A DNA stretch of 47,636 nucleotides from Pseudomonadota bacterium (GTDB lineage: Bacteria > Desulfobacterota > Desulfobacteria > Desulfobacterales > RPRI01): positions 1 to 47,636 of the forward strand of contig JAHIFE010000190.1 in NCBI GenBank assembly GCA_018901125.1, in the 5' to 3' direction. This document shows positions 1 through 47,636 of this stretch, piece after piece. Position numbers and translations under genes: made by a program. Position 1 is the stretch's first letter. Every line of letters starts with the position of its first letter. The notes under the pieces were generated by a model. It was not told where the DNA came from. It saw nothing but the letters and a program-made list of their open reading frames with translations, and searched no databases.

Positions 1-151
1 TAACCAACCTTTTACTTGCAATATGTTATTATCATGATTTGTGTTAGAAATCTATTAGTTTAATGGAAATGATCGATTCATTACTTACAGCTTGAAATGT
101 TGGATACACTGCAAAATTACCGAATGCTACATTACAGGAAGTTAGCAATAA

Positions 152-283
152 AAAAGCCACGTTGAGCTTTTTCAAGAGTACCAACGTGCTATATATGTAA
201 ATACGACAAGGCTTGTTATAGAAACTGTCGCTGAAGATATCTTTTCAGATCCTCAGGATATCAGCTTCCCGGAGAATCTATGA
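152..283 (+). pseudogene. Possible remnant of a protein C-terminus
   Basis: An open stretch without a start codon reads as a protein-like, acidic C-terminal sequence (…HVELFQEYQRAIYVNTTRL…, ending …FPENL) and stops at a TGA at 281-283. Just upstream, another frame reads MLDTLQNYRMLHYRKLAIKK and runs into the same A-rich run near 149-155, as though one gene had lost its frame there. I do not recognise the family. The stretch ends exactly where the duplicated sigma-54 activator segment begins. Chance open frame is a real alternative. Confidence 0.22.
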
Positions 284-645
284 TATGTCTGTACTTCAAA
301 CAATTCAAACCAGCTGCAATCGGAACATTATTCTGGCAGTTGCTTTATAATATTATAACGCTTCATTTTTAAAGCAGTTGCAGCTTGCGAGCGGTTCCAG
401 TTATTGCTTTGCAGAGCTTTTAGAATGGCCTCTCTTTCTTTATTGGCTGCCCCGGGTTTTTGATAAGCCGATTTCTCATCAAAATTGGTACCCGAAGATT
501 TGAGGCGCTTTTGCATATAATCAGGAAGATGATGCAATTCTATTTTTTTCCGTCTGACTTATAATCAATGCGTGTTCAAGAATGTTTTCCTCTCTTACAT
601 TGCCCGGGTAATCATAGTTAAGAAGGGATTCCATTGCCTTTTCCG
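282..645 (-). pseudogene. Decayed copy of the 3' end of the sigma-54 activator gene
   Basis: This segment is a near copy of positions about 2945-3340, the 3' end and 3' flank of the intact activator gene on the same strand. A 69-codon frame (328-537) still encodes the Fis-type helix-turn-helix region (LKALQSNNWNRSQAATALKM…YNIIKQLPE). It has lost nine codons (DRSTLWRKM in the intact copy), which are the recognition helix of the DNA-binding domain. The loss is a 27-bp deletion between two copies of the short repeat catttt. Upstream of 537 the match continues in broken frames through the stretch encoding YPGNVRE, then fades near 645. The AAA+ domain is absent, so the remnant cannot be a functional activator. 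Confidence 0.8.
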
Positions 646-989
646 AAAATTCTAAAATTCTCTATGTGCAGTTCAGAAAGATACACGCTTGTCTCCTCCT
701 CTGATTACAATACAGCTTTAATATTTTGTTGGTTTCAATAGGCTTGGTATTTTAATTATTTTTGCGTGTCAGCATTGAATCCTGTTTTGATAGTTTTTTA
801 TCTTTGGGAGATGGCATATTTTGCACATTTATGGCGCGATTGAAAAATGATCCTATTGTCCCATTTATGTCCCAATCACAAGTTGAGTTATTGCCCCTTT
901 GGCCCCCTTGCTGACTGGTAATATGATGTCCTGTTTGTCCTCTTTATGTCCAGTTCAATAGATATATCACAAATGTCCCTATGAGTCAT
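646..989. other. Intergenic stretch with no recognisable gene
   Basis: Between the decayed activator copy and the end of the DUF4062 locus I see no convincing coding frame. The right half (857-984) carries degenerate copies of a tttatgtcc/tttgtcc motif spaced roughly 10-12 bp apart. Because it follows directly on the 3' side of a gene whose own tail is built of aacccgcc-type repeats, it may be further decayed coding repeat. Confidence 0.4.
857..984. repeat. Degenerate short repeat (tgtcc motif)
   Basis: Several copies of tgtccc/tgtcc separated by T-rich spacers are visible: 857-873 contains tgtcccatttatgtccc, 927-951 has three tgtcc units, and one more lies near 975. They are imperfect and have no clear single period. 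Tandem repeats of this kind are common at the 3' end of AlbA/RecG-like ATPase genes, but here no open frame spans them. Confidence 0.35.
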
Positions 990-1169
990 TTAAGTCATAA
1001 TTGAGGCAATTTCCTTTGCTTTGACATAAAAAGTTCCCCGAGTCTCACCCCGCCATTCAAGAACCCCCTTTTTTGCCATAGCTTCCAAATCATGTCGCTG
1101 TTTGGCGGGTTTGGCGGGTTCGTGGCGGGTTCCCCCATTGAAAACCGATGGCGGGTTTGACGGGTTCAT
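990..1169 (-). CDS. Small ORF; probable frameshifted C-terminal tail of the DUF4062/RecG-like ATPase
   Basis: A 59-residue frame starts at an ATG that overlaps the stop of the upstream gene as ATGA, with a GGGAGA ribosome-site-like sequence just before it. The first residues are Asn/Pro repeats (NPSNPP…HEPAKPAK) encoded by aacccgcc-type repeats. The rest (LEAMAKKGVLEWRGETRGT) resembles the winged-helix end usually found in-frame at the C-terminus of RecG/AlbA-type ATP-binding regulators. The simplest reading is that one gene was split by a slip in the repeat tract. The alternative is a separate, translationally coupled tiny protein. Confidence 0.45.
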   Translation of the reverse strand: MNPSNPPSVFNGGTRHEPAKPAKQRHDLEAMAKKGVLEWRGETRGTFYVKAKEIASIMT

Positions 1170-2647
1170 GACGGGTTCTCCCAACTCTTGTCTTTAACAA
1201 ACTTCGCTTTGGCAATTACGTAATGTGCTGACTGACCAGTACTGCCTACTTTAGCAAAAATCCCGAAATCTGCGAGTTGCCGGAGGTCCCTGACTGAAGT
1301 CCTTTCAGATATCCCCATTAAATCTCGATATATAGCATTATTAATACGGCCTGCACCTTTTATATATCTGACAGCTTCTTTCTGCCTATCGTTAAGATTA
1401 TAACCTGCCAGTACTTTCTCTGTCAGCCAGTCCCGCCAGATCGTAACAACAAAATGAGGACCGTGTTGCTCAAAGTCAGGCTCAGGAAGTCCGGCTTCCC
1501 GGCAGTCGGCAATCATATCGGTTGTGCCGGTTCCGGCTTTCTCAACGTATTTTACCCGAAACAGCGGTTCGGCAATAAGCGGATTACATGGTATCGGGCC
1601 ATGCGGTTCCCGTAACAGTTCAGGAGTAAGTCCCGGAGGCAGTTCACCTGGGTTCCAAACTTCGATGCGATCTGCAAAAACAAAAACCTGGACGAATCCA
1701 TTATGGCGGTAATTTCTGTGGGCGACCGCATTTACAACGGCCTCAGTGATGGCCGGTCGGGGAATCTCGAATTTTACAGGCGCCTGCACATCCGTTGCAC
1801 GTGTACCAACACTGCGATCAATCTTGCCAAGAACAAATTCTACAGCCTGGTCTATCACTTCAAGCAACCTTCCTGCATAAGGCTGCTGGGATGCGATAGG
1901 CTTGCGTTTTTCCGTCCCATGGAAGTGAAAGCAATGAACCTGAGCATTATTGAAGAATCTCTCCGGATTCTTCCCGAACAGAAGCATGGCTGCGTTCGTG
2001 GGCCGGCCATCGCGCAGGAGATTGAAATTCTGGAGAACCGCTTTTGGTGTACGGGCTCCTTTAAGTTTCAGCCTGCCTGCGGCTTCGGCAGTTTCTACAA
2101 AAGCAGTTACCTCGCCATTGTCGATATCTTTAAGCGTTGCTCCATCGCAAATGCTGTCATCAAACGGTGAGGATCTGAAATCACCGCGATTCTCCAGACA
2201 CTCTATTAGACTGGCATAGACCTCCCGGATCAGGCCGGGTGTATCGGAAAAACGGCGACGAGTGACTTGGCGGCCCGCTTTATTCACCAGTTTGGCCATC
2301 TCCGGCTCACGCGTCTTGTCATCATCACCCTTTACAAATACAAGCCGTTCCCGAAGGGTCTTTGTAGCATATTCAAATTCCAGTTCCGTCGGGGATTTTC
2401 CGTTTTCATTTTTACTTCCATAATGATTGCCCAAAATAGCAAGATAGATATCGCACCGCTCAACCTCATTCAGATATATATCGTCGGGCTTGCGGTCTTT
2501 GGCAGGAATATCTTCGAACAGAAACACATTGGATATGAACCGGCTAAGAAGAGGATCATGGGCAATGAACTCTTTAACCGCATGGCGTTCCTCTGTGAGT
2601 TCTTTTTGAACGCTGCTGACAAAAATTTTATATCGTGTCGTCGACAT
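1166..2647 (-). CDS. DUF4062 protein with RecG-like ATP-binding domain
   Basis: This 493-residue protein begins with a DUF4062 domain (about residues 5-150: KIFVSSVQKELTEERHAV, CDIYLAILGNHYG, SPTELEFEYA). A region like the RecG/AlbA-associated module follows (NAAMLLFGKNPERFF, about 215-230), then a GHKL-type HATPase_c_4 segment (EAVVNAVAHRNY, FADRIEVWNPGELPPGL, EKAGTGTTDMI). A short winged-helix-like end (GISERTSVRDLRQL) closes it. DUF4062 and RecG-like ATPase modules occur in accessory and defence-associated genes; a defence role here is inference only. Its ATG overlaps the stop region of the restriction-enzyme fragment by 20 bp. The C-terminus appears cut short, since a likely tail continues in another frame at 990-1169. 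Confidence 0.85.
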   Translation of the reverse strand: MSTTRYKIFVSSVQKELTEERHAVKEFIAHDPLLSRFISNVFLFEDIPAKDRKPDDIYLNEVERCDIYLAILGNHYGSKNENGKSPTELEFEYATKTLRERLVFVKGDDDKTREPEMAKLVNKAGRQVTRRRFSDTPGLIREVYASLIECLENRGDFRSSPFDDSICDGATLKDIDNGEVTAFVETAEAAGRLKLKGARTPKAVLQNFNLLRDGRPTNAAMLLFGKNPERFFNNAQVHCFHFHGTEKRKPIASQQPYAGRLLEVIDQAVEFVLGKIDRSVGTRATDVQAPVKFEIPRPAITEAVVNAVAHRNYRHNGFVQVFVFADRIEVWNPGELPPGLTPELLREPHGPIPCNPLIAEPLFRVKYVEKAGTGTTDMIADCREAGLPEPDFEQHGPHFVVTIWRDWLTEKVLAGYNLNDRQKEAVRYIKGAGRINNAIYRDLMGISERTSVRDLRQLADFGIFAKVGSTGQSAHYVIAKAKFVKDKSWENPS

Positions 2648-2813
2648 GGCCGTCAGCCTTTTTATGTAAGGTTTGCTCTATCATTTTATTAAATTCTGTT
2701 TCAAGTTTTGCTTCAAAATCGGATTCTATCCGGTAAACTTCTGTAAATTCGGCAAAGGCCCAGCGGTCGTAATAACCATGGTTGTTAACACCCGGCACCC
2801 AGTAGGTTTCCAT
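2628..2813 (-). pseudogene. C-terminal fragment of a type III restriction enzyme helicase subunit
   Basis: About 61 residues from the ATG at 2813 read METYWVPGVNNHGYYDRWAF and AEFTEVYRIESDFEAKLE. These match the characteristic end of type III restriction (Res) subunits and related DEAD-box restriction proteins, where a W-x-PGVNN-x(4-5)-RWAF motif closes the protein. The rest, normally close to a thousand residues, is missing. The frame can be extended to a TTG at 2864 but no further, and about 80 bp beyond that begins the 3' flank of the sigma-54 activator. This is therefore a remnant and not a working restriction system. It abuts the DUF4062 gene, consistent with a former accessory or defence cluster. 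Confidence 0.6.
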
Positions 2814-2993
2814 TGTAGCTTTTTTTTCTTTCGCATCAATTATATCGATTATATTAAAACACAATCAATAACAGGTGTTTTTACTCTGATGATTTCTGTG
2901 ATATCCATCCAGAAGGTTAAAATATCATCATTCTCAAAGCCCTGAGATATATATGTAAACTTCAAACAATTTAAACCGGCTGCAATCGGAACA

Positions 2994-4742
2994 TTATTCT
3001 GGCAGTTGCTTTATAATATTATAAAGCTTCATTTTTCTCCACAGCGTACTGCGGTCCATTTTTAAAGCAGTTGCTGCTTGCGAGCGGTTCCAGTTATTAC
3101 TTTGCAGAGCCTTCAAAATTATCTCTTTCTCATTTATTCCGGCGGAAGATTTCTTATTATCCGGTATCGCAATAAAATCGGGAACTGAAGATTTGAGGCG
3201 TTTGAGCATATAATCCGGCAGATGATGCAATTCTATTTTTTCTGTCTGGCTTATAATCAGAGCATGTTCAATAATGTTTTCCATTTCTCTTACATTGCCC
3301 GGGTAATCATAGTTAAGAAGAGCTTCCATCGCATTTTCCGAAATATCTTTTATTTGATGCAGGCTTGGTTCAAAATGTTTTCTCATGATGTGGCGGATAA
3401 GAAGCGGAATATCGGCTTTTCTGTCTTTAAGATAGGGGAGTTCAATCTGCAAAACATTTAGCCGGTAGTAGAGATCTTCACGGAATAATTGTTTATCAAC
3501 CAGATTTTTAAGTCCGCGATTGCTTGCCGATAGAATACGGACATCCACACTAACAGGACGTCTGCTCCCCAGCGGATAAAAGTTTCTGTCTTCTATAACA
3601 TGCAGCAGTTTAGCCTGAAGAGAAAGCGGAAGATCTCCTATCTCATCGAGCAGAATAGTCCCGCCGGAAGCTTCCTGAAACCTTCCGGGCTTGTCGCGGT
3701 CTGCACCGGTAAATGCGCCCTTTGTATAGCCAAACATTTCCGATTCAAGAAGGTTTTCGGGAAGAGCTGCGCAATTTACTTTAACAAAAGGCTTGCCGGC
3801 TCTGTTGCTTTCCGAATGTATGACTTTTGCCAGAAGATCTTTTCCTGTTCCGGTAGGCCCTTCGATAAGAACCGTAGAGCTGGTTCCGGCAACTACACGG
3901 GTAATCTCAAATATCTTTTGCATGGCCGGATCTTTGCCTATCATATCGTGAAAAGTATATCGTTCAGTGACAGCCTTGTTAAGATTATATACTACTGTAA
4001 GGTCGTAAAAGGTTGAAAGTCCTCCTACAATAGCTCCCTTTTCATTTCTGAGAGCCATATAACTTGCGCGCAGCGGTATGATATCGCCGCTTTTTGTTTT
4101 CATACGGCCTTTATGGTTGCTGCGTGTGCTGCCGTTTTCTATGGAATCTTTGAGCATTTCAAGATCGTTTTCTCCCACGCCTTCAAATAAAGTCGAACAT
4201 GGTTTTCCAAGAATCTGATTCCTGGCATATCCTGAAATAGTCTCGGCTGTATTATTGAAAAAAGTGATATGCCCGCCCCGGTTTACCGTAAAAATACCTA
4301 TATCAAGATTTTCGAGGATCATTTTAAGACTTCTTTCTTCAAAATGAACCCGGTTAATCAGATCCGTAATAGGAAAATGATCCTGCAAAATAGTCAAACA
4401 ACCTACCAGATTCTGTGAAGAATCATATATTGGTGTTGCAAGTCGTGTAACCAGCCTGTGCGGGGTTTCCTCGACTTTAACGGCTGAATCATCATCCCAG
4501 GCCTTGCCACTTTTAAAAAGACATTTTATCATACAGGGAACACCGCAGAAAACCTCCCGGCAATCCTGATTTGTCGTCTCGGCTTCTTTAAGTCCCATAA
4601 GCGCCTGTGCAGTAAGGTTCATAGACGAAACTTTGCGGTGAATATCTACTGTGAAAGCTCCGATATTCAATTCATCAAATAATTCCAGCAACTGATCGCT
4701 TTTAATATGTTTACCGTTTTTAATTTTTGTTTTTGAAGACAT
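2994..4742 (-). CDS. PAS-domain sigma-54-dependent transcriptional activator
   Basis: A 582-residue enhancer-binding protein with two PAS domains (about 15-120 and 135-250), an AAA+ sigma-54 interaction domain and a C-terminal Fis-type helix-turn-helix. The AAA+ part shows Walker A GPTGTGKD (about 295-302), the sigma-54 contact loop GAFTGA (about 342), GGTILLDEIGDLP as Walker B, and YPGNVREMENIIEHA. The HTH is NWNRSQAATALKMDRSTLW. It should activate transcription from -24/-12 promoters using ATP. The first PAS carries a cysteine cluster (CREVFCGVPCMIKC), seen in many activators of this type and possibly redox- or metal-sensitive. There is no receiver domain, so the signal probably comes through PAS. 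It starts 2 bp after the stop of the receiver-kinase gene, so the two are one operon. Confidence 0.95.
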   Translation of the reverse strand: MSSKTKIKNGKHIKSDQLLELFDELNIGAFTVDIHRKVSSMNLTAQALMGLKEAETTNQDCREVFCGVPCMIKCLFKSGKAWDDDSAVKVEETPHRLVTRLATPIYDSSQNLVGCLTILQDHFPITDLINRVHFEERSLKMILENLDIGIFTVNRGGHITFFNNTAETISGYARNQILGKPCSTLFEGVGENDLEMLKDSIENGSTRSNHKGRMKTKSGDIIPLRASYMALRNEKGAIVGGLSTFYDLTVVYNLNKAVTERYTFHDMIGKDPAMQKIFEITRVVAGTSSTVLIEGPTGTGKDLLAKVIHSESNRAGKPFVKVNCAALPENLLESEMFGYTKGAFTGADRDKPGRFQEASGGTILLDEIGDLPLSLQAKLLHVIEDRNFYPLGSRRPVSVDVRILSASNRGLKNLVDKQLFREDLYYRLNVLQIELPYLKDRKADIPLLIRHIMRKHFEPSLHQIKDISENAMEALLNYDYPGNVREMENIIEHALIISQTEKIELHHLPDYMLKRLKSSVPDFIAIPDNKKSSAGINEKEIILKALQSNNWNRSQAATALKMDRSTLWRKMKLYNIIKQLPE

Positions 4743-4744
4743 TT

Positions 4745-5863
4745 TTACTTTCCGGAAAATTTATTTTCTACAGGAAGACGAAGTATAAAGACCGAACCTT
4801 TGCCGGGCCGGCTTTTTGCCTCAAGACTTCCCTTATGCCGTTCCATTATTCCATAAACTGTTGAGAGGCCGAGACCGATGCCATATCCATCCTTTTTGGT
4901 TGTAAAAAACGGCTCATAAATATGATTAAGATCTTTTTCTGAGATCCCAAGCCCGGAATCTTTTACACTTATTGTCACAAAGCCTTTAACCGACTCATTT
5001 TCGGCAGTTAGCTCAAGAGTTCCGCCATCCGGCATTGCATCTACCGCATTGAATATAAGATTGATGACACACTGCTGCAATTGATTAAAATCACCTTTTA
5101 TTTCAGGTAAAACCCGGCTTATATTTAATTTGAATTCAATTTTGCTAAGCTCCATTTTGTGGCGGCTTAATAGCACACACCGGTCTAAAAGACATTTCAA
5201 ATCAATTGTTGTAAAAACCGGTTCGGACTTGCGTGAAAATGTTAATAGACCGGAAACTATCTGGGTGCAACGGCTGATTTCACTTTCAATAAGTTCAAGT
5301 TGATTTATAAACTTTTTCCTGCTGTCTTCCGTCAACATACCTTTTTCCATTATACGGAGCATCAGCTTTACATAGTTTAAAACACCGGAAAGAGGGTTAT
5401 TTATTTCATGAGCCACGCTTGCCGCAAGCCGTCCAAGCGACATCATCTTATCCTGGTGAAGAATGAGTTTTAATTGCTTTCTTGCCGTAAAACGCTCTTT
5501 AGCCCGGGTCAGAGCCATGAAAAATGCTTCGTGGCTTATCGGTTTTGTGATGAAATCGGAAGCATCAAGCTGAAGTGCCCGTATTGCTATATCCATCTCC
5601 CCAAATGCGGTCGCCACAATAATTTCAATATCCGGGATATTTTTCTTAAGAGTTTCAAGTACCTTAAGACCGTCCATTCCGGGCATTCGGATATCCGTTA
5701 TCACAATCTGCGGCAGTATCTTATAGCATAAATCCACTCCAGCAATGCCATCGGAAGCAGTTTGAGTGTTGTACCCGGAATCCTGTAACATCATAGCCAT
5801 GACATCCCGGATATCTTCTTCGTCATCTATAACAACAACAGTCCAGGAATTATTATCCGACAT
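4745..5863 (-). CDS. Receiver-histidine kinase protein (REC-HisKA-HATPase)
   Basis: This 372-residue protein has an N-terminal receiver (acidic pair D13/D14, phospho-acceptor D57 in VITDIRMPG, K107). An H-box kinase core follows (RLAASVAHEINNPLSG, H152) with a HATPase domain (N-box NLIFNAVDAMPDGG, then DSGLGISEKDLNHIYEPFF and [12 protein letters not shown]). There is no transmembrane segment, so it acts in the cytoplasm and probably takes phosphate or signal input through its own receiver. The receiver-before-kinase order is the reverse of the usual hybrid kinase. It is the first gene of a two-gene operon with the sigma-54 activator and diverges from the receiver gene at 6436. Confidence 0.93.
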   Translation of the reverse strand: MSDNNSWTVVVIDDEEDIRDVMAMMLQDSGYNTQTASDGIAGVDLCYKILPQIVITDIRMPGMDGLKVLETLKKNIPDIEIIVATAFGEMDIAIRALQLDASDFITKPISHEAFFMALTRAKERFTARKQLKLILHQDKMMSLGRLAASVAHEINNPLSGVLNYVKLMLRIMEKGMLTEDSRKKFINQLELIESEISRCTQIVSGLLTFSRKSEPVFTTIDLKCLLDRCVLLSRHKMELSKIEFKLNISRVLPEIKGDFNQLQQCVINLIFNAVDAMPDGGTLELTAENESVKGFVTISVKDSGLGISEKDLNHIYEPFFTTKKDGYGIGLGLSTVYGIMERHKGSLEAKSRPGKGSVFILRLPVENKFSGK

Positions 5864-6435
5864 GAAAATTTTCCTTTGTTATAAACCAGCTTGTATTGCA
5901 TATCATTATTTTCTGTACTGGTACCAAAAAATGTGCTTGGTGTTAAAATTTAACAGGCATAATAAGCTAAAAAAAGATAAAAAAGATAAGTTCACAACAG
6001 AAACATAATGCAGACCAGTATGTACTCTTTCTTAATCATATAACAGATAAATCGCAATATGCAAATTATACAGCGCAAATTATACAGCTAAGATTTCCTG
6101 CCGGTATCAGAACCCTTTATATTATAGTCGGGAATAGTTTGGTTGTATAAATGTTAATTATGATGGACTTTTCACATCAATCGTTTATTATTTCACTGTT
6201 GTATGATAATAATTTACAATTGAAACATAATATGGGCCAAATTAATACATTGGAGCCAGTTTCAAAACGTCGCATTTTGGCCGATCTCTGCGTTGGGCGA
6301 AAATTTTAATCCTCGAAATACTACATGTATTCCCGCGGTTAAAATTTTCACCCGCCTTGACCTTGACCAAGCTGAAACGTTTTGAAAGTGGCTCATTGAA
6401 TATCAATAAATTTAAAACATGAAGCGAGGTATGCC
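5864..6435. other. Divergent intergenic region between two signalling operons
   Basis: This 572-bp AT-rich region must hold the promoters of the leftward kinase-activator operon and the rightward receiver operon. I could not identify a convincing -35/-10 pair or a -24/-12 element on either strand. Its right third is occupied by a 142-bp inverted-repeat element (6253-6394), leaving about 40 bp between that element and the next start codon. Confidence 0.5.
6253..6394 (+). mobile_element. 142-bp MITE-like inverted-repeat element, copy A
   Basis: The element begins GAGCCAGTTTCAAAACGT and ends ACGTTTTGAAAGTGGCTC, so its ends are near-perfect inverted repeats of about 18 bp. The interior is also partly palindromic (gcgaaaattttaatcctcg against gcggttaaaattttcacc). 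It is flanked by a perfect 4-bp direct repeat, attg at 6249-6252 and 6395-6398, as expected of a transposition target duplication. A second copy of identical length lies inverted at 15660-15801. It has no coding capacity, so a transposase elsewhere would have to move it. Confidence 0.85.
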
Positions 6436-6789
6436 ATGGCGAAAAAAATTCTTGTGATTGATGACGATCCTATAATCGTAAAATATATTGTAAGCCTTCT
6501 TAATGATAACGGCTATGAAACATTTACTGCCTCAAACGGAATTGAAGGATGTGAAGTTCTAAAAAAAGTGAAACCCGATCTTATTACTCTTGATCTTCAG
6601 ATGCATGAAGAATGGGGTACGAACTTTTACAGAAAAATTTCAAAAAATGAAGAATTCAAGGATATTCCGGTTATAGTTATAAGCGGTCTTGCCGGACGCC
6701 ATCTTTCTATAAAAGATGCCGTAGCCTACCTTCCCAAGCCTTTTGATCCGGACAAGTTGCTTGGAATACTTAAAAGAACAATCGGATAA
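6436..6789 (+). CDS. Single-domain response regulator
   Basis: This 117-residue protein consists only of a receiver domain. The acidic residues are D9/D10, the phospho-acceptor is D53 in LITLDLQM, the switch Ser is in VIVISGLAG, and the conserved Lys is K101 in LPKPFDP. With no output domain, it probably relays phosphate or binds a partner protein. A GCGAGG ribosome site precedes the ATG. The next gene, a receiver-kinase, starts 39 bp downstream on the same strand, and that gene in turn overlaps a sigma-54 response regulator, so the three form a likely phosphorelay operon. Confidence 0.93.
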   Translation: MAKKILVIDDDPIIVKYIVSLLNDNGYETFTASNGIEGCEVLKKVKPDLITLDLQMHEEWGTNFYRKISKNEEFKDIPVIVISGLAGRHLSIKDAVAYLPKPFDPDKLLGILKRTIG

Positions 6790-6828
6790 AGCCGACTAAA
6801 AAATATAAAACAAAAATGGAATGAAGAT

Positions 6829-8295
6829 ATGATTGATTATACTATTCTTCTGATTAATGAAGGTGAGGATATCTATAAAGTACTTAGAATGTCACTTGGC
6901 AATACCGGCTATAAGTTTGTGTTTGCCGAAAACATGGAAAACGGTTTTGGCCTTTTCAGTAAAAATAAACCTCATGTTGTGATTGCTGATATAAAAATGT
7001 CTGACACAAAAGACGTAGAATTTATAGGTATGATGAAAAAGCAGGCTCCGGATGTTGAATTTTTGATTATTATAGAGCATGGAGATGTGCAGTCGGCTTT
7101 GGCAGACCTTAAAAATACTGCCTCTAACTTTTTAATCAAACCTGTAAATACGGAATTGCTGATTATTGCTATAAAAAGAGCAGTAGAATTGGTTAGGTTG
7201 CGCGAGAATCTTAAATTTTACAATGACAATGAAATAATGTGCGATGTTTTGATTAATCAGATGATTCATGAAGAAGTGATAAAGATTGCGCCTAACTACC
7301 GGATTCAGGATATAAATAATGCCATGCTGAATAAATTGGGAATCAAACGGGAAGATGCCATAGGAAAGTTCTGCTATGAAATCACCCATCATCGGAATAT
7401 CCCATGTTCCGGTGATGAACACCCTTGTCCGCTTGTTGAATCGATCGCAAACAGAAAATCATCTCAGTCAACTCATATTCACCTGGATAAGGAAAGCAAT
7501 GAAATATATTGTTTAATTTCCTGCTATCCGCTTATTGAAAATGAAAAGGTTACAGGTGTAATTGAATTGTCAAGAGATGTTACACGCGATGTTAATATGC
7601 AGAAATCAATGCTGCAACAGGACAAGCTTGCTTCCATAGGCAGGCTTGCAGCAGGTGTTGCGCATGAAATCAACAACCCGCTCACAACCATTTTGACAAC
7701 AGCTATGCTTATTCAGGAAGATCTTGAAAAGGACAATCCCATTTATCAGGAACTTGATATTGTTTCCAGTGAGACTTTACGATGTCGTAAAATTGTTACT
7801 AGTCTTTTAAATTTTGCCCGTCAATCCAAACCCGAGAAAAAACAATATGATATCTGCGAGATTATGGAAGAGTGTGCTTTACTGACCAGAAAACAGGCTG
7901 CTTTTAAAAATATTACCATTAATTTTACTTGCGTCGATTCAATCCCGAAACTGTTTTTTGACAAAGGGCAAATTGAGCAGGCAGTAATAAATTTGATATT
8001 AAACGCTACTGATGCAGTTGATCCAGGCGGCAGCATAACTCTGTCGGTTTCGTTCAATCCCAAAAAAGATCAGGTTATAATAAAGGTTGGCGATACAGGT
8101 AAAGGCATCCCTTTTGATTTGATAGATAAAATATTTGATCCGTTTTTCTCCACAAAAGATGATGGCACCGGCCTAGGTTTATCTATCACCAGTGGTATTA
8201 TTGAGCAGCATGGCGGAGCAATTGATGTAAGCAGTAAACCGGGATATGGAACCACTTTTACCATAGTACTTCCGGCAGGTTTAAAGGATAAATAA
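6829..8295 (+). CDS. Receiver-PAS-histidine kinase with degenerate receiver
   Basis: This 488-residue cytoplasmic kinase has an N-terminal receiver-like domain (1-125), a PAS domain (about 140-255) and a HisKA/HATPase core (H279 in RLAAGVAHEINNPL; N-box NLILNATDAVDPGG; DTGKGIPFDLIDKIFDPFF; GTGLGLSITSGI). In the receiver, the usual Asp pair is N10/E11, although D54 and K104 remain, so phosphorylation may be weakened. The PAS domain has Cys182, Cys193 and Cys200 in a CYEITHHRNIPCSGDEHPC pattern, which suggests metal or redox sensing (inference). The stop and the next gene's start share a base (TAATG), so translation of the cognate sigma-54 regulator is coupled. Confidence 0.92.
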   Translation: MIDYTILLINEGEDIYKVLRMSLGNTGYKFVFAENMENGFGLFSKNKPHVVIADIKMSDTKDVEFIGMMKKQAPDVEFLIIIEHGDVQSALADLKNTASNFLIKPVNTELLIIAIKRAVELVRLRENLKFYNDNEIMCDVLINQMIHEEVIKIAPNYRIQDINNAMLNKLGIKREDAIGKFCYEITHHRNIPCSGDEHPCPLVESIANRKSSQSTHIHLDKESNEIYCLISCYPLIENEKVTGVIELSRDVTRDVNMQKSMLQQDKLASIGRLAAGVAHEINNPLTTILTTAMLIQEDLEKDNPIYQELDIVSSETLRCRKIVTSLLNFARQSKPEKKQYDICEIMEECALLTRKQAAFKNITINFTCVDSIPKLFFDKGQIEQAVINLILNATDAVDPGGSITLSVSFNPKKDQVIIKVGDTGKGIPFDLIDKIFDPFFSTKDDGTGLGLSITSGIIEQHGGAIDVSSKPGYGTTFTIVLPAGLKDK

Positions 8296-9734
8296 TGGCG
8301 GATCAACTTCCAAGGGTTTTGATTGTTGATGATGAAGTAAATATCGGCAATGCCTGCTTAAAAATTCTGGCAAAAAATGATCTTGAAGTCCATTACGTCC
8401 AAAATGGATACGATGCGCTGGCTATGATGAAAGCCATTCCTTTTGATGTGGTTATAACTGATCTTAAAATGAGCCGTATGGGAGGAATGGAAGTTTTAAG
8501 TAGAATTAAGGATAGATATCCGAAAACAAAAGTTATTGTCATAACCGGATATGCATCAATTTCATCGGCTGTTGAGGTTATGAAGATAGGTGCTTTTGAC
8601 TACCTGCCCAAACCTTTTACTCCTGTTGAGCTTCGTTCGGTAGTGCAGCAGGCTCTATCTTCCGGGCCTTCACATACGGAACAACCCGCCACTGAATCCG
8701 GCAGAAACATCAAAATACTTTCCCATCAGCTTGTAGGAAAAAGTCGCAAAATCCGGCAGGTAGTTTCCATGATCCAGAAAGTTGCTCCGACAGACTCCAC
8801 GGTTCTGATTTACGGTCAAAGTGGTACAGGAAAAGAGCTTGTTGCCCGAGCAGTCCATGCAAACAGCAACCGGAAGGATAAAGTATTTTTTGCAGTGGAT
8901 TGCGGGACATTGTCGGACAACCTTCTATCAAGTGAGTTGTTTGGACATGTGCGTGGAGCCTTTACAGGAGCTTATCAGGATAAAGACGGAATTTTTAAGC
9001 GCGCAAATAAAGGTACCGTGTTCTTAGATGAAATCGGCAACATCAGCTATGAAATTCAAGGTAAGCTTTTACGGTTTCTTGAAAACAGAGAGTTTATTCC
9101 GGTTGGCGGGGCAGAAGTGCAAAAGGTAGATCTGCGCTTGATTTTTGCTACTAATCAGGATCTTGCCAAAATGGTTGAAACCGGAAAATTCCGCAAAGAT
9201 TTTTACTACCGGATTATGGTATATCCTATAAACACACCTCCGTTACGGGATATTGTTTCCGATTTGCCTGAAATTGCAGAACGCTTTTTGAAGCTATTTA
9301 GCAAACAAATGAACAAGTCCATTAATGCTATTGCTCCTGAAGCATTGCAGCGGCTCATATCATATGACTGGCCCGGAAATGTCCGCCAACTGAAAAACGT
9401 AATAGAGAGAGCGGTAATTCTTAGTGAAGGAGAAATTCTTGAATCTATTCATTTTCCTGAAGTAGAACTTGCTGCCGATGTTAATGAACCGGAATCTGTG
9501 ATCATAAATCCTGAAAACCTGCTGGCTGTAACACCTGTAACCAATGAAGAATTAAAGCAAAAGAAACAGGAACTCAGGCAACAGGTTTCTCAGCAGCTTG
9601 AGAAAAATTTTATTTTAAATGCGCTTCTTCAACACAACTGGAATGTTACACTGGCAGCGGAAAAAGTCGGTATTCAGCGTACAAATTTTCAGGCCCTTAT
9701 GAAAAGACATGGTATTCGCAGGCCGCCGAAATAA
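8295..9734 (+). CDS. NtrC-family sigma-54-dependent response regulator
   Basis: This 479-residue regulator has a receiver (D12/D13, phospho-acceptor D56 in VVITDLKMS, K in YLPKPFTP), an AAA+ domain (Walker A GQSGTGKE near residue 173; GAFTGA near 221; GTVFLDEIGNI; YDWPGNVRQLKNVIERA) and a C-terminal Fis-type helix-turn-helix (NWNVTLAAEKVGIQRTNFQA). When phosphorylated, most likely by the kinase encoded just upstream, it should drive sigma-54 transcription. The clearest -24/-12 promoter in the window lies about 300 bp downstream of its stop, in front of the double-receiver gene, and is an obvious candidate target. Confidence 0.95.
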   Translation: MADQLPRVLIVDDEVNIGNACLKILAKNDLEVHYVQNGYDALAMMKAIPFDVVITDLKMSRMGGMEVLSRIKDRYPKTKVIVITGYASISSAVEVMKIGAFDYLPKPFTPVELRSVVQQALSSGPSHTEQPATESGRNIKILSHQLVGKSRKIRQVVSMIQKVAPTDSTVLIYGQSGTGKELVARAVHANSNRKDKVFFAVDCGTLSDNLLSSELFGHVRGAFTGAYQDKDGIFKRANKGTVFLDEIGNISYEIQGKLLRFLENREFIPVGGAEVQKVDLRLIFATNQDLAKMVETGKFRKDFYYRIMVYPINTPPLRDIVSDLPEIAERFLKLFSKQMNKSINAIAPEALQRLISYDWPGNVRQLKNVIERAVILSEGEILESIHFPEVELAADVNEPESVIINPENLLAVTPVTNEELKQKKQELRQQVSQQLEKNFILNALLQHNWNVTLAAEKVGIQRTNFQALMKRHGIRRPPK

Positions 9735-9736
9735 GA

Positions 9737-9781
9737 AGGAACAAGGTTCAAGGTTCGAGGCTAAAGGTTCAAGGTTTAAGG
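9737..9781. repeat. aaggttc heptamer repeats
   Basis: Imperfect head-to-tail copies of the 7-mer aaggttc follow the sigma-54 regulator gene (aaggttcaaggttc, then aaaggttcaaggtttaagg). The same heptamer, in the opposite orientation, forms a second cluster near 41021-41073. Such short tandem repeats are common intergenic filler and are likely variable in copy number. Confidence 0.7.
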
Positions 9782-10036
9782 AAGAGATAGCTCAGAAGTT
9801 TATGAGTTGATGAGCAGAATAGGGAAAACCTGCCGTAAATTTTCCACATGTTTTAATACACTGTATATTTTTTTTATACATATTGTGTCATAGTAAGTAC
9901 ATGTAAGATCAAGCAAAAATCCTTTCTTTGTTTCATGCATATCGTATAATTATCTTGTACACATTTTAAGATGATTCTTAATGGCCTTATTTTATAACTA
10001 ACTGTATTAATAAATAATAAATTGCTATATAGTTTT

Positions 10037-10052
10037 TGGCACATATTCTGCT
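10037..10052 (+). promoter_or_regulatory. Sigma-54 (-24/-12) promoter
   Basis: TGGCACATATTCTGCT matches the sigma-54 consensus TGGCAC-N5-TTGCW at all six -24 positions and four of five -12 positions, with the GG and GC pairs at exactly the right spacing. The predicted start is near 10063, leaving a leader of about 67 bp to the ATG at 10130. Two sigma-54 activators are encoded nearby. Confidence 0.75.
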
Positions 10053-10129
10053 TAAGTAGTATTTAAAAAGATAAATTATACAAAACTATTTTATATTTTT
10101 AATAATACTACAAGATAAGGAGGAGCGAT

Positions 10130-11791
10130 ATGGAACCAACAGCAAGAATTATGGTTGTTGATGACGAAAATGGCATCTGTCAGAATGTGGTAAAAATTTT
10201 ATCCAAAAATAACTATAAGGTGTCATGCGCGTTAAGCGCAAAAGAAGCCCTTGAAAAAATGTCTGAAGAATCCTATTCGCTTATCATTTCAGATCTTGTG
10301 ATGCCGGAAATGAATGGCTTGGAGTTATTGAAAAGGGTAAAAAAAGATTATCCGGAAATGAAATCGCTGATGATGACAGCTTATGCGTCAACCGATACTG
10401 CTATGAAAGCTATCCGGCTGGGTGCTCTTGACTATCTGCCCAAGCCCTTTACTCCTGATGAATTGAGAAGTACGGTTTCCCATGCCTTAAAAGGTGATCT
10501 GCCCAAGGTTCAGATACCTGCGGAAGAAGTTGAAACAATAGATGTAATTGATTTTGACATTCCCTTTGAAGCAGAAGAAGTGGCAAAATATACAGGTGAT
10601 GAATATGTAAGAAGTCTTGGGCCTTCGGATATGCCTGTTTACGAGATAAAGCCTGTTACAACACTTGAACATTATTGCTTAGTTGGAGATATGGTGTGCG
10701 AGATTTTCAAGAAACTCGGGGCAACCTGTAAAGCAGGTGTAAAAACAACCGAATGCCCTCAGAAAAAAGCCAAGGCTTCATCAGCTAAGACTAAAAAAAC
10801 GGATATATCCAAACTCGTTGGTGTTGATATGCCTTTTAACTATGACGAAGTGGTGTCCATAACCGGTCCTGAGTATTTAGCTAACCTTCACCATGAAGGG
10901 CTCTCTTTTGTGCCCTATGAAACATTGAAGAAAAATTATGAAGCTTCAGGCAGAGGTATGCAAAACATTGACGTTGATATGCCGTTTAACCGAATGGAAG
11001 TAGAGAAGATAACAGGCAAAGAATATGCTGATATCCTTAGCCGTTCGGATGTACCTGTTGTTGAGATAAAGTCTGATCAGCCACTTGAAAATTATTGCCT
11101 TCTTGGTGAAATGGTCTGTGATATCTTCAAAAAGCTGGGAAATACCTGCAAGGCCGGGGTTAAATCCAGTCTTTGTCCCCAGAAGAAAAAGGCCAAAAAG
11201 GTAAGTGGAGATGCGGTTCCGCAACAGGACATTAAAAAACTTATAGGGATTGATATGCCGTTTGACTTTGACGAAGTCGCAGAAGCCGCAGGCATTGAAT
11301 ATGCGATGAACCTTCAGACGGACGGAACTTCAATGGTTTACTATGAACAGCTGAAACAAAACGTTGCCGCTCTTTCCGGAAAAAGGGAAAAGACAGATCG
11401 TATCAAACAAATAGATGCTGATTTATCTAAAACCGTTCTTATCATTGATGATGAAATCGCCGTAAATAACAATATGCGTAAAATCCTGGCTAAAAAAGGC
11501 TATGAGATTGATCAGGCTTCGGACAAAAAACAGGCTCTTGAAAAAATCGGCTCAAATCAGTATGGACTAGTTTTACTGGATCTTAGAATACCGGGTGTTG
11601 AAGGGCTTGAGCTTTTAAAGGCTGTGCGGGCTCATCTGCCTGAAACAAAAGTAATAATCGTTACCGGTTATGCCAGCATTGAAACTGCTGTAGAAGCCGC
11701 CAGATTCGGCGCCGTTGACTATATTGCCAAACCTTTTACTCCTGCCGAACTCAGAAATGCAACTGAAAGAGCATTGCGCATTGCAGCATAA
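10130..11791 (+). CDS. Double-receiver protein with tandem Cys-rich repeat domain
   Basis: This 553-residue protein has a receiver at each end (about 1-125, with VVDDE, SDLVMPEMNG and YLPKPFTP; and about 432-553, with IIDDE, LDLRIPGVEG and YIAKPFTP). Between them lie two tandem units of about 140 residues. Each unit holds an A part, (V)D(I/M)PF…EV…TG.EY followed by a YC…VC…TC…CPQKK cluster, and a B part, VDMPF/IDMPF…EYA/L. The four cysteines recur with identical spacing, C-x6-C-x9-C-x8-C, at 183/190/200/209 and 323/330/340/349. I do not recognise this repeat. The invariant cysteines suggest metal or Fe-S binding or disulfide switching. There is no DNA-binding or catalytic domain. It is monocistronic, with a sigma-54 promoter before it and a hairpin after it. 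Confidence 0.92.
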   Translation: MEPTARIMVVDDENGICQNVVKILSKNNYKVSCALSAKEALEKMSEESYSLIISDLVMPEMNGLELLKRVKKDYPEMKSLMMTAYASTDTAMKAIRLGALDYLPKPFTPDELRSTVSHALKGDLPKVQIPAEEVETIDVIDFDIPFEAEEVAKYTGDEYVRSLGPSDMPVYEIKPVTTLEHYCLVGDMVCEIFKKLGATCKAGVKTTECPQKKAKASSAKTKKTDISKLVGVDMPFNYDEVVSITGPEYLANLHHEGLSFVPYETLKKNYEASGRGMQNIDVDMPFNRMEVEKITGKEYADILSRSDVPVVEIKSDQPLENYCLLGEMVCDIFKKLGNTCKAGVKSSLCPQKKKAKKVSGDAVPQQDIKKLIGIDMPFDFDEVAEAAGIEYAMNLQTDGTSMVYYEQLKQNVAALSGKREKTDRIKQIDADLSKTVLIIDDEIAVNNNMRKILAKKGYEIDQASDKKQALEKIGSNQYGLVLLDLRIPGVEGLELLKAVRAHLPETKVIIVTGYASIETAVEAARFGAVDYIAKPFTPAELRNATERALRIAA

Positions 11792-11795
11792 TTCT

Positions 11796-11831
11796 TTAAG
11801 AAGGCCCCTGTGGCACCAGGGGCCTTCTTAA
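11796..11831 (+). terminator. Strong hairpin terminator after the double-receiver gene
   Basis: A perfect 15-bp stem (ttaagaaggcccctg and its complement) with a 6-base loop begins 4 bp after the stop codon. No long T run follows on the + strand, so it may act as a stabilising or weak terminator. Confidence 0.7.
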
Positions 11832-12150
11832 AATAGCTTTCTGTCTCCCATAGACCGGATGAACTTATTATAGCCTTGTGTTTCTAAGGCTTAAAACCGC
11901 CCTTTTTTTATATCCTGTTGGTATAACATCAACCAGTTAACGATTCCCTGCGATTGTAAACGTCTTAGCAACTCCAAAAATAGCTGTCAGAGCCGCTTAA
12001 ACTTATTTAAATATAGAATATTATTTTATAAAATCCTAAATCTTCTTGACAAATTATTAATAACTAAAGAGAATAATTATATAGGTTATACTCTTTTTTT
12101 AATTCAAGCGATCAAAAAGCTATTTTGAATGGTGGACGGGGGAATATTCA
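11832..12150. other. Intergenic region upstream of the membrane hybrid kinase
   Basis: About 320 bp of AT-rich DNA with no convincing gene. It contains a possible sigma-70 promoter (12046-12074), and a GGACGGGGGA ribosome-site region lies just before the ATG at 12151. Confidence 0.45.
12046..12074 (+). promoter_or_regulatory. Possible sigma-70 promoter
   Basis: A perfect -35 TTGACA (12046-12051) is followed after 17 bp by GAGAAT (12069-12074), which matches four of six -10 positions. It is about 75 bp upstream of the hybrid kinase start. The surrounding DNA is very AT-rich, so chance matches are likely. Confidence 0.4.
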
Positions 12151-15100
12151 ATGACAGATGCCACTGTTGAACAACCTGCTCGAAATAAGGAACCTTTCTC
12201 ATATATCCTTATACTGCTTTTTATAATCCTTATCACCGGCATTTTAGCAGCGGGTTTTTTTTACTATCGTAGCCAGGAAAAAAATTTCCGGGCCGGGGTG
12301 GATAGCCAGCTTTCTGCCATTGCGGATATGAAAGTAGAGGAACTTTTGCAGTGGAGAAAGGAGAGGCTGTGGGATGCCTCTATCTGCTACAAAAACGTCA
12401 ACCTTTCCCTGCGGGTAAAGCGATATCTCGAAACACCTCACAACCCTGATGCAAGAAGTAAATTAATGATGTGGCTTCACAAGGCCGGAGCTGCCAATCA
12501 GTATGACCATGTATTCTTGCTGGATACACGGGGTGTATTACGCATGTCTGATCCGGAATCGCCTGAACCGGAATCATCTGAAAAGGTTCCTTCCCACCTT
12601 GTCAGAGATGTTTCCGAAGTCATCAGCTCGGAAAAAATAACTTTTCTTGATTTCCACCGTGATTCGCCCGATCGTCCTGTTTATCTGGCGATACTTGTTC
12701 CTATCCTGGATGAAGAGAATAGCGGTCTTCCCCTTGGTACTATTGTTTTTATCATCAAACCTGAAACTTATCTTTATCCCTTAATTCAATCCTGGCCAGT
12801 GGACAGCCGGACTGCCGAAACGCTTCTGGTTCGAAGAGAAGGAGACGATGTCCTTTTCTTAAACGAGCTTAAGTTTAAGAAAAATACAGCTCTTAACCTG
12901 AGATTTCCCTTGAATCAGAGTCATGATCTGCCTGCTGCTATGGCAGTACTTGGAATTGAAGGGATTGTAGAAGGTAGAGACTACCGTGGAGTTCCGGTGG
13001 TTGCCTGTGTCAGGGCCATACCCGATTCACCGTGGTTTCTTGTTGCCCGAATGGATATATCAGAAGTATATGCGCCTTTAAGAGAACGACTGTGGATAAT
13101 AATTATTTTTGTTGGTTCTTTGCTTATCGGGACGGGTGCCGGAATCGGCTTTATATTGTGGCATCGTCAGTCCCGGTACTACCGGGAGAAGTTTGAGTCA
13201 GCCGGGGCTTTGCAGGCAAGTGAAACCCGCTATCGCAGGACACTCGACAGTATGATGGAAGGTTGTGAGATTGTAAGTTTTGACTGGCGCTACCTTTATG
13301 TGAACGAGGAAACCATCAGGCAATGCCGCCGAACCAAAGAGGAATTGCTTGGTCATAAAATAATAGATGTATTCCCCGGCATAATAGATTCGAAAGAGTT
13401 TGCTGTTATGCAGCGTTGTATGGATGAACGAAGTTCTGTTTCCATGGAAAATGAGTTTAATTACTCTGATGGCCATAAGGCATGGTTTTATATGAGCATC
13501 CAGCCTGTTCCCGAAGGAATTTTCATGCTTTCTATGGATATCACGGAACAGAAACAGGCTCAAGAGCGGGAGAAGCATTTAAACGCTATCATAAGAGCCA
13601 TCAGAAAAGTAAACCAACTCATAACCAAGGAGAAAGATCGCGACCGGCTGATTAAAGGGGCATGTGAGGGTCTTGTTGCAACCCGAGGTTTCAACAGCGC
13701 ATGGATTAGCCTCATTGATTCATCAGGAATGTTGGTACATCTTGCAGAATCAGGTCTTGGGGAAAATTTCAGGCTGTTAAAAGAATTGCTTAAAAAGAGT
13801 CAATTGCCCCAATGCATACGAAAAGCCCTGACCCAAAACGAAGTTGTGATTACAACAGACACTATCATTGATTGTCCGGATTGCCCGCTTGTATCCGCTT
13901 ATAAAGATAATGCATCTTTTTGTGTGAAGCTTGAATACGGCGGAAAGGTCTACGGGACTCTTACAGTCTTAGTGCCTCAAACTTTTTCCATGGATAAGGA
14001 AGAACAGGCCTTGTTTCACGAGGTCGGGGGTGACATTGCCTTTGGTCTTTATAATATTGAGCAGGAAGAAAAACAACGCCAAATGGTCATGGAATTAAGC
14101 TATTCGGAAACACGATACAGAACCCTGTTTGAAGGTGCGGCCGAAGGCATTTTAATCATTGAAATGGAAAACAGAATATTCCAATATGCTAATCCTGCTA
14201 TCTGCAAGATGCTGGGGTATACGCAAGATGAATTGAAAACAATGAATGTTATGGACATTCACCCCAAAAATGATTTTGACCGTGTGATTCCCGAATTCGA
14301 AGCGCTGGAGAGACAGGGGGGAGGAGTGGTAAAAAATATCCCATGCCTTAGAAAAGACGGGACAATCATCTATGCTGATTTTAATACAACGCTTACATCG
14401 ATCGACGGAATCACTTGCAATGTTGGTTTTGTTACAGATGTTACAGAAAGAAAGAGTCTGGAACAGCAGCTCCTGCAATCCCAGAAGCTCGAAGCTGTCG
14501 GCATTCTGTCCGGGGGAATTGCCCATGACTTCAACAACCTTCTTACAACGATCATAGGAAATGCAGAGCTGGCCCTTACAGATATCCCAAAAGATGATCC
14601 TGTGCGGGAAGAGATTAAGGAAATTAAGCTTGCAGGTGAACGTGCCGCCTCTCTGACACGGCAGCTTCTGGCTTTTAGCCGGAAACAGGTTCTTCAACCA
14701 ACAGTAATAGATCTCAATGAAACGGCTTTGGATATGGAAAAGATGCTTTGCCGGATGATCGGAGAAAATATTGAATTGAGAACAATCCTTGCCCCGGATT
14801 TAGGACAAGTTGAGGTCGATGCGGGACAGATCGAACAGGTGATAATGAATCTTGTGGTAAATGCAAGAGATGCAATGCCGGATGGCGGAAAGATTACCAT
14901 AGAGACAAAAAATGTAAACATCGATGATGAGTATGCACATTCCCATGTGGCTGTGACGCCAGGCTTGTACGTAATGCTGGGTGTGAGTGACACAGGAGCA
15001 GGTATGCCGGACGAAATCAAGGCCCATATTTTTGAGCCTTTTTTTACAACAAAGGTAAAAGGGAAGGGGACTGGCCTTGGGCTTTCCACAGTTTACGGTA

Positions 15101-15609
15101 TTATAAAGCAGAGCAACGGAAATATCTGGGTTTACAGCGAGCCCGGCAAAGGAACCACCTTCAAGATTTATCTGCCCCGAGTCGAAAAACCGGCATCGGA
15201 TACAGAACAAATGGCTGAAAGTACTGATATACCGACCGGTACGGAAACTATTCTTGTTGTGGAGGACGACGAGATGGTTCGCGATTTTATTGTAAAAGTC
15301 CTTGAATATTATGGTTATAAAGTTCTATCAGCCGTAAATGGCGAAGAGGCTATTAAAATTTCCGGGGACTATCATGGATCCATTCACCTCACCCTGACAG
15401 ATGTTGTCATGCCAGGGATAAGCAGTCAGGACATGGAACAGAGCTTAAAATCTTTAAGACCTGAAATGAAGGTGATTTATATGTCCGGGTACACAGACAA
15501 TACTATTGTGCACCATGGTGTGCTGGATTCCGGAAAGGCATTTATTGGTAAGCCTTTCTCCCCCGAATCTTTGGGACGTAAAGTGAGGCAAGTGCTGGAT
15601 TTGCAGTAA
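12151..15609 (+). CDS. Membrane hybrid histidine kinase (sensor-PAS-GAF-PAS-HisKA-HATPase-REC)
   Basis: This 1152-residue sensor has a transmembrane helix at about 17-39, a periplasmic Cache-like region of about 270 residues, and a second helix at about 313-335. A PAS domain (about 355-470), a GAF domain (about 490-640), another PAS (about 650-765), a HisKA domain with H near 791 ([20 protein letters not shown]), a HATPase domain ([28 protein letters not shown]) and a C-terminal receiver ([20 protein letters not shown]) follow. It should sense an external ligand and pass phosphate to its own receiver and on to an unknown regulator. Its catalytic half closely resembles the hybrid kinase at 21610, which suggests duplication. 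The MITE-like copy B lies 50 bp downstream. Confidence 0.94.
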
Positions 15610-16015
15610 AGCGGCAAAGGCATATAATATAACCAATTGACTTTCATACTTAAATTAAAGAGCCACTTTCAAAACGTTTCAGTTTGGTCAAGGTCAAGGC
15701 GGGTGAAAATTTTAACCGCAGGAATACATAGAGTATTTCGAGGATTAAAATTTTCGCCCAACGCAGAGATCGGCCAAAATGGGACGTTTTGAAAGTGGCT
15801 CTAAAGATAATAGCTTGAAATACAGCTCTATGGGATATTTTGTAGATCCCAAAACGTCTTAGATTCAATTGTTTCCCCTCAATCTTAATCTTTGCTAAAT
15901 ATTGAAACATTGTTACGCAAGAAGATGAAATCTGTTCATCCGGTTAAAGCTTTTGAACTGAACCAATAAAGAAAAATGTTTGGATGGCGTTTATTTTTTT
16001 GGGAAGGGGGCTTTT
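15610..16015. other. Intergenic region containing MITE-like copy B
   Basis: About 400 bp between two sensor kinases. The first half is taken by the 142-bp inverted-repeat element (15660-15801). The remainder has no recognisable promoter, but a GGGAAGGGGG ribosome site lies at 16001-16010. Confidence 0.5.
15660..15801 (-). mobile_element. 142-bp MITE-like inverted-repeat element, copy B
   Basis: This copy has the same length as copy A at 6253-6394 and is nearly identical to its reverse complement. Its ends are GAGCCACTTTCAAAACGT and ACGTTTTGAAAGTGGCTC, a perfect inverted repeat. The flanking direct repeats are taaa at 15656-15659 and 15802-15805, again exactly 4 bp. Two copies with different, perfect target duplications show that this is a mobile unit and not a conserved regulatory site. 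Confidence 0.85.
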
Positions 16016-18259
16016 ATGATGGCAACAAAACCGACCTATCAAGAATTAGAACAAAAAATCAAAAAGATGGAGCAGGAAAAGCTTGAATATAATATGATTA
16101 AAGGGGCCATATTCAGTGGTGATGATCGGCCGGGATATAAAATTGGATCAAAAGTGAACAGGCAAATTAATATCGCGGAGCTTGATCTTGCCTCTATCAT
16201 TAATGTCGAAGAAATCCAATCTATCATGGATGATTTTTGTTATCTGACTCATATGACAACAGCCGTGCTTGATCTGGAAGGCAGAGTGATTGAGACTACA
16301 GGATGGCAGGATATATGTACCAAATTTCATAGAACTAATCCTGAAACAGCTCGCAATTGCACGGAAAGTGATCTCTTTTTAGCAAAGAATCTTAAACCCG
16401 GTGAATATGTAGATTATAAATGTAAGAACGGTTTATGGGATGTTGTTACACCTCTGTATGTTGGAAACAAGCATTTAGGAAACATATATACCGGGCAATT
16501 TTTTTATGATGATGAGCAGATAGATGAAGAAATTTTTATCAAACAGGCTGAGATGTACGGATTTGACAAAGTTTCATATTTGCAGGCATTACGGCGAGTA
16601 CCAAGATACAGCCGCAAAACCGTTAAGCATCTGATGCATTTTTTAGTTAAGTTTACTACATATGTTTCCGGTATCAGTTTGCTTAATACAAAACTTGAAA
16701 AGGAAATTCAGGAACGCAGGCTGGCGGAAAAGGCGCATCAGGAAAGCGAGTCCTTTATCAAGGCGGTTATGGACAATCTGCCGATAGGTGTTGCTGTGCA
16801 CTCAATTGAACCTCCTGCCGTAAAGTTTCATTATATGAACGACAATTTCCCACTATTTTACCGGACAACAAGAGAGGAGCTTGCCGACCCCGACGCTTTT
16901 TGGACTTCCATTTATCAGGACCCGGACTTCAGGGAGGAACTCAGAAAGAGGGTATTGGATGGTTACGCAAGTGGTGACCCGGCGCAGTTGCATTGGGAAG
17001 ATGTGCCGATTACCCGTAAAGGCGAAGAGACCTCTTTCATTTCCGCGCAAAATGTGCCGGTTCCAAATAAGCCATTGATGATATCGACCGTTTGGGATGT
17101 TACGGATCGAAAACTTGCTGAAGAAGCACTAAAAGAACGTGAAAAACTCCTGAATGAAGTTGGCAGGATTGCAAAAATCGGCGGGTGGGAAATGGATCTT
17201 ACTACCCGCATGGCCAGATGGACCAAAGGCACATATGATATTGTTGAAACAGGATATGATCAGCCGGTTCCGGGCCCGGATGAGCATATTGAGTATTATC
17301 TTCCCCAATACCGGTCTCTGGTTGCTGATTCCATGCAAGCGTTAATCGAAGATGATCAACTCCTGGATTTTGAAGCGCAGTTGCGGACTGCAAAGGGCAA
17401 TATGATATGGTGCCGCGCAATCGGGCGGGCAATAAAAAAGGAGGGTCGCTGCATAAAAGTTTATGGCACTTTCCAGAATATCACCGACCGGAAAAAAGCT
17501 GAAGAAGAGATCCGTGAACTGAACCGTGATCTGGAATTGCGTGTTTGCCAGCGCACTGCCCAGCTTGAGGAGGCCAACAAGGAGCTTGAGGATTTTGTGT
17601 ACTCCATATCCCATGATTTACGGGCTCCGCTGCGTTCCATCAGCGGTTTTGCCGAAATCATTGACCGCAGGCATAAAGCCTCTCTGAATGAAGAAGGCCG
17701 GCACTATTTTGATAATATTGTCAAGGCAAGCAGGCAAATGGATGTGTTGATCGATGACCTGCTCAGATTTTCCCGTTTGGGGCGCAAGGCCATAAAATCC
17801 GAAAACGTTTCACTTGCTGATGCCTTTAAAACAGCTATTGAGACACTTGCAGAACCGATAAAAAAGACAGATGCCCGAGTCCGTCTTCCCGAACAGATGC
17901 CGGTTATCCTGGGTGATTCAACTCTTGCAACCCATATCCTTATAAATCTTCTGGAAAATGCTGTAAAATACCATAAACCGGGTGTGCGGCCACTCATCGA
18001 TATCAGTGTCGAAATTGAAGATCGATATGTGAGGGTTTCCATTGCCGATAACGGAATCGGAATTGAAAAACAATATCATGAAAAAATATTCAATATTTTC
18101 CAGAGACTTCACAGCCAGGCTGATTATCCCGGAACGGGCATAGGGCTTGCCGCGGTGAAAAAGGCGCTTCAGATCATGGACGGCCAGATCCGGGTTGAAT
18201 CGGAGTTGGGCAAAGGAAGTATTTTTAAGATAAAACTTTTAAAGGCAATAACCACATAA
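16016..18259 (+). CDS. PocR/PAS sensor histidine kinase, phytochrome-type core
   Basis: I chose the ATG at 16016 (a second ATG follows at 16019) because GGGAAGGGGG lies just upstream; a TTG at 15980 would add 12 residues but has no ribosome site. The protein of about 747 residues begins with a short coiled coil, then a PocR sensory domain (about 55-225: LASIINVEEIQSIMDDF, RNCTESD, CKNGLWDVVTPLYVG, GNIYTGQFF) with cysteines typical of that family. Two PAS/PAC domains, a coiled coil, a HisKA domain of bacteriophytochrome type (YSISHDLRAPLRSISGFAEI) and a HATPase (NLLENAVKYHKPG, GTGIGLAAVKKAL) follow. It has no membrane segment. The receiver gene 17 bp downstream is the expected partner. Confidence 0.92.
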   Translation: MMATKPTYQELEQKIKKMEQEKLEYNMIKGAIFSGDDRPGYKIGSKVNRQINIAELDLASIINVEEIQSIMDDFCYLTHMTTAVLDLEGRVIETTGWQDICTKFHRTNPETARNCTESDLFLAKNLKPGEYVDYKCKNGLWDVVTPLYVGNKHLGNIYTGQFFYDDEQIDEEIFIKQAEMYGFDKVSYLQALRRVPRYSRKTVKHLMHFLVKFTTYVSGISLLNTKLEKEIQERRLAEKAHQESESFIKAVMDNLPIGVAVHSIEPPAVKFHYMNDNFPLFYRTTREELADPDAFWTSIYQDPDFREELRKRVLDGYASGDPAQLHWEDVPITRKGEETSFISAQNVPVPNKPLMISTVWDVTDRKLAEEALKEREKLLNEVGRIAKIGGWEMDLTTRMARWTKGTYDIVETGYDQPVPGPDEHIEYYLPQYRSLVADSMQALIEDDQLLDFEAQLRTAKGNMIWCRAIGRAIKKEGRCIKVYGTFQNITDRKKAEEEIRELNRDLELRVCQRTAQLEEANKELEDFVYSISHDLRAPLRSISGFAEIIDRRHKASLNEEGRHYFDNIVKASRQMDVLIDDLLRFSRLGRKAIKSENVSLADAFKTAIETLAEPIKKTDARVRLPEQMPVILGDSTLATHILINLLENAVKYHKPGVRPLIDISVEIEDRYVRVSIADNGIGIEKQYHEKIFNIFQRLHSQADYPGTGIGLAAVKKALQIMDGQIRVESELGKGSIFKIKLLKAITT

Positions 18260-18276
18260 TTTGGGAGAATATAGCA

Positions 18277-18720
18277 ATGATAAAACCAGCTTCGATACTA
18301 TTGGTGGAAGATAATCCGATGGACGTTGAACTGATTGTTGATGCGTTCAAAGAGGCCCGCCTGGGGAATAAAATCCATGTGGCCAAGAATGGAAAAGAGG
18401 CGCTTGAATTCCTGTTTGGCGAGGGAAAATTTGCTGACCGGAAGCTATACCCATTACCGGACATTGTTCTGCTGGATCTCAAGATGCCTGGAATTGACGG
18501 TCATGAAGTACTGAGGCGGATTAAAGGGGCCGAAATGCTGAAACGCCTGCCGGTCATTATACTGACATCTTCAAGGGATGAGGGTGACAGAGCCATGAGC
18601 TACGACAATGGGGCCAACAGCTATCTGGTAAAACCGGTTTCTTTTGGTGAATTCTTAATAGTAGTAAAACAGGTTTCCGATTACTGGCTCACGTTGAATG
18701 TGGAACCGCCGATGGAATGA
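18277..18720 (+). CDS. Rcp-type single-domain response regulator
   Basis: This 147-residue receiver belongs to the Rcp group that pairs with phytochrome-like kinases: ILLVEDNPMDVELI, the inserted loop FGEGKFADRKLYPLPDIVLLDL with phospho-acceptor D67, LPVIILTSSRDEGD and YLVKPVSF. It has no output domain. It starts 17 bp after the PocR/PAS kinase, with a GGGAG ribosome site, which makes the kinase its likely partner. The operon probably continued straight into the hybrid kinase at 19273 before the repeat-flanked four-helix-bundle cassette was inserted. Confidence 0.93.
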   Translation: MIKPASILLVEDNPMDVELIVDAFKEARLGNKIHVAKNGKEALEFLFGEGKFADRKLYPLPDIVLLDLKMPGIDGHEVLRRIKGAEMLKRLPVIILTSSRDEGDRAMSYDNGANSYLVKPVSFGEFLIVVKQVSDYWLTLNVEPPME

Positions 18721-18723
18721 AGG

Positions 18724-18770
18724 GGAAATGAATAATGAAAATTGAATATTGAATAATGAAAAATGAAAAA
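18724..18770. repeat. AT-rich gaatattgaa/gaaaaatg repeats, left side of cassette
   Basis: Short repeats of the type aatgaaaattgaatattg and aatgaaaaatgaaaaatg lie immediately before the four-helix-bundle gene. They are related to those on the far side (19131-19256) and mark the left limit of an inserted cassette. Confidence 0.65.
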
Positions 18771-18779
18771 TGAGGGAAA

Positions 18780-19130
18780 ATGAGAGACGAGGATTTGAAA
18801 AACAGGACCAAGGAGTTTGCTCATAGATGTGTTAAATTGGCTTTGGCATTGCCTAAGGGCAAACTGGAAAACCATATTGCCGGCCAGTTAATCCGTTGCT
18901 CTACATCTGTGGCCGCCAACTACAGGGCATCCTGTTTAGCGCAATCCAAGGCAAGTTTCATATCAAAGATCAGCATCGTTCTGGAAGAATCGGACGAGGC
19001 TTCATTCTGGCTGGAATTTATTGTCGATGAAATACTGGTTAGATCTGATCGTGTCGAACCTCTTCTAAGTGAGTCAAGGGAACTGACGGCAATTTTTTAT
19101 GCCAGTTGCAAAACGGCCAGAAGAAATTGA
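18780..19130 (+). CDS. Four-helix-bundle protein (23S rRNA intervening-sequence family)
   Basis: This 116-residue protein belongs to the small four-helix-bundle family first seen in 23S rRNA intervening sequences. It shows DLKNRTKEFAHRCVKLALAL, the typical GQLIRCSTSVAANYRA segment, KASFISKISIVLEESDEA with the conserved ESDEA turn, and FWLEFIVDE. Its function is unknown; some relatives may act in recombination or diversity-generating elements, but nothing here shows that. A GAGGG ribosome site precedes the ATG. It lies between a receiver gene and a hybrid kinase gene, with AT-rich repeats on both sides, which is the usual way these genes turn up as small mobile passengers. Confidence 0.92.
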   Translation: MRDEDLKNRTKEFAHRCVKLALALPKGKLENHIAGQLIRCSTSVAANYRASCLAQSKASFISKISIVLEESDEASFWLEFIVDEILVRSDRVEPLLSESRELTAIFYASCKTARRN

Positions 19131-19256
19131 ATAATTGAATATTGAATATTGAAAATTGAAAATTGAAAATTGAAAAATTGAGGAAAAAAGAAAGATGAGG
19201 AATGGAGCGGAGCGACACCACAAATTTTCAATTTTCAATATACAATATTCAATATA
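19131..19256. repeat. AT-rich direct and inverted repeats, right side of cassette
   Basis: Repeated ttgaatattgaa and ttgaaaattgaaaattgaaaa copies (about 19131-19180) are followed after about 40 bp by their reverse complement, aaattttcaattttcaat and atattcaatata (19222-19256). The two arms could fold into a long hairpin. With the left repeats they bracket the four-helix-bundle gene. Confidence 0.7.
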
Positions 19257-19272
19257 AAACGGAGTTGCCATA

Positions 19273-21591
19273 ATGAGTGATAAAATCAGAATACTTTATA
19301 TCGATGATTACCAGCTCGACCGTGAGTTGGTCAAAGATGTTCTGGAAAAGGAGCATGGCGGATTCGAAGTTACTGAAGCCTCCAATAAGCAGGAGTTTGA
19401 GGCGCTGTTGAAAAATAGTGAGTTTGATGTTGTTTTAAGCGATTTTAACATTGCCGGGTTCGAAGGGCTTCAGGTTATAGATTTTGTCCATGCACATGAT
19501 CTGGGTATTCCGGTCATTATTGTTACCGGAACCGGCTCAGAAGAAATCGCAGTTAAGGCGCTTAAACAGGGCGCAGCCGATTATGTGATCAAACGGCCAA
19601 GGCATATCCAGAAATTGCCGCAAACCATTTTTGCCGTAATCGAAAATAAATTATTGAGAGACCAACGCCAAAAAGACCGAAGCGCTCTTATGGAAAGTGG
19701 GAAAAAATACCGAATGCTTTTCGAGAATATGGCTCAAGGTGTATTCTATCAAAGTGCAGATGGGATAGTAATTGATTGTAACCAGTCTGCACTGGATATG
19801 ATCGGCTTAACCCGTAACCAGTTTATAGGAAAAACGTCTGTAGATACTCAATGGAAAATAATTCACGAAGATGGCTCGGAATTTCCCAGAGAGCAGCAAC
19901 CATCGATGGTGGCCTTGAGGACAGGAAAACCTGTACGAAATGTTATAGCCGGTGTATTCAACCCACGGCTTGAGTCATATGTGTGGCTTAGCATCAATGC
20001 TATCCCTGAGTATAAAACGGGAGAGGACAAACCCTGTCGGATGTTTGTCACCCTGCATGATATAACCGAGCGCAAGCTGGCGGAAAATGAGCTGCGGGAG
20101 AGCGAAGACAAATTTAAGCATATATTTGAGTATTCTTCCGTCGGCAAATCAATAACGTTTACTTCCGGTGAAATGGAAGTGAACAAGGCTTTCTATACGA
20201 TGCTGGGTTACTCACAGGATGAATTCAGAGACCTCAGATGGCAGGAGATTGCTTATCCCGATGACGTTGAACTTTCTCAAAAGGTAATTGATTCGCTTCT
20301 TTCCGGTAAAAATAATTCCGAACGATTTACCAAAAGATATCTTCATAAAAATGGTTCCGTTATATGGGCGGATGTAAGCACAACATTACGAAGGGACAGG
20401 GAAGGAAAACCTCTTTATTTTATGTCTACGATAAGTGACATCACCGATCGTAAGAAAATGGAAGAAGAGATATTGAAGTCCCGGAAGCTTGAATCGCTTG
20501 GGGTGCTGGCAGGAGGTATCGCTCACGATTTCAATAATATTCTGACCGCGATTATCGGCAATATTGCTATGGCGAGGATGCAGACAAAACCTGATGATGA
20601 AAGATTTGAGCTGTTAAGCGAAGCTGAGGCGGCTTCTGCAAGGGCTCAGACACTGACCGGGCAGCTATTGACATTTTCCAAAGGGGGAGCGCCGTTAAAA
20701 GAGATCGCCTCAATCAAAGATATACTCAAAGAATCATGTTCTTTTGTGTTGAGGGGCTCAAAAGCAGATTGCGAGTATTCTATAGCAAAAGATCTCTGGC
20801 CGGCTGAGGTTGATACCGGGCAGATCAGCCAGGTCATAAACAATATTATGATCAATGCAAACCAGGCCATGCCGGAAGGGGGAATGATTCAGATCGCAGC
20901 AGAGAATCTGTTAATAGATGATAGTTACGGGCTGCCTCTTACACCGGGCGAATACATCAGGATATCCATCAAAGATCAGGGGGTGGGCATATCTGAAAAA
21001 CATTTTTTAAACATATTCGACCCATACTTTACCACAAAACAGCAAGGAAGCGGCCTTGGTCTTGCCACAACTTATTCCATCATCAAAAAGCATGATGGGC
21101 ACATTACTCTGGAATCCCAAATAGGCATTGGGACAACATTTTACATCTATCTTCCTGCTTCCGAAGAAACAGTCTCTGAAAAAGAAGAGATTCAACTTGT
21201 AACCGGTCATGGCAGGATTCTGGTGATGGATGATGAAGCACCATTACGGAAAATGGTCGGCAGGATGTTAAAATCGCTTTGTTATGAATCGGAATTTGCA
21301 AAGAATGGTTCTGAAGCGATTAAGATGTATAAAGAAGCCAAAGAAGCGGGAAAACCTTATGATGCCGTGATCCTGGACCTGACCATTCCGGGAGGGATGG
21401 GCGGAAAGGAAGCAATTAAGAAATTGCTGGAGATAGACCCTGAAATAAAAGCCATTGTTTCAAGCGGTTATTCAAATGATCCGGTTCTGGCAAATTTTTT
21501 AGAATATGGTTTTAAAGGTATAATGCCTAAACCGTTTGAAACCCTGTATTTGAGTAATGTGTTGAATGAAGTGCTTAAAGGGGGGAAATAA
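19273..21591 (+). CDS. Hybrid histidine kinase (REC-PAS-PAS-HisKA-HATPase-REC)
   Basis: This 772-residue cytoplasmic protein has an N-terminal receiver (YIDDYQLDRELV, VVLSDFNIAGFEGL, VIKRPRHI), two PAS/PAC domains (about 145-265 and 270-390), a HisKA domain ([20 protein letters not shown]), a HATPase (NIMINANQAMPEGG, GSGLGLATTYSI) and a C-terminal receiver (RILVMDDEAPLRKMV, AVILDLTIPGGMGG, MPKPFE). The N-terminal receiver has Arg-Pro after its Lys (KRP in place of KP), as in other kinase-linked receivers. It is likely part of the PocR-kinase/Rcp operon, interrupted by the four-helix-bundle cassette, and is followed after 18 bp by another hybrid kinase. Confidence 0.93.
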   Translation: MSDKIRILYIDDYQLDRELVKDVLEKEHGGFEVTEASNKQEFEALLKNSEFDVVLSDFNIAGFEGLQVIDFVHAHDLGIPVIIVTGTGSEEIAVKALKQGAADYVIKRPRHIQKLPQTIFAVIENKLLRDQRQKDRSALMESGKKYRMLFENMAQGVFYQSADGIVIDCNQSALDMIGLTRNQFIGKTSVDTQWKIIHEDGSEFPREQQPSMVALRTGKPVRNVIAGVFNPRLESYVWLSINAIPEYKTGEDKPCRMFVTLHDITERKLAENELRESEDKFKHIFEYSSVGKSITFTSGEMEVNKAFYTMLGYSQDEFRDLRWQEIAYPDDVELSQKVIDSLLSGKNNSERFTKRYLHKNGSVIWADVSTTLRRDREGKPLYFMSTISDITDRKKMEEEILKSRKLESLGVLAGGIAHDFNNILTAIIGNIAMARMQTKPDDERFELLSEAEAASARAQTLTGQLLTFSKGGAPLKEIASIKDILKESCSFVLRGSKADCEYSIAKDLWPAEVDTGQISQVINNIMINANQAMPEGGMIQIAAENLLIDDSYGLPLTPGEYIRISIKDQGVGISEKHFLNIFDPYFTTKQQGSGLGLATTYSIIKKHDGHITLESQIGIGTTFYIYLPASEETVSEKEEIQLVTGHGRILVMDDEAPLRKMVGRMLKSLCYESEFAKNGSEAIKMYKEAKEAGKPYDAVILDLTIPGGMGGKEAIKKLLEIDPEIKAIVSSGYSNDPVLANFLEYGFKGIMPKPFETLYLSNVLNEVLKGGK

Positions 21592-21609
21592 TAAGTCGAA
21601 GGAGATCCG

Positions 21610-24000
21610 ATGAATATCACTGAACCCGAGTTAACAGCCCGTGATGAAATCCTTATTGTCGATAACGCGAAATTCAATTTGAAATTGTTATCTGATATTT
21701 TGAGAAATGCCGACTACAAAGTTCGTACAAACAGTGATGGTGAGACAGCTTTACACAGCGCGAAAGACAAACCGCCGCCGCTAATTTTGCTGGATATGAA
21801 GCTGCCCGGCATGGACGGTCTTGAATTGTGCCGGCAGCTTAAAGCGGATAAGAAAACATGCTCAATCCCTGTTATTTTTATCAGTGTTTTGGAAGATGAG
21901 AGTTCAAAAATTGAAGGGTTTCAAGCCGGCGCGGTTGATTATATTAATAAACCCTTTTATGCGGATGAAGTGCTTGCAAGAGTAAAAACCCATCTATCAA
22001 TCAAACGGTTGCAATTTGATTTGAAAAGCCAAAATGCGCAACTTTTAAACGAAATAACCGAGCGCAAAATGGCGGAAAAAGCACTGCTGGAGAGTGAAGG
22101 AAAATTACGTACCATTCTGGATGCTACCCCATTCCAAATTGCAGTTGTCGATTTGCATGACGATAAGATTCATTTCTGGAGTAGTACTGCCCTCACACTT
22201 TTTGGGCATACCGCGCAAACAGCATCCGAGTGGTATCGGATTGCTTACCCAGATCCCGATTACCGCCGTGAAGTGATTGACCGATGGAAACCTTTTCTGG
22301 ACATAGCCCGTGAATCCAGCGAGACTGTCAACACAGGCGAATACCGGGTTACCTGTAGTAATGGTTCTGAACGCATTTGCGAACTCTATGCTACATTCCT
22401 CTCAGATATTCTTATTGTTACATTCAACGACATCACCGAGCGCAAGCAGGCGGAAGAAAATATGGAGAGGGAATTCCAGATGCGAACGGCTTTGCTTGAT
22501 AATATTCCCGGCTGTATTGCCTTGATCCTCAAGAAAAGCACCCGTGAAATCGTAGCTTCCAATAGACGCGCCCGTGAGATCGGTGCTGTTCCTGGCCAGA
22601 CATGCTTCAAGACATGCGCCATGCGAGACGATGACTGCCCTTTCTGTCTCGCACCCAAACTGTGGACGACCGGGAACTCGCAAAAGATCGAAGTCGAGTA
22701 CAGAGGAACATGGTACGAAGGCATATGGGAACCGCTCTCAGAGGATCTGTTCGTTCATTACATCTTCGATATAACCGAGCGCAAGCAGGCAGAGGAGGAA
22801 CTGCGGTTTCAAAGTGAAATCATGACGAATTTGGCTGAAGCAGTCTATCTTATCAGGATGGAAGATGGTATTATTGTATATACGAATTCAATATTTGAAA
22901 AAATGTTCGGCTATGAACAAGGAGAAATGCTCGGAAAGCATGTTTCAATTGTGAATGCGCCCTCAGAAATAAAGCCTGAAGAGACTGCCAAAAATATTAT
23001 GGCAATTTTACATGAAAAGGGTTGCTGGCAGGGCGAAGTAAAAAATATCAGGAAAGATGGGTCGAATTTTTCGTGTTATGCAAAAGTTTCTGTGTTCGAT
23101 CATTCAAAATATGGTAGAGTTCTTGTCTCCGCCCATACAGATATTACCGAGAGTAAAAACTTACAGGAGCAATTGCGGCAGTCTCAGAAGCTGGAGGACG
23201 TCGGCAGGCTTTCAGCTGGGATTGCGCATGATTTTAACAACCTTTTGACTACTATTATCGGGAATGCCGAATTAGCTATTGTTGGCACCGGCAAGGATGA
23301 TCCCCTTCGTGAGATGATTGAAGAGATCAGAGGAGCCGGAAAAAGAGCTTCCGAATTAACCCGTCAGCTCCTGGCCTTCAGCCGTAAGCAGATCCTTCAA
23401 CCCGAAGTGATCAATCTCAACGGGATCGTGAAAGATATGGGAAATATGCTTTGCCGCATAATTGGTGAGAATATAAAACTGAGAACGGAACTGGCTTCTG
23501 ATCTGGGACAGGTTGAAGCTGATGCAGGTCAGATTGAACAGGTGATCATGAACCTTTGTGTTAATGCCAGGGATGCCATGCCAATGGGCGGGAATCTTAC
23601 AATTGAGACAAAAAATGTGGAGCTTGATGAAGATTATGCCAATATGCATATAAGGGTGATGCCAGGTCCTTACGTTATGCTGGCCGTGAGCGACTCGGGG
23701 TTCGGAATTGCCAGGGAGGTGCAGCCTCATATTTTCGAACCCTTTTTTACTACCAAGGATAAGAGTAAGGGAACAGGGCTTGGGTTGTCAACGGTATATG
23801 GCATTGTGAAACAGAGCAACGGCAACATCTGGGTTTACAGTGAGCCAGGGAAAGGAACTGCCTTCAAGATTTATCTTCCCAGATGTGAAGAAGCTTCCAT
23901 TACTCCAAAAAAGGGGGAGATAAGGGAAGAAGTACTTCATGGTTCCGAGACTGTACTGTTGGTTGAAGATGACGAGATGGTCAGGAACCTGGCCCTTTAG
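21610..24000 (+). CDS. Hybrid histidine kinase (REC-PAS3-HisKA-HATPase-REC) cut by in-frame TAG
   Basis: The open frame gives 796 residues: an N-terminal receiver (LIVDNAKFNLKLL, LILLDMKLPGMDGLEL, YINKPFYADE), three PAS domains, a HisKA domain ([21 protein letters not shown]), a HATPase ([26 protein letters not shown]) and the start of a C-terminal receiver ([17 protein letters not shown]). There it meets a TAG at 23998-24000. The rest of the receiver continues in the same frame to 24312, so the intended protein has 900 residues. The stop sits where homologs have a polar residue after VR…L. As it stands, the product has an intact kinase core without its phospho-accepting receiver. Its second half closely resembles the hybrid kinase at 12151. 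A GAAGGAGAT ribosome site precedes the ATG. Confidence 0.9.
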   Translation: MNITEPELTARDEILIVDNAKFNLKLLSDILRNADYKVRTNSDGETALHSAKDKPPPLILLDMKLPGMDGLELCRQLKADKKTCSIPVIFISVLEDESSKIEGFQAGAVDYINKPFYADEVLARVKTHLSIKRLQFDLKSQNAQLLNEITERKMAEKALLESEGKLRTILDATPFQIAVVDLHDDKIHFWSSTALTLFGHTAQTASEWYRIAYPDPDYRREVIDRWKPFLDIARESSETVNTGEYRVTCSNGSERICELYATFLSDILIVTFNDITERKQAEENMEREFQMRTALLDNIPGCIALILKKSTREIVASNRRAREIGAVPGQTCFKTCAMRDDDCPFCLAPKLWTTGNSQKIEVEYRGTWYEGIWEPLSEDLFVHYIFDITERKQAEEELRFQSEIMTNLAEAVYLIRMEDGIIVYTNSIFEKMFGYEQGEMLGKHVSIVNAPSEIKPEETAKNIMAILHEKGCWQGEVKNIRKDGSNFSCYAKVSVFDHSKYGRVLVSAHTDITESKNLQEQLRQSQKLEDVGRLSAGIAHDFNNLLTTIIGNAELAIVGTGKDDPLREMIEEIRGAGKRASELTRQLLAFSRKQILQPEVINLNGIVKDMGNMLCRIIGENIKLRTELASDLGQVEADAGQIEQVIMNLCVNARDAMPMGGNLTIETKNVELDEDYANMHIRVMPGPYVMLAVSDSGFGIAREVQPHIFEPFFTTKDKSKGTGLGLSTVYGIVKQSNGNIWVYSEPGKGTAFKIYLPRCEEASITPKKGEIREEVLHGSETVLLVEDDEMVRNLAL

Positions 24001-24312
24001 TCTTTGAAACGTTGTGGATATAACGTCCTTTACGCTTCGGATGGTCAGGAGGCTTTGCGTATCTTGCGGGAACACGAAGGAATAATCCATCTGATGTTGA
24101 CCGATATGATTATGCCGGGGATAAGTGGTGTGGAGCTGGCTGCTCTGGCGCAAGGGGAGTGCATTGACCTGAAGGTGCTTTATATGTCGGGTTATATGGA
24201 TAGCTCCATTATTCATAGTGGTGGAGCAATTGATAAAGAGATTGCCTTTCTCCAGAAACCTTTCACGCCTGATAGTCTGGCTAAAAAGGTGAGGGAGGTG
24301 CTGGATGCATAA
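24001..24312 (+). pseudogene. Severed C-terminal receiver domain of the hybrid kinase
   Basis: This is the in-frame continuation of the kinase after the TAG, 103 codons reading SLKRCGYNVLYASDGQEAL, then MLTDMIMPGISGVELAAL, LYMSGYMD and LQKPFTPDSLAKKVREVLDA. It keeps the phospho-acceptor Asp (LTDMIMPG) and the Lys, but lacks the first strand and acidic pair, which lie before the stop. It could only be translated alone from a TTG at 24004 and would then be an incomplete receiver. Readthrough, sequencing error or recent nonsense mutation are the options. TAG is used as the ordinary stop for the genes ending at 25306 and 26429. Confidence 0.8.
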
Positions 24313-25306
24313 GGCAGCATTCATAAGGAATGGATTAAAGAGCCATTTGAGAGACTCCGGGTTGCTTCGTTACATGTGGATTATTGCAGGTGTCTGGACA
24401 ATGATCATTGTTGCAACGGTGCTTATCAATGCGATCAGTATCCGGAGAGAATTTTATGGAATGGCCCGTATAGTGGCTATGGCCAGCTTCAACAAGGATA
24501 TGGTATATCGGCGCTGGGCCGCCAATCAGGGCGGGGTTTATGTACCGGTAACGGATGAGAACCAGCTTAACTCATATCTTAGTGATATTCCGGACAGGGA
24601 TATCACTAGCACCACGGGTCGTTTACTTACCCTGATCAACTCGGCTTATATGACGCGGCAGGTTCACGAGCTTGGCATGAAACAATATGGACTTCGTGGC
24701 CATATTACCAGCCTCAAACCAACCAGGCCGGAGACTGCCCCTGATCTCTGGGAGACCAAGGCACTGAAAGCCTTTGGACAGGGAGAGATCGAGGTGACAG
24801 ATATGCAAATAATAGATGGGAGTCCCCATTTTCGTTTTATGAGGCCAATGTTTACAGAAAAGGCGTGCCTAAGATGCCATGCCAAACAGGGGTATAAGGA
24901 AGGCGATATCCGCGGAGGCATCAGTGTTTCGGTGCCCATGGCACCATATCAGGCTGCGGCCCGCTCTCAAGCCATCTATCTGTCGGCAGCATTTGGGCTT
25001 GTGTGGCTTATTGGGCTTGTTGCCATATTTCTGGGAATAAACCGTTTTGGCCTGCGCATCCGCGAAAAAGAGCAGGTACAGGAAGAGAGAAACAGATATC
25101 TTGATAAACTCCAAAAATCCCTTGAAACCGGCAAGGAACTTAGTGGCCTTCTCCCCATCTGCGCATCCTGCAAGAAGATTCGGGACGACAAGGGCTACTG
25201 GCAGCAGGTTGAAACCTATGTGCGGGAACATTCCGAGGCCGATTTCACCCACGGTATCTGCCCGGATTGCGAGAAAGAGTTATTTGAAGATATTCCTAAA
25301 AGATAG
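24305..25306 (+). CDS. Membrane heme-binding sensor (DUF3365/Tll0287-like) with Cys-pair tail
   Basis: This 333-residue protein has a transmembrane helix at about 24-44, an extracytoplasmic DUF3365 (Tll0287-like) domain with a c-type heme site C188-x2-C191-H192 (KACLRCHAKQGY), and a second helix at about 226-246. A short coiled coil follows, then a tail with two Cys pairs (C286ASC289KKIRDDKGYW and C319PDC322). That tail is a recurrent C-terminal module of sensor proteins in this phylum and looks zinc-binding (inference). There is no kinase or cyclase domain, so the tail or a partner must carry the signal. The ATG overlaps the end of the severed kinase receiver by 8 bp, tying it to the same operon. 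A redox- or gas-sensing role is likely. Confidence 0.88.
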   Translation: MHKAAFIRNGLKSHLRDSGLLRYMWIIAGVWTMIIVATVLINAISIRREFYGMARIVAMASFNKDMVYRRWAANQGGVYVPVTDENQLNSYLSDIPDRDITSTTGRLLTLINSAYMTRQVHELGMKQYGLRGHITSLKPTRPETAPDLWETKALKAFGQGEIEVTDMQIIDGSPHFRFMRPMFTEKACLRCHAKQGYKEGDIRGGISVSVPMAPYQAAARSQAIYLSAAFGLVWLIGLVAIFLGINRFGLRIREKEQVQEERNRYLDKLQKSLETGKELSGLLPICASCKKIRDDKGYWQQVETYVREHSEADFTHGICPDCEKELFEDIPKR

Positions 25307-25397
25307 TTTGAGAAGCTAAACTCTCACATTTTATGGTTGAAAACAGTTTATTGGCTTATGTCAACCCCTGAACTTCAAACTGCGAAAGGAAACAGAC

Positions 25398-26429
25398 ATG
25401 GAAGAGAAAATAAACCGGAGAAAGATCCTTCTTGTGGACGATGAGCCATCCGTTCTGCGCACTATGGAGCGTATCATAAAAATGATTCAGCGGGAGTGCT
25501 TGTCGGTATCAAGCGCGGAAGAAGCCCGCAGCGTAATGAAAGAGGAGATCTTTGATCTCATTCTCTGCGATATACGTCTGCCCGGGGAATCGGGGATGGA
25601 TCTGATCTCTTATGCCATCTCCGAGTATCCTGAAACCGCCGTGATTATAGTAAGCGGAGTGGATGATCCTGAAGTGGCGGAAAAGGCTCTGGAAATGGGG
25701 GCTTACGGTTTTATCGTCAAACCTTTCAAGCTAAGCGAGATGATAATAAATATTTCCAGTGCACTTAGAAGGCAAAAGCTGGAGGCTGAGAGCAGGCGCT
25801 ACCGGGAAAAACTGGAACAACTTGTGGCTGTTCGTACAACAAAGCTTCAGGATACTCTTGATGGAGTAATTCAGGTTGTTGCACAAATTGTGGAATCAAA
25901 GGATCCTTATACGGCAGGTCATCAGCGCAAGGTTGCCGAGCTTGCCTGTGCCATAGCCTGTGAAATGGATTTTACAACGGATCAGGTTAAGGGAATTCGT
26001 ATGGCCGGTACGATCCATGATCTTGGCAAGGTTTCCGTTCCTTCTGAGATTCTAAGCAAACCCGGCAGGCTCAGCGATATTGAATTTTCTATAATCAAGG
26101 CGCATCCCCAGGTTGGCTATGATATTCTGAAGGGAGTCGATTTCCCGTGGCCGGTCGCTGCGATGGTTTGGCAACACCATGAAAGGATGAACGGTTCCGG
26201 ATATCCCTGTGGATTGAAAGGAAATGAAATTCTTCCTGAAGCAAGAATCCTTATGGTGGCCGATGTTGTGGAAGCTATGGCTTCACACCGTCCTTACCGC
26301 CCTGCGATAGGTATCAGTATTGCTTTGGAGGAGATCGTGAAAAACAAAGGCATCCTTTATGAACCTGATGTTGTGGATGCCTGTATTAGTTTATTTTCAA
26401 AAAAGAATTATTGTTTCACATCTTCATAG
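25398..26429 (+). CDS. Response regulator with HD-GYP domain (RpfG-like)
   Basis: This 343-residue protein has a receiver (VDDEP, D58 in LILCDIRLPGESG, K in FIVKPFKLSE), a helical linker and a complete HD-GYP domain: H175 (YTAGHQRKVAE), H207-D208 (HDLGKVSVPSEIL), H236, H260-H261-E-R (WQHHERMNGSGYP) and the GYP at 268-270. This is the family of cyclic-di-GMP phosphodiesterases, so it probably lowers c-di-GMP when phosphorylated. An AAAGGAAACAG ribosome site precedes it. It closes the rightward signalling block. Its last codons overlap by 6 bp the end of a decayed, convergent A-type carrier gene copy, and the C-terminus (FSKKNYCFTSS) may have been altered by that junction. Confidence 0.93.
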   Translation: MEEKINRRKILLVDDEPSVLRTMERIIKMIQRECLSVSSAEEARSVMKEEIFDLILCDIRLPGESGMDLISYAISEYPETAVIIVSGVDDPEVAEKALEMGAYGFIVKPFKLSEMIINISSALRRQKLEAESRRYREKLEQLVAVRTTKLQDTLDGVIQVVAQIVESKDPYTAGHQRKVAELACAIACEMDFTTDQVKGIRMAGTIHDLGKVSVPSEILSKPGRLSDIEFSIIKAHPQVGYDILKGVDFPWPVAAMVWQHHERMNGSGYPCGLKGNEILPEARILMVADVVEAMASHRPYRPAIGISIALEEIVKNKGILYEPDVVDACISLFSKKNYCFTSS

Positions 26430-26597
26430 AATAATATATTTAAGTGCATCATCACTACCCATTTTCTCGTCAAGGCTCATTGCCATCTGTGAGCCGCAAC
26501 ATCCGCTTTGGTTAAGAAAGATCCGGATAGGTTGTATTTCCTTATCCTGGAAAAAGGCCTTAATCTCTTTTTGAGCTTTTTCAGTAACGGTAAACAT
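26424..26597 (-). pseudogene. Truncated copy of the A-type Fe-S carrier-like gene
   Basis: A 57-residue frame starts MFTVTEKAQKEIKAFFQDKE and keeps the NQSGCCGSQ motif. Over its first 45 residues it is almost identical, in DNA and protein, to the 103-residue protein at 37483-37794, including the AGGAGAAATAC leader before the ATG. After SLDEK it diverges, runs 12 unrelated codons and stops inside the end of the HD-GYP gene. It lacks the second half of the domain with the C-terminal cysteines, so it is almost certainly not functional. Confidence 0.8.
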
Positions 26598-27267
26598 GTA
26601 TTTCTCCTCATAACAAATAGTCGATTAATTTTTGATTTATTTCCCCTTTTAAACACCTTCTATCTTTATGGAGAATGCTATTTCTTATTCTTCACTACCA
26701 TGACCTTCTTCCACCGGGGAAGAGTGTCGGGGTAGCATTTTGCTTTATAACATAATATTTTGATTATGCGTTTGTATCTATAGCACATGTAACCACATGC
26801 ATCAAGACAGGCGTGCCATAGGGGAGGGGGTCTGCCTTATCAGTGTCTTGTTGGTGGGGGCAGAGGTTCTGATGGTTAGGCAGATATGAAAAATATTACT
26901 GCTGTTTTTTCCTGTAACACGCAAAAGGTCAGCGTCGATTAAAATACGCGATTTCAACTGACAATCATTGACTATGTATTCACCATAATTATGACAATGA
27001 TAATTTAGCGCTGTGGTCAATTCGGTAATAGTTGGACAAATATCCCATGTTTTACCGATTTGGCTTTTGATCTTTATCACCATGAAATACCAAGTAGTGA
27101 TTTTCGCATTCAATATGCTCAGAATAGTCCGGTCGGAGGCAAAGAACCAGATTAGATCGTCCACCTCCGCTCAATGAATTCCGCCACATGCTGAGGTTCC
27201 ACCGGATATGAAGGCCAAACGAATCATCTCATGATTCAATTCCATTTCCTCCCGTTACTTTAATCAC
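26598..27267. other. Decayed intergenic region with an HdrA-end remnant
   Basis: About 670 bp with no convincing gene. The segment at about 26750-26820 (gattatgcgtttgtat, acatgcatcaagacaggcg) matches the 3' end of the truncated hdrA copy at 38513-38570, with a 2-bp frame-breaking loss. With the adjacent truncated carrier gene it forms a shrunken copy of the 37.5-38.6 kb region in which mvhD has been lost. The remaining part (26820-27267) shows nothing I recognise. Confidence 0.5.
26750..26820 (-). pseudogene. Remnant of the hdrA-fragment 3' end
   Basis: On the minus strand this reads gccatggcacgcctgtcttg… and aligns with the codons for [11 protein letters not shown] and the stop of the HdrA fragment at 38513-38902. 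A 2-bp deletion falls within the second Cys motif. Homology appears to extend past the stop codon into the 3' flank. Only about 70 bp remain. Confidence 0.55.
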
Positions 27268-27313
27268 TTGTTATTAAAGCATGAATACACATTTCTGATT
27301 AACCTTCAGAGCA

Positions 27314-27329
27314 TGGCAGGCTATGTGCA
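27314..27329 (+). promoter_or_regulatory. Possible sigma-54 promoter
   Basis: TGGCAGGCTATGTGCA has the GG and GC pairs at exact -24/-12 spacing, with five of six and four of five consensus matches. It lies about 75 bp before the start of the 40-residue protein. It could be chance. Confidence 0.4.
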
Positions 27330-27402
27330 TTTACATTTATCAAGTCAATTGGATACTTCAATGAAAATGGAGACTAAAAATAAGGAAAGGAGGATAAAAA
27401 TA

Positions 27403-27525
27403 ATGGAATTCACTCAGAAAGAAAAAGATCGTTTGGTCGAATTGAAAGCCAAAGCAGCTAAAGACGCCAAGTCTTTATCAGACGCCGAAAGAACCGGGAT
27501 GAAAAATCTCAGCGCTAAAAAGTAG
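27403..27525 (+). CDS. Small Lys-rich protein, 40 residues
   Basis: I chose the ATG at 27403 because AAGGAAAGGAGG ends 9 bp upstream; the frame extends to 27268 but with unlikely sequence. The product, MEFTQKEKDRLVELKAKAAK followed by DAKSLSDAERTGMKNLSAKK, is highly charged and predicted helical, with no signal peptide. I do not recognise a family. The strong ribosome site, a possible sigma-54 promoter before it, and its isolated position suggest a real small gene, possibly stress-related, but the function is unknown. Confidence 0.6.
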   Translation: MEFTQKEKDRLVELKAKAAKDAKSLSDAERTGMKNLSAKK

Positions 27526-27610
27526 TGGAGAGTATTAATATTTCTTTTACATACTCTATCGTTTTATGCTTTTTAACACGTCATAAAGTTTCAGTAACGT
27601 ACGTTGGTAC

Positions 27611-27626
27611 TGGCTTTACATGGGCA
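27611..27626 (+). promoter_or_regulatory. Weak sigma-54-like element before the lipoprotein gene
   Basis: TGGCTTTACATGGGCA keeps the GG/GC spacing of -24/-12 promoters but only four of six and three of five consensus bases. The predicted start is about 24 bp before the ATG at 27662, which is close to the minimum. Confidence 0.22.
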
Positions 27627-27661
27627 AAGATCAACAATGATACGAAAAAGGAGTAGCAGAA

Positions 27662-27910
27662 ATGAAAAAAAAGATTGTATCGTATTTTATTTCGTTTGTT
27701 TTCATGCTTGGAATTTCAGGATGTGCAAGCTACTATAAGATTGTAGATCCGGTTTCAAAAAAGGTCTATTATAGTGATAGTGTCGACAAGAAAGGTAATG
27801 GTGCCATCCAATTTAAAGATGAAGTATCAAAAAATAAGGTGACGTTGCCGCAATCAGAAGTTATGAAGGTAACGGAAGATCAGTATAAGGCTGAAACACG
27901 TCCCCAATAA
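27662..27910 (+). CDS. Small lipoprotein
   Basis: This 82-residue protein has a short Lys-rich start, a hydrophobic segment and a lipobox (MLGISGC, Cys at about 21), so it should be exported and lipid-anchored after cleavage before that Cys. The mature part (ASYYKIVDPVSKKVYYSDSV…) is short and polar, with repeated Tyr and Lys. Similar tiny lipoproteins exist in many Proteobacteria but I cannot assign a function. An AAGGAG ribosome site precedes the ATG. It is followed by a convergent terminator. Confidence 0.8.
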   Translation: MKKKIVSYFISFVFMLGISGCASYYKIVDPVSKKVYYSDSVDKKGNGAIQFKDEVSKNKVTLPQSEVMKVTEDQYKAETRPQ

Positions 27911-27996
27911 TGTTGCAACCAATTCGTCCGAGTTTTTCTGCTAACTAAACGTAAGTTGACAGACAGAACAAACAAGCAACTGTCAGCAACAGGCGC

Positions 27997-28039
27997 AAAA
28001 CACCACTCAATAAGTCAACGACTTATGCGGTGGTGTTTT
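27997..28039. terminator. Bidirectional terminator between convergent genes
   Basis: aaaacaccac and gtggtgtttt form an outer stem, and ataagt/acttat an inner stem. A-rich and T-rich edges on both sides fit a two-way terminator for the lipoprotein gene and the leftward redox operon. Confidence 0.75.
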
Positions 28040-28082
28040 CTGCTTACCAAACCCGCCACATCTTCACAATCCTCCATCTCTG

Positions 28083-28718
28083 CTATATCCAAAGCGAAAT
28101 TACAGATATAAACACCGAATAAACTACTTCCCCGGCTTGAAATGGTGCGCCATTTTGAACGGAAATATCCATATGGTTGGCCACAATATCGGCAACCGGC
28201 ACTTCGTCTGCATGGTGTTCATGTTGCTTTAAAAAGGAGCGCAAACCTCCTATACCGTTCCATGCCAGGATATCTTGTATCAGCGTGGTTGAAATAATCG
28301 GCGGATGTCTCCGCCGGTTTATAAATGTTGGGTAGAGTATTTTCTTTTTATAATTCTTCCATGCATTCAGTAAGTCCAATAAGCTTTGACGTCTTACCAG
28401 CGGAATATCAATCGGCAAAACAAAAAACGCTTCCTTCGGTTTTGCCAGACTTTGAATTCCGGCCTTTATTGAAGAGAACATACCACTCTCATAATGCGGG
28501 TTTTCGATTGCTTCGGCGCCTGTTGCTTTAATGAGAGCAACTATCTCCTCAGTTCTATGCCCGATGACGACTCGAATATCGCAAATCCCTGCTTGCATGA
28601 AAAGATCTATCGTATGTTCCAATACGCTCTTTTCACCCATGGGCAATAGCGGCTTAAATTTTCCCATTCATGAAGAAAATCCTGCCGCCAGAATAATAGC
28701 CGATATGTTTGCGTACAT
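28083..28718 (-). pseudogene. MobA/MocA-like molybdopterin nucleotidyltransferase, interrupted by TGA
   Basis: From the ATG at 28718 the frame reads MYANISAIILAAGFSS, then TGA (28668-28670), then MGKFKPLLPMG and on to 28083. The family signature is LAAGxSxRMGxxK, so the TGA has replaced the conserved Arg codon, most simply CGA to TGA. The rest is well kept: VLEHTIDLFMQAGI, VVIGHRTEEI, ENPHYESGMFSSIKAG, VLPIDIPLV and NRRRHPPIIS, typical of CTP:molybdopterin cytidylyltransferase-like proteins. Translation from the ATG just after the stop would give 194 residues without the nucleotide-binding loop. It begins 12 bp after an mvhD-type gene and belongs to the operon with a molybdopterin formate dehydrogenase, which fits a cofactor-maturation role. 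Confidence 0.8.
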
Positions 28719-28730
28719 AATATATGTCTG

Positions 28731-29501
28731 TTAGTTATTATTTGCGGCATACAACGGCGAACTGTGCCTTATTTCTTTGAGAATCAGATGGTCCTTTTTC
28801 CGCAACGCATAGACCATGCTCATTATGTAAGGCGGCGGAAGTTCCAGCTTATGGGCTATTTCCTTCACAGATAACGCCTCCTGTCTTAACAGCAGCAGAA
28901 TTTCCTGCGCGGTGATTTCTTCCTGAATAAAGCCGTCCAGCATCCTGCCGATCTCATGCCCGGTAAATACTTCGCCGTATCGATTACCGTCACGACGGAA
29001 TTCTGTCTGCTTGGCAGTCACCCAGCGCAGTTTTTCCATGGTTACCGCACTTAAAGCTGCTTCCAGTTTCCGTTTTAAACCGTCAACGCCTTTTTCCGCG
29101 TCACTTGCCAGGGGACCCAATTCACGAATCTGATTCGTAAAATTATTTATGACTTCGGCGAAACGCGCGCCTTCGGCTGCGGATACCCATTCCAGGATGA
29201 GACGATTTGTGTTGATTTTTAAATGCTTCAATATCCGCCTGACCAGATTTACCATGTTTACTGCTTCCCGGTTTCCAGATATATAATGGCAGTCAGCCGG
29301 ATGGCATCCGCCTACCCATATGCCATCGCATCCTTTTAAAAAAGCCCTTACGACAAACTCAGGATCGACCCTGCCCGAACACATCACCCGCACCACGCGA
29401 ATATTGGGTAAATACTGAATACGTGATACACCCGCAAGGTCGCCGCCGGCATAGGCGCACCAATTGCACAAAATACCAAGAATTTTCGGTTCAAAACTCA
29501 T
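28731..29501 (-). CDS. MvhD-type iron-sulfur subunit with C-terminal winged-helix-like domain
   Basis: Residues 1-135 of this 256-residue protein form an MvhD (hydrogenase delta/iron-sulfur) domain with its cysteines: CNWCAYAGGDLAGVSRIQY, MCSGRVDP and GGCHPADCHYISGN. MvhD carries a [2Fe-2S] cluster that passes electrons between a hydrogenase or formate dehydrogenase and HdrA. The remaining 120 residues are not part of MvhD: a helical segment (LRWVTAKQ) leads to a helix-turn-helix-like region (LSVKEIAHKLELPPPYIMSM). A second protein of the same build is encoded at 44223. The extra domain may regulate transcription or be a protein-binding winged helix. The gene starts 15 bp after the HdrA stop. 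Confidence 0.9.
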   Translation of the reverse strand: MSFEPKILGILCNWCAYAGGDLAGVSRIQYLPNIRVVRVMCSGRVDPEFVVRAFLKGCDGIWVGGCHPADCHYISGNREAVNMVNLVRRILKHLKINTNRLILEWVSAAEGARFAEVINNFTNQIRELGPLASDAEKGVDGLKRKLEAALSAVTMEKLRWVTAKQTEFRRDGNRYGEVFTGHEIGRMLDGFIQEEITAQEILLLLRQEALSVKEIAHKLELPPPYIMSMVYALRKKDHLILKEIRHSSPLYAANNN

Positions 29502-29516
29502 CTTGCCATCCTCTTC

Positions 29517-32500
29517 TTACCAGTTCGCCGCGTATGCATCGATCTGTGCGTTTATCTGCTCTCTTGTGAATCGTCCCATGGTAATCGCCATTCTGGGGCA
29601 TCGCGCCGCACACACTCCGCATCCCTTGCAGGAAGCCGTTATTGTATGCGCCTTGAGATCCGTACCGGTTTCTTCTTCCACCTTGATCGAACCATAAGGG
29701 CACAGGTATTCGCAAATGCCGCAGCCAAAACATTTTTCCTTATCCACACAACTCACAATCGGTTCGGCCATTACCACTCCTTTTGCCAGAGGGATTGCAG
29801 CGCGGGCGGCAGCTGACAGCGCCTGGCTGATGGACTCGTCAATCGTTTTGGGGGAATGTGCCAGCCCGCAAACAAAAATGCCGTCTGTGGCAAAATCCAC
29901 CGGTCTTAATTTTGCATGGGCTTCCAAAAAGAATCCTTCCGCATTTAAAGGAACTTTTAACAATTGGGAGATGGTTTCATTTTCGCCGGGAACAACAGCG
30001 GCGCTGAGGGCCAGCAAAGACGGCCTGATAAGTATATTTTCACCGATAACCGGATCAAAAACAACTGCCTGAAGTTCGCCTGATTCTTCGGTGATCAAGG
30101 GCTTATGCATATCATCATAACGAATAAAAACAACACCGGCATTTCTGGCCTCTCTATAAAAATCTTCATTAAACCCATAAGTCCGGATATCCTTATAAAA
30201 AATATATATATTCGCCAATGGATTCAGTTGCTTTATTTTTAGTGCGTTTTTTATAGCTGCCCCGCAACAGATCTTACTGCAATATGGCCTTTCCGGAGTC
30301 CGGGACCCCACACATTGAATCATTAAAACATTTTTAAAGTCAGACTGATGCAATGACCCTGTGGCAATAGCTTCACCCAGTTTTTGCTGCGTAAATACTT
30401 TTTCATGTTTTCCGTAAAGGTACTCATCCGGCTGTAATTCCATAGCGCCGGTGGCGATAATAATAACCCCGTGGGAGATCTGGCTGGTTTTTTGCTCTGA
30501 AACAATTATAGTATCAAAATTGCCCACATATCCTTTCACCTGCTTGACTTTGGCATCAGCGCATACGGTGATCAGGGAATGGTTTAAAACCTTATCTTTA
30601 ATTTCTGCGAGCAGATTCTGAGGATTATTTTTATTCAATGTGAAAAAAAGGTGCTTAAGATTTCCGCCCAATTCTTTTTCTTTTTCCAGTAAAACACATT
30701 CAAATCCCTGATTCGCCAGTGCCAGAGCTGCGGTCATACCGGATAACCCGCCGCCGATAACCAAGCCCCGCCGTTCAACCGGTATAATCTCTTCCTTCAA
30801 CGGCGTTAACAGGCGCGCTTTGGCAACCGCCATTCTGACAAGGTCCTTTGATTTTTCTGTGGCTGCTTCAGGCGCTTTGGCATGTACCCACGTACAGTAG
30901 TCTCTGATATTGGCCATTTCATAGAGACAGCGGTTCAGACCGGCCTCACGAATGGTTTCCTGAAAAAGCGGCTCATGTGTGCGCGGTGTGCAGGCAGCCA
31001 CAACCACCCGATTGAGGCTATGTTCTTTTATGATTTCAATAATTTTTTCCTGGCTGTCGCGCGAGCAAGCATACATACTCTGCTGGGCAAAAACCACATT
31101 ATCTAAGCCGGCAGCATATTCCCTGATTTGGGAAACATCGGCTACCCCGGCAATATTTACACCGCAATGACAAACAAAAACGCCAATCCTGGGATCTTCG
31201 CCTGTCACATCTCTTTCAGGTACATGTTCTTTCTCCTCCACCAATGTTCCCCGGACATCGGATAGCACCCCGGAAGCCAATGCCGCCGAACCACTGGCCT
31301 GCATCACACTTTCGGGGATATCTTTCGGCGACTGAAAAGCGCCGGCAACAAAAATACCGTCTCTGCTTGTTTGTGTCGGCATAAATTCATGGGTTTTGCA
31401 AAAACCAAACTGATTGAGTTTAATACTCGCTGCCTGCGCCAGTTCTTGCGCTGTTTTAGTCGGCTCCAGTCCGACCGACAGCACCACCAGATCAAACCGA
31501 TCACTGTGATGGCTTCCATCCTCGGCGGCATAATTTAAAATCAGATCTTTTGTTTGGGGGTCCTGACAGACTGACGATATCCGGCTTCTCACAAAATGAA
31601 TGCCGAACTCTTTTTTCCCTCTTTCAAAAAAGCTTTCAAACCCTTTCCCCTGGGTTCGAATATCCATGAAGAAAATCGTTATGTCCAATTCAGGATCATG
31701 CTCTTTAGCAATAATCGATTCTTTAATTGCATAAGTACAACAAACAGAAGAGCAGTATGAATTGGATGAAAGATCCCTGCTGCCCACACACTGAATGAAG
31801 GCAAGCTTTTTGGGGTGTTTTCCGTCCGACATGCGTACAATATGGCCCTGAAACGGACCGGATGCATTCTGAATTCTTTCAAATTCGATGCTTGTTATGA
31901 CATTGGCATATTCACCATACCCATACTCTGTTTTTCTTCCGGCATTAAATTCATCCAATCCCGGCGTAAGGATCACAGCGCCTACTTCCAGTTCAATGCG
32001 CTCTTCCTTCTGATTTAAATTTATGGCCTTAAGCTTACATGCCTGCTCACATTGACGGCATTCATTTTTAAGGATATACAAACAGTGCAAAGGATCGATG
32101 AGATATGAAGACGGCACTGCCTGTGGAAAAGGGATATGGAGACACTTCACCTGAGCCAAACCTTCATTGAAAGTATCGGATATATTAACCGGGCAGTAAT
32201 CCACACAATTGCCGCATGCGTTGCATAGTTCTTCATCAACATAACGGGGTCTCTTGAGAATATTGACTTTAAAATTTCCAGCAGTGCCATTAACAGACTC
32301 TATGCTGGCATTGGCGATAATTTTAATGCTGCTGTGCCGTTCGGCCTCAACTAGCTTGGGAGATAGAATGCACATGGAGCAGTCCAATGTGGGAAATGTC
32401 TTTTCCAATTGTCCCATGGTTCCTCCGATAGAAGGAGAGTATTCGATCAGATATACAAGGTACCCCTGCTCGGCCAAATCAAGGGAAGCCTGGATTCCGG

Positions 32501-32552
32501 CGATACCTCCTCCCACAACCATCACAGCACCGATTTTTTTGCTGTTCTTCAT
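29517..32552 (-). CDS. hdrA: HdrA-like FAD/iron-sulfur electron-transfer protein
   Basis: This 1011-residue protein has the full HdrA layout. It starts with an FAD-binding GGGIAG near residue 14 and the family block LEKTFPTLDCSMCILSPKLV. An Fe-S site CNACGNCVDYCPV and a cysteine set CRQCEQACK follow, then CVGSRD…CSSVCCTYAIK, the CHCG and CSRDSQEKI segments, AACTPRTHEPLFQETI, a second nucleotide-binding domain (GLVIGGGLSGMTAALALA) and a C-terminal pair of [4Fe-4S] motifs (CFGCGICEYLCPYG, CKGCGVCAARCPR). HdrA is the flavin subunit where electron bifurcation takes place in methanogens. No HdrB or HdrC is seen, so its partners here are probably the formate dehydrogenase upstream and the MvhD downstream. 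Confidence 0.94.
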   Translation of the reverse strand: MKNSKKIGAVMVVGGGIAGIQASLDLAEQGYLVYLIEYSPSIGGTMGQLEKTFPTLDCSMCILSPKLVEAERHSSIKIIANASIESVNGTAGNFKVNILKRPRYVDEELCNACGNCVDYCPVNISDTFNEGLAQVKCLHIPFPQAVPSSYLIDPLHCLYILKNECRQCEQACKLKAINLNQKEERIELEVGAVILTPGLDEFNAGRKTEYGYGEYANVITSIEFERIQNASGPFQGHIVRMSDGKHPKKLAFIQCVGSRDLSSNSYCSSVCCTYAIKESIIAKEHDPELDITIFFMDIRTQGKGFESFFERGKKEFGIHFVRSRISSVCQDPQTKDLILNYAAEDGSHHSDRFDLVVLSVGLEPTKTAQELAQAASIKLNQFGFCKTHEFMPTQTSRDGIFVAGAFQSPKDIPESVMQASGSAALASGVLSDVRGTLVEEKEHVPERDVTGEDPRIGVFVCHCGVNIAGVADVSQIREYAAGLDNVVFAQQSMYACSRDSQEKIIEIIKEHSLNRVVVAACTPRTHEPLFQETIREAGLNRCLYEMANIRDYCTWVHAKAPEAATEKSKDLVRMAVAKARLLTPLKEEIIPVERRGLVIGGGLSGMTAALALANQGFECVLLEKEKELGGNLKHLFFTLNKNNPQNLLAEIKDKVLNHSLITVCADAKVKQVKGYVGNFDTIIVSEQKTSQISHGVIIIATGAMELQPDEYLYGKHEKVFTQQKLGEAIATGSLHQSDFKNVLMIQCVGSRTPERPYCSKICCGAAIKNALKIKQLNPLANIYIFYKDIRTYGFNEDFYREARNAGVVFIRYDDMHKPLITEESGELQAVVFDPVIGENILIRPSLLALSAAVVPGENETISQLLKVPLNAEGFFLEAHAKLRPVDFATDGIFVCGLAHSPKTIDESISQALSAAARAAIPLAKGVVMAEPIVSCVDKEKCFGCGICEYLCPYGSIKVEEETGTDLKAHTITASCKGCGVCAARCPRMAITMGRFTREQINAQIDAYAANW

Positions 32553-32593
32553 TGTCTTTCCTTTAATGTGTAATAAGTGATGCCATTAAATTT

Positions 32594-35500
32594 TCAACTT
32601 TTCTCAACAGCTACGGCACAGACTTTGTACTCCGGTATCTTTGATACAGGATCAAGAGCAGCATTTGTCAGTTTGTTTGCAGCAGACTGTGCAAAATGGA
32701 ATGGGATAAAAACCGTTCCATCGACAGCAGTTGTCGATATTTTTATTGTTGCAGTAATATCCCCTCTTCTTGACACAATTTTTGCCAATGTTCCGTCTTC
32801 AACGCCAAACTTCTTTGCATCGGAAGATGAAATTTCAACAAAATTTTCCGGAGCCCTTTGATTTATTCCATCCGATTTCATTGTCATAGTACCGGTATGG
32901 TATTGATGAATTAGGCGGCCAGTCGTGAGATAAAGAGGATATTCGTTATCGGTCTGTTCTGCCGGAGGAATATATTCAATTGCATGGAAGACACCCTTGC
33001 CTATCGGAAAAGTCTGCGTATGCAAAATAGGCGTGCCCGGATGATCTATGCTCGTACAGGGCCAATGAACGCCCACCTGGTCTATCCGTTCATAATTTAT
33101 TCCGGAATAGGAAGGAGTTACCTGGGAAATCTCCTCCATTATGGCTTCGCTGCTTTCATATGCCATTGGGCATCCCATACGGTTTGCAATTTCGCAGATG
33201 ATTTTCCAGTCTTCTTGTGCTTGCCCGGGCGGATCAACTGCTTTTCGCACCCGCTGAACTCTGCGCTCAGTGTTTGTAAATGTTCCTTCCTTTTCGGCAA
33301 AACAGGCGGAAGGAAGAACGACATCGGCAAGCTTTGCAGTGTCTGTCATAAAAATATCCTGCACAACCAGAAAATCAAGATTCTTTATGCACTTTTCGGC
33401 ATGATTGATATCAGGATCGGAAACGAGAGGGTTTTCACCAATAATATAAAGCGCTCTTAAGCTTTTATCGTGCGCTTTTGGCATCATTTCAGTAGCCTTT
33501 AAACCGGGTTTGTCTGGAAGTCCTGAAACACCCCAGGCTTGTTCCATCTTTTCTCTTACGGCAGGGTCAATTACTTTTTGATAGCCGGAGAAGACATCGG
33601 GGAGCCCTCCCATATCGCATGCGCCCTGAACGTTATTCTGACCGCGCAGAGGATTTACCCCTCCTCCTCTGATTCCAAGATTTCCGCAAAGCATGGCAAG
33701 GTTTGCCAAAGATTTCACGTTGTCTGTTCCGGTTGTGTGTTGAGTAATGCCCATGCAGTAAACAATGGCTCCTGCTTTTGCTCCGGCATACAGTCTTGCT
33801 GCATCAATAAGGCTTTGCGATGGAATACCTGTTATGGATTCAACATATTCGGGTGTGTATTTTTTGACAGCCTTTGTTAATTCTTCAAAGTTGGTTGTAC
33901 GGTTTTCAACAAAACTTTTATCGAAAAGTTCTTCCTTTATAATAACATGCATCATCCCGTTAATCCAGGCAACATCGGTTCCAAGATTCTGACGAAGCCA
34001 GTTTCTTGAAAAATATGTCATATTGATGCGTCTTGGATCAACAACAATCAATTTTGTTCCTTTAAATTTTATTGCTCTTTTAATGTTAGAGGATATTACA
34101 GGATGGTTTTCGGTAATATTTGAGCCTGTGAGCAAGATTACATCCGCTTCCTCGATATCTCCTATGGTATTTGTCATCGCTCCGCTTCCGAATGCTGCGG
34201 CCAAGCCGGCTACTGTAGAAGCATGGCAGAGACGGGCGCAATGATCTACATTGTTGGTTTTAAATACCGCCCTTGCAAGTTTCTGGAACAGATAGTTTTC
34301 TTCATTTGTAACTCTTGCAGAAGTAAGCGCACCTATTGTATCTGGTCCGTATTCATCTCTTACTGAACTAAGCTGTCGGGCTACAAGATCAAGAGCTTCT
34401 TCCCAGCTTGCTTGCCTGAAGCTACCGTCATCCTGCTTTATCATGGGATAACGCAACCGTTCAGGACTATGAATAAAATCATAGGCAAACCGTCCTTTCA
34501 CACAAAGATGCCCGAAATTAGGCGCAACTCCGGAAACGCCTTCAACATTGACTACCTCACCACCTGATACTCCAAGATATATCTGGCATCCCACACCACA
34601 GTATGTGCATGTAGTCCTGATCTTTTTAAGCTCAAACGGACCGGGTTTGCCTTTTATCTTCTCCTGTAAAGCGCCTGTGGGACAGTTTCCTGCACACAGT
34701 CCACAGTCCACACACTTATCATTAATATTCGGCGCATACTGGGGAGGACCAATGCGGTTTTCACTGGAAACTTCATCGACTTTTATGGCATACTGAATCT
34801 GATAGTTATCGCATCCCACGGCACACCTGCGGCATACGATGCATTTGTTCGGATCTACGGTTATAAAAGGGTGAGAGTTTTCTATTTTATATTTAGGACT
34901 TTTCCAGAAAGTCAGTTTGCTTGCATCAACATTATAGATTGTGGCATATTTTCTAAGCAGGCAATCAAAACTATCAAGACAACCGCAGGAAAGGCATCTT
35001 TCGGCTTCCGCTTTGGCCTGAGACTCAGTCAATACAAGTTCCGCCTCTTCAAAGCTCTTTACTCTTTGCTCAACGGAAAGAAGCGGTGTTGAATGACGCG
35101 GTCGGCTTATAATATTTTCAAAATTTACCGGATCGACTTCTTTTAATTTCCCTTTTGTTATATTAAAAGGTTTTGCATCCTTTATAACGACTCCATCGGT
35201 CAGATAACTATGAATAGACAAGGCCGCCTCACGTCCGTCAGCACTTGCCTGAATCACAGTTCTTGGGCCTCTTAAAAGATCGCCGCCTAAAAACAGATAA
35301 GGAAGACAGGATTGGAGAGTGTTTGAATCTGTTTCGGGAATTCCCTTTTTAGTAAAAGCAATATCTTTAAGCTCAGAATCGTTCTTCAAAAAAGCCATAT
35401 CGGAAAACTGCCCGATGGAAACAATAGCCTGATCCGCCTCAATAATTGTTTCGGAACCCTTAATGGGAACCGGACTAGGACGGCCGCTGCTGTCAGCAGC

Positions 35501-36718
35501 CTTCAGTTCATTTTCAAGATATTCAACTCCGGAAAAACGCCCGTCTTTGGACACGATTCGTGTAGGAGTGGCCAGAATATGTATTTTTATGCCTTCTTGT
35601 TCAGCATCATGGATCTCCTGCGGATTTGCAGGCATTTCAGCCTTGGTCCGGCGGTAAAGCATGATAACTTCTTTTGCGCCCATGCGAAGACAACTGCGCG
35701 CAGCATCCATACCTGTGTTTCCGTTGCCGATAATTATCACTTTTTTGCCGACAGGCGGCGGGTCTCCGGAAGCTGTGCGGATTAAAAACTCAATAGCGGA
35801 CATAACTCCCGGCAAATCTTCTCCGGGTATTCCAAGTTTGTACGAATTCCAGGCTCCTACAGCTAAAAAGATTGCATCATAACCCTGACTTTTAAGTGAA
35901 GCCAGTGTGAAATCTTTTCCGAATTTCTTGTTTGCAATAACCTCTACACCAAGATCAAGAATCTCCTGTATTTCCTCATCCAGCACAGCTTTGGGAAGCC
36001 GGTATTCAGGTATCCCGTATCTCAGCATACCGCCAAGTTTTGGCATCGCATCATATATGGTGGCTGCATGGCCCTTGAGACGAAGATAATAAGCAGCGGC
36101 AAGCCCGGCAGGCCCGCCTCCAATTATGGCTACCTTTTTGCCGGTATCTGCCGGAGGCTTTGGCGTTACCCGTATTTTGCGTTCAGCGGCATAATCGGCA
36201 ACATATCTTTTAAGATCCTTGATATTTATTGCTTCTTCAACACGCGTGCGGCTGCATTCGTTTTCACAGGGATGAGGGCATACTCTTCCAAGTGTGGCAG
36301 CAAAAGGGGTCTTTTCTTTAATCATTCTAAGAGATTCTATATAATTGCCTCTTGCAATATGAGCTACATATCCCTGGATATCCAGTTTTCCGGGGCAAGT
36401 CATATGACATGGAGCTACACAGTCTCCGTAATGCTGTTCAAGAAGCAGAGAAAGTATATTTTTACGATATTCCCTTATTGTTGCCGTATCGGTTTGAACT
36501 TCCAGTCCCTCAGCAGCCTTAAAAGAGCAGGATGCCACCGGTCTGGGTTCTCCCTTTACTTCCACAACGCATATCCGGCAAGCTTCTTCCGGTTTTAACA
36601 ATGGATTGTGACAAAGAGTCGGAATGAAAATCCCCTCTTGAGCAGCAGCTTGTAACAGGGTGTTTTCGGATTCCGTAATGACGGTTTTACCATTAATAGT
36701 TAGAGATACTTTAGGCAT
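32594..36718 (-). CDS. fdhA: Formate dehydrogenase alpha subunit fused to a GltD-like flavoprotein
   Basis: This 1374-residue fusion starts with a NuoG-like [2Fe-2S] domain (CHNPLLKPEEACRICVVEV). A GltD-like NAD(P)H oxidoreductase module follows: CVAPCHMTCPG, CPHPCENECSR, FAD site IIGGGPAGLAAAYYL, nucleotide site IIGNGNTGMDAARSC. Next come bacterial-type [4Fe-4S] pairs (CIVCRRCAVGC, CVDCGLCAGNCPTG) and a complete molybdopterin formate dehydrogenase (CTYCGVGC, HCARLCHASTVAGL, GQNNVQGACDMG, and a C-terminal molybdopterin-binding end). The Mo ligand is Cys (LCH), not selenocysteine. One chain could thus link formate/CO2, pyridine nucleotide and Fe-S carriers. Followed after about 40 bp by hdrA and then mvhD, it suggests a formate-linked bifurcating complex (inference). 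There is no signal peptide, so it is cytoplasmic. Confidence 0.93.
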   Translation of the reverse strand: MPKVSLTINGKTVITESENTLLQAAAQEGIFIPTLCHNPLLKPEEACRICVVEVKGEPRPVASCSFKAAEGLEVQTDTATIREYRKNILSLLLEQHYGDCVAPCHMTCPGKLDIQGYVAHIARGNYIESLRMIKEKTPFAATLGRVCPHPCENECSRTRVEEAINIKDLKRYVADYAAERKIRVTPKPPADTGKKVAIIGGGPAGLAAAYYLRLKGHAATIYDAMPKLGGMLRYGIPEYRLPKAVLDEEIQEILDLGVEVIANKKFGKDFTLASLKSQGYDAIFLAVGAWNSYKLGIPGEDLPGVMSAIEFLIRTASGDPPPVGKKVIIIGNGNTGMDAARSCLRMGAKEVIMLYRRTKAEMPANPQEIHDAEQEGIKIHILATPTRIVSKDGRFSGVEYLENELKAADSSGRPSPVPIKGSETIIEADQAIVSIGQFSDMAFLKNDSELKDIAFTKKGIPETDSNTLQSCLPYLFLGGDLLRGPRTVIQASADGREAALSIHSYLTDGVVIKDAKPFNITKGKLKEVDPVNFENIISRPRHSTPLLSVEQRVKSFEEAELVLTESQAKAEAERCLSCGCLDSFDCLLRKYATIYNVDASKLTFWKSPKYKIENSHPFITVDPNKCIVCRRCAVGCDNYQIQYAIKVDEVSSENRIGPPQYAPNINDKCVDCGLCAGNCPTGALQEKIKGKPGPFELKKIRTTCTYCGVGCQIYLGVSGGEVVNVEGVSGVAPNFGHLCVKGRFAYDFIHSPERLRYPMIKQDDGSFRQASWEEALDLVARQLSSVRDEYGPDTIGALTSARVTNEENYLFQKLARAVFKTNNVDHCARLCHASTVAGLAAAFGSGAMTNTIGDIEEADVILLTGSNITENHPVISSNIKRAIKFKGTKLIVVDPRRINMTYFSRNWLRQNLGTDVAWINGMMHVIIKEELFDKSFVENRTTNFEELTKAVKKYTPEYVESITGIPSQSLIDAARLYAGAKAGAIVYCMGITQHTTGTDNVKSLANLAMLCGNLGIRGGGVNPLRGQNNVQGACDMGGLPDVFSGYQKVIDPAVREKMEQAWGVSGLPDKPGLKATEMMPKAHDKSLRALYIIGENPLVSDPDINHAEKCIKNLDFLVVQDIFMTDTAKLADVVLPSACFAEKEGTFTNTERRVQRVRKAVDPPGQAQEDWKIICEIANRMGCPMAYESSEAIMEEISQVTPSYSGINYERIDQVGVHWPCTSIDHPGTPILHTQTFPIGKGVFHAIEYIPPAEQTDNEYPLYLTTGRLIHQYHTGTMTMKSDGINQRAPENFVEISSSDAKKFGVEDGTLAKIVSRRGDITATIKISTTAVDGTVFIPFHFAQSAANKLTNAALDPVSKIPEYKVCAVAVEKS

Positions 36719-36731
36719 ATATTACTCCGCT

Positions 36732-37439
36732 TTATTTAATGAAGCCTGTGACATAAATAACAATTTCAGATTTTGCCGGATTATCTGTCTTAAGATGAAT
36801 ACTGCCCCGGTAAGTTTCTGCCTTTTCTATCAGGTTCTTTGCCGTCAGCAAATAATTGTCCGCTTCTTTCTCCAGTGTAAATATAATTTTATTTTCAAGG
36901 TTGTCCGCGTATGATGAAACTATATTGAAGGGGTACTTTTTTAAGGGTGTAATAATGATTTGGGATTGAATTATACTGCCTGCTACGCCCTTTAAGATTA
37001 TATTTTTAGGATCAATCGATCCAAATGCCTCAACTTCTCCTTTGAGGTATAAATTTAATTGCTTATTTTTCGGATCATTGGTGTAAACCGCTATGGTCTT
37101 TAAAAACTTGCTTCCTGCATAGCTAGTTGTGTTACCATTTATGGATATTTTCCCCTCGGTGCCAGGAGGTATTTGCTTTGTATAATTGGCTGTTGTACAT
37201 CCGCAACTTGTTTTAACTTTTTCAATGAGCAGAGGTGCATTGCCTGCATTTTTTATAATAAAATCATGGGTAACGGCAGTTCCTTCGATCACCGTATCGA
37301 ATCTGAATACTTCTTCTTCCAAAACTGCTACCGGTGAGAAAGAGGCTATATCAGCAGCCTGTATTTTCTCCGCACGGGCAGAAAAAGTCATCGCAAGGCA
37401 CAGTACAAGATATAGGCCAAAAAATGTTTTTGCCTTCAT
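36732..37439 (-). CDS. Exported DUF1573 protein
   Basis: I chose the ATG at 37439 because AAGGGAAA lies just upstream; a TTG five codons earlier is the alternative. The 235-residue product has a signal peptide (MKAKTFFGLYLVLCLAMTFS, cleavage after ARA) and a DUF1573 domain, an Ig-like fold of the HYDIN/ASPM type: FRFDTVIEGTAVTHDFIIKN, APLLIEKVKTSCGCTTANY, IYTNDP-like AVYTNDPKNKQ. The SCGCT motif is the family hallmark. The function of DUF1573 proteins is not established. It sits 13 bp ahead of the formate dehydrogenase fusion and after the carrier gene; whether it serves that complex cannot be told from sequence. Confidence 0.88.
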   Translation of the reverse strand: MKAKTFFGLYLVLCLAMTFSARAEKIQAADIASFSPVAVLEEEVFRFDTVIEGTAVTHDFIIKNAGNAPLLIEKVKTSCGCTTANYTKQIPPGTEGKISINGNTTSYAGSKFLKTIAVYTNDPKNKQLNLYLKGEVEAFGSIDPKNIILKGVAGSIIQSQIIITPLKKYPFNIVSSYADNLENKIIFTLEKEADNYLLTAKNLIEKAETYRGSIHLKTDNPAKSEIVIYVTGFIK

Positions 37440-37482
37440 TATATTTCCCTTCAAATGTCACATCCGCAATCTTTACCACCGA

Positions 37483-37794
37483 CTAACCGCACGATCCGCC
37501 GGACCCGCAACTCGAACATCCGCTGTCAAATTTAAGATTAGAAGTAACAATAAAACCTTTTGATGCATAATCCACATTAATGGGCTGAGCCTGTTTCATA
37601 AGATCTCTGTCAATCAGATATTCGATTCCATCGACTTTAAAGGTTGAATCATTATCCCTTTTTTCGTCAAGGCTCATTACCATTTGTGAACCGCAACATC
37701 CGCTTTGGTTAAGAAAGATCCGGATAGGTTGTATTTCCTTATCCTGGAAAAAGGCCTTAATCTCTTTTTGGGCTTTTTCTGTAACTGTAAACAT
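37483..37794 (-). CDS. A-type Fe-S carrier-like (IscA/HesB family) protein
   Basis: This 103-residue protein has the HesB/IscA-type fold signature (FTVTEKAQKEIKAFF, IRIFLNQSGCCGSQMVMSLD, VDGIEYLIDRDLMKQAQPI). The usual CGC end is replaced by a glycine- and cysteine-rich tail (SGCSSCGSGGSCG), and the first Cys site is a CC pair (33-34). A-type proteins carry and hand over Fe-S clusters, which suits a locus packed with [4Fe-4S] enzymes. The altered Cys pattern could instead bind another metal. An AGGAGAAATAC ribosome site precedes the ATG. A truncated near-identical copy lies at 26424-26597. Confidence 0.85.
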   Translation of the reverse strand: MFTVTEKAQKEIKAFFQDKEIQPIRIFLNQSGCCGSQMVMSLDEKRDNDSTFKVDGIEYLIDRDLMKQAQPINVDYASKGFIVTSNLKFDSGCSSCGSGGSCG

Positions 37795-37812
37795 GTATTT
37801 CTCCTTTATATA

Positions 37813-37945
37813 ACGGCTTCGTAAAAGTTGTCTCTACTGTGTTACGCTTCATCATTGCAGTATCTGTGGCGGCATATAAAATGTCGCCCTACCATAGGAC
37901 GGGGTTTAACATCCTGCCATGCATATGGAGCTTTTACGAAGCCGT
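37813..37945. mobile_element. 133-bp element with 15-bp terminal inverted repeats
   Basis: ACGGCTTCGTAAAAG (37813-37827) and its exact complement CTTTTACGAAGCCGT (37931-37945) bracket about 100 bp of non-coding sequence. It sits between mvhD and the carrier gene. No clear target duplication is visible, unlike the 142-bp elements. It may be a miniature element or a large palindromic repeat, and could act as a transcription barrier inside the operon. Confidence 0.6.
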
Positions 37946-37955
37946 CTTAAATATT

Positions 37956-38405
37956 TTATGATATCAGGTTTTGTGATATCTGGGCAGCACGTTGCCTGAC
38001 CATCTTTGTTGACGGTCCAAGAGCTTCCACGCTTTTGCAGACATCCCAGGCTACATCGGCAAACTTTGTTGCTTCGGCTGATGATATCCATGAAAAATGC
38101 AGTCTTCCCGGTTCAATACCAGTGTGCTCCAGTAAACTTTTCATCAGCGCAAATTTACGGCGGCCATAGTAATTTCCTTCAATATAATGGCAGTCTCCGG
38201 GATGACATCCCGAGATCCAGACACCGTCCGCACCTTCTCTGAAAGCGGCAAGTATGAATTTGGGGCTGATACGGCCGCTGCATGGAACCCTGATAATTCG
38301 AATATAGGGCGGATATTCAAGACGGCTTACACCTGCCATATCTGCTGCACCGTAAGTACACCAGTTGCACAAAAAAGTGATTATATTGGGTTGCCACTTT
38401 GACAT
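37956..38405 (-). CDS. mvhD: MvhD-type iron-sulfur subunit, short form
   Basis: This 149-residue protein has a single MvhD domain with the conserved cysteines (FLCNWCTYGAADMAGVSRLEY, PCSGRISPKF, SGCHPGDCHYIEGN). It should hold one [2Fe-2S] cluster and deliver electrons to an HdrA. It lies directly after the truncated hdrA and so would close a MetVF-linked set. It lacks the winged-helix extension of the two long paralogs. The carrier gene follows after the 133-bp inverted-repeat element, which may separate transcripts. Confidence 0.93.
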   Translation of the reverse strand: MSKWQPNIITFLCNWCTYGAADMAGVSRLEYPPYIRIIRVPCSGRISPKFILAAFREGADGVWISGCHPGDCHYIEGNYYGRRKFALMKSLLEHTGIEPGRLHFSWISSAEATKFADVAWDVCKSVEALGPSTKMVRQRAAQISQNLIS

Positions 38406-38440
38406 AATATTTCTCCTTAATTATGATATCTATATTTAAA

Positions 38441-38465
38441 CTCCCTCCCCATTAATGGGGGAGGG
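38441..38465. repeat. Short palindrome between hdrA fragment and mvhD
   Basis: ccctcccc and ggggaggg pair around a 7-base AT-rich loop, and are followed by more G-rich sequence. It may be a transcription-attenuating hairpin or a genome-wide G-rich repeat; no T run follows. Confidence 0.5.
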
Positions 38466-38512
38466 CCGGGGTGGGGGGCGAAAAAGCATTTCACTAACAA
38501 ATGCTCTTCAGA

Positions 38513-38902
38513 TTATACATTTGTGTCCACCATACATGTGACCGGACATGCATCAAGACAGGCGCGGCATCCTGTGCAGCGCTCTGTAATTATACTTCGG
38601 GCTTTCTTTTTTATTTTGACCTTGAAATTTCCTGGTTGTCCGTCAATGCTTAATACTTCGGCATAAGTGATCAGTTCGATATTCGGATGCCGGCCTGCCG
38701 TCACCAGATAGGGAGCCAGAATGCACATTGAGCAATCAGTTGTAGGAAAGGTTTTATCAAGCTGGGCCATGGCTCCGCCTATAGCCGGAGTTTTTTCAAC
38801 CAGATATACAAAATAGCCGGAATCCGCCAGATCAAGAGCGGTCTGAATGCCGGCTACGCCTCCTCCAACCACAAGTACTGCACCAACAGGATTTGTATTC
38901 AT
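38513..38902 (-). CDS. Truncated HdrA: N-terminal FAD and first Fe-S segment only
   Basis: This 129-residue protein matches only the N-terminal eighth of HdrA: FAD site [18 protein letters not shown], the block [20 protein letters not shown], and the first Fe-S motif [15 protein letters not shown], where it ends with MVDTNV. The intact paralogs nearby have about 1010 residues. It has a good GGAGATAAA ribosome site and lies between metF and mvhD, so it may be expressed. A decayed copy of its 3' end at 26750-26820 seems to share the stop and 3' flank, which suggests the short form is older than that duplication. Either a small functional flavin/Fe-S adaptor for MetVF or a remnant is possible. 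Confidence 0.75.
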
Positions 38903-38917
38903 TTTATCTCCTTTATC

Positions 38918-39853
38918 TCAAGAAATATCAGGCCGCGGAAGCATACCGGCTCTTTGGGCTATTTCGGCAACCTTATGTTCCCATTCGATAGCCATCAGAT
39001 GAACGCCTGCAACGCCTTCCATTTGCTTGAATTCTTCAATTTGTTCTATGGCAATTTTTATGCCTTCTTCTGCAAATTTTCCTTTTCCGGCGCCTCTTAA
39101 TCTCTCAATCAGTTCAGGCGGGACATCCATGCCGGGAACCTGCTTTGCCATATACTGGGCCATACCAACACTTTTTAAAGGTGTTACTCCTGCAAGAATA
39201 TAGCATTTTTCACAAAGTCCCATATCCACGGCCATTTTCATAAACTGCCTGAACTTATCCATGTTATAGATGCATTGGGTCTGAATAAAGTCGGCTCCTG
39301 CATTTATCTTCTTGGCAAGACGGTAAACACGGAATTCAAAAGGATCGGCAAACGGATTACTGGCTGCTCCTATAAACATCTTTGGAGAACCATCTATCGG
39401 TTCTCCGTTTAAAAATTGTTCTTCATCTCTCATGGTTTTAACCAGATTTATAAGCTGCATGGAATCTATGTCATAAACGTTTTTAGCTTCCGGGTGATTT
39501 CCGAATATCTGATGATCTCCTGAAAGACACAGCATATTTCTGATACCCATAGCATAAGCACCAAGTACGTCGCTCATCATAGCCAGGCGGTTGCGGTCGC
39601 GGCAGACCATCTGAAAATTAGGTTCCACACCTTCCTGGACAGCAATAGCAGAGGCCGCCCAGCTGGACATCCTTACAACTGCTGTTTGATTATCGGTTAT
39701 ATTTACGGCATCCACATTACCTTTCAGAAAGGCTAAATTTTCCTTAAGATGATCAACATTTGCTCCTTTTGGGGGACCACATTCACCCGTGAAAGCAAAG
39801 TTGCCGGATTTTAAAACTTTTTCAAGATTACTACCGGATTTGATATCATTCAT
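38918..39853 (-). CDS. metF: Methylenetetrahydrofolate reductase MetF
   Basis: This 311-residue protein shows the MTHFR TIM-barrel motifs: TGECGPPKGANVDHL, VDAVNITDNQTAVVRMSS, CRDRNRLAMMSD, LCLSGDHQ, AASNPFADP, ADFIQTQCIYN and CYILAGVTPLKS. It reduces methylene-THF to methyl-THF using FAD, in the methyl branch of the Wood-Ljungdahl pathway. I set the start at 39853, because that ATG overlaps the MetV stop as ATGA with GAGGAG before it; the frame extends further but inside metV. The coupling implies the MetFV complex known from acetogens and sulfate reducers, whose electron donor remains debated and may be an HdrA/MvhD unit. Confidence 0.95.
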   Translation of the reverse strand: MNDIKSGSNLEKVLKSGNFAFTGECGPPKGANVDHLKENLAFLKGNVDAVNITDNQTAVVRMSSWAASAIAVQEGVEPNFQMVCRDRNRLAMMSDVLGAYAMGIRNMLCLSGDHQIFGNHPEAKNVYDIDSMQLINLVKTMRDEEQFLNGEPIDGSPKMFIGAASNPFADPFEFRVYRLAKKINAGADFIQTQCIYNMDKFRQFMKMAVDMGLCEKCYILAGVTPLKSVGMAQYMAKQVPGMDVPPELIERLRGAGKGKFAEEGIKIAIEQIEEFKQMEGVAGVHLMAIEWEHKVAEIAQRAGMLPRPDIS

Positions 39854-40518
39854 ATGGCAAGCTCCTCTCTTACAGACTTTCGCGGGCCGCCATCTCTTGA
39901 TGTCCGCCAGTTTTTGGCAGGGGTAAAACAAAGCAAATCATCCAATCTTCCCTGCTCCATTTTCTTTTTTACAATCATATCCCAGATGCAAGGAACTTCC
40001 TTGCTTATTTCGCAATAACCTTTGGAGCTGCCGCCGCAGGGACCATTCATCAGACTCTTGGAGCATCTGGCTACAGGGCATAAACCGTCAAAGTAATGAA
40101 TCACGCATGTTCCGCATCCTGCACAGCGTTCTTCCCAGATGCCATGTGAAGTTGCGCCTCCGAAAAATTTGGTGTTTACAGCCGGAAAGAATTTTTGCTG
40201 CGGATAGGCTTCGGACAGAAACTGAGGGCCAACGCCGCAGGCCATGGAAATAACCGCATCATAATCGTTTATTGTAGCTTTTACCTGTTCTATGTATTCG
40301 GGATCACATTGTCTTTCTATGGTTATCTGATCTACCGTAAGGGAACGCCCTTCCTTTTTTCTGGCAATCTTTAGTGAAGAAGACAGAATCTGAACTTCTT
40401 TGACCCCACCCACATTACAGACTGTGACACAGCCCTTGCATCCCATAATCAATATTTTATCCCTGTCCGTGATCATATCCAGTATCTCGGAAAGGGGTTT
40501 TCTATCAGCAACAATCAT
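39850..40518 (-). CDS. metV: MetV, zinc-binding partner of MetF
   Basis: This 222-residue protein is of the MetV (methylene-THF reductase C-terminal-like) family: ILIMGCKGCVTVCNVGG, IERQCDPEY, ISMACGVGPQFL and a Cys-rich end (ERCAGCGTCVIHYFDGLCPVARCSK split over 131-157, then NGPCGGSSKGYCEI). In Moorella and Acetobacterium, MetV binds MetF and links it to electron carriers. It is translationally coupled to metF and follows a short mvhD by 15 bp, which places MetVF directly downstream of HdrA and MvhD in one transcript. Confidence 0.93.
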   Translation of the reverse strand: MIVADRKPLSEILDMITDRDKILIMGCKGCVTVCNVGGVKEVQILSSSLKIARKKEGRSLTVDQITIERQCDPEYIEQVKATINDYDAVISMACGVGPQFLSEAYPQQKFFPAVNTKFFGGATSHGIWEERCAGCGTCVIHYFDGLCPVARCSKSLMNGPCGGSSKGYCEISKEVPCIWDMIVKKKMEQGRLDDLLCFTPAKNWRTSRDGGPRKSVREELAI

Positions 40519-40533
40519 ATTTCACCTCTTTAG

Positions 40534-40959
40534 TTATGCCGCCTGTTTGATATTAAGCGGGCTCGGACCCAGGTTACGTATCCTCTCTCCCATCTGGTTT
40601 GCAATCTCTGCAAAGCGGGGCCCCATGGCTGATGAAAGATTAAACATCTCCACGCGCTCCGGTTCAATACCGAGTTCGGAAAGAGTCTTTTTTACGTACT
40701 CGACTTTTTTCCGTGTTTTTATATTTCCGCATACAAAATGACAGTCTCCTTCCATACAACCAGCAACATATACACCGTCTGCTCCGTCTTCTATGGCACG
40801 AAGCAGATGGATAATATCTACACGTCCGGTGCAGGGAACCTGGATAATCTTTATATTTGACGGGTAGTTCAGCCGCATGGAGCCTGCCAGATCGGCTGCG
40901 GCGTAAGCACAATATTTACAGCAAAATGCAATAATCTGAGGTTCAAAATCATGGTTCAT
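40534..40959 (-). CDS. mvhD: MvhD-type iron-sulfur subunit
   Basis: This 141-residue MvhD domain has CCKYCAYAAADLAGSMRLNY, PCTGRVDIIHL and AGCMEGDCHFVCGN. It is the expected [2Fe-2S] link between an HdrA and a catalytic partner, here MetVF, whose genes follow after 15 bp. It differs from the other three MvhD copies in its first site (CCKYC rather than LCNWC). The adjacent upstream hdrA is about 130 bp away across a heptamer-repeat spacer. Confidence 0.93.
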   Translation of the reverse strand: MNHDFEPQIIAFCCKYCAYAAADLAGSMRLNYPSNIKIIQVPCTGRVDIIHLLRAIEDGADGVYVAGCMEGDCHFVCGNIKTRKKVEYVKKTLSELGIEPERVEMFNLSSAMGPRFAEIANQMGERIRNLGPSPLNIKQAA

Positions 40960-41020
40960 ATATTTCTCTCCTGTTATCGTAACTACTCAGGTTGTGAGGT
41001 TCACAGTTCACGCTTGGTTG

Positions 41021-41073
41021 CCTTCTACCTTTAACCTTGAACCTTGAACCGTGAACCATGGAACCTTGAACCT
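41021..41073. repeat. ccttgaa heptamer repeats
   Basis: Imperfect copies of accttgaaccttgaaccgtgaacc lie in the spacer between hdrA and mvhD. They are the reverse complement of the aaggttc cluster at 9737-9781. Confidence 0.7.
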
Positions 41074-41090
41074 GTATAATTACCTGTTAT

Positions 41091-44000
41091 CTAACATGAT
41101 GCCTCTATATAAAAGAGTGCATCAGTTTTGGCGTTTATCTGATCATCGGTAAAATGCTTCAGTGTGATTGCCTTTCCCGGACATTCGGATACACAGCATC
41201 CGCATCCATGGCAGTCGCTTGGCTCGATAATGGCATATCCTTCCTCTCCGACTCTGGGTACATTGTAGGGACAGGTTCTGACGCAGGTAAGACATGCAGC
41301 ACAGCGATCCGGATTTACTGAGGCAATTACGCTGTCAACTGCGATTGTATTTTTTGAGACTATTCTCATTGCTCGTGATACGGCAGCCTTTGCCTGTGCG
41401 ATGCTCTCATCTATGCTTTTCGGATAATGGGCGATGCCTGCCAAAAATAGTCCTTCGGATGCAAAATCCACAGGTCTTAATTTGGCATGGGCTTCCACAA
41501 GAAAACCGTCGCTGTTTGCCGGAACCTTGAAATGTTCGAAAAGCGTTTTATTCTCATTAGGAAGAATTGCTGCGGCAAGTACTACAAGATCCGGATTCAT
41601 CTCAATAGGCCTTTGCAGGATATGATCCTTTACAGTCAGTTTGAGTTCCTGCCCATTATCCGAATCGATGACGGGAGGATTATCCTTGTTATAACGGATA
41701 AAACGGATACCCTGCTGCCTGGCTTCCTTGTATAAATCTTCACGTAATCCATAAGTGCGGATATCCCGGTAAATGATAAATATCTGCATTTCAGGATTTA
41801 GCTTCTTTAGTATCAATGCGCTTTTTATGCTGTGTATACAGCAAACCCTGCTGCAATAAGCTCTTTCTTCAGTTCGTGAGCCTACGCACTGGATAAATAC
41901 GGCTATTTTGCTGTCTTTTAATGCTTTGTCGTTATTACGGACTGCCGCATCCAGATCGAAATGAGTTAAGATCTTCGGATTTTTTCCATAAAAGTATTCA
42001 TGCGGCTTGTATTCCTTTCCTCCCGTGGCAAGTATGGCTGCACCATGATTTATCACTTTTGTATCCAACGGATTATTTGCGGACTTCAATGTGGTAGTAA
42101 AGTTTCCGATTGTGCCGGTAACATGGCCAACTTCCGTTTCAAGAAAAATCTTTATACGTTCATTCTTCTTAGCATCTTCAATCAACTGCATGACATACGG
42201 AAGTACCGGTTCACCCTGCCAGGTAGCATTAAGGCCAAGAGCCATTCCTCCAAGCTCATTGCTTCTTTCTACAAGAAAAGCGACAAAGCCCTGCCGCGCA
42301 ACGCCAAGTGCTGCCTCAAGTCCGGCCACACCGCCACCGACCACAAGAACTGCCTGTGTTACATCAAGGGTAACCTGTGGAAGGGATTCTAAAAGAGCTG
42401 CTTTGGCAACCGCCATACGTACCAGATCTTTTGCCTTATCCGTGGCCCTTTGCGGAGTTTTCATATGAACCCAGGTATTCTGATCCCGGATATTGGCCAT
42501 TTCGAAAAGATAGGGGTTAAGTCCTATCTCGCGGATGGTCTCCTGGAAAAGAGGTTCATGGGTTCGTGGCGAACATGATGCCACAACAACGCGGTTTATT
42601 CCTTTTTCCAGTATTATTTTTTTGATATTTTCCTGTGTATCCTGGGAACATGTAAAAAGATTATCTTCCGCATGTATGACATTCGGAAGCGTTTTTGCAT
42701 ATTCCCTTACTGCGGGAACATCAGCTACTCCACCTATGTTGATTCCGCAGTTACAGACAAACACTCCTATTTTAGGCTCTTCTTCGCTAAAATTTTTTTC
42801 AGCCGGGAGTTCTTTCGTGAGTGTAAGACTCCATCTTTGTTCCGACAGATTCTGTGTTGCGCCGGCAGCGGCTGCCGATGCCTCCATAACGGATTGTGGA
42901 ATATCTTTCGGGCTTTGAAAAGTGCCGCAGACAAAGACACCTTCTCTGCTTGTGCTGACCGGAGTAAGATCGCTGGTCTGTGCATAGCTGTGAGCATTCA
43001 GATTGATACCAAGTCTTTGAGCCAGAGCCTTTGTATCCTTAGAGGTTGCAAAACCTGCTGCAAGCACAACCATGTCGAAAACTTCCTCAAGCACCTCGCC
43101 GGATTCAGGAATATATTTGAGCTTAAGACCACCGTCATCAAGTGGTTCAACGGTATGCACTCTGGAACGGATAAATCTGACGCCGCTTCCCTTTTCCGCT
43201 CTTTCCCGGTATCTTTCAAATTCCTTCCCGTGTGTACGCATATCCATGTAGAAGATGGCTGCATCAAGAGGCGTTTCGGCATGTTCCTTGGCGATCATGC
43301 TCTGTTTTATGCTGTACATGCAGCAAACGGAAGAACAGTAGCTGTGATCAGCATGGTTGATGTCGCGTGATCCGATGCACTGAAGCCACGCGATTTTTTG
43401 GGGGACTTCCCTGTCGTATGGCCGCATAAGATGGCCTTTATAAGGACCGGACGCACTTAGTATGCGCTCGAATTCCAGGCTTGTAACCACATTCGGATGA
43501 CGCGAATATGCATAAGTATCAAAAAGGGACGGATCAAAAAGTTCATTTCCCATGGCAAGTACTACAGCACCTACTTTGATTTCGGAAAACCTTGCTTGAT
43601 CCGAGTAGGATATTGCGCCTGCCAGGCAGGCTTTTTCGCACATGCCGCATCCTATGCAGACATTTTTATCGATAGTATATGAAAGAGGCACTGCCTGAGG
43701 AAATTTGATAAAGGTTGCTTTGCGAAGATCCAGCCTGCAATCGAATTCGTTGACCGCAGTTACGGGGCATACCTGGCGGCATTGGCCGCAGGCAGTACAT
43801 TTTACCGAATCAATATAGCGGGGATTATTTTTAAGCTTTGCCGTAAATGCTCCGGCTTCGCCTTCCAATGATTCCAGTTCACTGTTTGGAATGATGTTAA
43901 TATTGAGATGTCTGCCCACTTCCACAAGGAAGGGGGATATAACGCACATGGCGCAGTCATTTGTTGGAAAGGTTTTGTCCAGTTGTGCCATGAGCCCGCC

Positions 44001-44135
44001 CACACTGGACGAACTGTCCACAAGATGGACATAATATCCGGCATTGGCCATATCAAGGGAGGCCTGAATGCCTGCGACACCGGCGCCTACCACCATTACG
44101 CTGCCGACTTTATTGTTTGTTCCTTTGGTTGACAT
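41091..44135 (-). CDS. hdrA: HdrA-like FAD/iron-sulfur electron-transfer protein
   Basis: This 1014-residue HdrA keeps all motifs: FAD site VMVVGAGVAGIQASLDMA, block LDKTFPTNDCAMCVISPFLV, [4Fe-4S] motifs CTACGQCRQVCPV and CIGCGMCEKACLAG, CIGSRDIN…CSSVCCMYSIK, CNCG/CSQDTQENI, ASCSPRTHEPLFQETI, a second FAD domain ([19 protein letters not shown]), CVGSRTEERAYCSRVCC, and C-terminal motifs CAACLTCVRTCPYNVP and CHGCGCCVSECPGKA. It stands first before mvhD-metV-metF and so is the likely flavin centre coupling methylene-THF reduction to ferredoxin or NADH. It is clearly paralogous to the proteins at 29517 and 45005. Confidence 0.95.
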   Translation of the reverse strand: MSTKGTNNKVGSVMVVGAGVAGIQASLDMANAGYYVHLVDSSSSVGGLMAQLDKTFPTNDCAMCVISPFLVEVGRHLNINIIPNSELESLEGEAGAFTAKLKNNPRYIDSVKCTACGQCRQVCPVTAVNEFDCRLDLRKATFIKFPQAVPLSYTIDKNVCIGCGMCEKACLAGAISYSDQARFSEIKVGAVVLAMGNELFDPSLFDTYAYSRHPNVVTSLEFERILSASGPYKGHLMRPYDREVPQKIAWLQCIGSRDINHADHSYCSSVCCMYSIKQSMIAKEHAETPLDAAIFYMDMRTHGKEFERYRERAEKGSGVRFIRSRVHTVEPLDDGGLKLKYIPESGEVLEEVFDMVVLAAGFATSKDTKALAQRLGINLNAHSYAQTSDLTPVSTSREGVFVCGTFQSPKDIPQSVMEASAAAAGATQNLSEQRWSLTLTKELPAEKNFSEEEPKIGVFVCNCGINIGGVADVPAVREYAKTLPNVIHAEDNLFTCSQDTQENIKKIILEKGINRVVVASCSPRTHEPLFQETIREIGLNPYLFEMANIRDQNTWVHMKTPQRATDKAKDLVRMAVAKAALLESLPQVTLDVTQAVLVVGGGVAGLEAALGVARQGFVAFLVERSNELGGMALGLNATWQGEPVLPYVMQLIEDAKKNERIKIFLETEVGHVTGTIGNFTTTLKSANNPLDTKVINHGAAILATGGKEYKPHEYFYGKNPKILTHFDLDAAVRNNDKALKDSKIAVFIQCVGSRTEERAYCSRVCCIHSIKSALILKKLNPEMQIFIIYRDIRTYGLREDLYKEARQQGIRFIRYNKDNPPVIDSDNGQELKLTVKDHILQRPIEMNPDLVVLAAAILPNENKTLFEHFKVPANSDGFLVEAHAKLRPVDFASEGLFLAGIAHYPKSIDESIAQAKAAVSRAMRIVSKNTIAVDSVIASVNPDRCAACLTCVRTCPYNVPRVGEEGYAIIEPSDCHGCGCCVSECPGKAITLKHFTDDQINAKTDALFYIEASC

Positions 44136-44222
44136 TATATTATTATTTCACCTCTTATTTATACTGTAGCGAAACCGGCGGGATGTAAAACACCGCACTA
44201 CGTCTCAACGCTATCATTTATA

Positions 44223-44978
44223 CTATACTGGGCTTGCAAACCTGGGAGTATTTCCTTCACAACTTTTAAGGTCGGCCATGCCGCCTAATTCCAGTTCATT
44301 GAGCCTTTTTGAAACGGTGTAAATTGCAATACCTGTTTGATCCGCCATTTCCCTGACTGTTACAGGGCCTTTGCTCAGCGCTTCCTGAATCAGGGCTTTT
44401 TGATATTCAGCGGTTATCGCATCGTTTTTCACCTTTTCAAAAAGTATCGGATCAGTCTTTTCGTGATACACGTTTTCATTTTCCGTCAGATGGCGATCAA
44501 TCCCCACCAGCCATCGAAGCCGTGTAGTAGACAATGCTCTGGTTAACGCGTTTAAAGCCATTTCATGGTCTTTTGCATTAAACGGCCCTGCTTCTTTGAT
44601 AATATTGCTTACCTCAATCACATTGTCTGCAAAGGGTTTAGCTTCTGCGGCGCTAGCCCAGCGCAGATGCACTCTCTTTCGGCCTATGCCTGAAAGATCC
44701 AGCAATTGCGCAAGTATTTCCATACGTTTAACAGTATATTTATTGCCTTCCAGATAGTGGCAGTCACCTATATGGCAACCGCTTACAAGTACTCCGTCAA
44801 ACCCTTCTTTTAATGCATTGACGATAAACAGCGGATCGACACGACCTGAGCACATGACTCTTACAACTCGAATAAATGGTGGATATTGAATTCTTGATAC
44901 TCCTGCGAGATCTGCGCCTGCATAGGAGCACCAGTTGCACAGGAATGCCAGAATTTTAGGTTTATATGAATCGTTCAT
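44223..44978 (-). CDS. MvhD-type iron-sulfur subunit with C-terminal winged-helix-like domain
   Basis: I set the start at the ATG at 44978, preceded by CGGAGAAAA; the frame is open to 45029, overlapping the upstream HdrA. The 251-residue product has an MvhD domain (FLCNWCSYAGADLAGVSRIQY, MCSGRVDPLFI, SGCHIGDCHYLEGN) and a C-terminal extension with RLRWLVGID and a helix-turn-helix-like region (VTVREMADQTGIAIYTVSKR, then a wing-like GNTPRF). The same build occurs at 28731, with recognisable but divergent sequence, so the fusion is conserved and not a one-off. It sits between two hdrA genes. Whether the extension binds DNA or a protein partner is open. Confidence 0.9.
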   Translation of the reverse strand: MNDSYKPKILAFLCNWCSYAGADLAGVSRIQYPPFIRVVRVMCSGRVDPLFIVNALKEGFDGVLVSGCHIGDCHYLEGNKYTVKRMEILAQLLDLSGIGRKRVHLRWASAAEAKPFADNVIEVSNIIKEAGPFNAKDHEMALNALTRALSTTRLRWLVGIDRHLTENENVYHEKTDPILFEKVKNDAITAEYQKALIQEALSKGPVTVREMADQTGIAIYTVSKRLNELELGGMADLKSCEGNTPRFASPV

Positions 44979-45004
44979 TATTTTTCTCCGTATACAAAAT
45001 GCAA

Positions 45005-47636
45005 TCAACCATTGGCACCGCCGGCACAAATGGACGCCAGTATTTGATTTTCGCTAAAATGTTTCATATCAATAGCTCTTTGCGGGCAGCCTGCCGCACA
45101 AACTCCGCAACCCTTACAAAGAGCCGAATAATTTTCGGCACGATATCCCTTGCCCTGTACCTGTTTCAATCTTATGGCTCCAAAGGCGCAGGACTGTTCG
45201 CATAAACCGCAGCCTATACATTTTTCCTCATCAACAACCGAAACAATGGGTTCTATCTGTATAGTGGATTTATTCAGAATCAGAGCTGCACGTCCGGCCG
45301 CTGCCTGAGCCTGGGAAATGGATTCCTCGATTGGTTTTGGGTAATGAGCAAGTCCTGACACAAAGACGCCGTCTGTTGAGAAGTCCACCGGTTTTAATTT
45401 CATATGGGCTTCCATATAAAAACCATCTTCGTTAAGCGGCACTTTGAGCATCTGAGCCAAAGATTTCCGGTCTTCCGCCGGAACTATGGCGGTTGCCAGA
45501 TTCAGGTAATCAACAGAAATTTGAAGGGGTGTATTAAGAATATGATCTTTTACAGTAATAATCAGACCTTCATTTCCGTCCTCTTCAACAACCGGTTTTT
45601 CATCTACGTTATAGCGGATAAATATAACACCCATTTCCCTTGCCTTCTTATACAGCTCTTCCCGTAAACCAAAGGTTCGCATATCCCGGTAGATGATATA
45701 AATATTTGTCTCCGGCTTTTTCTCTTTGATTGCTATGGCGCTTTTAACAGAAGCCGTGCAGCAGATCTTTGAACAATATGGCCGCGCAGGCTCACGGGAA
45801 CCTACACACTGAATAAATGCAATTGCGCGTGACTCTTTAAGCTTTTCAGGGTGGCTTTCAAACATTGACTCAAGTTCATGCCATTTCATCACCCGGTCAC
45901 TTTGTCCGTAAAGGTACTCATTGGGTTCAAGCGGATTCGCCCCTATTGCAAGGATAACCGCACCATGATTGATTTCCCGATCCTTTTGGGCTGAGTTTAA
46001 GCTTGTTGTGAAATTGCCTACAAATCCGTCAATATTTTTGATGTCTGATTCCAGCAAAACCTCTATGTTTTTATGGTTTGTGACCTTGTCTTTAATCCCG
46101 GATAAAAAGGCAGTTACATTATCTCCCTGCCAGGTCTTTACGGCATGGACAAGCGCTTGACCTCCTAACTCCGAAGATTTTTCCACTAGATAGGTCTTAA
46201 AGCCCTGGTCGGCCAGTGTTAGAGCCGCAGTCATTCCTGAGATACCTCCGCCGATAACAAGAGCATCGTGATTGATCTCGATCTGAATGGAGGAAATAGG
46301 CTCTAAAAGTGCTGACCTGGCTACAGCCATGCGTACAAGATCTTTTGCTTTTTGAGTGGCGCTTTCCGGATCTTTCTGATGTACCCAGGCATTCTGATCC
46401 CTGATGTTGGCAAATTCAAAAAGATAAGGATTTAAACCCGCTTCCTGAATAGTTTGCTGAAAAAGTACTTCATGGGTTCTGGGTGTGCATGCCGCTACTA
46501 CCACACGATTAAGACCTTGTTCGGAAATAGCCTTTCGTATATTTTCCTGAGAATCCTGGGAGCAGGTAAAGAGCGTACCCGATGAAAAGACCACGCCAGG
46601 CAGTTGTCCGGCGTATTTAACGACTTCGGGTACGTTTACCACACTGCTGATATTTATGCCGCAGTTGCAGACAAATACTCCGATACGGGGCGTATCACCG
46701 GCCACATTGATTTCAGGAGTAACCTCTTTATCTCTGGTAAGGGTATTTCTTGCAGAACAAAGATCTTTTCCGGCTATTGCAGCGGCAGCACCCGCATCAA
46801 TAACCGACTGCGGAATATCTTTTGGGCCCTGGAAAGAACCGCATACATAAACACCTTCTTTTGAAGAATTTACCGGTTCAAGCGAACTGGTCTTGCAGAA
46901 ATTGCCTTCGGTTGTTTCAATGCCCAGCCGTTTCGCCAGTTCCAATGTTTCTTTCGAAATTTCAAGACCAACGGATAGTACAATCTGGTCAAATGTTTCT
47001 GTTTTTGTCTCACCGGTTCCGGTAACATAGCGAATGCTTAAATCACCGGTTTCGGGAACCGATTCAATGGAATGCACCCTGCTGTTGATAAAACGTACAC
47101 CGTGTTTGTCTTTGGCGTTGTTGTAGAAACGCTCAAATTCCTTGCCGTTTGTTCGCATATCCATGTAAAAAATGGCGCAATCCAGATCGCCGCCGGCATG
47201 TTCCTTGGCGACAACAGCTTCCTTGACCGCATACATACAGCATACGGAAGAGCAATACCCGTTTCCGCACTGATTGTTATCTCTCGATCCGACACATTGC
47301 AGCCAGGCTATCTTTTTAGGCTCTTTATGATCCGACATTCTTACAAGATGACCCATTGTAGGTCCTGATGCGCTTAAGATTCTTTCAAACTCGAGACTGG
47401 TAAGCACATCCGGATTTGTATTATAATGGTAGAATTCATCAAGGGTCGAAGGATCAAAAGTATCGGTTCCAGCGCAAAGTATAACAGAACCGATCTCAAT
47501 TTGTTTTTCCACAACTGTCTGGCTGTGATCAACAGCACCTGCAAGACAGGCATCAACACACTGATTACACTCGCAGCAATAACCGCAGTTAAGACATCTT
47601 CCGGCTTCAGCCGTTCCATCCTCTTCATTGTAACCA
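45005..47636 (-). CDS. hdrA: HdrA-like protein, partial (runs off the window)
   Basis: The frame is open to the right edge, so the N-terminus lies outside; 877 codons are visible. Inside the window the frame starts with a Cys-rich motif (RCLNCGYCCECNQCVDACLA) of the kind that closes GltD-like flavoprotein modules, so the full protein may carry such a module before its HdrA part. Then follow CVGSRDNN…CSSVCCMYAVK, CNCG/CSQDSQENI, AACTPRTHEVLFQQTI, a nucleotide-binding domain (ALVIGGGISGMTAALTLA), CVGSREPARPYCSKICC, and C-terminal CIGCGLCEQSCAFG and CKGCGVCAAGCPQRA. A GTG at 47512 is not the true start. It is the first visible gene of the leftward locus. Confidence 0.92.
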   Translation of the reverse strand, partial: GYNEEDGTAEAGRCLNCGYCCECNQCVDACLAGAVDHSQTVVEKQIEIGSVILCAGTDTFDPSTLDEFYHYNTNPDVLTSLEFERILSASGPTMGHLVRMSDHKEPKKIAWLQCVGSRDNNQCGNGYCSSVCCMYAVKEAVVAKEHAGGDLDCAIFYMDMRTNGKEFERFYNNAKDKHGVRFINSRVHSIESVPETGDLSIRYVTGTGETKTETFDQIVLSVGLEISKETLELAKRLGIETTEGNFCKTSSLEPVNSSKEGVYVCGSFQGPKDIPQSVIDAGAAAAIAGKDLCSARNTLTRDKEVTPEINVAGDTPRIGVFVCNCGINISSVVNVPEVVKYAGQLPGVVFSSGTLFTCSQDSQENIRKAISEQGLNRVVVAACTPRTHEVLFQQTIQEAGLNPYLFEFANIRDQNAWVHQKDPESATQKAKDLVRMAVARSALLEPISSIQIEINHDALVIGGGISGMTAALTLADQGFKTYLVEKSSELGGQALVHAVKTWQGDNVTAFLSGIKDKVTNHKNIEVLLESDIKNIDGFVGNFTTSLNSAQKDREINHGAVILAIGANPLEPNEYLYGQSDRVMKWHELESMFESHPEKLKESRAIAFIQCVGSREPARPYCSKICCTASVKSAIAIKEKKPETNIYIIYRDMRTFGLREELYKKAREMGVIFIRYNVDEKPVVEEDGNEGLIITVKDHILNTPLQISVDYLNLATAIVPAEDRKSLAQMLKVPLNEDGFYMEAHMKLKPVDFSTDGVFVSGLAHYPKPIEESISQAQAAAGRAALILNKSTIQIEPIVSVVDEEKCIGCGLCEQSCAFGAIRLKQVQGKGYRAENYSALCKGCGVCAAGCPQRAIDMKHFSENQILASICAGGANG

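Follow-up and report, generated by a model that had tools for sequence, protein, structure and literature searches.

Two receivers without a classical output domain are known from FrzZ of Myxococcus xanthus, which acts by protein interaction and for which we know of no sigma-54 promoter. The protein described here, encoded within a stretch of 47,636 nucleotides (the window, meaning the whole DNA analysed), shares the two receivers with FrzZ, which however has no cysteine unit and belongs to a chemosensory rather than an NtrC-linked system, the two being likened by description. PleD (REC-REC-GGDEF) was the top Foldseek match of the full model by way of the two receivers, with a query TM-score of only 0.25-0.29; the double-receiver protein gives no GGDEF match and carries its receivers at both ends, whereas those of PleD are adjacent. 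The archaeal receiver-linked HalOD2 and TackOD1 are described as lineage-specific cysteine-rich output domains predicted to bind Zn or metal (PMC5847659). These use CxxC (and HXXC) motifs, whereas the unit reported here is of the form C-x6-C-x9-C-x8-C, lies between two receivers and occurs in Desulfobacterales. In RitR of streptococci, redox sensing resides in a scaffold evolved from response regulators (PMC5965902); in the double-receiver protein, by contrast, the four cysteines belong to an inserted domain of their own, with both receivers intact. The sites of Desulfovibrio vulgaris sigma-54 regulators are mostly palindromic, with inverted repeats of 4-6 bp separated by a gap of 3-8 bp, and some of these regulators map to a single target locus; the target in our case is a double-receiver protein, and none such is named in the portion of that study available to us (PMC3333781).

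Our best reading is that the double-receiver protein represents a new, previously undescribed type of response regulator containing a four-cysteine domain, and a prior description of it was not found in full-text searches of open-licence papers. By all sequence criteria tested the protein is a response regulator, the output part of which is without match in the searched libraries. Within a response regulator, this defines a domain that is undescribed, nearly specific to one order and strictly invariant in its cysteines. A single copy of the gene was found in the draft genome of the organism. The features are collected in Table 1. The probable terminator listed there is absent from the output of the terminator scan, which returned one other site, within the gene, and no excess over shuffles.

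Table 1. Features of the window and, where a locus label (L) precedes the position, of related loci.
Feature	Position	Strand	Basis or remark
PAS-type sigma-54 activator, second divergent pair	2994-4742	-	
Receiver-kinase, second divergent pair	4745-5863	-	
Histidine kinase: N-terminal receiver, Cys-rich PAS (CYEITHHRNIPCSGDEHPCP), HisKA, HATPase	6829..8295	+	Pfam
NtrC-type sigma-54 activator (REC-AAA-Fis HTH)	8295..9734	+	Pfam
Enhancer palindrome TGTATATTTTTTTTATACA, presumed NtrC-type activator site	9862..9880	+	exact TGTATA-N7-TATACA
Sigma-54 promoter TGGCACATATTCTGCT (GG-N10-GC)	10037..10052	+	strict site
Double-receiver Cys-unit protein	10130..11791	+	ORF, ATG start, 553 aa
Receiver 1 (aa 7-121)	10148..10492	+	NCBIfam model match at 7-121
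Unit 1 (aa 141-280): DxPF element A1, Cys4 segment, DxPF element B1	10550..10969	+	
Unit 1 Cys4 segment (aa 183-209)	10676-10756		
Unit 2 (aa 281-425): element A2, Cys4 segment, element B2	10970..11404	+	
Unit 2 Cys4 segment (aa 323-349)	11096-11176		
Receiver 2 (aa 436-545)	11435..11764	+	best PF00072 stretch 436-545
Hairpin directly 3' of stop codon, probable terminator	11795..11832	+	16-bp stem, -28.4 kcal/mol, z -5.25
VhuD-like gene	28731-29501	-	within window cluster 28083-47512
HdrA2-like genes	29517-32552, 41091-44135, 45005-47512	-	within window cluster 28083-47512
MetF-like gene	38918-39931	-	within window cluster 28083-47512
B element-GcvH-like fusions	L087 797-2697; L088 5116-7240; L093 4603-6263		

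The earlier note on this DNA had placed two receivers around two tandem units of about 140 aa, each with a D(I/M)PF…EV…G.EY motif twice and with identical cysteine spacing; the ORF together with the Pfam and NCBIfam matches confirms this architecture, and the coordinates, domain order, motif copies and cysteine spacing given there all proved correct. The D[IM]PF copies stand at residues 143, 233, 283 and 375, all four running on into EV...xG.EY, and the cysteines at 183/190/200/209 in unit 1 and 323/330/340/349 in unit 2, resulting in the pattern C-x6-C-x9-C-x8-C in both. Since units 1 and 2 are 51-52% identical and the identical spacing within one protein stems from tandem duplication, this spacing alone would mean little; it is the conservation between proteins that lifts the cysteine set above chance. 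All four cysteines are invariant in 35/35 units from 21 homologs, in 88/88 units of a larger alignment (90 candidates minus two cut or mis-framed, L077 and L080) and, in the whole-protein rows, in 47/47 copies of unit 1 and 35/35 of unit 2, against a mean column conservation of 0.66, and only two other cysteines occur across all 88 units. Further invariant positions among the 88 units are P5, F6, G46, I52, K55, K61, G63, K65, P70, P95, F96 and Y123, next to the cysteines at C43, C50, C60 and C69. These unit counts are biased, as the ORFs and units for the alignments were picked by a regular expression for the cysteine pattern; in the genome scan, the pattern of which has the third cysteine as its only cysteine, the motif was present in 54/54 scanned loci, and the relatives L089-L091 (family f41), found with a cysteine-free profile of the B half, keep four cysteines with the spacing x6, x9, x6. 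The supposition that the cysteines are conserved was thus borne out, no homolog read lacking them apart from GcvH-like proteins that carry the cysteine-free element only.

Comparison by hhalign shows the A and B elements to be homologous (probability 98, P 3.1e-14, 28 columns), with neither resembling the Cys segment. The unit is better read as DxPF element - Cys4 - DxPF element, and the homology of A and B means that the protein has four copies of the DxPF...EV...xG.EY element. A phylogeny of the 88 units needs 21-25 label changes and leaves 28/85 inner branches unsupported; within it the two units of the same protein pair in L052, L046 and L074, which makes repeated duplication or homogenisation of the units likely.

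The domain, which had not been recognised in the earlier note, gave no confident match to a characterised domain in Pfam, NCBIfam, PDB sequence or Foldseek searches. For the middle region the best Pfam hit was OAM_dimer (E 0.011, 16.5 bits against a cut-off of 25 bits), the best NCBIfam hit had E 0.026 with no curated match, and neither library returned a Zn-ribbon, ferredoxin-type or other curated domain above cut-off. Pfam searches over the 88 units (best E 0.0085, in 2 members) and over 59 B elements (best E 0.009, in 1 member) were likewise negative, and PDB sequence profiles gave best E values of 0.14 for the unit and 0.79 for the B element. With the unit model, the pLDDT of which is only 64.8, Foldseek returned 0 matches and VIA-align none among the 1 chain compared. 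AlphaFold2 predicts both receivers at about 80-93 pLDDT by blocks and the B element at 81-86, as two helices, a short strand-like pair and a helix, whereas the Cys segments lie mostly below 55, so that metal geometry is not seen in the models.

The predicted fold of the B element raises the possibility of a DNA- or RNA-binding regulator, in which winged-helix-like DxPF elements and a zinc-finger Cys4 with a Lys-rich tail would form a transcription factor regulated by two receivers. The Lys-rich run following CP in the Cys segment is in line with it, and so would be HTH_91, matched in 2/59 B elements at a best E of 0.19 (HTH_49 reached 0.084 and Myb_DNA-bind_8 0.044, in 1 element each), and a weak local resemblance to one stretch of helicase-like proteins. 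In eight other genomes the B element gave weak matches of the latter kind (E 0.011-0.093, frames of 517-738 aa, query part 17-48), four of which were read, a further weak match in G030 being left out; those read we take, by eye, to be RecD2-type helicases, and they were rejected as local similarity. Both the HTH_91 and the helicase-like matches are at chance level, the structural search of the unit was empty, the elements also occur on GcvH-like proteins and no common dyad stood out upstream of the histidine kinase gene. We therefore regard nucleic acid binding as rather improbable. As there is no recognised enzymatic or DNA-binding domain, the double-receiver protein most likely acts by binding partner proteins.

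Both receivers look active. PF00072 matches the protein in two stretches (whole-protein E 6.7e-62, 207 bits against a gathering score of 30.2), and in the whole-protein alignment the acidic pair and the phospho-Asp, Thr and Lys positions are present in both receivers. For receiver 1, D11, D12, D55, T83 and K105 are invariant in 47/47 aligned proteins; for receiver 2 this holds for D441, D484 and T512, whereas D440 is D in 46 and E in 1, and K534 is K in all 46 rows with a residue, with one gap. The phospho-Asp of both receivers is present in every aligned row (46 complete frames). Receivers 1 and 2 and the receiver of the adjacent NtrC-type activator have mutual identities of 42-44% (44% to the activator for receiver 1, 42% for receiver 2), as compared to 19-36% between receivers 1 and 2 and the four other receivers compared in the window, and over 38 loci the identities among the three have medians of 43/41/44%. 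Because receivers 1 and 2 are closest to the activator's receiver, a shared kinase is likely, and gene order and receiver kinship together suggest that the kinase probably phosphorylates both receivers. Cys17 (window 10178-10180), in the first helix of receiver 1 near the presumed kinase dock, is invariant as well (47/47).

The earlier note had proposed that the conserved cysteines might couple redox or metal state to a phosphorelay. This proposal is supported in part. Phospho-control is credible, given that neither receiver has lost its acidic, Asp, Thr or Lys residues, and many relatives have redox enzymes as neighbours; a role as relay intermediate is doubtful: the Pfam tables of the double-receiver protein, the kinase and the NtrC-type activator contain no Hpt domain, and the evidence on the circuit speaks for an induced output protein.

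Among loci with at least 3.5 kb upstream, the double-receiver gene is preceded by the kinase in 36/40 and by the NtrC-type activator in 38/40. A strict sigma-54 site lies at most 300 nt from the double-receiver start in 45/50 loci, compared to 3/245 other ORFs and 0/159 other upstream regions (NtrC 49, HK 40, NuoE 22, NuoF 23, HdrA fusion 21, RnfC 4). A looser sigma-54 score is reached in 49/50 loci vs 10.9 expected by shuffling, the scores upstream of HK, NtrC and NuoE being near the shuffled background. Upstream of the sigma-54 site an inverted-repeat search picked out the two TGTATA-N7-TATACA half-sites, in 30 and 31 of 45 promoters and in at most 2 in 20 shuffles, which were mononucleotide shuffles keeping base composition only; these figures overstate significance, since promoters of related organisms do not count as independent samples. 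The exact palindrome is present within 350 nt of the sigma-54 site in 29/45 promoters and the relaxed form TGTA-N11-TACA in 37/45, with 18/45 having it at positions -90 to -95 relative to the promoter; the remaining 8/45 show partial matches only, and 5/50 loci are without a strict promoter.

The palindrome is also concentrated at this gene when larger stretches are considered. The 670,406 bases of loci hold 40 exact palindromes, the nearest downstream gene being the double-receiver gene for 32, with 4 further ones that adjoin small spurious ORFs but belong to this promoter region too. The 4.45-Mb genome of the organism contains the exact palindrome once, upstream of the double-receiver gene in the window, whereas one-mismatch palindromes (21) are at background (control 26). 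Twelve of 20 further carrier genomes have exact palindromes (16 sites) and 8 have none; 11 of the 16 sites, in 9 genomes, immediately precede the double-receiver gene, judging by the places of the gene matches, and 5 are elsewhere or without assigned place (G007, G052, one of the two in G088, two in G090). Twenty genomes without a double-receiver match contain 3 exact palindromes, and a reversed control pattern gave 3 sites in the 20 carriers and 8 in the 20 non-carriers.

Gene order, the sigma-54 site and the single exact palindrome in the genome make the double-receiver protein look like the dedicated output of the kinase-activator pair, and we consider it highly probable that this pair forms a dedicated circuit for the double-receiver gene, in which the adjacent NtrC-type protein is inferred to bind TGTATA-N7-TATACA. 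A two-component system apparently devoted to one more protein, itself a double receiver, would be unusual, and kinase, activator, palindrome, promoter and the apparent single target together provide a circuit ready for testing. An alternative is a phosphate sink or feedback device: two intact receivers akin to the activator receiver, in a protein that by the promoter evidence is made when the activator is active, could drain phosphate from the kinase and shut off the activator, the Cys units being structural. Such a device has no need for one or two units of 140 aa with invariant cysteines, and the pairing of units within proteins in the tree, suggesting duplication or homogenisation, points to a function of the units themselves, so that we judge the sink unlikely.

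The preferred model, in which the double-receiver protein acts as an induced output through partners, can be outlined as follows. The PAS histidine kinase would activate the NtrC-type protein, which would bind the palindrome and with sigma-54 switch on the double-receiver gene alone, so that the double-receiver protein would be made only while the activator is on. The same kinase would probably phosphorylate both receivers, the Cys4 units would bind metal (Zn or Fe-S), phosphorylation of the two receivers would alter how the Cys units are presented, and the protein would act through contacts to partner proteins, its likeliest business being the electron balance (NADH/ferredoxin) at Hdr-Nuo or Rnf complexes. 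The whole statement, combining dedicated output, metal-binding Cys4 units and a role in electron balance, we hold to be evenly poised between right and wrong.

For the Cys4 units we lean slightly toward metal binding rather than a thiol switch. Zn and Fe-S sites usually have CxxC pairs, which are missing from C-x6-C-x9-C-x8-C, and this spacing would suit a switch in which the four cysteines form disulfides or persulfides and oxidation by oxygen or sulfur stress directly alters receiver phosphorylation. Consistent with it, the full model places C183 and C190, seven apart, in a single predicted helix (182-195, at low pLDDT), invariant Lys residues surround the cysteines, receiver 1 has its own invariant Cys17, and relatives have a neighbourhood of redox enzymes. 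A strict anaerobe's reducing cytoplasm, on the other hand, generally favours thiolate-metal over disulfide, and the invariance of four cysteines plus the G, K and CP around them exceeds what a two-cysteine switch needs, so a thiol switch seems to us an unlikely explanation.

The suggested link of the double-receiver protein to electron balance derives from gene neighbourhood. Where 3 kb or more is available downstream (36 loci), Hdr/Nuo genes occur in 25 loci, Rnf genes in 3, either kind in 27 and neither in 9; for all 54 loci the counts are 30 Hdr/Nuo, 4 Rnf and 33 either. A locus was scored as Hdr/Nuo either for a fragment of probable selenocysteine HdrA or for any two or more of the genes for NuoE, NuoF and the HdrA/NuoG fusion, and the 25/36 depends on accepting a 15-base block and 3 kb downstream; a stricter count (two ORF clusters, 5.5 kb downstream) gives 18/33 for Hdr/Nuo and 3/33 for Rnf. 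The nearest Hdr/Nuo feature lies 441-1164 bp from the double-receiver gene, on either side, in 26/30 loci. Neighbours were identified by Pfam in one example each as NuoE-like (PF01257), NuoF-like (PF01512), RnfC and an HdrA/NuoG-like protein with Fer2_4 and pyridine-nucleotide domains. In the organism's own genome the NuoE-NuoF-HdrA trio is found unlinked, at C96, and is absent beside the double-receiver gene in the window. NuoEFG units with HdrA have been reported in Desulfotignum (PMC4046663).

A block upstream of NuoE is invariant in 22/22 loci. Its reading as an RNA was rejected, as it is HdrA coding sequence following an in-frame UGA; it was thus not used as a regulatory site, and its nature also counts against a DNA- or RNA-binding role of the double-receiver protein. 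The HdrA sequence contains ATGTGA, the UGA being in frame (as translated in L060), and then the invariant CTGGTCGAGGTCGGC; together they look like a probable selenocysteine codon with its SECIS. The loci contain 42 copies, some overlapping (e.g. L028 5427, L060 9756, L102 3555) and often beside NuoE-NuoF-HdrA. The distance from the double-receiver gene to a probable SECIS downstream on the same strand is 440-1163 bp in 26 loci, the SECIS always coming right after ATGTGA; an Rfam search of five loci gave no match at the gathering threshold. Selenocysteine-containing HdrA is known in Deltaproteobacteria (PMC1794560).

The gaps between the double-receiver gene and the probable selenocysteine HdrA contain a strict sigma-54 site or exact palindrome in 0/26 cases, and as no strict sigma-54 site is common to the Hdr/Nuo genes and the double-receiver gene, the two are linked by neighbourhood only. 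On this genomic basis we find a functional link to the bifurcating or Rnf complexes rather likely. In our judgement, little is understood of how sulfate reducers control their NADH/ferredoxin balance, and the Hdr-Nuo/Rnf neighbourhood offers a concrete entry point to it.

The kinases of many relatives add to this. In place of the receiver at the N-terminus of the window kinase, which matches PF00072 (E 3.7e-12) and is degenerate by eye, its acidic pair being lost, cognate kinases such as those at L065 2937-4382 and L060 4450-5889 have a Rossmann-like domain. By regular expression the kinase N-terminus is Rossmann-like in 28/44 cluster members, the clusters stemming from a home-made ORF caller by which some genes were missed or shadowed (e.g. 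L053, L062, L069). Twenty-five of these 28 were aligned (L043, L053 and L054 being left out), of which 10, 8 and 7 match DapB_N, GFO_IDH_MocA and NAD_binding_3, respectively, with a best E of 2.6e-5, and PDB profiles gave a weak match of 0.012. These weak matches make NAD sensing a lead: the kinase in many relatives may read NAD(H) through its Rossmann-like domain. The PAS motif C-E-H-PC-HPCP is found in 29/42 kinases, one per locus. The most far-reaching version of the model, in which a metal or Fe-S protein gated by phosphorylation would dock on HdrA-NuoEF/HdrA or Rnf complexes and throttle electron bifurcation, driven by a kinase perhaps reading NAD(H), is a quite improbable proposal. If true, it would mean post-translational control of flavin-based electron bifurcation by a response regulator, and we know of no earlier response regulator acting on this process post-translationally.

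As far as sampled, the architecture REC-(1 or 2 units)-REC appears nearly confined to Desulfobacterales. The profile searches covered the organism's own phylum and matched 21/96 genomes comprising its own and those of relatives; the occurrence across Desulfobacterota, a count suggested in the earlier note, came to 9/395 genomes, 7 of the same order including its own and 2 of one other family. A pattern scan of a species-genome collection yielded 54 loci titled as Desulfobacterales members, Deltaproteobacteria and, once, Proteobacteria. Complete frames were obtained from 46/54, all aligning as REC-(1 or 2 units)-REC, the other 8 being cut by contig ends; the 88 units were contributed by 52 proteins, of which 36 contain two units, 12 contain a single unit and 4 are truncated. 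In the relatives L021 and L094 the Cys segment is followed by two B elements.

The B element is more widespread, matching in 63/291 genomes of the order (E 1e-4), of which only part of the matches were read. Two loci from the first search, L024 and L026, do not contain the motif; they overlap the stretch L087, which encodes GcvH-like proteins that have a B element but lack the Cys4 segment. In family f21 the B element precedes, on the N-terminal side, GcvH-like proteins (PF01597, tested by Pfam in L087 only). Within the window, the second divergent pair (2994-5863, minus strand) faces the kinase/NtrC pair of the double-receiver system, and the minus-strand cluster at 28083-47512 includes a gene for a 1374-aa protein in which a glutamate-synthase-small-subunit-like part is fused to formate dehydrogenase alpha. 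One of the GcvH-like fusions bears a further Cys-rich stretch (CVWMRAG...LCDYDYDCYNCPFD); close to those of L088 and L093 are a kinase with a Rossmann start, a regulator of receiver type and a short protein, the L087 counterpart of which has, by eye, a HELGH metalloprotease-like motif.
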